Virus record (IMG/VR): IMGVR_UViG_3300044675_005544
Coordinates: 1 to 46,782 of that record
DNA: 46,782 nt
Direction: 5' to 3' (one strand)
Source of the DNA: a virus
Below the pieces are notes generated by a model. It had not been told where the DNA came from. It saw only the letters and a list, made by a program, of their open reading frames with translations, and made no database searches. How positions within the stretch are numbered: the first letter of the stretch is position 1; each line of letters opens with the position of its first letter. Of the stretch, positions 1-46,782 are shown in pieces. The translations under genes were made by a program, and so were the position numbers.

Positions 1-427
1 CTTTCTTTTTCTTAGCCTCAGTGTCAAAAACTATTTTATCTGCTTTAGATATATTTTTATACCCAATCCCCCGTTTCCAAAGAATTGGATTAATATCCAT
101 GACCTTAAAACAATAACCCTGAACTATGCCCCAGGTGTAACCAATTATATAAGAAATAACTCTACTTGTTTGAAAATTTTGAATGTAAACTGATTGCTCA
201 ATAACAGTCATAGATGGGCTATATTTTTTACAAATTTCTTTAACACCACTATTGATTTCATTAAACTTTATAGAAATATCATTTGTTTTTGTAAATTTAA
301 TTTTTCCACAATCAAGCAATTTAAGACCATTATTAAAATCAATAACAGCCCAGCCCAAAGAATGAGAAGACGGGTCTATTGATAAAATTCTCTTGTCATG
401 GGCGCTAACTATATTTTTAAGATTCAT
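1..427 (-). CDS. RuvC-like Holliday junction resolvase (3' truncated by window edge)
   Basis: The frame is open from an ATG at 427 to the left window edge, so the C-terminus is missing. The translation has the RuvC/RNase H-fold opening strand ILSIDPSSHSLGWAVID, with the first acidic residue at D18, and a second catalytic-type acid in TVIEQS at E77. This is followed by a helix-rich stretch with ISYIIGYTWG, as in RuvC. RuvC enzymes cut four-way junctions, which fits neighbouring recombination genes (RecA-like, Cas4-like nuclease). The start overlaps the upstream stop in a TAATG junction, pointing to coupled translation. The remaining catalytic Asp residues of RuvC would lie outside the window, so activity cannot be judged. 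Confidence 0.75.
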   Translation of the reverse strand, partial: MNLKNIVSAHDKRILSIDPSSHSLGWAVIDFNNGLKLLDCGKIKFTKTNDISIKFNEINSGVKEICKKYSPSMTVIEQSVYIQNFQTSRVISYIIGYTWGIVQGYCFKVMDINPILWKRGIGYKNISKADKIVFDTEAKKKK

Positions 428-735
428 TACATGCTGTCCCTGACCGAGCCTTCTTCCCAGCCCCACCCAACTAGCCTTTGCACAAACCGCTCTCTTTTGC
501 ATTTCTCACATATATTTTCTTTATTATACCGTGATAATACAGTTTCACATTCTTTTGTTTTACAAATTCTTTTTTTATTTATATTAGCTTTTTTTTCATA
601 ATAGTTACTTAGCAATTTTGCATTTGTAACAATTCTTCTGCATTCTGCCGAACAATAAATACTATTATAAGATTTAGCCTTAAACGGTCTACTGCAATCT
701 AAATTTTTGCATGTCCTTTCGTCATCATTAATCAC
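427..735 (-). CDS. Small double zinc-finger protein
   Basis: I chose the GTG start at 735, preceded by GGGGAG a few bases upstream, rather than the longer frame that would run about 100 bases into the upstream nuclease gene. The 102-aa product has two Cys clusters: CKNLDCSRPF...YCSAECRR, resembling an FCS/MYM-type treble clef, and CKTKEC...ICEKCKRER. The rest is basic. Such proteins usually bind DNA or RNA or act as HNH-like remnants, but no catalytic His pair is visible. It overlaps the nuclease gene upstream by 8 bases and the resolvase downstream by 1 base. The specific function is unknown. Confidence 0.65.
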   Translation of the reverse strand: MINDDERTCKNLDCSRPFKAKSYNSIYCSAECRRIVTNAKLLSNYYEKKANINKKRICKTKECETVLSRYNKENICEKCKRERFVQRLVGWGWEEGSVRDSM

Positions 736-1468
736 TGTCTCCCCAGCATAAAGCAGACACATTACAATCCGAACAATGCTTAGATGTTCTCTTGTACGGT
801 CTGACAGGGATATTACCGCTAGTATAATTCCCATAAATATCTCTGTATTTCTTAAAGAGCTTGTCTATGAAAGCCTGGTCTTTTTCAATATAAATAGGAA
901 GAATTTCTTGATTGTTCTTACATTCATAAATAACAAAACCGCCATCTAGATTCAAGCACTCCATGTAAATCTGAGCTTGTCTGTAATGCTCATCCTTTGG
1001 CTTGTTGTACAGTTTTCTGTAATGGAATCCTTCTGAGCTAATTGATTTTAATTCAATCAATTTTTCTCCATGCCAGTTAATAATTCCATCTGCCGTTCCT
1101 TCAATCGGAGGCGATGAATAAGTAACAGGAATTTCTTCGGCTACCAAGATACCCATCTCTCTAAAATATCCGTACAATCTGTCATGAACAGCATGACCAT
1201 TATCAAAAATTCTAAGCGTTTGCGCTCTAAAGTCTGGAGTTACACTGACTCCATCAAACATATAATACCAATAGCGTGAACATTGGTTGGTATAGCTTGG
1301 GTGGAACCCCTTGACTTTTTTGAATTCTGGCTTATTTCTTTCCGTCAAACTTTCGTCAATAGCTTTATTTAAACTATCTACCAACTGAGCGGTAGTAAAG
1401 CTCTCCTCTGGAACTTCCACTGCAACTTCTACTGGCTTTGGGTTCCTCAATACTTTTAGTGATTTCAT
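728..1468 (-). CDS. Cas4/RecB-like PD-(D/E)XK exonuclease
   Basis: The 246-aa protein carries the RecB-nuclease signature: GTADGI (motif II Asp), IELKS (motif III E-x-K) and QAQIY (the QxxxY motif). A C-terminal cysteine group, CSDCNVSALCW, together with a Cys near residue 63 resembles the four-Cys Fe-S cluster of Cas4/AddB-type nucleases. The family resects or degrades DNA ends in recombination or replication. No cas1, cas2 or repeat array is nearby, so a phage recombination role is more likely than CRISPR adaptation. The start is an ATG in a TAATG junction with the preceding gene. Confidence 0.8.
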   Translation of the reverse strand: MKSLKVLRNPKPVEVAVEVPEESFTTAQLVDSLNKAIDESLTERNKPEFKKVKGFHPSYTNQCSRYWYYMFDGVSVTPDFRAQTLRIFDNGHAVHDRLYGYFREMGILVAEEIPVTYSSPPIEGTADGIINWHGEKLIELKSISSEGFHYRKLYNKPKDEHYRQAQIYMECLNLDGGFVIYECKNNQEILPIYIEKDQAFIDKLFKKYRDIYGNYTSGNIPVRPYKRTSKHCSDCNVSALCWGDSD

Positions 1469-1785
1469 TACATTCCGCCTTTCGCAGCGAGTTTAAGTGC
1501 ATTTATGTTTTCACCTAATGCTTCATACATGGTCTTCCATATATCATTAACAAACTTATCTTGATCATTCATAACCGCAGACTTTCTTTTAAAAGCTTGT
1601 GATTTAATAATCATCAATGTTCTATACGCTGCTAATATATTAGCATACTTAACAGCCTGCCCGCCTAGATAATGGTCTGGGTTATGGATAATGTCTTCAA
1701 CTATCCTTATACATTCTACAAACTCCTCTGCTTTATCGCCCATTTGCTCAGCAAGAACTTCTTTATTAATTATAATATCTGGCAT
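1468..1785 (-). CDS. Hypothetical helical protein, 105 aa
   Basis: I do not recognise this family. The product is predominantly helical by composition, with amphipathic segments and no Cys cluster, membrane segment or catalytic motif. It lies directly before the Cas4-like nuclease and shares a TAATG junction at each end, so it is probably made in step with the nuclease. It could be a nuclease partner or regulator, but that rests only on position. Confidence 0.7.
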   Translation of the reverse strand: MPDIIINKEVLAEQMGDKAEEFVECIRIVEDIIHNPDHYLGGQAVKYANILAAYRTLMIIKSQAFKRKSAVMNDQDKFVNDIWKTMYEALGENINALKLAAKGGM

Positions 1786-1961
1786 TACATATCCTTTCTA
1801 AGATCTTCTGTTTTAACTAAAGCTTGATATGGCGGATAGACTTTTGCAATCCCAACAAACCAAAATATAAGATTTACACCAATGGCAAATTCATCATGAT
1901 CAAGGTTTATACCAAGACTCTTGTGACCAGATAGTTTATCGCAACAAAATTTAAACTTCAT
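1785..1961 (-). CDS. Small hypothetical protein, 58 aa
   Basis: This short frame fills the gap between its neighbours. Its ATG at 1961 follows an AGGAAG ribosome binding site at good spacing, and its stop forms TAATG with the next start. The product has two adjacent Cys near the start (FCCDK) and a single hydrophobic stretch, FAIGVNLIFWFVGIAKV, which may be a short membrane-associated helix. It overlaps the end of the upstream gene by 11 bases. No family is recognised. Confidence 0.6.
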   Translation of the reverse strand: MKFKFCCDKLSGHKSLGINLDHDEFAIGVNLIFWFVGIAKVYPPYQALVKTEDLRKDM

Positions 1962-2253
1962 ATTCGCTTCCTTTAATTAAATCCTGGAGTACATCCCAAT
2001 CAATTATAGCGACTTTTGTTTGGGAATTCTCACCAAACACAACGGAAATACACGGGTATTTATAATTAGCGTTAAAAGCGTCTTTTCTCATCTTCTCCCA
2101 GGCTTTGAGAGTTAGCGTAAAAGTTTTTTCATTATGCTTGTAATCAACTAAAAACTTGTGAAGAGAGGCATCGCCTTTCTTAAGCCCACGACCTGAATTC
2201 TTGACAGCTTTTGCTTTGTCACGCTTAATTTCTTCTTTTTCAGTTCTTTTCAC
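1951..2253 (-). CDS. Putative small PD-(D/E)XK-type nuclease (resolvase-like)
   Basis: The 100-aa protein starts with a basic segment and then reads SGRGLKKGDA...FLVDYKHNEKTFTLTLKAWEKM, ending with a V-x-IIDWD strand. The order GD...(V/L)DYK followed by a conserved WEKM-like helix resembles small phage Holliday-junction resolvase/VRR-type nucleases, in which D and D-x-K residues bind metal. The match is by pattern only. The start is GTG with a weak ribosome binding site and lies inside the end of the upstream gene, so translation probably depends on coupling. Confidence 0.5.
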   Translation of the reverse strand: MKRTEKEEIKRDKAKAVKNSGRGLKKGDASLHKFLVDYKHNEKTFTLTLKAWEKMRKDAFNANYKYPCISVVFGENSQTKVAIIDWDVLQDLIKGSEYEV

Positions 2254-2395
2254 TAATAAGTTCTTTCAGTCGGTCTCGGTCAGATTTCATTAGAATGTAT
2301 TGTACACGAAGAATTGCAAGTCTGTTTTCATTTTCTTCAATTCTTTTCTTTAAATCATTAATTTCTTTAGCATAATCCATTTTCTTTTTAAACAT
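2240..2395 (-). CDS. Small coiled-coil protein, 51 aa
   Basis: I place the start at the ATG at 2395 because AGGTGG sits at the right distance before it; the longer frame has no such signal. The product is almost wholly a charged coiled coil (heptads through NDLKKRIEENENRLAIL and following). It has no enzymatic motif. The end overlaps the next gene by 14 bases. It may dimerise or act as a small adaptor; function unknown. Confidence 0.6.
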   Translation of the reverse strand: MFKKKMDYAKEINDLKKRIEENENRLAILRVQYILMKSDRDRLKELISEKN

Positions 2396-2405
2396 AATAA
2401 ACCAC

Positions 2406-2501
2406 CTAATCATCCTCAGACTCCTTATCACCACACTCAGGGTTTTCGGGGATGGGCTTGGGACAGAAGCATTTATAGGATCTCACACCTATGATAATCA
2501 T
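2406..2501 (-). CDS. Mini-protein, 31 aa, Cys-containing
   Basis: A 31-codon frame follows a textbook ribosome binding site, TTAGGAGAG, with seven bases before ATG at 2501. The product reads MIIIGVRSYKCFCPKP then an acidic tail with one more Cys. CFC plus a later C could form part of a metal site, but three Cys are too few for a clear zinc ribbon. It fills the gap between the glycosyltransferase and the coiled-coil gene. It is supported mainly by the ribosome binding site and tight packing. Confidence 0.5.
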   Translation of the reverse strand: MIIIGVRSYKCFCPKPIPENPECGDKESEDD

Positions 2502-2505
2502 GCAA

Positions 2506-3747
2506 TCACTCTCCTAAGTGTTTCGTAATCTCTTGGTCTGTTGGTTGTCTAAAATTAGAATTCATAATTAAATAATTATATTCTTCGTCAGACACCTTCT
2601 GCACTGGATTTTCTTTTGAAAATTTTATACCAGAGCTTGTGCTATACCCAGAGCCTCTTTGAAAATATATATATTTCGCCCTAGACACTTTGCCCACAGG
2701 CTCAAACATTTCCACCCCAACACGCTTGATCAAAGATTTAAGCATCTTATCGCATTGAGATTGCCAGTTGTATTCTTTAATAACTCTAGGGGCTTGTTTG
2801 TAATAATAATCGCACTGAGCATCAAATTCCTCAACCGCTTTTCTCATCAACTCAACAGTTGATTCTAAGCTTGGTATGATTACATCTCCAGTGTGATAGC
2901 CAGAATGTTGCGTTCTGCCGAGTGTTGATTCAATAATATTGCTACCGAGATATTTTTCGTAGGTACACCATCTACTTGTTGAGATTGTAGGCATACCTGT
3001 AGCCAAAGCTTGAAGAGGTATCAACCCAAACCCCTCGCCCTCTGTAGGATAGACTAGAATATCATGCTGATGATATAAATCAACCATCTCCTCTTGAGTT
3101 AGTGTTTTAAATATCTTTCCTATGTTTGGCTCTGATTCTTTAGTATTAAATAAATTCATAACACTGTAACCATCATTACTATGGTATTTAAGAGTCAACT
3201 CAACACCCTTATTGTTTTTAAACAGCTTAAGAAAAGCCTCTTCAACAAGGTCAGCCCTCTTGCGTAGGCTGCCTGAATCAACATGTAAAAACTTTATCTT
3301 GCCCCGATTGCCTCGTTTAAACGGCTTCCACATATCGTCAATGCCAAGTTCAAATACATATGTAGGGACATTTACCCCAGAATTTGCAACAGCATCTGCG
3401 GAGAATTGGTTGCCTACCCAGATTTCATCAAATGTTTTCATGGTGGGAATCCACCAATCCCAAGCCTTTGTAGCTTCTAAGTATGTGCCATTAATCTTAT
3501 ATTGGTGATCATGGTGTTTCTTAAACCCTGGCTGCCTAAAATCATGACCAGTGACGGGGTTATGCCATTCTGGTTCCATATAAAACATTTGAATCTGAGC
3601 GGATGGGTCATTATCCACGACTTCTAATTGTTTACCACGATAAGTAAACTGATTAAAATGTTTTACAATATTGTCGTAGCCATAAGCATACCCAAACACA
3701 CCGCCCGCATCTTTAATATGCTGATCAGTATGAATTGAAAATATCAA
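2506..3747 (-). CDS. GT-B fold glycosyltransferase (GT4-like)
   Basis: The 413-aa product has the C-terminal signature of retaining GT-B enzymes: DILVYPTEGEGFGLIPLQAL, with the E-x7-E type spacing that binds the nucleotide sugar, followed by ATGMPTISTS. An earlier IKFLHVDSGS strand opens the second Rossmann domain. It transfers a sugar from an activated donor to an unknown acceptor, perhaps DNA bases, virion proteins or host surface glycans. The start is TTG, chosen because GAGGTG precedes it and no ATG is close. It lies downstream of a recA-like gene, and a GT2 enzyme and a cytidylyltransferase are nearby. Confidence 0.82.
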   Translation of the reverse strand: MIFSIHTDQHIKDAGGVFGYAYGYDNIVKHFNQFTYRGKQLEVVDNDPSAQIQMFYMEPEWHNPVTGHDFRQPGFKKHHDHQYKINGTYLEATKAWDWWIPTMKTFDEIWVGNQFSADAVANSGVNVPTYVFELGIDDMWKPFKRGNRGKIKFLHVDSGSLRKRADLVEEAFLKLFKNNKGVELTLKYHSNDGYSVMNLFNTKESEPNIGKIFKTLTQEEMVDLYHQHDILVYPTEGEGFGLIPLQALATGMPTISTSRWCTYEKYLGSNIIESTLGRTQHSGYHTGDVIIPSLESTVELMRKAVEEFDAQCDYYYKQAPRVIKEYNWQSQCDKMLKSLIKRVGVEMFEPVGKVSRAKYIYFQRGSGYSTSSGIKFSKENPVQKVSDEEYNYLIMNSNFRQPTDQEITKHLGE

Positions 3748-3900
3748 TTACAACACCTCTTTTTTCAGCGCTTCCCACGCTTCATCAACCTTCTTTTTTA
3801 GATGAGATGTATCAGTCTCTGGGTATGCGCTGAGGTATGCATCCTCAGCTTTTACATAATTACGAACTATTTCTCGCAACCGCTTGAAATCATCACTCAT
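3748..3900 (-). CDS. Small hypothetical protein, 50 aa
   Basis: The ATG at 3900 overlaps the RecA-like stop (ATGA), and the frame ends right before the TTG of the glycosyltransferase. The product is a charged helical peptide (begins MSDDFKRLREIV, with LKKKVDEAWEALKK near the end). No family is recognised. Exact fit between two genes and the coupled start are the support. Confidence 0.6.
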   Translation of the reverse strand: MSDDFKRLREIVRNYVKAEDAYLSAYPETDTSHLKKKVDEAWEALKKEVL

Positions 3901-4811
3901 GAGTTAATCCTTTTAAAAATCTCTTTAACTTGTTTGTCAGTCAATTCAATCGCACCCATACCATTCCACTTGCTTTCTTCATAATTATACCAAGCACCTT
4001 TGCGTTGGATAATATCCATTTCAATAGCAATATCAATAATCTCACGCTCTTGGTCAATCCTACCCTCTTGTGGGAGAACATAGTAATAGCCTGTTGCGCC
4101 GATTGTAGGAATTTGTTTTGTTTTTTCAACAGTCCAGGTCGCTCGTTGCGAGGTAATCATGTTGTTCTCTTCACGCTCCATTTCACTCTTTGACATTGAA
4201 AGAAACAGCTTGACGATGTTGTGCATGTTGTGATGAACCGTGTTTCCCATCTTGGCTTTTGTTACCGCAAACATTCCGCTCAAGTCAACTGTTTGGTGAG
4301 CAACGAATAGCATAATGTTACGCTCTTTATGAAGATAGTTCACTAGCTTCTGTAATAGGTATCCCTGCGAGCGTGACTGCAAGCCCATTGCTTTACCGCC
4401 TTCAGGCTTATCGTAAAACTCTTCCTTAATGATGTTAGATAGTGAGTCAAACAAGAAGATGTGCTTCTCCTTGTCATCTGTCAAATACCCAATCAAGTTC
4501 TTCATAATGTCTTCTACGATGGTAGATTGGATGATTACTACATCCTCAATGTTTATGCCGCACTTAGCTGCATACGCATCATTATATGATGACTCCGAAT
4601 CAATGATAACAGGGCGATACCCAAGCTTTTGAGCTTCAGCAATAATGCGAAAACACATGGTTGTCTTACCTACCGATGGCGTACCCCAGAATAAATGAGT
4701 CGCACCAGTATTAAGACCACCGCCTAAAGCACGATTTAAACCGATGCTAGGGGTTGGAATAACATCATGAATAGGCATTGTCTGCCCTTTGCGTTTATCT
4801 ACAATTAACAT
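3897..4811 (-). CDS. RecA/UvsX-like recombinase
   Basis: The 304-aa protein has the RecA core: Walker A GTPSVGKTT near residue 45, YRPVIIDSESSY, Walker B HIFLFDSLS, and FVAHQTVD corresponding to the end of the L1/Q-motif region. It lacks the full C-terminal domain of bacterial RecA, as is usual for phage versions. It would pair ssDNA with homologous duplex during recombination-dependent replication or repair. An AAGGAG ribosome binding site precedes the ATG at 4811. It could also be viewed as a RadA/DnaB-like ATPase, but the presence of a separate helicase argues for recombinase. Confidence 0.8.
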   Translation of the reverse strand: MLIVDKRKGQTMPIHDVIPTPSIGLNRALGGGLNTGATHLFWGTPSVGKTTMCFRIIAEAQKLGYRPVIIDSESSYNDAYAAKCGINIEDVVIIQSTIVEDIMKNLIGYLTDDKEKHIFLFDSLSNIIKEEFYDKPEGGKAMGLQSRSQGYLLQKLVNYLHKERNIMLFVAHQTVDLSGMFAVTKAKMGNTVHHNMHNIVKLFLSMSKSEMEREENNMITSQRATWTVEKTKQIPTIGATGYYYVLPQEGRIDQEREIIDIAIEMDIIQRKGAWYNYEESKWNGMGAIELTDKQVKEIFKRINS

Positions 4812-4820
4812 ATTTCTCCT

Positions 4821-5255
4821 TTATTGAAACATTCTATCTAGAATTCTTGATTTAATAATTGTTGTTGAAATGTGCTCGCTATACGGAACAAAGATTACTT
4901 TAATGTTATGTTCATCAAGCCATTCCTGGGTGAAGCCCATTTGCTTATGGTAATCCTTAGTCTCCCAATCTGAACCAACAACAATGACATCTGCTTTCGC
5001 CTCTAGGATAGCAGGTTTTGAATCAGCCCCACCTGTGTTAATGATAACCTTGTCCACCCATTTGCAAGAAGATACAACTTCCATTCTTTCAAATAATTCA
5101 CAAATTGGCGGTTCTTTATACTGGGAGCAGAATTCACTTGGGTTAACCGACACCACTACTTGACCACCGACACCAGCTATGTTCTTACATCTCTCTAGTA
5201 ATCGGCTATGACCCGAATGAAATAGATCAAATGTTCCACCTGTGTATACAATCAT
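4821..5255 (-). CDS. Cytidylyltransferase-like nucleotidyltransferase (TagD/RfaE-C type)
   Basis: The 144-aa protein begins with the nucleotidyltransferase signature TGGTFDLFHSGH (HxGH motif) and ends with the partner motif ISTTIIKSRI (S-T-x-I-K). These define glycerol-3-phosphate cytidylyltransferases and related enzymes that activate a phosphate compound with CTP or ATP. The length matches TagD. Its ATG overlaps the GT2 stop, and a second glycosyltransferase lies nearby, suggesting that it makes an activated donor (CDP- or ADP-linked) for these transferases. The exact substrate cannot be read from sequence. Confidence 0.82.
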   Translation of the reverse strand: MIVYTGGTFDLFHSGHSRLLERCKNIAGVGGQVVVSVNPSEFCSQYKEPPICELFERMEVVSSCKWVDKVIINTGGADSKPAILEAKADVIVVGSDWETKDYHKQMGFTQEWLDEHNIKVIFVPYSEHISTTIIKSRILDRMFQ

Positions 5256-5974
5256 TTTTTCTCCATTGACGCACTAACGAAATTCCATTTATTTGCATTG
5301 TGAAATGTAAACTTCTCAACCCCATCAATATCAGAAAGAGCATCGCAGTATTCAAACATCACATTGTCAAAATCTTTAAATTCAAAAAGATTTGTATCAT
5401 TTACTAAAACAGTTGGAATATTCGGGATACTTACTGTTTTGCAATTAATTCCAGACCAAGCTAAAACATTCCTTGAGTCAAGATACTTTGTCCCAATTTT
5501 AAAATCCATCACATCTCTTTTCCAAATATTCATACTTGCTAATGTCGCAGCAATCACATACGATTTATCATTAAGGCTGTTTATCAATTCAACCATTGTA
5601 CCAGAAAAACCAGGCTTTAATTCTCCAGAGTAAGGGGCGTATTGCATTATTCTATCAACACCATTTAACATAGGCAGTAATGTCGCAATAGCACCTGGGA
5701 GCAGAACATCATCATCACCCAGCACCCACACATACTCACCAGTTCCAGATGTTAGTCCATGCAGGCAATTGCCATCACAACCTATGTTTTGCTTTCTTAC
5801 TGAATACTCTGTTATGTATTCCCTGTACGGGTATAAAAGATCGCCAGCAAAAGCATCTTGGTCGTTGTCAGATATAATTAATTCAATATCATTTGTAAAT
5901 TGATTAATAATACTCTCCACACACTGCACAACTGATTCACGCTTGTATGTTGGTATGTAAATAGTTAGAGGCAC
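5252..5974 (-). CDS. Family 2 glycosyltransferase
   Basis: A typical GT-A N-terminus is visible: PLTIYIPTYKRES, then IELIISDNDQ and the metal-binding WVLGDDDVLLPG (DxD type). The 240-aa length equals a bare catalytic domain without membrane segments. The GTG start at 5974 overlaps the polymerase stop and is preceded by AAGGAGAG. Acceptor and donor are unknown. It forms a unit with the cytidylyltransferase that follows (4-base overlap). Confidence 0.82.
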   Translation of the reverse strand: MPLTIYIPTYKRESVVQCVESIINQFTNDIELIISDNDQDAFAGDLLYPYREYITEYSVRKQNIGCDGNCLHGLTSGTGEYVWVLGDDDVLLPGAIATLLPMLNGVDRIMQYAPYSGELKPGFSGTMVELINSLNDKSYVIAATLASMNIWKRDVMDFKIGTKYLDSRNVLAWSGINCKTVSIPNIPTVLVNDTNLFEFKDFDNVMFEYCDALSDIDGVEKFTFHNANKWNFVSASMEKK

Positions 5975-8900
5975 TACACGCTCTCCTTGACAAGGTTTTT
6001 CCTCTTTACATAATCATCTACAGTAATAATTTTATCTGCCGCTTCAAGCTTGTAAGAGTCAAGACGGTTGAGAGTATCCTTGTCCTCAACCTTTGACAGA
6101 CGAACTGCATACCATTCGCCTTCCTTAAGTATCTGCTTAACCTTTTTGTAAACTGCAGCGAATATCACGATCTTAAAGAACTGCTTACCATCCCAGCAGT
6201 AAACGCTAGCCATTTCCTTACCAGATGAGGTAATAAAGTTTCTAATGTTGAAAATGTAGGCAAGAGTTTTCTCATCAGTTACATAACCAATGCCATGTTC
6301 ATATAGCCATGAATACTTATGATCAGTACCAGCTTTTTTCATCATCATGATATTAAACAGCCTAGAATCTTCTGCTTGATACACATCACAATACGCATGT
6401 AGAGTTCTATCGCCAATCAGCGCATAAACATAGTCTCTCTGTGCCAGTTCAGTATTGCGCTCACCAAACACAGTGCAAGAGCCTGAGTGGTCTTCAAACT
6501 CCACCCGCAAATAGCCAGTAGCTTTCTTTGTAGAGCGCACTACAGCTTTAATGAGAGTAATACTTGACATTGTTTCATGAAATTCATCTGCGTTCTCTAC
6601 GAACTCATCAATAGCAGTCTTGTGCTGATTAGCCGCAATTGGGAACCCAAGAATTGGCAGGTAGTACTTTTCATTATCAAATTGCGATACATGCCCGATT
6701 GATTCAAACGCACCAACCTTATCCAAGTTCTCTCTAAGCGGAGCTTTGACAGCCGACTTAGAACACTTATGACTAAACTCTTCAAATGAATTGAATGGTC
6801 GCTTAGTTGTGATTTCTTTGATCGCACTAGTACCACATCCAGTGACATTGGCAAGACCAAAGCGAATCCCTTCGTCTTCTCCTGGGAGTGACATTGAAAA
6901 GAACTCTTCTGATTTATTAATGTCAGGAGCGTAGATTTTCAATCCAAGCCTCTGTGCTTCCATCAAGTAAGCGGTGATCTTGTCAGATGCAGACTCATTG
7001 TAAAGAAGCGCCCATATGAATTCAAGAGGGTAGTTGATTTTCAACCACATTGTCTGATATGACATGAGTGAGTAAGCAACAGCGTGTGATTTGTTAAACA
7101 TATACAACGCTGACATTTCAAACTCAGACCAGATCTTTTCAGATTGTGCTGGAGTGAGATACTTGTTATTTACGAACTTCTCTTTGTACTTATCAAAGCC
7201 AGCTACATCTCGCTTCTTACCAATGATCTTGCGCAACGAGTCGGCTTCTGACCAAGTAAAGTCAGCAAGTAGCACAGCCATTTGCATGAGTTGCTCTTGG
7301 AAGATCACAGTACCGTAAGTCTCTTCCAAGATTTCCCGTACTACTTCGTCAGGGTACTTAGGCTTAGTGACTCCCTTTTTGCAATCAATATATTTCTGCC
7401 CTTGTGAAAGCAAGGCTCCAGGTCTAACCAATGCGTTAGATACAACAAGGTCATTAAAGTTGTCAATACCCATTCTTTCAATGAGGTTTCTATAAGCAGC
7501 CGCATCAGCCTGAAAGATACCAACAGTGTTAATATTATTGAAGTTTTCAAACACTTTATGGTCATCCAGCTTCAACGATTGAGCCCTCACATCCAGCCCC
7601 AGACGCTCCTGGATCTTTGCTAAGCAATCTTTAATCACAGATACGGTCTTTAGACCCAAAACATCTATTTTAATAAGCCCAACGGCTTCGGCATCTTCCA
7701 TCGCAAAAGCGGTAACAGCCGAACGGTCTCCACCCTGAGAGTCTTTACGAGATTCAACGGGGCAAACATCGGTCAACGGAACGGAAGAAACGACCATTCC
7801 AGCCGCATGGACTCCAGCGGTACGAATGCGATTTTCCAACCTTGATGCCAACGGTACAACATCGGGATACTTCTTGATAAAGACCTTGCCTTTTTCGGTG
7901 GCTTTAAGCTCATCAATGGTTTCAAAAAACGGAGTGACCGAGTTGATTTCGGCAAAGGGAACTTGTAGCACTCTCGCAACATCTTTAACCGCACTCTTTG
8001 ATTTGAAAGTACCATAGATAGAAATTGCCGCTACATTATCTTTGCCCCAGCGAGTGGCGAGATAAGTTTTAACCTCATCACGGCGCTTGTCCTCAAAGTC
8101 CAAGTCAATGTCGGGATAGTCGTTACGCTCAGGATTAATAAAGCGAGCGAACAGCAAATTGTATTTGATTGGATCAACTTGCGTAATGTCCAACAAAAAC
8201 GCCATGACGCTACCGCCAACAGACCCACGACCCGTACCACGACCAATGCCGTTGTTGTCAGCCCACTTCACCAAATCCCATACAATCAAAAAGTAATCCG
8301 CAAAGCCGAGTTGCTTAATGATGCCCAACTCTTCATCAAGACGCTTCACATAAACTTCATCATTAATCCCCAGCTCTTGCAAACGGAATTTTGTAATCTC
8401 AGCCAAGTAATCATCCGAGTTCATGGACTTCATATACTTCGGCAACAGGTTCTTCCGCTTTTCCATCCGAGCCGTACACTTCTCCGCAACTTCCATCGTA
8501 TTTTCCAGAATGTCAATTCTGTCGTAGCCAGCATCTTTGAACCAAGAAGCCACCTCATCAGCACCAGCCACATACGGGTTAATATCATCAAACCTAAGAT
8601 GCCTGTTAGGATACATATTGTTGATTTTTGCCACCATATCAAGGGATGGGTTGTGCAAGCAATCAGCATGGTCCTTAGCATGGCGTTGATCTGCGGCAGA
8701 TAGGCTTGGGTATTGTGAAAGCATTAGCAAGACCTCTTCACAGCCCTTGTCTTTACGACTGGGGAAATGACAATCAGCAGTAGCCAGTACAGGTCGGTTA
8801 TAGGTGTCTGCTAATTGGATTAACCCGTCATTTATATGCTTAGGGTTCCAGGATTGAATTTCAAAGTAGAAATCATCTTTAAATATCTTTATAAATCTTT

Positions 8901-9375
8901 CGGACAACTGAGCTGCTCTGTCCATATCGCCAACATCAATAGCCTTAGAAATAGCACTACCCATACAACCCGATAATGAGATAACATCGTTATCAACAAG
9001 TTCTTCTAACAGGCTGAAATCTATTCTAGGCTTATAGTAGAAATTACTTCCCCAAGCCTTTTGATTCATCTTAAATAGCTTCTTAAGACCTTCATTGTTT
9101 TTAGCCAGCAAAATTAAATGGAAGCGCTCACTCTTATCTTCACTGTCGGATTCAATAGATGGCACAAAGTAGGCTTCTACTCCAAACAATGGTTTTACAT
9201 TATTAGCCAAGCAAGCATCCTGGAATTTCAGAACCCCGCCCATTGTCCCGTGATCTGTAATAGCAGCAGCTACTTGACCGTTGGTGCTTGTAATTTTTGC
9301 TATCTCTTCTGGTGTTGACATTCCATCTAGTAACGAGTATTCAGAATGACAATGTAAGTGAACGAAATCCGTCAC
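5974..9375 (-). CDS. dnaE: DNA polymerase III alpha subunit (C-family polymerase)
   Basis: At 1133 aa this is close to bacterial DnaE length. It begins with the PHP domain (HLHCHSEYSLLDG, AITDHGTMGG), followed by the palm, with PDIDLDF near residue 420 and IKIDVLGL near 570 providing the catalytic Asp residues. Next come the fingers (WSEADSLRKIIGKKR), and an OB-like region near residue 960. The PHP His and Asp residues look intact, so metal-dependent proofreading by PHP is possible; no separate epsilon gene is seen here. The GTG start follows GGAGAACCT and overlaps the HAD gene stop (GTGA). Most phages use family A or B polymerases. Confidence 0.95.
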   Translation of the reverse strand: MTDFVHLHCHSEYSLLDGMSTPEEIAKITSTNGQVAAAITDHGTMGGVLKFQDACLANNVKPLFGVEAYFVPSIESDSEDKSERFHLILLAKNNEGLKKLFKMNQKAWGSNFYYKPRIDFSLLEELVDNDVISLSGCMGSAISKAIDVGDMDRAAQLSERFIKIFKDDFYFEIQSWNPKHINDGLIQLADTYNRPVLATADCHFPSRKDKGCEEVLLMLSQYPSLSAADQRHAKDHADCLHNPSLDMVAKINNMYPNRHLRFDDINPYVAGADEVASWFKDAGYDRIDILENTMEVAEKCTARMEKRKNLLPKYMKSMNSDDYLAEITKFRLQELGINDEVYVKRLDEELGIIKQLGFADYFLIVWDLVKWADNNGIGRGTGRGSVGGSVMAFLLDITQVDPIKYNLLFARFINPERNDYPDIDLDFEDKRRDEVKTYLATRWGKDNVAAISIYGTFKSKSAVKDVARVLQVPFAEINSVTPFFETIDELKATEKGKVFIKKYPDVVPLASRLENRIRTAGVHAAGMVVSSVPLTDVCPVESRKDSQGGDRSAVTAFAMEDAEAVGLIKIDVLGLKTVSVIKDCLAKIQERLGLDVRAQSLKLDDHKVFENFNNINTVGIFQADAAAYRNLIERMGIDNFNDLVVSNALVRPGALLSQGQKYIDCKKGVTKPKYPDEVVREILEETYGTVIFQEQLMQMAVLLADFTWSEADSLRKIIGKKRDVAGFDKYKEKFVNNKYLTPAQSEKIWSEFEMSALYMFNKSHAVAYSLMSYQTMWLKINYPLEFIWALLYNESASDKITAYLMEAQRLGLKIYAPDINKSEEFFSMSLPGEDEGIRFGLANVTGCGTSAIKEITTKRPFNSFEEFSHKCSKSAVKAPLRENLDKVGAFESIGHVSQFDNEKYYLPILGFPIAANQHKTAIDEFVENADEFHETMSSITLIKAVVRSTKKATGYLRVEFEDHSGSCTVFGERNTELAQRDYVYALIGDRTLHAYCDVYQAEDSRLFNIMMMKKAGTDHKYSWLYEHGIGYVTDEKTLAYIFNIRNFITSSGKEMASVYCWDGKQFFKIVIFAAVYKKVKQILKEGEWYAVRLSKVEDKDTLNRLDSYKLEAADKIITVDDYVKRKNLVKESV

Positions 9376-9914
9376 AGGTTCTCCAAATCAATTTCAAACA
9401 ACGATTCAATCGTGTCCATCTTGTTCCAATAATCTTGATTGTACCACGCCGCACGCAAGTAGCACTTGATTCCATGCTCTTGTAATATTTTTATTTCGTG
9501 TGGATTGTCTTCCACTACAAATAGTGGATCAATATTTTTGATGATATCAATCTTTTTCCCAAATTCCGAGAACATTGGCTTTGCTGTATTTATTCTCCAC
9601 ATATCAAGCCAAGGCACTGTTTCCTCTACAGCAGCTGGTTGCCTCCTAGCCGTTACAATGTTTATATCAATGCCAAGACTAAACCAATGATTCACTTGAA
9701 AGAAAGCATCCTCAAAAGGTTTCATGTTTTTCCAAAAGAAATTATTTTGAAATATTTTCAGAGCGTTTTCATCTGTTGTGTTTGATGTAAACCACGACCC
9801 GTAATCTTCATCAGTAACTCCGTGATTATAAAGTAGATAATCAGCTACTGCCGTATCTATGTCGGCAATTACACCGTCTAAATCTAAAACAATTGATGTG
9901 TTTACGAATTCCAT
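9372..9914 (-). CDS. HAD-superfamily 5'(3')-deoxyribonucleotidase-like protein
   Basis: The 180-aa protein starts with the HAD nucleophile motif VLDLDGVIAD, has motif II in NIVTARR, and motif III/IV in PLFVVEDNPHEIK. This pattern matches NT5C-type deoxynucleotidases, which dephosphorylate deoxynucleoside monophosphates; phage copies are thought to tune nucleotide pools. It comes right before the polymerase gene with a 4-base overlap, fitting a role in DNA metabolism. A GGAGA site precedes the ATG. A phosphatase acting on another small phosphate cannot be excluded. Confidence 0.75.
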   Translation of the reverse strand: MEFVNTSIVLDLDGVIADIDTAVADYLLYNHGVTDEDYGSWFTSNTTDENALKIFQNNFFWKNMKPFEDAFFQVNHWFSLGIDINIVTARRQPAAVEETVPWLDMWRINTAKPMFSEFGKKIDIIKNIDPLFVVEDNPHEIKILQEHGIKCYLRAAWYNQDYWNKMDTIESLFEIDLENL

Positions 9915-9943
9915 TTTTCTCCAATTACATATTTTTGAGCATG

Positions 9944-9971
9944 AAAAAAGGGGAGGGCTTTCGCCCTCCCC
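9944..9971 (-). terminator. Rho-independent terminator after the SSB gene
   Basis: On the minus strand a perfect 9-bp stem GGGGAGGGC / GCCCTCCCC closes a GAAA tetraloop and is followed by six T. It lies 14 bases past the stop of the 9985-10626 gene. This is the clearest terminator in the window and would cap the SSB transcript or reduce read-through into the HAD and polymerase genes. Confidence 0.9.
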
Positions 9972-9984
9972 AATTCATTAATGA

Positions 9985-10626
9985 TTACCAGGAATCTTTC
10001 ATCTCACCAGTGGTGAGGAACATTTGTTGCTTCTCATATGGAAGCATCATGTAAACAGTGTCTAGCTGATGCATTGGCAATTCAGTGATCTGCTTTGGCT
10101 CTGGTGAAGAGTCCAATGGAATCAATGAATAGTTTGTATCAGACGCTGAAGATCCTGTTCGTGAGTACTTGTAGAATCTGTCGGTAATCGTACCGAATTC
10201 CTTTGCGTACTCAATAAGTGTAAGACCAATATGGCGTTGGTTAAATGTTGTGTCAAGAACTCGTGGTTCCCAAACACCTGGTTCCATTTCCACCGCAATA
10301 TTAATCAAAAGATGGGGCTTTGGTCTCCAAGCCTTATCAACGGTTGCTTGTTCTGAACCCCAACAACGGTAATTGAACTTTTCAAATCCCGCAGTAGAAG
10401 CAACTCTCCACTTCCAGTTGATTGGCGATGTGATAACTGGAACATTAATTGCTGTCCCGATATTTTCATCATAGTTTGTTGAATCTTCTGTCAATTCCTG
10501 ACGGAAGCGAATGCGGTACGATTGACCAGCTTGAACCGTAAAGAATTTCTTTGGTCCTGCTGACGCACCTGGTTTTGCTACTGACTTTTCCAAGTCTTTT
10601 AGTGATTTTAATGATTGAAATGACAT
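9985..10626 (-). CDS. Probable single-stranded DNA-binding protein
   Basis: The 213-aa product has a basic, flexible N-terminus, then a beta-rich core rich in aromatic residues (INWKWRVAS, NYRCWGS, RFYKYSR). I read this as a phage gp32-like ssDNA-binding fold rather than bacterial SSB, and there is no typical acidic tail DDDIPF. Context supports it: primase and helicase lie upstream, HAD protein and polymerase downstream. A strong site, AGGAGA, precedes the ATG at 10626. Its own strong terminator suggests high-level expression, as expected of an SSB. No single motif proves the call. Confidence 0.6.
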   Translation of the reverse strand: MSFQSLKSLKDLEKSVAKPGASAGPKKFFTVQAGQSYRIRFRQELTEDSTNYDENIGTAINVPVITSPINWKWRVASTAGFEKFNYRCWGSEQATVDKAWRPKPHLLINIAVEMEPGVWEPRVLDTTFNQRHIGLTLIEYAKEFGTITDRFYKYSRTGSSASDTNYSLIPLDSSPEPKQITELPMHQLDTVYMMLPYEKQQMFLTTGEMKDSW

Positions 10627-10636
10627 GTTTTGTCTC

Positions 10637-11572
10637 CTATATGATTATTTCTTTGTTGTTTATAGCTTCTGCTATTTGTTCTTTAGTCATCTCCGCAGGG
10701 TCTTTAACTCCTTCGGGGATTCTTGCTACCGAGATTTCTTTGCCTCGGCACATCTCTATCATAGCACATCTCATTGCCATACCAGCATCATCATTGTCGC
10801 AAAACAAGATAACTTTATCAAAAAATCTTCTTATCATATTACCTTGATTTTTTGACACCGCAGCCCCAAGAGTTGCTACCGCATTTGGGTATCCAGCTTG
10901 ATGTACAAACATACAATCCACGCTACCTTCAACCACAATAACTGAATTGTAGTTTTTAGCATTATGAATATTGAACAATACATCTGCTCGCTTGAAGCCT
11001 TTATTGTACAAATATCTAGGCTGTTGAGTTGACTCTATAGCTCTACCAATAAGACCTACCAGCTCATAATTATGAGACCTTACTGGGATAACTACACGAT
11101 TCTTTTCAATTGAGAAACCAACTTCAAAGTGCCTCATTGTATCAATCTCTAAACCACGCTCAATCATTGTTCTTAACAAATCAGATTGTGTTTCGTAATC
11201 CAATACTAGGTTATCAATTGATAGTTCTTTAACATCATCCACCTGATACTTATAACTATTCAGCTCTTTATCAAGCTTATGGCTATCAAGATCTATGTGT
11301 TTACTGTACGACTTACCAGTGATGTTGAAATATAACTGCCTAAAGTTACCTTTCTTACCACATGACGGATTGAAGCACTGCCAGAGACCAGTTCTAACAT
11401 TGATATACATAGCGGCGCTATGTGTATTCTTGTGAAATGGGCAATAGACATTTAACTCTTCACCATTAGCACTTTGAATTGAGACATTATAATTATTAAA
11501 TAACGATAGTATCTCTTCCTCAATAGAACTAGATAAGAAATTTGAATTTGTAGACATCTCTACCAGCATCAT
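10637..11572 (-). CDS. DnaG-type DNA primase
   Basis: An N-terminal CHC2-type zinc finger is visible (YCPFHKNTHSAAMYIN then WQCFNPSCGKKG), followed by a TOPRIM domain (VIVVEGSVDCMFVHQAG, LFCDNDDAGMAM) holding the Glu and Asp pairs that bind metal. At about 310 aa it lacks the C-terminal helicase-binding domain of bacterial DnaG. It makes RNA primers at the fork with the helicase encoded just upstream. The start is uncertain: ATG at 11572 and ATG at 11557 are both in frame and neither has a good ribosome binding site; both lie within the preceding small gene. Confidence 0.85.
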   Translation of the reverse strand: MMLVEMSTNSNFLSSSIEEEILSLFNNYNVSIQSANGEELNVYCPFHKNTHSAAMYINVRTGLWQCFNPSCGKKGNFRQLYFNITGKSYSKHIDLDSHKLDKELNSYKYQVDDVKELSIDNLVLDYETQSDLLRTMIERGLEIDTMRHFEVGFSIEKNRVVIPVRSHNYELVGLIGRAIESTQQPRYLYNKGFKRADVLFNIHNAKNYNSVIVVEGSVDCMFVHQAGYPNAVATLGAAVSKNQGNMIRRFFDKVILFCDNDDAGMAMRCAMIEMCRGKEISVARIPEGVKDPAEMTKEQIAEAINNKEIII

Positions 11573-11696
11573 AGTCAGTAATCAATCTTGTTTTATCAAA
11601 ATTGCCATATTTTTTACGAGCTTCATCTTCCATCCAAGGTCTGAGTCTGTTAAGAGTTTCAATATCCTTGACTTCACCTTTAACTACAGCTTTCAT
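11529..11696 (-). CDS. Small hypothetical protein between helicase and primase, 55 aa
   Basis: I place the start at the ATG at 11696, which overlaps the helicase stop (TAATG); a longer frame begins inside the helicase without a signal. The product is a charged alpha/beta peptide beginning MKAVVKGEVKDIETLNRL. It has no known motif. Position between helicase and primase, overlapping both, suggests a replisome accessory role, but this is inferred only from context. Confidence 0.6.
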   Translation of the reverse strand: MKAVVKGEVKDIETLNRLRPWMEDEARKKYGNFDKTRLITDYDAGRDVYKFKFLI

Positions 11697-12910
11697 TAAA
11701 TGTCCCACTCCTCTACCCACTTACCAGTTTCTAGATTCCATCTAAGGTAGAAACCGAAGTGCGATGCTCTACGAACTTTTCTTGATACCACCTGGAATAA
11801 ATCAGATGCTAACTCTCTATGGATAGCAAGAACAAGGTCAGCGTCATACGCCAACTGCTTACTCCATGCAACTTCCTCTAGCTCTGGCGGTCTCTCCGAG
11901 TGACCGTCAGCCATTGTTACTGCAGCAACATCTATGATAGGGATACCATTCTTTACCGCAATACGCTTAAATGCCTTAGAAAGATTCTTAGCTTTCTCTG
12001 TCTCATTCTTGGCACCGCTTGAATCATCAAACAAACTGTGATAATCAAGAATAACCATGTCGGGATGGTACTGATCAATCTTTGCTTGCACCATGTTTTG
12101 ATCTGCTGTTTCAAGCCCTTCTGATGTAACAAGATGAATAGCGTGCTTACCTTCAAAAGTAGCCTGTGCCCACTTTTCGTAACCATCAACAATTCCTGGG
12201 TTTGCTTTGATCAAGTCCGTGTTGGTGAAATGACCTTCGCCATTATTCAACAATGTGTCTAGTCTTTGACCTTCTTGTTGCTTATTCATTTCCAAAGAAA
12301 TGATCAACGGTCTATAGCCAGCTTTCCACGCATTAACAGCAAATAGTCTTGCGATGAATGATTTACCAACGCCAGTCCAACCGAGTAGAACGATAAAGTC
12401 ACCCGATTGCCAACCACCGAACACCTTGTCAATAACATCAATACCGCTAGGAATGCCAGCAATTGCTTTAGGATTGAGAGACCTAGCTTTCAAATCCCTA
12501 ACTCGGTCTTTCCATTCCCCAGCAAGATCGGTGTCTTTTAAGTTTGATGAAAACTTATAAAGCTTTGAAGTCTCTTCCATCAAAAATGACAGTGCCTCTT
12601 TCGGACCAGACTCGTTAATCAACCCATGCGCTTTCGCAACAATCCCTCTAGTCTGGTAGGACAGAGATTCCTTCTTTGCTTCATCAACATAGTAAGCCAA
12701 CGGTTCAGGTGTTGAGATAAATTCAAAATCCTGATGGTGCTGTTTTACTGTTTCCTTTGACGGAACTTTACTATGCGTTTCGTAGTGAGAAACTATGAAA
12801 TTCCAAACATCTCTATACTCCAAAAATACATTCTCAACACCGCTATTTACAGCGGTTACATAGTCTTGGGTATCAACGATAGAATTTAGAAGTCTTACTT
12901 CGTAATTCAC
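11696..12910 (-). CDS. dnaB: DnaB-type replicative helicase
   Basis: The 404-aa protein has a short N-terminal helical domain and a RecA-fold ATPase: GIPSGIDVIDKVFGGWQSGD, Walker A LGWTGVGKS near residue 180, RPLIISLEMNKQQ (H1a), and Walker B MVILDYHSL. These are hallmarks of the SF4 DnaB/gp4 family. The start is GTG at 12910 preceded by GGAGACAGA and overlaps the upstream stop (GTGA). It is shorter than bacterial DnaB, chiefly in the N-terminal domain. It would unwind the fork with the primase encoded two genes downstream. Confidence 0.88.
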   Translation of the reverse strand: MNYEVRLLNSIVDTQDYVTAVNSGVENVFLEYRDVWNFIVSHYETHSKVPSKETVKQHHQDFEFISTPEPLAYYVDEAKKESLSYQTRGIVAKAHGLINESGPKEALSFLMEETSKLYKFSSNLKDTDLAGEWKDRVRDLKARSLNPKAIAGIPSGIDVIDKVFGGWQSGDFIVLLGWTGVGKSFIARLFAVNAWKAGYRPLIISLEMNKQQEGQRLDTLLNNGEGHFTNTDLIKANPGIVDGYEKWAQATFEGKHAIHLVTSEGLETADQNMVQAKIDQYHPDMVILDYHSLFDDSSGAKNETEKAKNLSKAFKRIAVKNGIPIIDVAAVTMADGHSERPPELEEVAWSKQLAYDADLVLAIHRELASDLFQVVSRKVRRASHFGFYLRWNLETGKWVEEWDI

Positions 12911-13212
12911 TCTGTCTCCATTCTCTTCTTAGTTTCTTCCACTATGGATTTAAATTTATCAGTTGATTTCTTATCAAGCTGAGCTTTCTCTACAAACGAT
13001 CTAGATTCTATTGCAAAATCAAAAACTAAAAATGGTCCTGGTCTGCTTCTTACAAAGCTTTCCAGCCCAAGTCTAAGGTTGTCATTCTTATAGAAACTAA
13101 CAAGAGAGTCTGCGACTGCCTCTTGCCGTGGAGAGTCGGGGATGAACAGCTTATTCTGCTTTGCGCAGTAATTTTTGAAGTGTTCTATCAGTTCTGTTCC
13201 AGTTGCTATCAT
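12907..13212 (-). CDS. Hypothetical protein upstream of the helicase, 101 aa
   Basis: I do not recognise the family. It is helical with a central strand-like stretch, GPFLVFDFAIE, and a charged C-terminal helix. It overlaps the helicase gene by 4 bases, and its start lies 62 bases inside the WhiB gene, a large overlap for this genome. Phage helicase loaders are often small and encoded next to the helicase, so a loader or helicase partner is a reasonable guess, without motif support. Confidence 0.6.
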   Translation of the reverse strand: MIATGTELIEHFKNYCAKQNKLFIPDSPRQEAVADSLVSFYKNDNLRLGLESFVRSRPGPFLVFDFAIESRSFVEKAQLDKKSTDKFKSIVEETKKRMETE

Positions 13213-13441
13213 TTTCTTTTTTAGCTTTCTTCCAAGTTGCTAATAGTATATCAAATTCGGAGTAACCACCGTTAACGCCGTATATAACTTCTTCACCCCA
13301 TGCATTGATCAGACATTCTTTTCTGACCTCACATGATTGACAAATGTTTTTTGCATACTGGACATCTTCGTGTTTATACGAAAACCAATAAATGCTGTTA
13401 TTATCTTCAGCGCAAAGTGCTTTTTTTCTCCAATTTACCAA
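13151..13441 (-). CDS. whiB: WhiB-family iron-sulfur transcription factor
   Basis: The 96-aa protein shows the WhiB pattern: Cys at 10, 34, 37 and 43 (ALC...NICQSCEVRKEC) to hold a [4Fe-4S] cluster, followed by IYGVNGGYSE, a variant of the family's GVWGG turn, and a basic C-terminal tail (KKAKKEN, RTLQKLLRKAE) for DNA binding. Trp is replaced by Asn in the turn. WhiB proteins bind the main sigma factor and alter promoter choice; phage copies can take over or block host WhiB function. The start is TTG at 13441, directly after the upstream stop. This is the main evidence for an actinobacterial host. Confidence 0.85.
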   Translation of the reverse strand: MVNWRKKALCAEDNNSIYWFSYKHEDVQYAKNICQSCEVRKECLINAWGEEVIYGVNGGYSEFDILLATWKKAKKENDSNWNRTDRTLQKLLRKAE

Positions 13442-13651
13442 TTACTTCTCTGCGTCAAGCTCTTGGAGCTTCGCTTCAATTTGTGAGTCAATTGAATCCC
13501 ACAACTTACTCCAAGACTTTTCATCATCAATACTGGAAGCAATTACTCTTGCGCCAGCGTCAAGACGAAGTGATTCGTAGTTACCCAAGTTCTTTGTGAT
13601 GCCTACTGAAGCCCACAGCTCAACTTGATTTTCGTTTAATGGTGTTGTCAT
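13442..13651 (-). CDS. Small hypothetical protein, 69 aa
   Basis: The product begins MTTPLNENQVELWASVG and continues with NLGNYESLRLDAGARV, then an acidic helical C-terminus. The NLGNYESLR stretch recurs in small phage proteins as far as I recall, but no function is known to me. It ends directly at the WhiB start codon, so the two are probably translated together. Confidence 0.65.
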   Translation of the reverse strand: MTTPLNENQVELWASVGITKNLGNYESLRLDAGARVIASSIDDEKSWSKLWDSIDSQIEAKLQELDAEK

Positions 13652-13652
13652 A

Positions 13653-14093
13653 TTACCTTTTTCCTATCTTTATTTTTTCGGATATTCTAATAACTTTTGC
13701 TTGTACATTTATGTTCTTATCAGACACAGGTCTCCCTGGTGTTCTGTTATTAAAGAATGATACCATGTTGTAAACATCCTCTCTATCATAATACCGCCAA
13801 TTTTTATAACTTTCACAAGATTCACTAAATTTTTTACCGCTGGGGATCAGACCTTTTTTCTCATATTTACGAATAGTATCTGATCTTTTCTCAACAATCT
13901 TTGCGACCTCGCCAATTGTATAAATTCTATGCATAATCAACTCAGCCCCCTCAAAGGGCATAGCCATTTCTTGTTTACTTGTTAAATCAGTTACTAAAAT
14001 CTTATTAAGATTTTTTGTAATTTTCTTAACCTTAACAATGGTGTTTGAATATTTATAAAACTTATTTATGACTATTTTGGTCTGCAAGTTCAT
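13653..14093 (-). CDS. MerR-like helix-turn-helix protein with extra N-terminal domain
   Basis: Residues about 55-125 form a MerR-type winged helix: RIYTIGEVAKIVEKRSDTIR then KYEKKGLIPSGKK and WRYYDREDVYNMVSF. The preceding 50 residues are a separate, basic beta-rich segment not found in standard MerR proteins. There is no C-terminal effector-binding domain; the tail is basic. A strong GGAGGAAC site precedes the ATG at 14093. It may regulate phage transcription beside WhiB, or act as an excisionase-like architectural protein, although no integrase is seen. Confidence 0.7.
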   Translation of the reverse strand: MNLQTKIVINKFYKYSNTIVKVKKITKNLNKILVTDLTSKQEMAMPFEGAELIMHRIYTIGEVAKIVEKRSDTIRKYEKKGLIPSGKKFSESCESYKNWRYYDREDVYNMVSFFNNRTPGRPVSDKNINVQAKVIRISEKIKIGKR

Positions 14094-14283
14094 ACCGTTC
14101 CTCCAGCTTTTTAAAACCTAAAGCACCAAGTATTTTGTTTATCTTCCTTACTTCAACATCTATTGATGTTGAGCATTTTACACATGTCAAATCAATATAA
14201 TTCTTTTGAAATGCATAGTACTGTTGCCCTGTAAACATTCTTCCAGTGCAATTTCTGCAATAGAACCCTGTTGCTTTAGCCAT
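14062..14283 (-). CDS. Zinc-ribbon protein, 73 aa
   Basis: Two CxxC knuckles, FYCRNCTGRMF and LTCVKCSTSI, are about 25 residues apart, typical of a small zinc ribbon. The C-terminal half is a charged helix. It overlaps the MerR-like gene by 32 bases. The ribosome binding site is weak, so translation may depend on the upstream metallophosphatase gene, whose stop is 1 base away. Likely nucleic-acid binding; the role is unknown. Confidence 0.65.
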   Translation of the reverse strand: MAKATGFYCRNCTGRMFTGQQYYAFQKNYIDLTCVKCSTSIDVEVRKINKILGALGFKKLEERYELADQNSHK

Positions 14284-14284
14284 A

Positions 14285-15451
14285 TCAGTCTAACCAGCAG
14301 TTATACTCCGCTGTTACCATTCCTTTCTCTGGGTGAACAAAATAAAGTGATTGTGACGGTCTGCCAACTGCGGCTAGCACCTCAGCGGCATATGTGTTTA
14401 CAGATTCGGGGCTACCAGAGATTCTTAATTGGACAGTATTGAATGTCATCTTAGTTGGTGTATGGAAATGACCAATGTAGATATCATCAAAATCCTCACT
14501 CAATGCACCAATCTTCCAGCCATACGCTTTCTTTTGGAAAGAGTAGAATGAAGACAAGCTACCGAATTGATCGCCGTGACAGAGCATTGCTTTGTAATTC
14601 CCAATCTTGTCAATTGCGTACCAATGACGCTCACCACGACCATCAGGAATCTTAAATTCAATTCTCTTTTCATTTTCAAACATCAACTGAGCAATGCGAT
14701 AAAGCATTCTGTCACCGTTGGTCTCAGGGTCGTGATCTCTTCTCGCCCTACCGCCAATTGAACCATGATTACCAATCACACCAACAAATGTAACTTTTTC
14801 AAAGTTTTCAAGCATGATGTTAATAAAGTTCTTAAGAATTCTTGGACCATCAACTGTGATCTGTCTGTACAGACCACCATCAACTAGGAACGATTGACCT
14901 GGGAAGATCAATTCGCCTTCAATAATATCCCCTAGAGCCCAAATTCTAAGCTCACGAACTGGGTGATCTTGTCTTTGGATTTCAGTAAGATTGATAATCT
15001 TCTCAGCAAACTTGTAGATTCTTTCTTCACACACTTGTGAATTGTAATCGGGAGTGATTTTAGCAAGTTGCCAGTCGGCAATGACCGCAACGGCTACTTC
15101 TTCTCCGTTCTTTTTCTTACTAAGAACTGGCTTTGGGACTGGCTTGTACTTATTGTCAGCCATGTCATCTCTTACAGCCTGATAAACTGCACTAGCCAAA
15201 TCATCGCTCTTCGTCTTTAGCTTGTTATATTCCTGCTGAAGTCTCGTAAATGAAACTCTCAACTCTGGGTCTGAAACTGGTTGTTCACCAGTGATTGGAT
15301 CTTTTGGCACTTCAAATAAACCTTTCTGTCGTCTATATTTGCAGATGCCAGTACTGTCTATTGACTTACGACAGTCTTTGTCTGCATATTTGTGATTTGC
15401 TGTATTTGGTTCAAACTCTTGGTCGCAACCTTTTGCTTCGCATATTTTCAT
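14285..15451 (-). CDS. Calcineurin-like metallophosphoesterase with N-terminal zinc finger
   Basis: Residues about 125-388 carry metallophosphoesterase motifs: VIADWQLAK (D), ALGDIIEG (GDxxE), VIGNHGS (GNH), MLCHGDQ (H) and IYIGHFHTP (GHxH). The first 40 residues form a Cys-type finger (CEAKGCDQEF, YADKDCRKS) and are joined by a coiled-coil linker. Related phage proteins act as phosphatases or SbcD/Mre11-like nucleases, and the added finger suggests a nucleic-acid substrate. The ATG at 15451 has no Shine-Dalgarno but follows a -10-like TACAAT. It is the first gene of the replication block. Confidence 0.82.
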   Translation of the reverse strand: MKICEAKGCDQEFEPNTANHKYADKDCRKSIDSTGICKYRRQKGLFEVPKDPITGEQPVSDPELRVSFTRLQQEYNKLKTKSDDLASAVYQAVRDDMADNKYKPVPKPVLSKKKNGEEVAVAVIADWQLAKITPDYNSQVCEERIYKFAEKIINLTEIQRQDHPVRELRIWALGDIIEGELIFPGQSFLVDGGLYRQITVDGPRILKNFINIMLENFEKVTFVGVIGNHGSIGGRARRDHDPETNGDRMLYRIAQLMFENEKRIEFKIPDGRGERHWYAIDKIGNYKAMLCHGDQFGSLSSFYSFQKKAYGWKIGALSEDFDDIYIGHFHTPTKMTFNTVQLRISGSPESVNTYAAEVLAAVGRPSQSLYFVHPEKGMVTAEYNCWLD

Positions 15452-15458
15452 AAGGTTA

Positions 15459-15464
15459 ATTGTA
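15459..15464 (-). promoter_or_regulatory. Putative -10 element of a leaderless promoter for the replication block
   Basis: TACAAT on the minus strand ends 7 bases before the ATG at 15451, where no Shine-Dalgarno is present. A transcript starting the usual 6-8 bases after the -10 would begin at the start codon. No good -35 is visible at 16-18 bases. The location, where structural genes end and replication genes begin, makes a promoter sensible. Confidence 0.4.
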
Positions 15465-15497
15465 CACCAAATCTGACGGGATTTGTGTAAAAATCGT

Positions 15498-15908
15498 TTA
15501 TCTTAGAGTTTGTTTCTTCTTTTTTTCTCGTGTTTCTTGATTGCGCTTATTCATGTTCTCACGCATTTTTTCACGATGGCTATCACTTGGTTTCTTGCCT
15601 TCCCTATGGACAGCGCTATGTTCTGGCACTGTGCACAAGTACAAATTGCTCACACGATTATCAACTTTTATTTCATTGATGTGATGCACTGTCTCCCAAG
15701 GTTGCAAATGTCTACCCAGATACGCCTCAAAAACAGTTCTATGCTCGTAGACATAACCTTTAATATTATATGGATGGTCTTGATTAAGAATTCTTATATA
15801 CCCCTTATCGTCAATATACTTTCCACCGCCGTAATTAGGGTTATGTTCACCAGAAACGCTTCTAATTGCCCACTCTACATCTTTTCTTTTAGATGCCAGC
15901 TCTCTCAT
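15498..15908 (-). CDS. HNH endonuclease (free-standing, homing-type)
   Basis: The core reads ETVHHINEIKVDNRVSNLYL then CTVPEHSAVH, i.e. the His-His, Asn and His of the HNH metal site. The region before it (YGGGKYIDDKGYIRI) is typical of phage HNH enzymes of the AP2/NUMOD group, and the basic tail KPSDSHREKMREN resembles a NUMOD3 DNA-binding helix. At 136 aa it is complete. It sits between tail genes and replication genes, as mobile HNH genes often do. A homing role is inferred. Confidence 0.85.
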   Translation of the reverse strand: MRELASKRKDVEWAIRSVSGEHNPNYGGGKYIDDKGYIRILNQDHPYNIKGYVYEHRTVFEAYLGRHLQPWETVHHINEIKVDNRVSNLYLCTVPEHSAVHREGKKPSDSHREKMRENMNKRNQETREKKKKQTLR

Positions 15909-15910
15909 AA

Positions 15911-16576
15911 CTAGATGCTTGCGCCAACATCTTCAACAATCAATTGCAACTTCTCCGTAGCTGTTGGGTTAACCGATATTTGAGGAGCATTGGTGCTACC
16001 CGATGTGCCGAATGTTCTCTTAACTGATGCAGAGAATGACTCAGCATTCAATCCACCAGCGCTTTCCATGAATATGCTATAAGTGCCAGCAGCTAATCTG
16101 CCGTAATCTGCTTTAAATGTTTGACCGCTGGCTGCAATGTTTGCATTACTGGCTGTGTTATGGAAGATGTGCGCAGATTGCGAAAAAACCCATTCCTGAA
16201 TAGGCGTAGTAGCACCATACCCTGACTGCACATCCTTCCATACCTGCAGAGTCAACACGGCATCTTCTGCGCCCTTGCTGTATACAGTAAACCCTGGAAA
16301 TACTACTGTTACTTTATAGTAACGATTTTCATTAATAGTTACTCTTTGATCAGAACCACCCGCTGGGTTTGTAAGTGCAATAATTGAAGTAGCGTTGCTA
16401 CCAACATTTGATACAACATTATTTGTTGTTAGCTCTGCAAATTCAAGTATGCCAGCTGGTTTTGAGTCGTTATAATCACGCACTTGCTCTATGTTCATAG
16501 ACATTTGCGCCATCCTGTCTGACGAGAGCGGTGTTGCGTCTGTCCAGGAGACAAAGGAGTAATTTTCGTAAGCCAT
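15911..16576 (-). CDS. Probable virion structural protein (tail-associated)
   Basis: The 221-aa protein opens with YENYSFVSWTDATPLSSDRM, then SMNIEQVRDYNDSKP, a type of start found in phage minor tail/appendage proteins that place a helix before a beta-sandwich. The rest is Gly/Ser/Thr-rich beta structure with YYKVTVVFPGF and YGRLAAGTYSIFMES. No enzyme motif is present. It follows the tail genes and the modification cassette. A GAGGTATAATAGG stretch gives the ribosome binding site. I call it structural by composition and position. Confidence 0.55.
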   Translation of the reverse strand: MAYENYSFVSWTDATPLSSDRMAQMSMNIEQVRDYNDSKPAGILEFAELTTNNVVSNVGSNATSIIALTNPAGGSDQRVTINENRYYKVTVVFPGFTVYSKGAEDAVLTLQVWKDVQSGYGATTPIQEWVFSQSAHIFHNTASNANIAASGQTFKADYGRLAAGTYSIFMESAGGLNAESFSASVKRTFGTSGSTNAPQISVNPTATEKLQLIVEDVGASI

Positions 16577-16590
16577 TTACCTATTATACC

Positions 16591-17175
16591 TCAAATACTG
16601 CGTTTTGCATAAGAAAACCAGTTAACTGCCGCATATCTTGTTCCCGATGTTATTTCTCTTACATTATGAATATAGGTGAAAATTGATGGGAAAACTAACA
16701 CATCGCCAGATTTTGGCTTATAGAATACATCAAAATTTGGGAACTCAATTTCTCCCCCTTCGTAGTCTTCATTGAAATAGACAACAGCTGAAACGGTTCT
16801 AGAGTGAGCCGCACAGTCATCCATATGTGTTTTAAAAAAATCACCAGCATCATATTTGAGGATTTCCCAGTCATGTTTTTTCTCTAGCTTATCTAAGGAG
16901 TGAATCCCCCTATAATCCTCTATCGCAACAGTAGTTGATTTTTCAATATTTCTTTTAAACACATTTATTGGGTCATCCTCATGACATGACGAAGCTTTAC
17001 CCATAGGATAAACTTTCACTTTTCTTGAATTCAAATCCATATACGGGTTTTTGTTGCTAGAAACAACTTTCCCATATCCAAAAAAATTTTTGATGTTTGT
17101 ATTTATAACTTCATAGCAATCAGACATCTCTTGAAAATTATAGACATGAATCCCAGGGGCAAGTTTTTTTGACAT
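16591..17175 (-). CDS. 2-oxoglutarate/Fe(II)-dependent oxygenase (prolyl 4-hydroxylase-like)
   Basis: The C-terminal half shows the double-stranded beta-helix motifs: HMDD (HxD), VVYFNEDYEGGEIEFP, the P4H-type core, SGDVLVFPS, then HNVREITSGTRYAAVNWF with the distal His and the 2OG-binding Arg. These enzymes hydroxylate proline, lysine or other targets. I moved the start to the ATG at 17175, right after the upstream stop; the longer frame overlaps the Cys-rich gene. Its place among tail genes suggests a virion protein target, but cell-wall or nucleic-acid targets are possible. Confidence 0.85.
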   Translation of the reverse strand: MSKKLAPGIHVYNFQEMSDCYEVINTNIKNFFGYGKVVSSNKNPYMDLNSRKVKVYPMGKASSCHEDDPINVFKRNIEKSTTVAIEDYRGIHSLDKLEKKHDWEILKYDAGDFFKTHMDDCAAHSRTVSAVVYFNEDYEGGEIEFPNFDVFYKPKSGDVLVFPSIFTYIHNVREITSGTRYAAVNWFSYAKRSI

Positions 17176-17176
17176 A

Positions 17177-17404
17177 TCACCACTTGGCAAGTGGACATGT
17201 CGCATTTTGCAATTTAGTTTTGAGTTTCATAAAGCAACCGCACTCTTTACATTGAGTAGTTATTTTTAATAAACTTGGGCATGTTTGACATACAGCAATT
17301 CTTTGAGCTGCTAGATCATCAGAAGCTTTTTCTGAATTAGGATTCACAACATCCCAAGGGCGAGTATCACCTAGGCTTTTCTTCCATTCTTGATACGGTG
17401 TCAT
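17177..17404 (-). CDS. Small Cys-rich protein (DUF6171-like), 75 aa
   Basis: The second half has C-x2-C, C-x2-C-x-C and a final CP: AVCQTCPSLLKITTQCKEC, GCFMKLK, ATCPLAKW. This pattern recurs in small phage proteins of unknown role often found beside oxygenases or tail genes; it should bind zinc or an Fe-S centre. The N-terminus is a helix, MTPYQEWKKSLGD. It ends one base before the oxygenase start, suggesting joint function such as an electron donor or a partner, which is speculative. Confidence 0.7.
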   Translation of the reverse strand: MTPYQEWKKSLGDTRPWDVVNPNSEKASDDLAAQRIAVCQTCPSLLKITTQCKECGCFMKLKTKLQNATCPLAKW

Positions 17405-17406
17405 AG

Positions 17407-17931
17407 TTATGATTCTCTTTCAACATTGTAAAACTTGTCAACAAGCTTATTAAGAAAACCAGCTCCAGATGGATTAGTTTCTACATCTTTGTACATATCT
17501 GGAACAACCAACGCTGCCAATTCAGCTCTTGACAGTGCAGCAAATTCAGCAGGTGACATCCCATATCTATGAGCTTCGTTTGCAATAAATTCATCCTCTA
17601 AATCACGAGCAATTTTTGATGCAATCCCCTTACCCCTGTGGTCTGGATGTACTATAAATATAAAAGGGTGCCTAAGCCCCTCGGCATCGTAATATGATGC
17701 ATGAACAGCAAGAAGCAATCCATCTTCACCTCGGTATAGTGTCCAAATTAAATCAAAAGGGTCATTATTGCCGAAAGCACTGACGGATGTAATTGGAAAT
17801 GTCATTCTTTCATAACCTGGATCGCCGTATTCTCCAAATTTGGTTTCCCAATTCAACCAGCTCTGAAAACCGCCTTCTGGCAGAGTGGGGACTTTTGGCT
17901 CCCAGACTGTTCTTTCATTCGCATCACTCAT
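17407..17931 (-). CDS. GNAT-family acetyltransferase
   Basis: The acetyl-CoA binding motif A is clear in PFIFIVHPDHRGKGIASKIA (R-G-x-G), preceded by a beta strand LLLAVHASYYD. The 174-aa length fits a single GNAT domain. A GGAGA site precedes the ATG at 17931. It could acetylate a virion or host protein. It stands first in a three-gene group with the Cys-rich protein and the oxygenase, between the tail fibre and a structural gene. Confidence 0.75.
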   Translation of the reverse strand: MSDANERTVWEPKVPTLPEGGFQSWLNWETKFGEYGDPGYERMTFPITSVSAFGNNDPFDLIWTLYRGEDGLLLAVHASYYDAEGLRHPFIFIVHPDHRGKGIASKIARDLEDEFIANEAHRYGMSPAEFAALSRAELAALVVPDMYKDVETNPSGAGFLNKLVDKFYNVERES

Positions 17932-17998
17932 TATTGAATCTCCATTCTGAATATTATTTTATCATACCATAGCAGTTGGCTGGATTCCAGTCACAACA

Positions 17999-19165
17999 TT
18001 ATGCACAGAAATGACCAAGCTTGACTTCATCATACCAGCATTGCGCTGGAGCGCAACATGGCTCCACATGCGTTGGGCAAGTTGGGCACCCCCCACCTGG
18101 GCTGACTGGATCAACGGTCTCAACAGTTGGGGTAACAGCCTCAACAGATGGAGCTGGGGCTGAACCGCAATGTGTTAAACATATCTGAGTTTGCCCATCA
18201 ATAACTGCATAAATTTGAGTACCACTCCAATAAAATGCAATCTGATTTGCTGAATATGGATACACAACAGAAGGAGCGATGAAAGAATCTGCAGATATTG
18301 TTCCAGAAGCCGTGATGCCATCTCTAGTGATTTCAGTGAAACGAGTAGGAGCATCGTCATCTTGAATGAGAATTTTCTCCCCCCTCATACTGGCATAAAC
18401 AACATGGTTGTCACTAGGGGCTCTGGTAGCCACCAATATTTCTCCAGCAGGAACTCCACCATATGCTGCGTCATCAACTGGACCAAGTGATATCCACCCA
18501 ACAAATGAATCTCCAGTGTACAAAGTAGAGCCTATAACATCAAAAGACGCAATTCTTCCCGATGTCGCTGTTACTTTTCCTGTTACAGCCAAGCCCGTAG
18601 TCGGGCTAAAGGCGAATCCAGGAGTGGTATCACCTGGGTTTCCTACAATTATCGTACCATTAGCATTCCACTGATTGTTTGCATTGATATACAAAGCACC
18701 AGCAGTTAATGTACCTCTAATAGCAGTGTTTGAGAAGACAGCAGAGCCAGCACTAGTTATAGCCCACCCAGATGTCCCTTGACTTGTAATAACACCATTA
18801 GCCGCTACAGTCCCATCAAAATTTGAACTTGATATAATATTATTTACTAATACAATATTTGCTGCCAGTTCACTTGCTGTTACGGCACCAGCGGAAATGT
18901 TTACAGACTGAACAGAGTTCGGTCCCAATCGCACACCAGATGGACCGAGGATGTCTGTTGTTATGATGCTAGATATAACACCTTTTAAACTGTCATAATT
19001 TCTTTGCTGCGTAGCTTGCCTGGCGGAGCTTCCTGTTTTCCCCACTATAAAGTCGTATATAGAATATTTATTTGTATCAATTAACGCAGAAGATACACCG
19101 TCATGGTTATGACCGCCTTGAAAGAAAATAATAGAGTTTTCAGAAATCCCCTTTTTAAAAGACAT
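17999..19165 (-). CDS. Tail fibre/tip protein with Cys- and Pro-rich C-terminus
   Basis: The 388-aa protein begins GGHNHDGVSSALIDTNKYSI, common in tail fibre proteins attached to a hub, then short repetitive beta segments (VTASELAANIVLV, SGTISADSF). The last 60 residues change character: a Pro/Val/Thr linker (SVEAVTPTVETVDPVSPGGG) followed by a cluster of Cys (GCPTCP, PCCAP, QCW, FCA), eight Cys in total. The start forms TAATG with the hub gene. It is likely a receptor-binding or tip fibre; the Cys-rich end may be a small disulfide or metal-bound domain. Confidence 0.7.
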   Translation of the reverse strand: MSFKKGISENSIIFFQGGHNHDGVSSALIDTNKYSIYDFIVGKTGSSARQATQQRNYDSLKGVISSIITTDILGPSGVRLGPNSVQSVNISAGAVTASELAANIVLVNNIISSSNFDGTVAANGVITSQGTSGWAITSAGSAVFSNTAIRGTLTAGALYINANNQWNANGTIIVGNPGDTTPGFAFSPTTGLAVTGKVTATSGRIASFDVIGSTLYTGDSFVGWISLGPVDDAAYGGVPAGEILVATRAPSDNHVVYASMRGEKILIQDDDAPTRFTEITRDGITASGTISADSFIAPSVVYPYSANQIAFYWSGTQIYAVIDGQTQICLTHCGSAPAPSVEAVTPTVETVDPVSPGGGCPTCPTHVEPCCAPAQCWYDEVKLGHFCA

Positions 19166-22100
19166 TAAACAACCTTCCTTATAACAATTGATTGCGTTAA
19201 GGTTTGTCCATATGCAAAATCAGTGCTTATCAACCAATAGTCACCATTGATTATATCAAAAGAATCCATCGTAGATATTCTAATTCTATCACCTAATTGT
19301 AATTTTGGAATTGGTAATATATTTAGATTAAGAACTGGAACTGGATCTGACATTTTAGAGATAATAAAATCAGCCAAACTCTGTGCGTGTGAAAGGTCTG
19401 TAATGAATTCATTTTCTATAACAATTTCTTTTAAGCCGTACCTTCTCACATTATCATCAAGGACAGCTTTCTGTTCTTTAACATCACCAGTCCTATCGGT
19501 TACAATCACTGGGATACCAGCAATACCAGCAAAATGTTTCTCCCCAGACAATGGGTTCTCACCTTCAACATAAACAATATCTCCATTAGTAGTATTGTTA
19601 GATGCTGCTAATATCAACTTAGCGCCATACGGAGTTGGGTTATACTTAACTAACTCAATCATTGCTGGATTTACAGTGGACATATTTGTAATCAAAGGGT
19701 TTTCTATCTTAAATGCTGGGGCTTTATCAAACAACAGGTCATAGTTCTTTACTTCCCTCACCAATGTGTTTGCATTATGAGATGCGGCAAATGTATCAAA
19801 TTGAGCCCTCTCTAGTGTTAAGAATGAGTTACTCGTAGTGTTGCTATATTTAATAATCTCATTATCAATTTTTAGATAACCAGATTTAGCAAAATAAGGA
19901 TTATCAGTTGATAAAACATTCATACTTACATCGTTATTCGCCATAGACAACGATAGCTTAGTAACTCCCAGAGTTGTTGGATCTTCAGCACGCCATAGGC
20001 TTTGTTTTTCAATTAAATTATTCGCAACCCCATTTACTTTTATAACTATCTTGTTAGCCTGTAATTGAACATTATAACTTGCGTCAATAATATTTGAAGA
20101 ATCAGAAAGCTGATATTGCACATTCGCATGCTGGTCTATTGATGACTCAAAGAATCTATTAAAATGCTCATACCGAGCATTATTGTTTTCGTCTACATAC
20201 AGTCTTCCGAAATCAGCAAGGCTTATATTGTCAATAATCTCCTGGACCGAAGCATCGTTACCATAAATAAAAGGCATTACTCTTGCTTCCTTCATTTGTG
20301 TTTCAATATAGTCATTTGTAATTTGCTGGCTGGACAAGCATTTGTTAAACACCGCAAATTCATCAATAAAGAAACTTCTAATTGCTGCTGGCGCTACTTC
20401 TGAACCTGATGTAAACCCAGCACCTCTACCCCCAAAAGTTAAGCTCTTTCCAGTAAAAGCAACAAGGGTTCCAGATGTAGTAACAGTATTGGCTAAAGCG
20501 CCATTTATATAATATTTAACAGAATTACTCTTGTATGTAACCGCAATATGATTATACACCGAACTTGAAAGAGCAGAGTTGCTACTTATTGTTTGCGTTC
20601 CAGTGCTTGTTTTAAATTTAAAGCCATTAGATGATGAATTATTAAAAAATTCAAAACCAGCATTAGAAGTTGAATTACTCCAATTACTAATATACTCGCC
20701 ATCACTAGAAAAAGATCCGTTATGAAATTTTGCATAAATCTGAATACTAAATTCACCAGTATAGGAATTTGATGATGTGTTAAACACATCATAAGATATG
20801 TGATATGGCGTTCTTAAGTAAGAATTTGAAGCGAGCAAGACGCTCTTGCTTGCGCTATCAGACACAACGCCGCTTGTCTGAGATATGGCAACTGAGCCTC
20901 TATAGATAGCATCATTTCTTCTAGCCGACCTTTCAATCAAGTTAACACCCGCAGTTTGTGTCCATGAATTTGATGCAAAAGTCAAATAAGAATAATCATT
21001 CTTGTTTCCAATCCTATCGCTAGCAACCATTGTGTAACATTCACTTGCATAGATTGAATCTTGAGTGCCATTGTATTCCCTCCCTAAGGATATTTTAAAT
21101 TGTTCGCCGCTTACAAATTGCTCTGTAAAGAACTCAATCCTTAATTCATATGGGTTGCCAGCTGTCAAGACATACTCATCAGAAAAAAAATATTCCTGCG
21201 AGCTAGTCCCAGAATCAATAATTCTCCATTCGTCAATGATTCTTACCTTATTCAGATAAACACGGAATCCGCCTTTATTAATGCCAATTACAAAAGAATA
21301 TGTTCCAGTAGCAGATGGAACATAATACCCATCAAACACACCATTAAAATATTCATTAACAACATCGCCATCTTTATTTGTAAATTGCCCACTGGTAAAA
21401 TCAAGGGCTAGAGAATTGCTTGTAGAAATCGCCGCTGATGTGGTTGTTAACGATGGCGATATGTAAGCTTTTACATCTAGAGCTTTTTCATATGTGTTCA
21501 ACTCTCTATCGTTAGCGTCAAGTTTTATATCACGAACTGAATTTAAGTCACCCTCTGGGACTTGAACAAGCCTGGCTCTTAAGGAGGTTGATACAACCTT
21601 TTGTGAATTAGCTCTATCTATACTGTTCTCATCAAACCCGTAATGTAAAATAGCATTATTTTTCTTATAAGTTTTTGCTGGATTTAACAAATACTGAATG
21701 TCAGATTTTGGAAAGTTGGTCATTAATAGCAAATGCTCAACGGCTTCTGCAACTGTTGAGTCTTGCAATAAGAAACCTTTTGTCAACATTTTTTCTTGAC
21801 CAAATTTACTTCTATCTGTTAGATTCGCACTAACTGTCATGCTTGATGAAGAACCCTGCCATTCATCAACATAGAAGACTCCGAAGGGAACATATTCGTA
21901 AATATCAAATCTTACAACAGACCCAGAGCTGTGGGCACGAGCAGCAGTCCCGCCAACTCCACGCTGAATTATTGTAAATGTATTGCCAGTCCCTTTTGTT
22001 GCAATAACTATTTCTTTATTTACAGTATTCGGCTCCACGGTAAGTAGGTAGTAATTTCCAGCACCACCGTCTGGAAAGTCGTTAACGCTGTTAACATTCC

Positions 22101-23160
22101 ATGTTGTGCTTGAAGATGTGACATTGGCGTTCAGAAGAGCATCAACATAGATGCCATCCGCACGATGAATCTCCCAGCCAGCATAGATATTAAAACGAAT
22201 ATCTTTCTTCATATATTTGCCAAAAGCGGAAGCCGAATTGAACAGGTTAAAATCTTTTAAAGCATTATCAAATGTTATTGAAGATGTATTGCTGCCGCTA
22301 CCAGCGATAGGGAGACTTGTCTCGTGCACATCCCTTACTTTTGAAACATTAAAGTTCATAACATAATCAGTCATGTCTAGTCTATAGATAGGAGACATCT
22401 CATTTATTCTTACATAATCGTATGGATTTTTTGTTGTATATACTGTTAATATAATTTTATTGATATCATTTGATGTAATACCATCAAGATAATGTTCAAA
22501 AAAATAATTGTCATCTGGTATTTCCGCATCTTGATTGTATACTAAATTAGATGTATTGTTATAAGCTTTAACATTATAAGCTTTAATTTGACCATTATAT
22601 TCCGATGTAACAACTTTAATTAAATTTACTTTTCTTTGTGTAAACACATATGTCAGCAATACTGCGGATGTAAGCTCGTACCCATTTAGTGTTGAATGGA
22701 GAGTACCAGTGCTTTTCGTTGCAGACTCATACCCGAATTCATAATTTTCATCTTTAGTGGAAGGGAGACAATGCCATTGACCATTAGCCGTAATTGTTTT
22801 ACCGTTAACATCTTTTGCATCACACACTGCCCATGTAAATGCTTGGCGTTCTATACCATTAATTGACTCATTTGGAGTAAAATAGAAATCCCTGCCTCTT
22901 GATCTGTTAAAAAGGTTTTCATTAGCAGAGAGCGTTCTTCCGTTTGACAGCATCCCCGTAACATTCAAATTGATTGCTGCTTCAGATTTCTGGGTGCATG
23001 TGTCATTACTGCTGGCAATTTCAGTATTTGAAAACTTATCAACATGCCTACTGTCAAGCCAATCAACCATAACTAATGGTTTTACACTCTGAGATATGTC
23101 ATCTATAGCCGCATTGAATGAGCTTGATATTTCTTTATCGTACAACCCGTATTGAAGCAT
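19165..23160 (-). CDS. Tail hub / minor tail protein with PA14-like and LamG-like modules
   Basis: This 1331-aa protein follows the tape measure and distal tail genes, the usual place of the central hub. Residues about 590-720 resemble PA14 (FDGYYVPSATGTYSFVIG, FRVYLNKVRIIDEW, YELRIEFF). Residues about 795-940 resemble a LamG/concanavalin sandwich (FSIQIYAKFHNG, YNHIAVTYKSNSVKYYINGA, SFFIDEFAVFNKCLSSQQI). The C-terminal 380 residues look like a gp27-type hub (VQEIIDNISLADFGRLYVDE). The N-terminal 270 residues include a possible carbohydrate-binding sandwich. The two lectin-like modules probably bind host surface glycans. Confidence 0.8.
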   Translation of the reverse strand: MLQYGLYDKEISSSFNAAIDDISQSVKPLVMVDWLDSRHVDKFSNTEIASSNDTCTQKSEAAINLNVTGMLSNGRTLSANENLFNRSRGRDFYFTPNESINGIERQAFTWAVCDAKDVNGKTITANGQWHCLPSTKDENYEFGYESATKSTGTLHSTLNGYELTSAVLLTYVFTQRKVNLIKVVTSEYNGQIKAYNVKAYNNTSNLVYNQDAEIPDDNYFFEHYLDGITSNDINKIILTVYTTKNPYDYVRINEMSPIYRLDMTDYVMNFNVSKVRDVHETSLPIAGSGSNTSSITFDNALKDFNLFNSASAFGKYMKKDIRFNIYAGWEIHRADGIYVDALLNANVTSSSTTWNVNSVNDFPDGGAGNYYLLTVEPNTVNKEIVIATKGTGNTFTIIQRGVGGTAARAHSSGSVVRFDIYEYVPFGVFYVDEWQGSSSSMTVSANLTDRSKFGQEKMLTKGFLLQDSTVAEAVEHLLLMTNFPKSDIQYLLNPAKTYKKNNAILHYGFDENSIDRANSQKVVSTSLRARLVQVPEGDLNSVRDIKLDANDRELNTYEKALDVKAYISPSLTTTSAAISTSNSLALDFTSGQFTNKDGDVVNEYFNGVFDGYYVPSATGTYSFVIGINKGGFRVYLNKVRIIDEWRIIDSGTSSQEYFFSDEYVLTAGNPYELRIEFFTEQFVSGEQFKISLGREYNGTQDSIYASECYTMVASDRIGNKNDYSYLTFASNSWTQTAGVNLIERSARRNDAIYRGSVAISQTSGVVSDSASKSVLLASNSYLRTPYHISYDVFNTSSNSYTGEFSIQIYAKFHNGSFSSDGEYISNWSNSTSNAGFEFFNNSSSNGFKFKTSTGTQTISSNSALSSSVYNHIAVTYKSNSVKYYINGALANTVTTSGTLVAFTGKSLTFGGRGAGFTSGSEVAPAAIRSFFIDEFAVFNKCLSSQQITNDYIETQMKEARVMPFIYGNDASVQEIIDNISLADFGRLYVDENNNARYEHFNRFFESSIDQHANVQYQLSDSSNIIDASYNVQLQANKIVIKVNGVANNLIEKQSLWRAEDPTTLGVTKLSLSMANNDVSMNVLSTDNPYFAKSGYLKIDNEIIKYSNTTSNSFLTLERAQFDTFAASHNANTLVREVKNYDLLFDKAPAFKIENPLITNMSTVNPAMIELVKYNPTPYGAKLILAASNNTTNGDIVYVEGENPLSGEKHFAGIAGIPVIVTDRTGDVKEQKAVLDDNVRRYGLKEIVIENEFITDLSHAQSLADFIISKMSDPVPVLNLNILPIPKLQLGDRIRISTMDSFDIINGDYWLISTDFAYGQTLTQSIVIRKVV

Positions 23161-24228
23161 TTACACCTCTTCCAGGCTCATAGAGCAATCCCAGAAGTAG
23201 ACATCATTTGGGATATCTCTTCTAATCAATGTTTCACTATAATCTTTCACTAATACATTATAACTTGTTTCTGAGTACGGCGTTGTTCCAGTCTCATCCA
23301 TATTAATTATCTTAAGGACATGATGCCTTGGGTCTTCAGCTACCCTCTTTATAAAATCACGACCACTATTACCGTCAACTGTGTAATTTATTGAATTCGG
23401 CAGCCATGACCAAGACATGCTAAATGTACGCCTACCAGCCCTTGAACTTGATTTGTAATATCTTGTTTTTCTGTTATTCCAATTAACAGTTTCTGTGAAT
23501 ATCTGATCTACGCCCATATCAAGCTTTCTATTATGAATCGTCAATGGTTTTCCATCAAGCAAAACAAGTGTCCTGTAAATACTTGCGTCAATACCGCTAG
23601 CAACATTTTGTGCAAAGACAATTGGTGTTTGGATAGCCAGAGCACCTACTTCTTGAAGAACAATTTGTATTGTTGCAAGAGATATTTTACCAGCAACAGT
23701 CAATTGCAATGATGATGACAATGCAGAAATTGCTTGTGAAATTTTAGTCCCAACGCTAGTTAGTGATGCAGAAGCTGAAACCACTGCAGCTGAGTTTGCA
23801 AACTTTACAGAAGCAGCGGTAATGTCTGCAGATGACGACAATGACACAGCAGACTCTGCAATTCTCGTAACTGTTTGAGCAACATCTACAGAAGCACTTT
23901 GAGAAGATTCCGAATACGAAAACTTCATCATTGTTACAGCAACAGTTGTGTTGGCAGAAACGGTGACTAGTGCATCTTGTCTTTCTGTAGCTACAGTAGC
24001 AGTTACTGATAGACCAGAGAGCACAACATCTGCAAAAACAATCTTATGTGCACTAACGCTAGAATCAGCCTGGACTGAAAGTACAATATCGCCATGAATT
24101 ATTCTATAAGAATCAACTGTTAAACTTGCAGATGAGCTTAAATCTACTACTACATCATTGTCATCTGCTAAATAAAAATCAATACCACTATTGAGGGGCT
24201 CGGAGAAGCTAAACCAACTGCTGGTCAT
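23161..24228 (-). CDS. Distal tail-like protein with beta-repeat extension
   Basis: The C-terminal 135 residues are a clear relative of the next protein upstream: both have a G/N-x-(x)-(L/V)-T-x-H-N-R-K start (LTIHNRKLDMG here, VTEHNRKFSMS there), FSMSWSWLP versus FSLSWSYLP, and YSETLIRRDI versus YSESLIRRDL. The N-terminal 200 residues instead hold about eight loose repeats of some 20 residues with Val/Ser/Ala alternation (VSLSSSADITAASVKFANS, VVSASASLTSVGTKISQA). The protein probably forms a ring or tail tip element with an added fibrous part. Confidence 0.65.
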   Translation of the reverse strand: MTSSWFSFSEPLNSGIDFYLADDNDVVVDLSSSASLTVDSYRIIHGDIVLSVQADSSVSAHKIVFADVVLSGLSVTATVATERQDALVTVSANTTVAVTMMKFSYSESSQSASVDVAQTVTRIAESAVSLSSSADITAASVKFANSAAVVSASASLTSVGTKISQAISALSSSLQLTVAGKISLATIQIVLQEVGALAIQTPIVFAQNVASGIDASIYRTLVLLDGKPLTIHNRKLDMGVDQIFTETVNWNNRKTRYYKSSSRAGRRTFSMSWSWLPNSINYTVDGNSGRDFIKRVAEDPRHHVLKIINMDETGTTPYSETSYNVLVKDYSETLIRRDIPNDVYFWDCSMSLEEV

Positions 24229-24229
24229 A

Positions 24230-24625
24230 CTATCTTTCCGTCAATGTCAAAGAGACATCGTAATAAGTACAGCCAGTTGTTAAGTCTCTTCTAATTAGAG
24301 ACTCGCTATATGAATCAACATAGCAATCATACTCCGTAAAGCCAGCTCCTGGCTCTAGTTCAATCCCAACCGTTGCAAAAGCACTTGTATTCACAATACC
24401 AAACAAGAAATTTCTAGCGCTTCTATTATCAACAGTTTTAGCAACTAGATCTGGAAGATACGACCAAGACAAGGAGAATTGTTTCTTGTTTGTAGTGTAA
24501 TATCTTCTTCTATGACCAGAGGCGAGGTCAACCTCATTAGCCGAAATTTGTTCAGACATACTGAACTTTCTATTATGTTCAGTGACTTCTGTTCCGTTTA
24601 TAGTCATCAGATTGGATATAGACAT
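24230..24625 (-). CDS. Distal tail-like protein, single domain
   Basis: The 131-aa product matches only the C-terminal domain of the 23161-24228 protein, so the two are tandem paralogues. Lying directly after the tape measure gene is the standard place for the distal tail protein (Dit/gp19.1 class), though this copy is shorter than usual Dit proteins. The ATG at 24625 overlaps the tape measure stop in a TAATG junction and is preceded by AGAGGT. Confidence 0.65.
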   Translation of the reverse strand: MSISNLMTINGTEVTEHNRKFSMSEQISANEVDLASGHRRRYYTTNKKQFSLSWSYLPDLVAKTVDNRSARNFLFGIVNTSAFATVGIELEPGAGFTEYDCYVDSYSESLIRRDLTTGCTYYDVSLTLTER

Positions 24626-27600
24626 TACAGACCTCTGTTCAATCCATTATATGTGTTTATTACACGACTTTCAAGACCAGCTGCCTTTTGGTTCCTTGGA
24701 AGAACCGTGGTGTTGTAGCCCTTCATCATTGAATTAAACCATTCTGGCTCACCGATGAAATTGTCAACATAGATGTTTACATTTTGTGTTGAAGAACTGC
24801 TGGCTTGACCAGCTGACGAAACATTCATACCAGCGTTAGGCATCTTAATACTTGGAACAGATGGCATTGTTGGCAAGTTAGGCTTGGAGAGTCTAAGGCT
24901 ATTGAGTCTGTCCAGTGCGTCTGTGCCAATTCTCTGCACAGCCTTATGGTTGATTACATACTCACCACCATGAAGAACCGCTGGGATACCTTGCTGAGCA
25001 GGACCATAAGTCATGCCGCCAGTTCCGTATGCCATCCCACCCTTCATGTACATTCCAACTTTTCCACCATTGTAAAGAGGAGGAATTTTTGGAAGAGGAA
25101 TAAAGTCACTTACCTTCTTGCCTCCGATGAAAGGAAGTGGGACTCCCAAAATTGTTTTCGGAAATGCAAATCCACCGAGTATATCAACGGCTCTGTTGAA
25201 CAATCCACCTATACTGTTAACAACCAGTTTAAACGCTTGTGGGATCGCTGATATTGCCGCTGAAATAAAGTCAATAGCTCCACCGATTACATTCTTGATC
25301 GCATTTCCAATATTAGAGATAATTGGTTGGATGAAGCCCCACACGGAACTAAACGCATCTTTCAAACCGTTCCATACGCTGATTACTTTTTCAATTGCAA
25401 ACTGAATTCCATCTCTAATGAAATTACCAATCGTTTGGACAATGCCAACAATTAAGTCTTTAGTATTCTTCAATACTGCAACAAAAATGTCCCAGCCTTT
25501 CTTTACTAGATCAATTGCAAATCCAATGCCAGACTTAATTGCGTCAACAATCAAATCAAATATTGGCTTGAGGAAGCTCCATGAGATCTTTATTCCATTC
25601 CAGAAGTTATCCCATAAAAACATTACAATATCAATTGCACCCTTGATTCCATTTTGAATAATGTCTACTATCAAACCAAAAATTGGTCCAACCAAATCCC
25701 AGCCAGCTGTAATTTTGTCCCAAAGGAAACCAAAAATAACTGTTAGACCTTCAACTTGCATCTTGATAAAGTTAACAATAATATCCAAAATCCAATCAAA
25801 TACTGGCTTGATTAAATCCCAGCCAGCTGTGATGCCATCCCATACTTTTTGGAATACGAAACCAAGTGCATCAATCACTGGACTTAGGACATTGGAAATA
25901 ATTTCTACCATTGCATCAAATATTGGCTTAACGAATCCCCACGCCGCTTTGATTCCATCCCAAAAGGAACTAAAAATTTTGCCCAAAACAGTTACTGCTG
26001 GACCAATTACTCGCCAGATAATGCTCCAGAAACCATCAAAGACTGGCTTGGTCATATCCCAGCCAAATTTAATAATATCCCAAACTTTGCTAATGGATTT
26101 TGATAGGATATCCCACGCCCCACTAACAACACCTCTTACAACATTGCCAATAGTTTCTAGAAGAGGAAGCACAGCGTCTACCATTTCGGTTATAGTGCCC
26201 CAGACTAATTCAACAGCTCCCTTTATGAATCCCCAAGCAGCGGCTAATGGATTTTGCAGCACATCAATGATCTTTTCAAATATAACTCGTACAACACTCC
26301 AACCATTTTTAATAATTTCCCAAACAAGATTAATTGCACCGCCAAGAATTTCAAAAGCTTTTTTCCCAACAACACCTGCTATATCCCAAGCTTTTGAAAG
26401 CACTGTTCCAATCCATGAGGCAACTTGCTTCAAAACATCCCAAGCAATATTCACCGCATCACTGATAACTCCCCATATAGCAGAAGCAACTGTCTTTATT
26501 CCTTCCCAAGCAGCAGTGAAAACACTTCCAATCCATGACCCAAATGTTTTTAACAGTTCAAAAACAACATCAACTGCTTCTTTAAATGCATCCCATACTT
26601 TTGCAAGTACTGGACCAAATGTATCTTTCATCCAATTAAAAATAAACTTCGCAGCTTCATATATAATTGCAAATGCCGCAACAAATATTAGCCAGAGTGA
26701 ACCAATGTTCTCATGCCACCAATCAATAAAGCCTTTAACTTTCTCATAAATGAAGTCCCAAGCCTTAATTGCTACATCTTTAATTATATTAAACGCATCT
26801 ACGAGACCGCCAACAATAAACTTGCCAAGATCAATAAGCGCCCCAACAACTTTTTTAATAACAAACCATGTGCTTTCAAGAACAATTTTAATTGTCCATG
26901 TTGCAGCAATTGCAGCTACCAGTCCGAGTAATGCCACTAGGCGAGCAAAGAAAACAACTATTGGATTATTTGCAATAGCTTTAAACACATCAAACAATAA
27001 CTTAAACGGTGCAAGTAAAATATTTGTTATAGTTACACCAACTGGCGCAATGAATGAAATTATTTTTTCAAAAACACCTTTAACAATGTCAAATATTTTT
27101 CCAAATACATCTCTAACGAATTCAAATGAAACTTTAAATGGAGTAATTATTGGACCAGATATATCGCCAAAATCAAAACCACCAAACAGATTTTTTATAA
27201 AATCAATTACTCCAGAAACAATATCCTTTATCTTGTCAAAAACTCCCTTAATAATTTCAAAACCAACTTCAAAAGGACCAGATAGTGGACCCTTAAGGAA
27301 ATCAAACGCCTTAACAATCAAATCAATAGCTATCGTTACTATTCCAACAATAATGTCAAATGCAAGTTTGAATGCTTCAATGATAAGTTTGATTGGACCG
27401 CCAATTCCAACTGTGAAGAGCGCTCCGATGATCTTGTAAATAAAGTCAATTGCTCCAGAAATAATATCTGCAAGAACACTTACTATTCCAGAAGCCATGT
27501 CTATTATGAATCCAATAAATTTAAATAGTGGAACTTTGATAAAATCAAACACCATTGTTATTCCACGAAGTGCACCAACTATTACAACAACAACTCCAGC

Positions 27601-30600
27601 AATTGCCCCGACTATTCCCATTACAACTTTTTTGCCAAAATCAATAATTGGTCCAAACAATGAACTAAGAATTTGTTTAACACCATCAAAAACTGCACTG
27701 AGGAATCCAGATACTGGTTCTTTCAGCATTTGGAAACCAGTTACAAAGAAATCAATTACACTCTTAAATGTGTCGTTCACCATATCTCTGAACCATTTAA
27801 ACTTAATGTACATATAAACAATAACGCCGATTACAACTCCTACTGCAGCAGCAATAGCAAGACCAACTGCGCTTACCCCAGCCAGAGCAACACCAATAGG
27901 CTGTACGGCATACATCGCAGCAAGCATTAATGTTTCAAATGCTCCAGTTATTATTACAAATAGACCTTTTAACATCATAAAGCCTGCAATTACGCCAACA
28001 GCACCGAGGATTGCTGTTTTTACAGGACCGAGTGCTTTTGCAAGATTCTTTGCGCCATCAATCAACATTCCAAAGAAAGAGAAGCTCTTAGGGTCCATAG
28101 CGGAGCTAATATCTTCAACAGGCTTTCTCGCTAGGTGTTCTCCATATTTAACACTGATTACTTCCTTGCCCAAACTGTCATAACCGCTTCCGCCGCCTTT
28201 TGATCCAGAGTCACCACCGCCACCGCCAGATTGTGATCTAATTGCTTCTATTCTTGCAATTTTTTTCGCAAGATCCTCAAGCTCTGGGAAAAGCTTATTG
28301 TATTCAGCACCCATCCCAGCAAACAATGTTTTAAACTCATCATAAAGATCGCCCTTTAGAGCACGAAGCTTGCGCTTCATTTCGCCAATCATCGCTTCAG
28401 TAGCTGACCTGCCTGCTTCAATCCAAATAGCGTCTACATTCAGTCCGCCCATGATTGTTGAAATTTTTGTTATAAACGGAGTAACTGATTCAGAAATTAC
28501 ACCTTCACTAAATGCTTGCTTAAATGCATCTGGCATACCATTTGCCATTGCATAAGCAGAGCCAAGAATTGAACTTGCATCACCAGTTCTTATATCTGCT
28601 CCAAAGGACATCTTTGCCTGATCAACTAGCTTCTGCATTGTCATGCTAAACATTCCTACTGATGGATCGGTTGAATTCCTAATTATTGAAGGGAGTGATG
28701 TCATTGCAGCTTCAAATGTTTTGTTTATTTCTCCAGAGAAACCTTGAACAGCCCCGCCAATTTCACCTAGCAGAGCACTAAACTCTTCTTTTGTTGAGAA
28801 ACCCTTGTTCAAAATCTTTTCAAGGTTAATATCAAATTGCTTTTGCATTTCATCAAATGATTTAGCCATGACATCTTTTTCACGATTAATAACTGCAATA
28901 GCAATTGATCTCTGTTGCTCCTGAAGCGTCTTTGCCCTTTCAGTATCTAAATTGGTGATATCCTTGCCAGCGGCTTGGTCTGATTTTCTAAATGAAAGAT
29001 CAAGGGAGCGAACATCTTCAGTACGACCTTCGTACTTAGCTATCTTCCTTTCTCTCAAGTAGTTCTCTTTATCAAGAGATCTAGAACGAATCATTTCACG
29101 GCGCTTCTCTTCATAATCCATTTTTGCCGTTAATTCTTCTTCGGCTTTGCCGAGGGCTTCAATTGCAGAAATTTGCGTGTCAAAAGCTTTCATCGCTTCT
29201 TCTTTTTGCTTATCAATAGCTTCTTTATAATTTTCTGTAATCTTGCCTATTTGGTCATCAGCCTTTCCAAAGAAAGAACCAGTCCAGTCTTCCTTCATTG
29301 AAATAAGCTTGTCCTTTATGCCCTTAGCTATTGCTTCACCTAGGGATTCACCAGCCGCCTTCGCACCTGGGGCGTTCTTACCCGCACCGCCCAGTGTGTC
29401 GTTTAATGCTTTCTTAACATCTGCAGGGTCTGATAATTGCGATGCCAGTGCAGCATTAACATCAGCACCAATCTCTTCTCCATACTTTCTAGCGACAGCT
29501 TTCTTTATCTTCCCAAATATATTTTCTTCTATAAAGCCAGCAGCACTACCCAACCCTTGAGCTATACTGGTGCCGATAGTTGTAGAAATACCTTTAACTC
29601 CAGATTTAACTCTTCCAATATTTTTATCAAGAAGATGTGCGGCACCAGCGGCTGCTATGAGCCCTGCACCCATAGCGGCTACACCCGCTCCCATAGGTCC
29701 AGTGAAGAGAGCAAGAACTCCACCTATACCGATCATCATTGATCCAAAGAACAATGCTACTTCTTTTCCGAAATTCATTATGTACATAAATGCATCAATT
29801 GTTGCATTCAGAACCGCTTCAATCATAGAAGACAAAAGTGGTCCAAGTTTTGGAAGCAAATTAGCTAAGAACCCAAATAATTTTTGTAGTGAATTAAACG
29901 CTTCATAGGCAAGTGACAATAATAGACCTTTGAAATTCTTAATAGCCGAGGCATCGCCTCTAAATACGCCTGCAATAGTTCTTCCTAAAAGAATAAATCT
30001 ATTGATCATTCTTGTTAACACAGGAACAATTACTTCCTGCATGTATCTCATGCCTGGACCTTTAGCAAACCTACTAAAGGCATCTGCTACATATTTTACA
30101 AGTCTTGACAAAGTGTGCAGAGCTCCAGACACAGCGTTAGCGCCATTACTTGCCTTGCCCAAACCGCCAAATTTACCAATCATCTCCATTAATGGTTTTG
30201 ACAAAGTTATGATTGCTTCTCTTATAGCAACCCATGCATTTCTAAAGTTTTCAATTGCTGCATTATTCTTAACCAAACCTGATTTCATGGACATGATAAA
30301 GCCAGCTATAAGAATAAATACAGGAGCTATCAGCAGCATTGCAAATTTTAATTTAATAGCCATTGTCAAAGCAGAGAACATTGTTTTAGTAACGCTTGCG
30401 AACATTGCTCGTAAACCTCTTCCAACACCAGTGTAAGCACTTGCCTGAATAATGAGTCTTTGGAAGAGAGGGATTGTTTCTGCAAGACCAGCGGCTACTC
30501 TCTTCTTAGCAACAGCGTCAAGTGCAACTCCAACCGCTTTCATTCTTGTTGTATGAGATGTGAACAAACCAGCTGCAGCGCTAGCGGCTCTTAGCGCCCC

Positions 30601-33600
30601 AGTAACTTTGTTCATTCCAGTAAATAGAAGGAAAGTCCATGCTTTTATAATTTTACTATTTCTTAATGAAGCAATCATTGTTGAAAAAGCTGGGGCTACT
30701 TCACTCTTAACAACTGTGCCGAGTGCTCTCATAACAAATGCAGTCTCTACTGCGCTTGTTTTTATTGAATTCATTGACATTCTATTGATGACAGCAAGTG
30801 TTTTAAAAGCTCTTCCTAAGAGACCAGTTTCATCAATAATCTTTCTTCCACCAGACAATAGGTATGTCATTGACTTAGCAACTTTCATTGACATGTCAGT
30901 ACCAGAGGCAACTGTGCTTAGCATTGTCTTGACATACAACTGTGCAAATCTTGTTAAGCCATTACCAGCAAGCGAGAAGCCTTTATTAAATCCACCAGCA
31001 ATTGAGCCAGTTATCATCTTATTAAATGAACTTAGCTTGCTCTTAACTTTGTCAAGACTAGACATGTCCATATCTTTGAATGCAGCTTTTGCTCCAGACG
31101 AAGCAGTAGCTGCTCTTGATGCAGCAACACTGCTCAAAACACGAGCACGAATATCTGCCGCTCTTGTTGCTGCCCTATCTGCTCTAGCATCTTCCATTAC
31201 AGCAGGAATACTTGTTGGTGTTTTTACACCAGTTAATCTCTTAAGCCTGTCAAGTCTTTCATCAGAAAGAGGGACACCAGTTCTTGATTCAATTCTGTCT
31301 TTTAATGTCTTATAATTCTGCCTAGCTTTTGCTTTGACAACTAACGGGTCGGTGGCAGGAAGAGCCTTGGCTGCATCCTTAGCGACCTTTGCAGAATCTT
31401 TAATCTTAAGATTTAACTTATCCGCACTAATTAATTTCCCTTGGAAGATGTTTGGACCCTGGAAGAAGTTTGGTCCTTTAAAGAAATTGGCAAGTGAGCT
31501 ATCAAACTGCAATGTCTGCTTTTCAATTGCTTTAACAATTGCACTACCACCACTAGCAGACGCAGGAATTGCAGCAGCAGGGGTTCTTGGTCTTGGTGTT
31601 CTTGGAGCTTTAGGTGTACCAGCTGACCCTGCACCAGCACCAGAAGCCGCACTAGATGCAGCACCTGTTAGTGCTGGCGCTACTGCAGCAACATCTGTAG
31701 ATGCAGCAACTACAGCCTTAGCCAGTTTCTCTGTTGCAATTTTTGCGTTCTGTGTTGCTGACGCAAGCTTTTCTTTTGCTGTCTTCAGTCTGCTTGTTGA
31801 AGCACGACCTAGCTCCTCAGCATTTGCTTGAGCAGCAGCTGCTTCAGTTTGTGCTTTTACAAGAGTATTTAATTTTGTCTTTAGATCTTTTTGAGCGGCT
31901 TGAACTTTTACACCATTTGCAGACGCAAGTTGCTCTGCAGTCATTGTTGCGATTTGGCTTTCTAGTTTAGCAATTTGAGCTACTTTAGCTTTACCCAGCG
32001 CTTTTGTAATTTGCTCATCAACAGTAGCCGCAGTTACTCCCTTTGCCGTTGCCCCAGTCAAAACCTCTTTTGCACCAGTAAGTTTTGTTGTAGAAGCTGT
32101 TTCGGCTTTCTCTACAACTGTAGCCTCTGTTTTAGCTGCAGCTTCAACTTCAGTAGCGGTTGTGTTTTTAACCTTAGATTCAGTTTCAACTTTTGTAGCC
32201 GCAGTTTCAGCAACCGTAGCTTCTTTTTTAACTTCTGCTGCAGCAGTCCCAGCTTTTCTAGCTTGGATGTCTCTTACAATTTGATCCGCTTCTTCCTTAC
32301 TCTTTTGTTGAGCAACTTTTTGAGCTTCCTTTGCGGCTTGTCTTTCTGCAGCACGATTGCCAACAGCAGTACCACTACCAACATTTGCGGCGCTAGCTTG
32401 AGCTTTAGTTCCAGCCGCTACTCTTGCGTCAAGAACCTCTCTAACACGAGCATTCAGATCTTTAAATTGGAAACCTCTAAAACCTTTCTTTGTTTTTTCA
32501 ACTTGAGTTACTGCATAAGATGCAGCTCCCATAGAATCAACAAAAACACCCTCTACAGCTTTCCCTAAATCACTTACCGATAGAGCAGTTCCTTTTGCAA
32601 GCTTGTTCAGGAGAACGCCAGCTTTAGATTTAGCGTCTGATACAAATTTTGTTATTTTACCCTTACTGTCAGTTATAGTTGCTGTTTTAAAACCAGCAAC
32701 ATCTTTGCCCATCAAATCAAGAACTTGTTTTCTCATCAAGTCAAGTCTGCCCTTTACGACTTTAGCTTGGGATGCTGTTAATTCTTGGTCTACTAATTTA
32801 AGACCACCTTGGAGAGCCTCGCCAACTGCAGCTCCTGGTTGTGACGAAGCTACCGCTATCGCCGTAGCTCTAATTAATTGTCTTTTAGCATCAGAAATAG
32901 AAGCAGGAAGTGCGTTTACTGTTTCATTAATAGAGTCTTCAATTAACTTTCCAACTGTAACAACACCAGCTTTAGCCTTGCCCATTCCACCAGAAATTAT
33001 TTTTCTAATTGGTTGTGCAGTTCTACCGCCAGAGTCAGAAGGAATTAACGCTTCTCTTTGTTTTGCAAAAGCCTTTGCAAGCTTTTCTCTAGCCGAAATT
33101 TTTGCAGGAGAAACATCTGTTTTCATAGATGCAAGTTCCGCTACAAGCTCGTCACCGCCATTCTCTATTCCTTTATAAAAACTTGTTACGCCATCAACAA
33201 CTTTTTTATTTTTCAATATTGCGGCTTCAGCAGCTGGGTCAAACTGATCAGATGTCGGGAGGTATTTGGTTAAGTCAACTCCCATGTTTTCAGCCATTTG
33301 CCTAGCGGCTGCTTTTTTAAGAGCAGCTTTTGGCTTGCCTTCAAATTGATCTTCCAAATCAACCATGTGAGATTTCAAATCTCTTGCAATATTTGCGTCA
33401 GTAGAATCAATTAATTTTTGACTTAATTTTTCTATTTCAAGATCATGTAATATTTTTGCCCTGATATCTGGGTTCAGAACAACTGGATTGTATACACTTT
33501 TTGGACCAGATACAACTCTTGGCATATTACCAACACGATCTGAGAATGTATTTGCATATCTAACTGGATTATCTGGTCCAATCCCAACTCCCCCTGGTGT

Positions 33601-36600
33601 TCTACCACTAGTTAGGTTCTGAAGTGGGGCTTCATTCCGCATCAAATCATTTTGAGCATTTAGTAGTTGAGATGTTGCTGGTGATGCAGGGATTATTTTT
33701 TCATTAATTGCAGATCTAGCCAGCACCAATTCTTCTTTAAGATCAGCTATTTCTTTATTATAACCATCAACAAGTTGATTAGCTACATCAGTGCTTCCTT
33801 TTTTCGCAACTTCCAAATTTGCTTTTGCTTCAGCTAATTTTTCCTCTATTGCTGCAATTTCAGCTTTAGGTCTTGTTGTATATACCTCTTCAACACCAGG
33901 AGGCGGGGTTACGCCTGGCATTGCGTCAAGCTTCAATGCTTCCACTGCATTCATTGCTACAACTGCTTCTTGTGCTCTCTTTGTTTCTGCAGCAATTCTC
34001 TTACGGGCGGATTTTGATACACCAGATGGCTTAACTCCTGGAGTACCGTCACCTTTTTGCAGCATTTGCGACATTGTTGCTGATATCTGATCTCTTACCT
34101 TTGCCGATTGCTCTAGCGATCTTCTATCAAGAAGAAGCTCATCAACAAGAGATTTGTAAGCATCTTTTTGAGCGTCAACTTGCTTATCAAATAATTTGTA
34201 TATTGGTTTGCCTCTAGAGCGACTCAACGATCCGAGAGGTGAAGCGGTGCCTTTTTCAAATTGCTTTGTAAGATTTTGGAAGAATTGATTTTTCGCTCTC
34301 TTAGTTAACTCAACTTCTTTATTAGTAGTTCTAATAAATTCATATTCAGCTGGAATTGTTTGTCCAGCATCATCAAAGAATTTAGCAATTTCTTTATACG
34401 AAAGTTTTACAACAGCAGCTTGTCCAGTTGGAGCTTTTGCTACTTTTGAAGCAACCTTTGTAGCTTTGCCAACTTGACTTGTTGCTTTTTCAACTGCAGC
34501 CTGAGCAGCTGCAGAGTTATCAACAACTTCAGCAACTCCAGCAACAGTACTCTCTACTGCAGCAACTGCTTGCTCAGTAATTTTCTTTACAGATTTTGCT
34601 GCTTTTTTAGCACCACCCTTTGGCGTTGTAGCTTTGCTCTTTACTCCCTTAACCGCTTTTTCAACTTTCTTAGGAGTTTCAGTTGCGGCTTGTGCTACTG
34701 AAGATACAGTCTCTTCAATTGGCGCTACTGCTGCAACGACAGCTTCAGATACAACCTTTTCAACTTTTGCCTTGACTTTTCTTGCACCACCCTTTGGTGC
34801 AGCAGCTTTGTTCTTTACTTCCTTGACAGCCTTTTCAACTTTTTTAGGAGTTTCAGTTGATGCTTCTGTTACTGCTTCAACTGCCTCTGCTACAGGGGCA
34901 GTTGCTGCACTAACAGCCTCACCAACAGCTTTTTCAACTGTTGTCTTTACTTTCTTTGGTGAACCACGAGGTGACTTTCCTTTTGGCTTAGTAGCTTCCT
35001 TAACAACTTCAGTAGCTTTTGCGACTTCTTCTTGAACAGTAACACCCAACGCATCTAGCTGCGCCTTAGCCTCAGCAGCCACTCTTTCAACACTTGCCGC
35101 AATAGGTGCACCAATAGTTGCGGCTTTTGCTACATTCTTTGCTGATGGAATTGATATCTTTCTCGTGCTTGCTTGATCAAATCTTGGGTCTGTGAGATAA
35201 CGACTTGGCGCTGCTGGAGCAGATGGAGTCGCTGGCATAGGAACTGCGGTACGAGGAACAGTTGGTGTTCCACCTGTTGCTGGAGTTTTTGGAGTGCGTG
35301 GTCCAGTTCCAGTACCGCCAGGACCAGAAGTTCCGCCTCCAAACTTGTTTCCAATAAATGTGTTATTTTGGAAGATAGAACCTTTCAAACCTTTTGTTAT
35401 TTTATCCGCTGTACTTGTAGCAGCTTTCTCTGTTGCTTTTGCAGTTGATTCAGCAATCTTCTCAGGGATTGTTCCCATATCTGTAAGCATTGATCTAATC
35501 AGTTCGTCAGTATTAGGCAATCCAAGCTTTGTTGATTTTCCAAGTAATGTCTTAATTGATGTTTTATCAGTAGGACCAACTACTCCTTTATTTTCAAAAA
35601 GTTCCTTTACTGGCTGAGACACACCAGAAAGATCCGTTGGTCGCATTTTTCTTCTGCCCAAAAATTTATTTGAATACCCTGGTGCGTTCTTGTCCTGTTG
35701 AAGCAAGAATTGACCATCAGTCATTTGAGTTAACTTATTGTAACCTTTAGTTATGTTTGGGTTTTCCAATATTTGAGCAAGCGACACGCTTGTAGCACGA
35801 ACACCTTTCAATGTTGCACCAAGACCATCTGCTGCATTAAGCATTTTGCCTAGCGAGCCAATAATGCCGCCAAAAGCCATTTTGAATGTTGCAGCAAGTA
35901 ATCTAATTTGCGGTATCAGTATTAAAGTAAAAGCTAAAAAGCCTATAATTTTTTGAGTAAAAGGAGAAAGCTTCTTTAAGAAATCCCCAATGCCCTGTAT
36001 CACTGGGAGTATTGCGCCAATTACTTTATCAACGATTGGTGCAAGCGCTCTTCCTATCTGCAGCATTGCTTCTTTCAGCTTATTAAACTTAACAGCTACT
36101 GAATCAACAGCCAACCCCAATTCTTGTTCCATCTGGATTGAAGCCGCCGCAACTCCACCGACAGCTTCGGTAAAGAAAATCTTTCCAGCCTCAGTACCTA
36201 CTTTGGACAAATAATCAGCAGTGTCTGTGTATGCTCCTCTTAGGGCAGCGTCTGCATCTTTCTGCCCTTGCTGCACCAGACGAGCTTGAATTGTATATTC
36301 ACCATTAACTTCTTGGGTAGCTTGTCTATGGACATTGGCTAGATCAACAATTTTCTTTACTGAAACAGCTTCATAACCATGCGCTGTTAGGCGTGCATTG
36401 ATACTAGATTCCAATTGAGCGGCAATTTTTCCTTCCGCTGTTGATGTATTGTCAAGAGCTTTTTGAAACACAGCCAATTGCCGAATTGAAGTTTCCATTC
36501 TTGGACCTTGACGAACACCGAACAGTCTTGCAAAGAATTCCAATGTTCCTTGCTCGCCTTTAATACTTAAGAGATTATTAAAACCATCAACAAGTTGTTG

Positions 36601-37854
36601 AATATTTTCCATTCCAACACCTGCTGCATAGTTAAAATCATCACCGAGAGCTTGATTTAGTCCTTGAATAATTTGCGTATTTTGTTTAGTCATGGCAACC
36701 ATTCTCTGCAATGACACCTTGATAGAGTTAGCCGAAGCACCAACCTGGAACCCAGCAGCAACCATTGGAGCCAACATTGCGGCTGTCTCAGTCATTGACA
36801 AACCGAATGTAGTAGCGGCTGCTGATACTTCAGGGAAAGCATCAGCGAGGTCTTTCAATGACAATGTTGTTTTGTTTTCAACCATGTTGAAAAGAGCAAG
36901 TTGTCCTTGCACTTCACTCAAAATCTGCCCCATCATCTTAGGGCTAGACAAGTCAAGACTGTAGCCTTCAGCCGCAGCCATGTCTCTTCTAACTCTCAAA
37001 ATATTTTGATAGATTGATTGAATAAAGTTTTGAGACTGAGTAATATCAAGATTACCCAACTTCTCCACTGCGGCAGTGAACTCTGTCAATCTAACAATTG
37101 CAGTGTCTGGAACACCTAATTCAGCAAAGTCACCAGCAAGAGATTGAACAAGAACTCTGGATGTACCATACTTTGCCGTAATCTTGTCTAGCTCATAGCC
37201 TAAAATTCTAACCTTGTCACTTGCCTTTTCAATAGCTTCAGCACCAGTTCCGAATTCATCAGCAATAAGCTTAGTTAATCTTCTTGTTTCCTGGTCTAAT
37301 CTTGCATAAGAAAAGAAAGCGCTTCTTAATGACATCAACAAAGGCGCAGTTGCAGCCGCAAAGTAGTATGATGTCCTTTGGGCTATTTGCCCAGAAGCTT
37401 GAAGTTTTTGACCAAACTTCTCAATAGCGTTTGTTTTCAAAACTCTATTCAATGCGTCAGCGGAAGAAACAACAGAAGTTAGATGACTATTAGCTTGTCT
37501 ATATGACGCTGAAAGCGCTGGAGACATTGTCTTACCACTAGCCGCAACTCTTGCTTGAGCTGCCGAAAGTGCATTTAATTGCTGAGTAGCTTGCTCTACG
37601 ACTCTATTTGTTAGAACTTGACTTTTACGATATTCAGCAAGAGCGTTATGCACTAAACCTGTGCTAAGCCTTGTTCTGTCTAATGCTTTATTTAGACTGT
37701 CTTGAATTGAAAAACTGCGTGTAGCGCTTTGAGAAAGGTTAACTAATTGCTGGGATAATGCAACAACATTGGTTGTTAAACCTGCAACGGATTCAGCACC
37801 AGTAACCGATGCATCTATACCTATTCGTGTTGTTGAGTCACCAGTGTCAGACAT
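24625..37854 (-). CDS. Giant tape measure protein, 4409 aa
   Basis: This gene fills over a quarter of the window. Residues about 150-450 match the TP901-type tape measure core (AAMLAPMVAAGFQVGAS, IKVSLQRMVAMTKQ). Hydrophobic segments lie near 635, 2510 and 3280. A region of about 1500 residues (roughly 700-2265) is Ala/Lys/Pro-rich and includes H1-like repeats at 962-1095. A charged coiled coil spans about 2855-2990. Eight 40-residue Trp repeats lie at 3805-4124. The end has the common Gly-rich motif IPAVLHGGEYVINHKAV. It sets tail length and passes through the tail during DNA delivery. At about 0.15 nm per residue the tail could near 660 nm. The ATG lacks a Shine-Dalgarno. Confidence 0.95.
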   Translation of the reverse strand: MSDTGDSTTRIGIDASVTGAESVAGLTTNVVALSQQLVNLSQSATRSFSIQDSLNKALDRTRLSTGLVHNALAEYRKSQVLTNRVVEQATQQLNALSAAQARVAASGKTMSPALSASYRQANSHLTSVVSSADALNRVLKTNAIEKFGQKLQASGQIAQRTSYYFAAATAPLLMSLRSAFFSYARLDQETRRLTKLIADEFGTGAEAIEKASDKVRILGYELDKITAKYGTSRVLVQSLAGDFAELGVPDTAIVRLTEFTAAVEKLGNLDITQSQNFIQSIYQNILRVRRDMAAAEGYSLDLSSPKMMGQILSEVQGQLALFNMVENKTTLSLKDLADAFPEVSAAATTFGLSMTETAAMLAPMVAAGFQVGASANSIKVSLQRMVAMTKQNTQIIQGLNQALGDDFNYAAGVGMENIQQLVDGFNNLLSIKGEQGTLEFFARLFGVRQGPRMETSIRQLAVFQKALDNTSTAEGKIAAQLESSINARLTAHGYEAVSVKKIVDLANVHRQATQEVNGEYTIQARLVQQGQKDADAALRGAYTDTADYLSKVGTEAGKIFFTEAVGGVAAASIQMEQELGLAVDSVAVKFNKLKEAMLQIGRALAPIVDKVIGAILPVIQGIGDFLKKLSPFTQKIIGFLAFTLILIPQIRLLAATFKMAFGGIIGSLGKMLNAADGLGATLKGVRATSVSLAQILENPNITKGYNKLTQMTDGQFLLQQDKNAPGYSNKFLGRRKMRPTDLSGVSQPVKELFENKGVVGPTDKTSIKTLLGKSTKLGLPNTDELIRSMLTDMGTIPEKIAESTAKATEKAATSTADKITKGLKGSIFQNNTFIGNKFGGGTSGPGGTGTGPRTPKTPATGGTPTVPRTAVPMPATPSAPAAPSRYLTDPRFDQASTRKISIPSAKNVAKAATIGAPIAASVERVAAEAKAQLDALGVTVQEEVAKATEVVKEATKPKGKSPRGSPKKVKTTVEKAVGEAVSAATAPVAEAVEAVTEASTETPKKVEKAVKEVKNKAAAPKGGARKVKAKVEKVVSEAVVAAVAPIEETVSSVAQAATETPKKVEKAVKGVKSKATTPKGGAKKAAKSVKKITEQAVAAVESTVAGVAEVVDNSAAAQAAVEKATSQVGKATKVASKVAKAPTGQAAVVKLSYKEIAKFFDDAGQTIPAEYEFIRTTNKEVELTKRAKNQFFQNLTKQFEKGTASPLGSLSRSRGKPIYKLFDKQVDAQKDAYKSLVDELLLDRRSLEQSAKVRDQISATMSQMLQKGDGTPGVKPSGVSKSARKRIAAETKRAQEAVVAMNAVEALKLDAMPGVTPPPGVEEVYTTRPKAEIAAIEEKLAEAKANLEVAKKGSTDVANQLVDGYNKEIADLKEELVLARSAINEKIIPASPATSQLLNAQNDLMRNEAPLQNLTSGRTPGGVGIGPDNPVRYANTFSDRVGNMPRVVSGPKSVYNPVVLNPDIRAKILHDLEIEKLSQKLIDSTDANIARDLKSHMVDLEDQFEGKPKAALKKAAARQMAENMGVDLTKYLPTSDQFDPAAEAAILKNKKVVDGVTSFYKGIENGGDELVAELASMKTDVSPAKISAREKLAKAFAKQREALIPSDSGGRTAQPIRKIISGGMGKAKAGVVTVGKLIEDSINETVNALPASISDAKRQLIRATAIAVASSQPGAAVGEALQGGLKLVDQELTASQAKVVKGRLDLMRKQVLDLMGKDVAGFKTATITDSKGKITKFVSDAKSKAGVLLNKLAKGTALSVSDLGKAVEGVFVDSMGAASYAVTQVEKTKKGFRGFQFKDLNARVREVLDARVAAGTKAQASAANVGSGTAVGNRAAERQAAKEAQKVAQQKSKEEADQIVRDIQARKAGTAAAEVKKEATVAETAATKVETESKVKNTTATEVEAAAKTEATVVEKAETASTTKLTGAKEVLTGATAKGVTAATVDEQITKALGKAKVAQIAKLESQIATMTAEQLASANGVKVQAAQKDLKTKLNTLVKAQTEAAAAQANAEELGRASTSRLKTAKEKLASATQNAKIATEKLAKAVVAASTDVAAVAPALTGAASSAASGAGAGSAGTPKAPRTPRPRTPAAAIPASASGGSAIVKAIEKQTLQFDSSLANFFKGPNFFQGPNIFQGKLISADKLNLKIKDSAKVAKDAAKALPATDPLVVKAKARQNYKTLKDRIESRTGVPLSDERLDRLKRLTGVKTPTSIPAVMEDARADRAATRAADIRARVLSSVAASRAATASSGAKAAFKDMDMSSLDKVKSKLSSFNKMITGSIAGGFNKGFSLAGNGLTRFAQLYVKTMLSTVASGTDMSMKVAKSMTYLLSGGRKIIDETGLLGRAFKTLAVINRMSMNSIKTSAVETAFVMRALGTVVKSEVAPAFSTMIASLRNSKIIKAWTFLLFTGMNKVTGALRAASAAAGLFTSHTTRMKAVGVALDAVAKKRVAAGLAETIPLFQRLIIQASAYTGVGRGLRAMFASVTKTMFSALTMAIKLKFAMLLIAPVFILIAGFIMSMKSGLVKNNAAIENFRNAWVAIREAIITLSKPLMEMIGKFGGLGKASNGANAVSGALHTLSRLVKYVADAFSRFAKGPGMRYMQEVIVPVLTRMINRFILLGRTIAGVFRGDASAIKNFKGLLLSLAYEAFNSLQKLFGFLANLLPKLGPLLSSMIEAVLNATIDAFMYIMNFGKEVALFFGSMMIGIGGVLALFTGPMGAGVAAMGAGLIAAAGAAHLLDKNIGRVKSGVKGISTTIGTSIAQGLGSAAGFIEENIFGKIKKAVARKYGEEIGADVNAALASQLSDPADVKKALNDTLGGAGKNAPGAKAAGESLGEAIAKGIKDKLISMKEDWTGSFFGKADDQIGKITENYKEAIDKQKEEAMKAFDTQISAIEALGKAEEELTAKMDYEEKRREMIRSRSLDKENYLRERKIAKYEGRTEDVRSLDLSFRKSDQAAGKDITNLDTERAKTLQEQQRSIAIAVINREKDVMAKSFDEMQKQFDINLEKILNKGFSTKEEFSALLGEIGGAVQGFSGEINKTFEAAMTSLPSIIRNSTDPSVGMFSMTMQKLVDQAKMSFGADIRTGDASSILGSAYAMANGMPDAFKQAFSEGVISESVTPFITKISTIMGGLNVDAIWIEAGRSATEAMIGEMKRKLRALKGDLYDEFKTLFAGMGAEYNKLFPELEDLAKKIARIEAIRSQSGGGGGDSGSKGGGSGYDSLGKEVISVKYGEHLARKPVEDISSAMDPKSFSFFGMLIDGAKNLAKALGPVKTAILGAVGVIAGFMMLKGLFVIITGAFETLMLAAMYAVQPIGVALAGVSAVGLAIAAAVGVVIGVIVYMYIKFKWFRDMVNDTFKSVIDFFVTGFQMLKEPVSGFLSAVFDGVKQILSSLFGPIIDFGKKVVMGIVGAIAGVVVVIVGALRGITMVFDFIKVPLFKFIGFIIDMASGIVSVLADIISGAIDFIYKIIGALFTVGIGGPIKLIIEAFKLAFDIIVGIVTIAIDLIVKAFDFLKGPLSGPFEVGFEIIKGVFDKIKDIVSGVIDFIKNLFGGFDFGDISGPIITPFKVSFEFVRDVFGKIFDIVKGVFEKIISFIAPVGVTITNILLAPFKLLFDVFKAIANNPIVVFFARLVALLGLVAAIAATWTIKIVLESTWFVIKKVVGALIDLGKFIVGGLVDAFNIIKDVAIKAWDFIYEKVKGFIDWWHENIGSLWLIFVAAFAIIYEAAKFIFNWMKDTFGPVLAKVWDAFKEAVDVVFELLKTFGSWIGSVFTAAWEGIKTVASAIWGVISDAVNIAWDVLKQVASWIGTVLSKAWDIAGVVGKKAFEILGGAINLVWEIIKNGWSVVRVIFEKIIDVLQNPLAAAWGFIKGAVELVWGTITEMVDAVLPLLETIGNVVRGVVSGAWDILSKSISKVWDIIKFGWDMTKPVFDGFWSIIWRVIGPAVTVLGKIFSSFWDGIKAAWGFVKPIFDAMVEIISNVLSPVIDALGFVFQKVWDGITAGWDLIKPVFDWILDIIVNFIKMQVEGLTVIFGFLWDKITAGWDLVGPIFGLIVDIIQNGIKGAIDIVMFLWDNFWNGIKISWSFLKPIFDLIVDAIKSGIGFAIDLVKKGWDIFVAVLKNTKDLIVGIVQTIGNFIRDGIQFAIEKVISVWNGLKDAFSSVWGFIQPIISNIGNAIKNVIGGAIDFISAAISAIPQAFKLVVNSIGGLFNRAVDILGGFAFPKTILGVPLPFIGGKKVSDFIPLPKIPPLYNGGKVGMYMKGGMAYGTGGMTYGPAQQGIPAVLHGGEYVINHKAVQRIGTDALDRLNSLRLSKPNLPTMPSVPSIKMPNAGMNVSSAGQASSSSTQNVNIYVDNFIGEPEWFNSMMKGYNTTVLPRNQKAAGLESRVINTYNGLNRGL
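25483..26442 (-). repeat. Eight tandem 40-residue (120-nt) Trp-anchored repeats in the tape measure
   Basis: Starting at W3805, a Trp codon recurs every 120 nt for eight units: WDVLKQV, WEIIKNGW, WGTITEM, WDIIKFGW, WDGIKAAW, WDGITAGW, WDKITAGW and WNGIKISW. The consensus of the later units is W-D-x-I-x-A-G-W-D-L-x-K-P-I-F-D, then a hydrophobic helix ending before the next W. Units 4 to 8 are clearly homologous; units 1 to 3 keep the spacing but are more diverged. Trp/Phe-spaced repeats are known in tape measure proteins. Confidence 0.9.
34570..34971 (-). repeat. Histone H1-like Lys/Ala/Pro repeats in the tape measure
   Basis: A 58-residue unit is repeated. TETPKKVEKAV begins at T1000 and again at 1058; PKGGA(R/K)K follows each, and a diverged partial copy (PRGSPKKVK) starts near 962. 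The underlying DNA repeats TAGGAGTTTCAGTTG (plus strand) at 34671 and 34845, 174 bases apart. The composition resembles basic, disordered H1-like tails. Confidence 0.8.
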
Positions 37855-37870
37855 AATTCAGCCAATGACA

Positions 37871-37899
37871 ATTATCGCATATTGGGTTAATTAAAGCAA
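37871..37899 (-). promoter_or_regulatory. Putative promoter upstream of the tape measure gene
   Basis: Minus-strand GATAAT (37876-37871) is preceded by TGC, an extended -10 form, and by TTGCTT (37899-37894) 17 bases upstream as a weak -35. The -10 ends 16 bases before the tape measure ATG, which has no Shine-Dalgarno, so the leader would be about 9 bases. Proposed from pattern only. Confidence 0.35.
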
Positions 37900-37901
37900 G
37901 G

Positions 37902-38267
37902 CTATTCACCTTTCTTTACCGTTTCATAACCCATTCCGAACTTCATGTCAAGAATGTCATGGACCTGCGCAGCCCTAGGTGGTTCTGGATCGTACCAGTC
38001 ATCGTCAAAATCAACATCAGCACCTTGTGCAGCCGCAGCAATTTTCATCGCCGTACTTGTTTCATTCATGCAAGCACGATATAACAAAAATAATTCGTTC
38101 AATGTCAGATGGGTCTCAAGTGATTCAAAATTCACCCAAGAACCCGTTCTGACAAACACTTCCGATTCGTATTTTAGAAGAGGGAGATCCTCCCAAGATT
38201 GGTCAGATGAACCAGCCCCCTCTTCGCCTAGAAGGAAGGGTCTGAACCCATTGCAGCCGACATGAGT
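37902..38267 (-). CDS. Tail assembly chaperone, C-terminal part made by -1 frameshift
   Basis: This frame is open from 38267 to the stop at 37902, overlapping the chaperone gene's end by 40 bases and lying in its -1 frame. It has no ATG; the first candidate is a GTG at 38159 with a poor ribosome binding site, and coding-like sequence extends upstream of it (EEGAGSSDQSWEDLPLLKY). It lies directly before the tape measure, exactly as the T part of G/GT chaperones does. Residues such as LTLNELFLLYRACM fit the family's helical extension. The fusion would be about 210 aa. An independently started 85-aa protein is the alternative. Confidence 0.7.
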   Translation of the reverse strand, partial: THVGCNGFRPFLLGEEGAGSSDQSWEDLPLLKYESEVFVRTGSWVNFESLETHLTLNELFLLYRACMNETSTAMKIAAAAQGADVDFDDDWYDPEPPRAAQVHDILDMKFGMGYETVKKGE

Positions 38268-38533
38268 TCACCGAATGAACGCAAGTCAAGCACATCTTCT
38301 AGCTTCTCTTTATCGTTACCCAATTCTGGGTCAACCGCTGCAAGAGCAATACCAGCAGCTTCCACCATAATGTCAATATCTTTGTCATCAAGTGTGTCTT
38401 CGCTCTTAAGATCCTTAACAACCTTCATAAACTTTCTAAGATTACGAATTGTCAAAGGCTTAATCGTTCTTGTCTTTCCATCCGCAAACACGATTTCTGT
38501 GCCAGCGAGAATATCTTTATTTTTATCGCTCAA
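38228..38533 (-). CDS. Tail assembly chaperone (G-like)
   Basis: The product is a typical small helical chaperone placed between the tube protein and the tape measure: FADGKTRTIKPLTIRNLRKF then alternating helices and an acidic stretch, ending SDPSF at the stop. I choose the TTG at 38533 because an AAGGATGGA stretch precedes it and the longer frame (to 38596) would translate through a stable hairpin. It probably binds the tape measure and the tube subunits while the tail is built. Ribosomes that slip near 38234-38240 would make the longer form. Confidence 0.72.
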   Translation of the reverse strand: MSDKNKDILAGTEIVFADGKTRTIKPLTIRNLRKFMKVVKDLKSEDTLDDKDIDIMVEAAGIALAAVDPELGNDKEKLEDVLDLRSFGELMSAAMGSDPSF

Positions 38534-38561
38534 AGTATTTCCATCCTTATGTCTCGTATAT

Positions 38562-38613
38562 AAAGGGCTTCGCCCCTCGGTTATTAAGTTTATCACAAAA
38601 TACCAAGGGGCGA
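38562..38613 (-). promoter_or_regulatory. Two mutually exclusive hairpins between tube and chaperone genes
   Basis: On the minus strand, UCGCCCCUUGG (38613-38603) can pair with CCGAGGGGCGA (38580-38570) in an 11-bp stem with one G-U pair. The downstream arm can instead fold as AGGGGC-GAA-GCCCUU (38577-38563), a terminator-like hairpin followed by a short U/A tract. Both structures use the same GGGGCGA. It could be an attenuator or a processing site that lowers chaperone output relative to tube protein. Confidence 0.5.
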
Positions 38614-38642
38614 TTGCCTTTAGCTAAATTATTTAATTACGA

Positions 38643-39224
38643 TTATGCGGTTTCGTCAACGATTTTGCCGTACTCGTAACCGACATCTGCTACTGTTGGC
38701 AAAATTCTAAAGCCAACTGTGAACATTGTTGCTTCTGCACGCTTCATTGCAATTGTGGATGATTCCATTGAAATTGCACGCTTTGTGTAGAATTTACGGG
38801 TAAGCAAGTCACCTGCTGTTGAACCAGGTGCTGTACCTGTAACAACGAGTGCCTTCTCGTAAGGGATTACTCCCTGTGCGCCAAACAAGAATGTCTTTGT
38901 ATTTGCGCCATCATTGTTTGCCTTAACCGAATCTCCGCCTGTTACATCATCGTAGTTCCACGCTGTTGCAAGGTTATTAAGAGTTCCTTCTGCAAGGGTT
39001 GTCTTAACCATTACCTTTACCTTTGACTGAATTACCTTAGCGGCATCGCCAAATTGGTCAATTTCAATATCAACCATGTCTGGTTCCCACGAGATTTCCA
39101 AACCGTTTTGTGTTGCTCCAATGTCAGCAAAGTTATTCATTGCTGCAATGCTTGTTGCGTTAGCATTTGTACCAAGTTTAATGGTTGCCTCGCCAACGAT
39201 AATGTTAGAAACATTAACTGCCAT
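38643..39224 (-). CDS. Major tail tube protein
   Basis: The 193-aa protein has the expected size, position and beta-rich character of a siphovirus tube subunit: EISWEPDMVDIEIDQFGDA, then VKVMVKTTLAEGTLNNLATA, and a long final strand region. The ATG has the best ribosome binding site in this block, AGGAGGAAG, fitting a protein needed in many copies. It is followed by paired hairpins that could protect or end the transcript. Tube protein precedes chaperones and tape measure in most siphoviruses. Confidence 0.82.
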   Translation of the reverse strand: MAVNVSNIIVGEATIKLGTNANATSIAAMNNFADIGATQNGLEISWEPDMVDIEIDQFGDAAKVIQSKVKVMVKTTLAEGTLNNLATAWNYDDVTGGDSVKANNDGANTKTFLFGAQGVIPYEKALVVTGTAPGSTAGDLLTRKFYTKRAISMESSTIAMKRAEATMFTVGFRILPTVADVGYEYGKIVDETA

Positions 39225-39235
39225 ATTACTTCCTC

Positions 39236-39433
39236 CTATTTATCCAGGCGAAATATCTTTCTGCCTTTCTTATCACGCCATTTAGCGATCTTTTCTATAT
39301 CTTTGGCATTGACTTCGCCTTGACGATTGCCAATACCGAGACCTTTATTCCATTCAAATTCGTAAACTGAGTTACGAAGTTTAACGACATAGCTCGGTGT
39401 TTTACCAATATATGTAATAGTACTATACTCCAT
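39236..39433 (-). CDS. Small hypothetical protein, 65 aa
   Basis: A basic alpha/beta peptide (MEYSTITYIGKTPSYVVKL start, AKWRDKKGRKIFRLDK end) sits between the tail terminator and tube genes. I recognise no family. There is no Shine-Dalgarno before ATG 39433, but an extended -10-like TGGTAAAAT ends 8 bases upstream, so it may be read from a leaderless transcript. A head-tail joining or tube-associated role is possible from position only. Confidence 0.6.
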   Translation of the reverse strand: MEYSTITYIGKTPSYVVKLRNSVYEFEWNKGLGIGNRQGEVNAKDIEKIAKWRDKKGRKIFRLDK

Positions 39434-39441
39434 ATGTTATT

Positions 39442-39450
39442 ATTTTACCA
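39442..39450 (-). promoter_or_regulatory. Putative extended -10 promoter before the 65-aa gene and tube gene
   Basis: TGGTAAAAT on the minus strand combines a TGn extension with a 5-of-6 match to TATAAT, ending 8 bases before the ATG at 39433. No Shine-Dalgarno is present. This would supply transcript to the highly expressed tube gene just downstream. Confidence 0.4.
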
Positions 39451-39463
39451 TACCCTTTTCTCG

Positions 39464-39874
39464 CTAGACATTACATACCCTAAAATCCAAGTTCATTCTA
39501 TACCAGCCTTCCTTTTCTAAAGGCGCTACTAGGTTTGACCCTATTTGATAACTTGACAGGATCCTGGAGTTTGTCCCCGTAATTCCGCCTACCTGAGCGA
39601 CTTGATCAGCCCTTCCTAGGATTTCAAGAACCCTTTCGGAAAGCCTAAACAAACGATCAGCATCAGTATCAAATATTGAATACCTAATTATGTCTTTTCT
39701 CATCCAATAAGCTTCGCTACTTGGAATTGAAGGCTGGTAATAATATATCACAAATGGAGCAGTCTCGCCGTTAGTTGCGACAACTGGAAAGAAATTCATA
39801 GTCTTCCCAGCGATATTAGCCAAACTGCTATCTGCTTTCAAAGCAGTATTTATATCGTAAACGCTAAGAGCCAT
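39464..39874 (-). CDS. Tail terminator protein (gpU/TtP-like)
   Basis: The 136-aa protein matches the DUF3168-like tail completion pattern: short N-terminal helix, then PFVIYYYQPSIP, a central helix DRLFRLSERVLEILG, and a final strand WYRMNLDFRVCNV. It caps the tail tube at its head-proximal end. It lies between the gp10-like and tube genes, the standard order. A GGGGAG site precedes the ATG. The call relies on position plus fold-like pattern. Confidence 0.68.
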   Translation of the reverse strand: MALSVYDINTALKADSSLANIAGKTMNFFPVVATNGETAPFVIYYYQPSIPSSEAYWMRKDIIRYSIFDTDADRLFRLSERVLEILGRADQVAQVGGITGTNSRILSSYQIGSNLVAPLEKEGWYRMNLDFRVCNV

Positions 39875-40199
39875 AATTACTCCCCATGCATTTAGAGATG
39901 GATTGATTTAAATTTTCTTTTACAATATTCTTAATAGGTTCAATCAAATAACCAATATCAGCGCCAGTTGCATTCTGGAAGTGGTAAATATCACCTCTTT
40001 TTAAAACAACACCGATGCTCAAATCACTGCCTGGCTCTACTACGAAGTCTTGAAAAATACCAGAATAATCAGAAATAAGCATATCTCGTATACTACTCTC
40101 ACTCGCCATCATAGCTTCCGCAGCTGCTGATTCAATCTCCATTGGGATCTTCTCAACTTTATTAATCAATGGTTGTAAATCCCCAGATATTCTTATCAT
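39864..40199 (-). CDS. HK97 gp10-like neck protein
   Basis: The 111-aa product starts MIRISGDLQPLINKVEKIP followed by a helix of small residues (SAAAEAMMASESSIRDMLI) and a beta-hairpin region with VVLKRGDIYHFQ. This resembles HK97 gp10 family proteins that sit in the head-tail connector zone. It overlaps both neighbours by a few bases, in the usual order: adaptor, head closure, gp10, terminator. Confidence 0.6.
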   Translation of the reverse strand: MIRISGDLQPLINKVEKIPMEIESAAAEAMMASESSIRDMLISDYSGIFQDFVVEPGSDLSIGVVLKRGDIYHFQNATGADIGYLIEPIKNIVKENLNQSISKCMGSNYGS

Positions 40200-40588
40200 G
40201 CTGTTTCAACCACCCTTCTTAGAGTAACCACGGTATGGTGCTTTGCACCACTAAAGCCAAACTTTGGCTGTATACCGACAACTTCATAAACATAACTGTC
40301 AACTACATTCCCGTTCCTGTCTTTCACATTCTGCAGCCTGCTGCCGTATGTAATATTTGTATCGTATTCTTTTGGCACAAGTGCTTCAAATTTTGGGATA
40401 CTATCTTGGTATGGGCTAAGTCTTCTTTCATCACCAGAAGAAGTGCTTGTGCTAGGTGATTGAAATTGAAAAGATATCGTAGCTACTTTTGAATAAGAAG
40501 CGTACTGCTGACCAGCCGCATTTGTGCTCGTACTTTTTGTATATATGTCACCTTTGTGAGTGAATTTAAAATAGGTCTGCGAAGCCAT
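40196..40588 (-). CDS. Head closure (stopper) protein
   Basis: The 130-aa beta-rich protein has DERRLSPYQDSIPKFEALVP and ends in paired strands (YVYEVVGIQPKF, HHTVVTLRRVVETA), like SPP1 gp16/HK97 gp7-type head closure proteins that seal the portal after packaging. Position directly after the adaptor gene supports it. The ribosome binding site is weak (GTGG), and the start follows the adaptor stop directly, so translation is probably coupled. Confidence 0.6.
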   Translation of the reverse strand: MASQTYFKFTHKGDIYTKSTSTNAAGQQYASYSKVATISFQFQSPSTSTSSGDERRLSPYQDSIPKFEALVPKEYDTNITYGSRLQNVKDRNGNVVDSYVYEVVGIQPKFGFSGAKHHTVVTLRRVVETA

Positions 40589-41515
40589 TTAAACCACATA
40601 GTCCATAACAAACAATGTGTAGTCCATAAGCAATATGTCTGCATCAATGTTCCCTGTTGACTCATAGAAGTTTTGACCTGTTTGAATTTTGAGGACATCC
40701 ATATCCGCACTATAAATACCATGCCTACGATAGATTGAGTCATCATTCATCATATCTTCCAAGAGAAGGTCGGCTGCCTGTTCTATGTTATTGGGAACAA
40801 ATCTCCAACCAAAATCCCCTTCAATTCTATACACGCTTTCTGGATTAAATTTATTAACAATTAAAAGAACATTTACGCTATCAAGAATTGATTTTCTAAA
40901 CTGCACATAGTAAGAGCCGCCAAAACTGTATTGCTCTTTAATCTTTTCAATATGGTTCATTGTTGCATCTTCATAGTCATGGAGAACAATTTCGTCATTA
41001 GTTCCTGGATCCGCAGTGACCTTTCTCAATGTTGCTATTGGGTTTGGAAGATGAATTGATTTCTTCCCAGAACCCATGACTTCAAGATATTTATTTGGAT
41101 AATAATCAAAAGACTGACCACAAAAAGTATTAATAATATTTCTTACTTTTTTTTCTAATTTATCAAACTTGTCATACCATTCATCTTCAAGAGTCGGGTG
41201 ATCCTCAAAAAATGTATCAATGTCTATATACGGGGTGTAGACATTAAAGTACTGAGATTGAGTGTACGAAACAGCACTCACTGTGTAAGTAAAGTCAGCT
41301 CGGTATTTCCCCGCAGCATTTAGAATATAGATACCAGACGCTTGTTGACCATAGGTGATGGTATAAACTCCAGTGCTTGATCTTGTTGCGTTTGTTGGAC
41401 CAGAAACAAGTGATCCAAACTCATGATACAAACTAACTGACACCACATTAGATGTTGGATCACTCGGAAGTGTTAAAGTTAGTGTTTTACTTGTTTCAAT
41501 CTTTACATCATCCAT
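40589..41515 (-). CDS. Head-tail adaptor with N-terminal Ig-like domain
   Basis: Residues about 1-95 form an Ig-like beta sandwich (TLTLTLPSDP, GVYTITYG, YRADFTYTVS), and the remainder is a helical connector protein: DTFFEDHPTLEDEWYDKFDKL, RNIINTFCGQSFDYY, and a C-terminal bundle with EQAADLLLEDMMNDD. The latter matches the size and helix pattern of gp15-like adaptors that dock under the portal. The Ig-like extension may decorate the neck. No Shine-Dalgarno precedes ATG 41515, but TATAAT lies 6 bases upstream. Confidence 0.65.
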   Translation of the reverse strand: MDDVKIETSKTLTLTLPSDPTSNVVSVSLYHEFGSLVSGPTNATRSSTGVYTITYGQQASGIYILNAAGKYRADFTYTVSAVSYTQSQYFNVYTPYIDIDTFFEDHPTLEDEWYDKFDKLEKKVRNIINTFCGQSFDYYPNKYLEVMGSGKKSIHLPNPIATLRKVTADPGTNDEIVLHDYEDATMNHIEKIKEQYSFGGSYYVQFRKSILDSVNVLLIVNKFNPESVYRIEGDFGWRFVPNNIEQAADLLLEDMMNDDSIYRRHGIYSADMDVLKIQTGQNFYESTGNIDADILLMDYTLFVMDYVV

Positions 41516-41521
41516 AGTTCA

Positions 41522-41527
41522 ATTATA
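41522..41527 (-). promoter_or_regulatory. Putative -10 of a leaderless promoter for the head-tail connector genes
   Basis: A perfect TATAAT on the minus strand ends 6 bases before the ATG at 41515, in a spot without a Shine-Dalgarno. A short hairpin (AGGGT-GTAAA-ACCCT, 41550-41536) just upstream may end the previous transcript. No good -35 is seen. Confidence 0.45.
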
Positions 41528-41548
41528 ACAGAATAAGGGTTTTACACC

Positions 41549-41755
41549 CTAGAATATTGACATTGCTACATCAACAGCTAAATCAGAAACATCTACTTTA
41601 AGTACACCTTTTATATCAAATGATATAATCGCATTACTTGAGTCTTTAAAAAATAAAATACCATCAGCATAATTAATAGCCAATTCGCCATATTCCAAAG
41701 ATGTCGGAGCAGCACTAGCTGTGCCAGAATTTTTAATTTTTATTACATTAGCCAT
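41549..41755 (-). CDS. Short fibre-like N-terminal domain protein, 68 aa
   Basis: It starts ANVIKIKNSGTASAAPTSLE followed by YGELAINYADGILFF, a motif common at the N-terminus of phage fibre and decoration proteins. The adjacent larger protein (41769-42833) begins with the same motif in changed form, so the two are paralogues; this one is only the N-terminal domain plus a 25-residue tail. A GAGGGG site precedes the ATG. It may be a standalone decoration unit or the remnant of a longer fibre. Confidence 0.65.
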   Translation of the reverse strand: MANVIKIKNSGTASAAPTSLEYGELAINYADGILFFKDSSNAIISFDIKGVLKVDVSDLAVDVAMSIF

Positions 41756-41768
41756 TAGCCCCTCTTAA

Positions 41769-42833
41769 TTAGAATGTACCACCATCAATTGTAGCAGTGT
41801 TAGCGGCAAGCGCTGCGAGCTGAGCGCTGTAGGCTTGAACATTTGAACCGATTGCAAGACCTAATGCAGTTCTTGCATCAGAAGCATTTGCAGAACCAGT
41901 ACCACCGTAAGCGATACCTACAGCAGTACCTTGCCACACACCTGTACCAATAGTTCCTACGGTTGTAAGACTTGAGGTAACAACACTTGAAGCCAAAGTT
42001 GTATTTGAAAGTACTGCTGAGCCCCCAATGTAGAATGACTTACCAGTAAGAATATTGAAATGCTCAGAAGATGTCCAAGCATCTGTTGCGTCAACCCAGT
42101 TAAGTGTCTTATCTGTTGCACCTTTAATCGTAAACCCAGCACCATCTGCTGTTGTGTCCGTTGGTGATTCAACATTGGCAAGAACAATATTCTTATCTTC
42201 AACAACAAGTGTTGCTGTGTTAAGAGTTGTTGTATTACCATTAACAATCAAATCTCCAGAGACTGTAAGATTATTTGAAATAGTGACATTAGATGGAAGG
42301 CTCAGAGTTACTGCACCGACACCAGAGTTTGACACTGCAATTTCATTAGCAGTCCCTGTCAGACCCGTTACAAGGTTTGTTGCTCTATCACTAACTTGTG
42401 AAGCAGTGATTGAAATAGTTGCGTTTGCAGCAGCAGTTAACCTACCGTCAGCCTGTACAGTAAATGTAGCAACAGTTCCTGCACCACCATAAGAGGCGGC
42501 AGTCACTGCTGTATTTGTAAGTGTGACACCAGAAATTGCAGTGTCAACATAAAGTTTAGTAGCTGCGTGACCGTTTGCAGTTGGAGTTGCGACAATCGTT
42601 GTGCCATTAAATGTCTTGTTGCCAGTAATTGTTTGATCAGTTGTTAAAGCAAGAAAAGCACCAAGACCGCCAATTACTTCAACAGTGGTTGCGGTTCCAC
42701 CTACACCACCAGACCCTTTACCGTAGTAAAGAATATTATCTACTTCGTTAAATGCTAATTCTGCATTCTCCAAACTTGTAGGTGCGCCAGCATTACCAGT
42801 CGCCCTTCTTTTAATTCTCAGCGTATTCGCCAT
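41769..42833 (-). CDS. Fibre/decoration structural protein, 354 aa
   Basis: The order of motifs is typical of phage fibre proteins: N-terminal RIKRRATGNAGAPTSLENAE, then LTTDQTITGNKTFNG, the collar-like PTANGHAATKLYVDTA, then GDLIVNGNTTTLNTATLVVE and DKNIVLANVESP. The latter set recurs in structural proteins of marine and freshwater phages. The C-terminus ends DGGTF. It probably forms a trimeric fibre; whether on head, neck or tail is unknown. GGAGGAAA precedes the ATG. Confidence 0.7.
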   Translation of the reverse strand: MANTLRIKRRATGNAGAPTSLENAELAFNEVDNILYYGKGSGGVGGTATTVEVIGGLGAFLALTTDQTITGNKTFNGTTIVATPTANGHAATKLYVDTAISGVTLTNTAVTAASYGGAGTVATFTVQADGRLTAAANATISITASQVSDRATNLVTGLTGTANEIAVSNSGVGAVTLSLPSNVTISNNLTVSGDLIVNGNTTTLNTATLVVEDKNIVLANVESPTDTTADGAGFTIKGATDKTLNWVDATDAWTSSEHFNILTGKSFYIGGSAVLSNTTLASSVVTSSLTTVGTIGTGVWQGTAVGIAYGGTGSANASDARTALGLAIGSNVQAYSAQLAALAANTATIDGGTF

Positions 42834-43132
42834 TAGTAATTTCCTCCATCCATTAATAGATTTGCTGCACTATGAACATGATCCGCCCTAGCCGCTAAAG
42901 CACTTACACCAACACTCCCAGACCGAGCAACCGCCTCTGGTTCCGCTGTCGCTAGAGATAACGAAGCGAGATTGATTGTCCCAGAAGATTGCGTCAGCAC
43001 AGTAGTGTCATTTGTTTGTACAATCACCCCTGTAATATCAGAAGCTACCGTAATATTTGAAATATCTGTGGATACAGACAGGGATGTAACATCGCCACTA
43101 GATACTTGAACGGTTGTGATGTCCCCAGCCAT
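42833..43132 (-). CDS. Small repeat-bearing structural protein, 99 aa
   Basis: The first half is a run of Val/Ser/Thr strands (DITTVQVSSGDVTSLSVSTD, SNITVASDITGVIVQ), the second half has ARSGSVGVSALAARADHVHS, a motif found in phage fibre proteins near a trimerisation site. It ends MDGGNY, similar to the DGGTF end of the next protein. It overlaps the next gene at the start codon. Likely a virion surface component. Confidence 0.6.
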   Translation of the reverse strand: MAGDITTVQVSSGDVTSLSVSTDISNITVASDITGVIVQTNDTTVLTQSSGTINLASLSLATAEPEAVARSGSVGVSALAARADHVHSAANLLMDGGNY

Positions 43133-43464
43133 TACCTGCTCACCTCACCAGTTACCGTTACCGTTCCAGTAATCAGTGTGGTGATAACGGTGCCATTAGT
43201 TTCTTGAAAATCATAAACATATGTCCCTGCAGCAATATTCGCTGTAGCCGCAGCGGTTAAAGACATGACAACGATGCCATTAGCACCGTTTGTAATTTCA
43301 GATGTAAATGTTGCTGCAACCGTGTCAGAGTTTCTTTTCTTTCTAATCTGACCAGTGTAAGTTCTAGATGTAATAGTTACATTAGCATTAGCACTATTTT
43401 TAATACGAAGCTCATGAGCGTAGGTATCGCCTTGATAAATAGTAATATTTCTAGTTGCAGCCAT
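43132..43464 (-). CDS. BppU-like N-terminal domain protein, 110 aa
   Basis: The product reads NITIYQGDTYAHELRIKNSA then YTGQIRKKRN and GTYVYDFQETNGTVITTLI, the pattern of the small beta-sandwich at the N-terminus of baseplate upper proteins (BppU) and related phage proteins. Here it stands alone, which suggests a surface or joining role. A hairpin covers its ribosome binding site (see 43463-43486). Confidence 0.6.
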   Translation of the reverse strand: MAATRNITIYQGDTYAHELRIKNSANANVTITSRTYTGQIRKKRNSDTVAATFTSEITNGANGIVVMSLTAAATANIAAGTYVYDFQETNGTVITTLITGTVTVTGEVSR

Positions 43465-43486
43465 AATATCTCCTATAAGATATTAT
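43463..43486 (-). promoter_or_regulatory. Hairpin over the ribosome binding site and start of the 110-aa gene
   Basis: ATAATATCT and AGATATTAT form a perfect 9-bp inverted repeat around a 6-base loop. On the minus strand the loop and 3' arm contain the ribosome binding site (TAGGAGAT), and the arm ends within the ATG. Folding would hide the start; the AU-rich stem would melt easily. A DNA-level operator is the other reading. Confidence 0.55.
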
Positions 43487-43496
43487 CAAAGATTGG

Positions 43497-44339
43497 TTAT
43501 GCCAGCAATATTGACCAAGTTGCTTGATCTACTTCACCAGTTGCAGGAATTCCATTTTTAGTTTGAAAATCTCTAACCATCTGTGATGTTTTTGGACCAA
43601 AATCTCCATCAATTTTACAATTAACACCATGCTTAACCAAAAGTGTTTGAGCCTCTTTTACAAGTGGACCCTTGCTCCCTAGATTAATAACTCTCTTTGT
43701 AGCAGCAGCAGTAGCATTAGTAGCTGGCGCTGCAGTCTTTACTTCAGCAGCAGCTTTTTGATCTGCAACAGAACCGAATGGTCCGCTTGGTCTTGGATTA
43801 CGAGCAACATATTCTTTCACTGCTTGAGGCACTGCATCGCCACAGACATAACGAATATGCCAAGGCTCTGATGGAACTACTTCCCATGACCAACCAAACT
43901 TTTCAACATTAGCAATCAACCAATTAATTCTCTTCTTTTCACTTGCGTTAGCAATGTCAACTGCCAAGCCGAGGTTATGCTGTGACTTGCCAGGTGTAGC
44001 GAGCATCGCCATGCCCTTCTTCAAGTACCAAGTCTTACCTTCAAAAGTTTTTGTGCTCTGACCAGGAATTGGTTCAAGCTGGTAGCGGGTGAGAAACCCT
44101 GCCTTTTGGCTGTCATAACTGCGATACAGATCTCCACTGCTCGTAGGTTTAAGCTCAACGCCATCAGCCTTTGCAGCTTCAACCATTGCCAACCATGCAT
44201 CAGCAGCAAGGTAAAACAACTTACCGCCGCCTGGGATATCTCTCAATAAACTTGGGTGCAATTTGCCTGGCTCAATGCCTTTCAGTGCTACTGGAAGCTT
44301 AACTTCAACAATATAATCCCATTCTGTTCTCTTAGCCAT
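43497..44339 (-). CDS. Endolysin: M15 D,D-peptidase with peptidoglycan-binding domain
   Basis: The N-terminal part has the VanY/M15 zinc motifs SQHNLGLAVDIA near residue 120 and EPWHIRYV near 160, plus YRSYDSQKAGF before them. The C-terminal 70 residues form a PG_binding_1 domain (LVKEAQTLLVKHGVNCKIDG, FGPKTSQMVRDFQTKNG). The enzyme would cut peptide stems or cross-links of peptidoglycan at lysis. It starts in a TAATG junction with a holin gene and has an AAGGAG site. No signal peptide is seen, so release through holins is expected. Confidence 0.92.
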   Translation of the reverse strand: MAKRTEWDYIVEVKLPVALKGIEPGKLHPSLLRDIPGGGKLFYLAADAWLAMVEAAKADGVELKPTSSGDLYRSYDSQKAGFLTRYQLEPIPGQSTKTFEGKTWYLKKGMAMLATPGKSQHNLGLAVDIANASEKKRINWLIANVEKFGWSWEVVPSEPWHIRYVCGDAVPQAVKEYVARNPRPSGPFGSVADQKAAAEVKTAAPATNATAAATKRVINLGSKGPLVKEAQTLLVKHGVNCKIDGDFGPKTSQMVRDFQTKNGIPATGEVDQATWSILLA

Positions 44340-44596
44340 TATTTAATATCTCCTTCTGCGGACTTCTTTCTATCAACTTTAGAAAACACCGCATTAATTT
44401 CATCTAGACTAAGTTTACCATCATCTAGGAATGCTCGTGAGAGTCCTTCCACAACTACGGCAACGCCAGCGATGCCTGCCATGAAGCAGGCTTTCCACAA
44501 AGGGACATTAGCTATAGCGCCAGCACCGATTACACTTAAACCCGATGCAGCAAATGTAGCCAATATCCTCATAAGGATATTCTTAACTTGTGCCAT
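44339..44596 (-). CDS. Putative holin, 85 aa
   Basis: Two hydrophobic segments (ATFAASGLSVIGAGAIA, ACFMAGIAGVAVVVEGL) are followed by a charged tail with DDGKLSLDEINAVF, which looks like half an EF-hand lacking the first Asp residues. Size and topology fit phage holins, and the endolysin gene starts at its stop codon. An AGAGGT site precedes the ATG. Confidence 0.7.
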   Translation of the reverse strand: MAQVKNILMRILATFAASGLSVIGAGAIANVPLWKACFMAGIAGVAVVVEGLSRAFLDDGKLSLDEINAVFSKVDRKKSAEGDIK

Positions 44597-44620
44597 TTTA
44601 ACCTCTAAATTAATTTGGTA

Positions 44621-44818
44621 TTACTTAGTACGACCAAATGCAGTATCGTTTGGATTCAACCAACGCATAATCACAGGTGCCAGAGCAGCAACACCTGCTG
44701 TAGCAATTGCTTTAGGATCATGATTACCTGTCATATAGACAGCAAGACCAGCTCCGATAAAGGATCTTACCCAAGATGCAAGCATCTTCTTATTATTCTC
44801 ATTCAACAAAGTAGACAA
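44621..44818 (-). CDS. Putative holin-like membrane protein, 65 aa
   Basis: I place the start at TTG 44818 because AGGAGG lies 7 bases before it; the longer frame places that site inside the gene. Two hydrophobic segments are visible (SWVRSFIGAGLAVYMTG and AIATAGVAALAPVIMRWL), with a short charged tail. It lies just upstream of the 85-aa holin and may be a second holin or antiholin. Confidence 0.65.
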   Translation of the reverse strand: MSTLLNENNKKMLASWVRSFIGAGLAVYMTGNHDPKAIATAGVAALAPVIMRWLNPNDTAFGRTK

Positions 44819-44854
44819 AAGACCACCTCCTTGCCCCAACGGGCGTTGATATAT

Positions 44855-44883
44855 ATTATATCTCAGAGTTTTTTATTCGTCAT
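44855..44883 (-). promoter_or_regulatory. Putative promoter for the lysis genes
   Basis: A perfect TATAAT (44860-44855, minus strand) lies exactly 17 bases from ATGACG (44883-44878), which matches TTGACA at the four central positions TGAC. The -35 overlaps the end of the upstream coding region. Two holin genes and the endolysin follow directly. Confidence 0.45.
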
Positions 44884-45064
44884 TTTTTAGAATTTCATGC
44901 ACATAATGCACGAGGATAGCAGTTAGTGTTGCAATTCCAGCAATTCTCTGAGTTACCCCAGAAAGCGTAATGTAGACAACAAGGCTTCCTGCGAGGGTAA
45001 ATGCCAATCCAGCAGTAATATCCCACATCTTTTTGCTAAAACCAAACCAATTAAACTTTTTCAT
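44873..45064 (-). CDS. Holin-like protein from an internal in-frame start, 63 aa
   Basis: Inside the 3' end of the Thr-rich gene, and in the same frame, ATG 45064 is preceded by AAGGGAGGG with ideal spacing. From there the product reads MKKFNWFGFSKKMWDITAGL and then two hydrophobic segments (LAFTLAGSLVVYITL, IAGIATLTAILVHYVHEIL). This looks like a complete small holin. It could be made separately by internal initiation, only as the tail of the large protein, or both. Confidence 0.6.
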   Translation of the reverse strand: MKKFNWFGFSKKMWDITAGLAFTLAGSLVVYITLSGVTQRIAGIATLTAILVHYVHEILKNDE

Positions 45065-46782
45065 TTCTTTACCCTCCCTTATATAATACTTGTATATACT
45101 ATTTTTTGTAAAATCTTCACCATCATCTTCCCCTGGACCTGCAATTTCTCCAGAGAACCCACCTTCTGACTCTTCTTCCTTTCTAGAACGACCTTCGGTT
45201 CCCCCAGAACTTCCAGAACCACCAGACCCTCCCGAACCACCGCCAGATGAACCACCAGTGCTTCCTCCAGTAGATGCAGAGCCAACAGCTATTGCAGCTA
45301 CTGCGGCTGTTGCAGCCAAGATTGATTTACGGGTTCCAACATCAATAGATGAACCTGTTGGGATGTAGTCATCAAACCCATCTCCATAGATGTCAACTTC
45401 TTCCTCAAACGATTCCTTAATCTCAGCAGGAGCGTCAGTAAGTGCTGCTGCTAATTCCGTTTTCTGTTCTTCGGTAAACTGATCTGGTTCAATTGCAGCG
45501 AATACTTCCGCAATTTGCTCAATTGGTAGCTCTTCAAAGTTTCCATTTTCAATAACCGCAATTGCAGTATCTGGATCAATTGTTTCTTCACTGATTGCGT
45601 CAATGACATTTTCTAGTGCGTCAACTGATTCAATGTTTTCAATAACATCCAAAACTTCTTCTACCGAAAGACTGTCTAGAATTTCTGTCAACTGCTCCAC
45701 AGATACTTCTTCAAAAACCTGATCCAATTGCTCAACAGAAAGTGTGTCAATTAAATATATGACATCTTCCACAGAAGCGTTCATAATCTCGTCAATGACT
45801 TGATCAACCTGCTCTTCCGTTAATACCTCTTCAGTTATAACAACTTCAAACTCTGGAATAAAAGTGTCTATAATTTCAGGTTCTATAATTTCGGTCTCTA
45901 TGATTTCAAAGTCTGGCAGGCTGGTGTCCACTTCAACTTCTTCTAAAATTGAGTCTATGGGTTCAAACTCAGGTACCGTAATTGCTGGTTCCTCAATTAC
46001 CGTTTCAATCTCAGGAATGGTCTCAAAGAGCTCTGGATCTGGAATTACATCTGGGCTAGGTTGTGGAAACACCTCTTCAGGAGCCTCTGGGAGCGTTTCT
46101 GGTGGATTTGTAACCTCAGGTTGAACAGTTGGGGGCACTGTTGTATTTATAAGAACTGTGGTGGTTGTAGTTGTCACTTCCACCTCGGTTGTAGAAGTTG
46201 ACTCTGGAACTGTGCTGGTAGTGCTAGTTGTTGAAGTTGAAGTTGTTGAAGTTGTCGTAGTTGTGGTAGTTGAAGTTGTTGTGGTTTGTGGAACTGTCGT
46301 AGTAGTCGTAGAGGTTGTAGTAGTAGTTGCTTCCGTAGTAGTGGTTGGGGGAAGTGTCGGGGCTGTTTCATTATTTGGTTCAACCCCACCAAAAACAGCA
46401 CATCCACTTCCTTGAGTGCATTTTTGCGTTGCGCCTACTTCATCATCAATCATCAACACTGGTGGCAAACCTTGGTCATCTAGGTTAAATGATGTAAAGC
46501 CAAGTTTGTATGTTCCTGACACAGAAACTTCATAAGTTGACACTTGCCAGCCAGTAGCACCGTAGGAGTTTGTTGAATAGTCTCCTGTGCCTGGATTTGT
46601 AAAACCAAGAAGTGCATATGATTGTTCAAAATTATTTACAGTTATAACTGGAGTTGATGCAACGGTGACAGGGACAAGTGAGGTAATTGAGCCATCATTA
46701 AATGGAACATAATCAGTTGCCATGTAGTTCCAAGACATTGTGTAAACTATTCCTGCGGTTAATTGAACTTCACGAGTAATCC
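44873..46782 (-). CDS. Thr-rich, acidic-repeat surface protein (5' truncated by window edge)
   Basis: The frame is open to the right edge. The residues before the first ATG (ITREVQLTAGIVYT at the edge) continue a beta-sandwich with the following MSWNYMATDYVPFNDGS, so the true start lies outside. In order: sandwich domain to about residue 130, a Thr/Ser stretch about 143-217 (mucin-like), a Pro/Glu acidic linker, then about five 12-13-residue repeats of the type SVEQLDQVFEEV, a short hydrophobic segment (SILAATAAVAAIAVGSA), a Gly/Ser linker, and the holin-like end. It is likely a virion or host surface component; function unknown. Confidence 0.75.
   Translation of the reverse strand, partial: ITREVQLTAGIVYTMSWNYMATDYVPFNDGSITSLVPVTVASTPVITVNNFEQSYALLGFTNPGTGDYSTNSYGATGWQVSTYEVSVSGTYKLGFTSFNLDDQGLPPVLMIDDEVGATQKCTQGSGCAVFGGVEPNNETAPTLPPTTTTEATTTTTSTTTTTVPQTTTTSTTTTTTTSTTSTSTTSTTSTVPESTSTTEVEVTTTTTTVLINTTVPPTVQPEVTNPPETLPEAPEEVFPQPSPDVIPDPELFETIPEIETVIEEPAITVPEFEPIDSILEEVEVDTSLPDFEIIETEIIEPEIIDTFIPEFEVVITEEVLTEEQVDQVIDEIMNASVEDVIYLIDTLSVEQLDQVFEEVSVEQLTEILDSLSVEEVLDVIENIESVDALENVIDAISEETIDPDTAIAVIENGNFEELPIEQIAEVFAAIEPDQFTEEQKTELAAALTDAPAEIKESFEEEVDIYGDGFDDYIPTGSSIDVGTRKSILAATAAVAAIAVGSASTGGSTGGSSGGGSGGSGGSGSSGGTEGRSRKEEESEGGFSGEIAGPGEDDGEDFTKNSIYKYYIREGKEMKKFNWFGFSKKMWDITAGLAFTLAGSLVVYITLSGVTQRIAGIATLTAILVHYVHEILKNDE

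Follow-up and report, generated by a model that had tools for sequence, protein, structure and literature searches.

The DNA analysed here (the window) is a linear IMG/VR virus record of 46,782 bases, whose minus strand carries the gene of a tape measure protein (TMP) at 24625..37854. The frame runs from ATG to stop, encodes 4,409 amino acids and has no internal stop codon. A single uninterrupted frame of 4409 codons had been described in an earlier sequence-only reading; this was borne out, the minus strand being a detail which that reading did not give. The assignment of the protein as a phage TMP on the basis of its sequence is strongly supported. The TMP profiles phrog_5448 and phrog_1272 matched residues 21-490 (3e-17) and 3873-4264 (6e-49), respectively, in agreement with the tape measure features previously noticed at both ends, and more than a dozen further PHROG profiles of TMPs matched as well. 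The gene lies after those of the tube protein and the tail assembly chaperone and before the tip genes. A helical and repetitive region with hydrophobic segments of the TMP type is present in the protein, the structure models being of low confidence.

Genes around the tape measure gene

Read upstream of the TMP gene, the minus strand has first an 85-aa frame and a chaperone, then the tube protein and the head-to-tail adaptor, and beyond these a probable capsid protein. The major tail (tube) protein (193 aa; 38643..39224, minus strand) was assigned by weak matches to phrog_476 and phrog_885 and by synteny, and the adaptor (308 aa; 40589..41515, minus strand) by tblastn to the adaptors of Streptomyces BE phages. 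Immediately after the TMP gene, a conserved 131-aa protein (24230..24625, minus strand) was recognized by synteny with Karimacvirus phages. It is followed on the same strand by a 355-aa protein (23161..24228), which has a region in common with the 131-aa protein and appeared as the second match per genome, and by a minor tail protein of 1,331 aa (19165..23160), in which PA14 and concanavalin/laminin-G-like domains were recognized. No match to a tail sheath was found among the tail genes scanned, so that the tail should be non-contractile.

Two frames ahead of the TMP gene overlap in the −1 frame. The G-type tail assembly chaperone (122 aa; 38228..38596, minus strand) is syntenic with IchabodCrane gene 56, and its T-type −1 frame extension was placed at 37902..38267 on the same strand (listed as an ORF at 37902-38159). 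The overlap is conserved among the relatives. The putative slip site in the window is CCCTTCC (38234..38240, minus strand), whereas the textbook CCCAAAC stands at the same codon position in relatives with a short module A (see below). Judged by this sequence arrangement, the region has the features of a chaperone pair made by a programmed −1 frameshift upstream of the TMP gene.

The window being a linear fragment of 46.8 kb from a metagenome, it was considered that the frame might be an assembly chimera or a fusion of genes and that the true TMP might be shorter. The same frame is, however, present in two separate IMG/VR records, with an identical protein in one (G001) and a single difference, P874S, in the other (G002). 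Orthologues of 4,092-4,729 aa with the same module order were found in many further contigs, and dN/dS against relatives was 0.05-0.49 across all five TMP modules, which indicates protein-level constraint on the whole frame. A chimera is thus very unlikely, to the point of being nearly negligible.

The Streptomyces phages IchabodCrane and CeilingFan (Karimacvirus, Boydwoodruffvirinae, Stanwilliamsviridae) share with the window the gene order major capsid protein, adaptor, tube protein, chaperone, TMP and 131-aa protein, and homology in the adaptor and in the N-terminal TMP module (25-30% identity). Their TMPs (2,099 aa) are about half the length of that of the window and showed no clear match to its modules A or B. 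The window phage was not placed in Stanwilliamsviridae or Karimacvirus: the adaptor is only about 26% identical, no closer phage record was found and synteny alone is shared. The nearest described relatives infect Actinomycetota; two queries of the GTDB genome collection revealed no related proviruses, and no tRNA gene was found in the window. As a guess, the host could be a low-GC aquatic actinobacterium.

Modular layout of the tape measure family

Anchored on the conserved pieces of the window protein, 28 family TMPs were split into modules N, A, M, B and C. Among about 30 related TMPs, N, M and C are conserved and A and B are variable. In the window, all on the minus strand, module N comprises residues 1-700 (35755..37854), A residues 701-2424 (30583..35754), M residues 2425-3215 (28210..30582), B residues 3216-4257 (25084..28209), and C residues 4258-4409 with the stop codon (24625..25083). 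Each of the 30 relatives searched in the first round has a conserved module N, whose homology in the TMPs of Gordonia, Tsukamurella and Rhodococcus is weak. Module M contains two strongly hydrophobic segments (residues 2504-2522 and 2699-2717), and C is a conserved C-terminus with an HGGEY motif.

The family TMPs span 1,878 to 6,438 residues. The lengths of A are bimodal, either ~200-300 or ~1,520-2,190 aa with none intermediate, and those of B range from 39 to 2,609 aa. All four combinations of A and B length were found: both short (G021, G020, G028 and G048; TMPs of 1,878-1,950 aa), A short and B long (2,706-3,764 aa), A long and B short (G045; 3,967 aa, of which A takes 2,171 and B 107), and both long (the window and others). 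Module B itself occurs in three states: it may be near-absent, consist of a Trp-rich helical repeat of 40 residues, as it does in the window, or hold enzyme-like cargo that is not helical. In a tree of adaptor and tube protein, members with a long B stood side by side with members lacking it, so B was probably gained or lost more than once. Over the 3.4-fold span of TMP lengths, the tube proteins are 60-97% identical. What is new is this modular TMP family and not the length of one protein.

One relative, G004 (L084), has an adaptor 98% and a tube protein 97% identical to those of the window, whereas module N of its TMP is just 44% identical, B is different and the next gene is strongly diverged. 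The stretch from the TMP gene onwards therefore looks like a recombined unit. The total lengths of the two TMPs are nearly equal (4,375 aa in G004 and 4,409 aa in the window).

Modules A and B

Module B of the window is a Trp-rich helical repeat with 40/11/29-residue periodicity, to which PHROG TMP profiles match. The autocorrelation of its hydrophobicity at lag 40 was 0.35, compared with a maximum of 0.08 in shuffled sequences. Taken together, the B modules of the window and of its closest relatives repeat at lags of 11, 29 and 40 residues, with lag-40 values of 0.35-0.41 against a shuffled maximum of ~0.1. Trp residues spaced by 7, 11, 29 and 40 positions were found in module B only, in an 11-11-18 pattern. 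The TMPs of the lactococcal phages p2 and TP901-1 contain Trp/Phe repeats of the same 11-11-18 = 40 residues. The TP901-1 protein has fewer than 1,000 residues, and a counterpart of module A of the window was found in none of 50,697 phage records.

Insertions and deletions in B tend to keep the helical register. Their lengths were compatible with it in 64 of 120 cases in B and in 27 of 87 cases in A (permutation p ~0.002, a rough and optimistic value because the comparisons reuse sequences and include pairs with a non-repeat B), and indels of exactly 40 residues numbered 12 in B versus 1 in A, where indel lengths are arbitrary. Structure prediction, which had been proposed as a check, gave helix in the AlphaFold2 (AF2) models of both modules, although at low confidence. 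Module B was modelled as a nearly unbroken helix with a mean pLDDT of 32, a value at which the model adds little. The model of A (mean pLDDT 53) was ~65% helix, a percentage added up manually over the helices listed, in ~40 short pieces with breaks and with a single small alpha/beta patch near residues 1148-1226.

Module A is rich in Ala, Lys and Pro, lacks Trp and carries a net charge of +92. The inserted low-complexity region pointed out in the sequence-only reading is real and corresponds to this module (residues ~701-2424). Its joints are Pro-rich, and a unit of 58 residues (174 bp) is duplicated in tandem at 34602..34953 on the minus strand. The 58-residue difference between the window and G008 maps to this duplication. 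Trp was absent from A in 15 of 15 long-A members, in which A is Ala- and Lys-rich with a net charge of +45 to +131. Module A of the window had no match in Pfam, PHROGs or the 50,697 phage records, and a family profile of A gave no meaningful match to PDB sequences. With no convincing match in any of these collections, an enzyme in module A was rejected. An RNA polymerase inside the window TMP was likewise rejected, no DxDxD motif being present, and no HExxH motif was found anywhere in the protein. Close to the end of A lies a conserved SLANFFKGPNFFQGPNIFQG motif (window 31429-31503; TMP residues 2118-2142). A pattern search detected it in most members with a long A, and in none with a short A.

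The interval between M and C is of a different kind in several relatives (G004, G009, G035, G040, G043, G044 and the members with short A and long B), where helical periodicity is absent and proline is more frequent. HExxH zinc-protease-like motifs were found there in three TMPs, at residues 4054 (L088), 2527 (L089) and 5156 (L186), and a transglycosylase-like match to PF06737 in L189 (G043), L188, L191 and L192, above the curated cut-off in G043 only. In L093 (G018), part of the interval resembles by eye a HipA- or kinase-like domain, for which Pfam gave no match. Such cargo-like pieces are shuffled among the phages. The longest TMP seen here, with 6,438 uninterrupted residues, is L186 (G035, IMGVR_UViG_3300020193_000009), in which ~2,609 aa are non-helical, with an HELMH motif and the HGGEY region in two copies. 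No second contig across its M-C region was found, so this gene rests on a single contig. In the TMPs of 5,358 and 6,438 aa, ~2,000-2,600 aa each come from cargo-like sequence, and their interpretation as record-length rulers was rejected in view of the non-periodic M-C interval and the HExxH motifs. Because of such cargo in the longer relatives, a value in nanometres should not be derived from TMP length alone.

Tail length and competing readings

From deletions in the TP901-1 TMP, the rate is 0.145 nm per residue, and 127 residues do not contribute to the ruler (PMC5099701). The tail of CeilingFan measures 346-365 nm (PMC13191466), which corresponds to 0.165-0.174 nm per residue of its TMP; in phiCbK, a TMP of 1,964 aa accompanies a tail of 300 nm (PMC3556154). 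For the window, the TP901-1 rate with the 127-residue offset gives 621 nm, the usual 0.15 nm per residue 661 nm and the CeilingFan rate 727-767 nm. If every residue counts, which assumes an extended chain and a contribution of module A, we thus infer a tail of ~620-770 nm. Without A (N, M, B and C, ~2,690 aa), 0.15 nm per residue would give ~403 nm. A tail of more than half a micrometre is likely, and this hinges on module A. The ~660 nm put forward in the sequence-only reading falls inside the range from the two calibrations, but it assumes that A counts; otherwise ~400 nm would be closer. As to the earlier comparison with the tails of Thermus phage P74-26, even 770 nm is below the more than 800 nm of P74-26 and P23-45. 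Those phages also have giant single-chain TMPs (5,006 and 5,002 residues, respectively), and the window phage should not match them in length. Compared by description, their TMPs contain an N-terminal RNA polymerase with a DFDGD motif and a metallopeptidase domain, both motifs being absent from the window TMP.

The best-supported interpretation is that of a ruler; the exact tail length is uncertain. Its identity, intact frame, modules, periodicity and frameshift architecture were observed in the window TMP; the extended state in the tail, the counting of A and the tail length are what we infer. The phage is probably an uncultured one with a long non-contractile tail of ~620-770 nm, in which a chaperone-held chain would gain length from both B and A. 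The frameshift-made chaperone pair would keep the chain of 4,409 residues in an extended state while the tube protein polymerises along it from the tip, at the C-terminal end of the TMP, to the N-terminal end, and chain length would thereby set tail length. Module B may act as an uninterrupted amphipathic helix, built of Trp/Phe units of 40 residues, which gains or loses length with the register kept, and A as a loosely constrained helix-and-linker spacer adding further length. Two features of the family speak against a ruler of full length: stretches of A are rich in Pro, and the module might fold, undergo processing or lie outside the ruler; and the non-helical cargo between M and C in relatives means that in this family the length of the TMP need not equal that of the ruler.

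It is rather unlikely, though to be taken seriously, that the protein is a TMP whose module A (~1,720 aa) folds, loops out or is ejected as cargo, leaving a tail of ~400 nm. The bimodal rather than graded lengths of A, its fast evolution, arbitrary indels, lack of Trp and positive charge would fit this, as would the ~40 broken short helices and the alpha/beta patch of the AF2 model and the precedent of P23-45, whose TMP includes an RNA polymerase (PMC10770324). However, no enzyme family or fold was recognized in A and neither DxDxD nor HExxH occurs in the protein, and the polymerase-bearing chain of P23-45 (5,002 aa, over 800 nm) still yields ~0.16 nm per residue overall. It is quite improbable that the extra length of an otherwise ordinary TMP serves mainly a membrane channel and cell-wall penetration instead of tail length. 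The many hydrophobic segments of B and M point in that direction, as do the HExxH motifs or transglycosylase-like stretches which several relatives have in the M-C interval; but B of the window is a regular helical repeat, deletions of such a repeat shorten the tails of TP901-1, and no enzyme match beyond a generic profile was obtained for it.

For the ruler reading, a more specific form is quite possible, if short of probable: tail length may be set by mixing and matching modules. In this form B, a helical ruler of 40-residue units which preserves the register, and A, a Lys/Ala-rich spacer that is independent of it and bimodal in length, would both run through the tube, and in sister phages whose head and tube proteins are nearly unchanged the place of B would be taken by enzyme-like cargo. 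The ruler rule has so far been tested mainly through deletions in a few small TMPs. This family provides a natural set in which similar tube proteins are combined with TMPs differing up to 3.4-fold through separable modules, and the earlier view of the window as a good test of the rule was right, since the variation of A and B makes it testable. The tails of members with A short and B absent, A long and B absent, A long and helical B, and cargo in B would separate the measuring parts from the passengers. The family is also a caution against inferring the length of a tail directly from that of its TMP.

Other genes of the window attracted attention. An endolysin-like gene with VanY peptidase and peptidoglycan-binding domains (43497-44339) lies within the structural gene block, and a 621-aa protein without a family match (44873-46738) contains repetitive stretches, with tandem repeats at 45204-46303. 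Two glycosyltransferase genes and a nucleotidyltransferase-like gene are clustered at 2506-5974, which suggests sugar modification.
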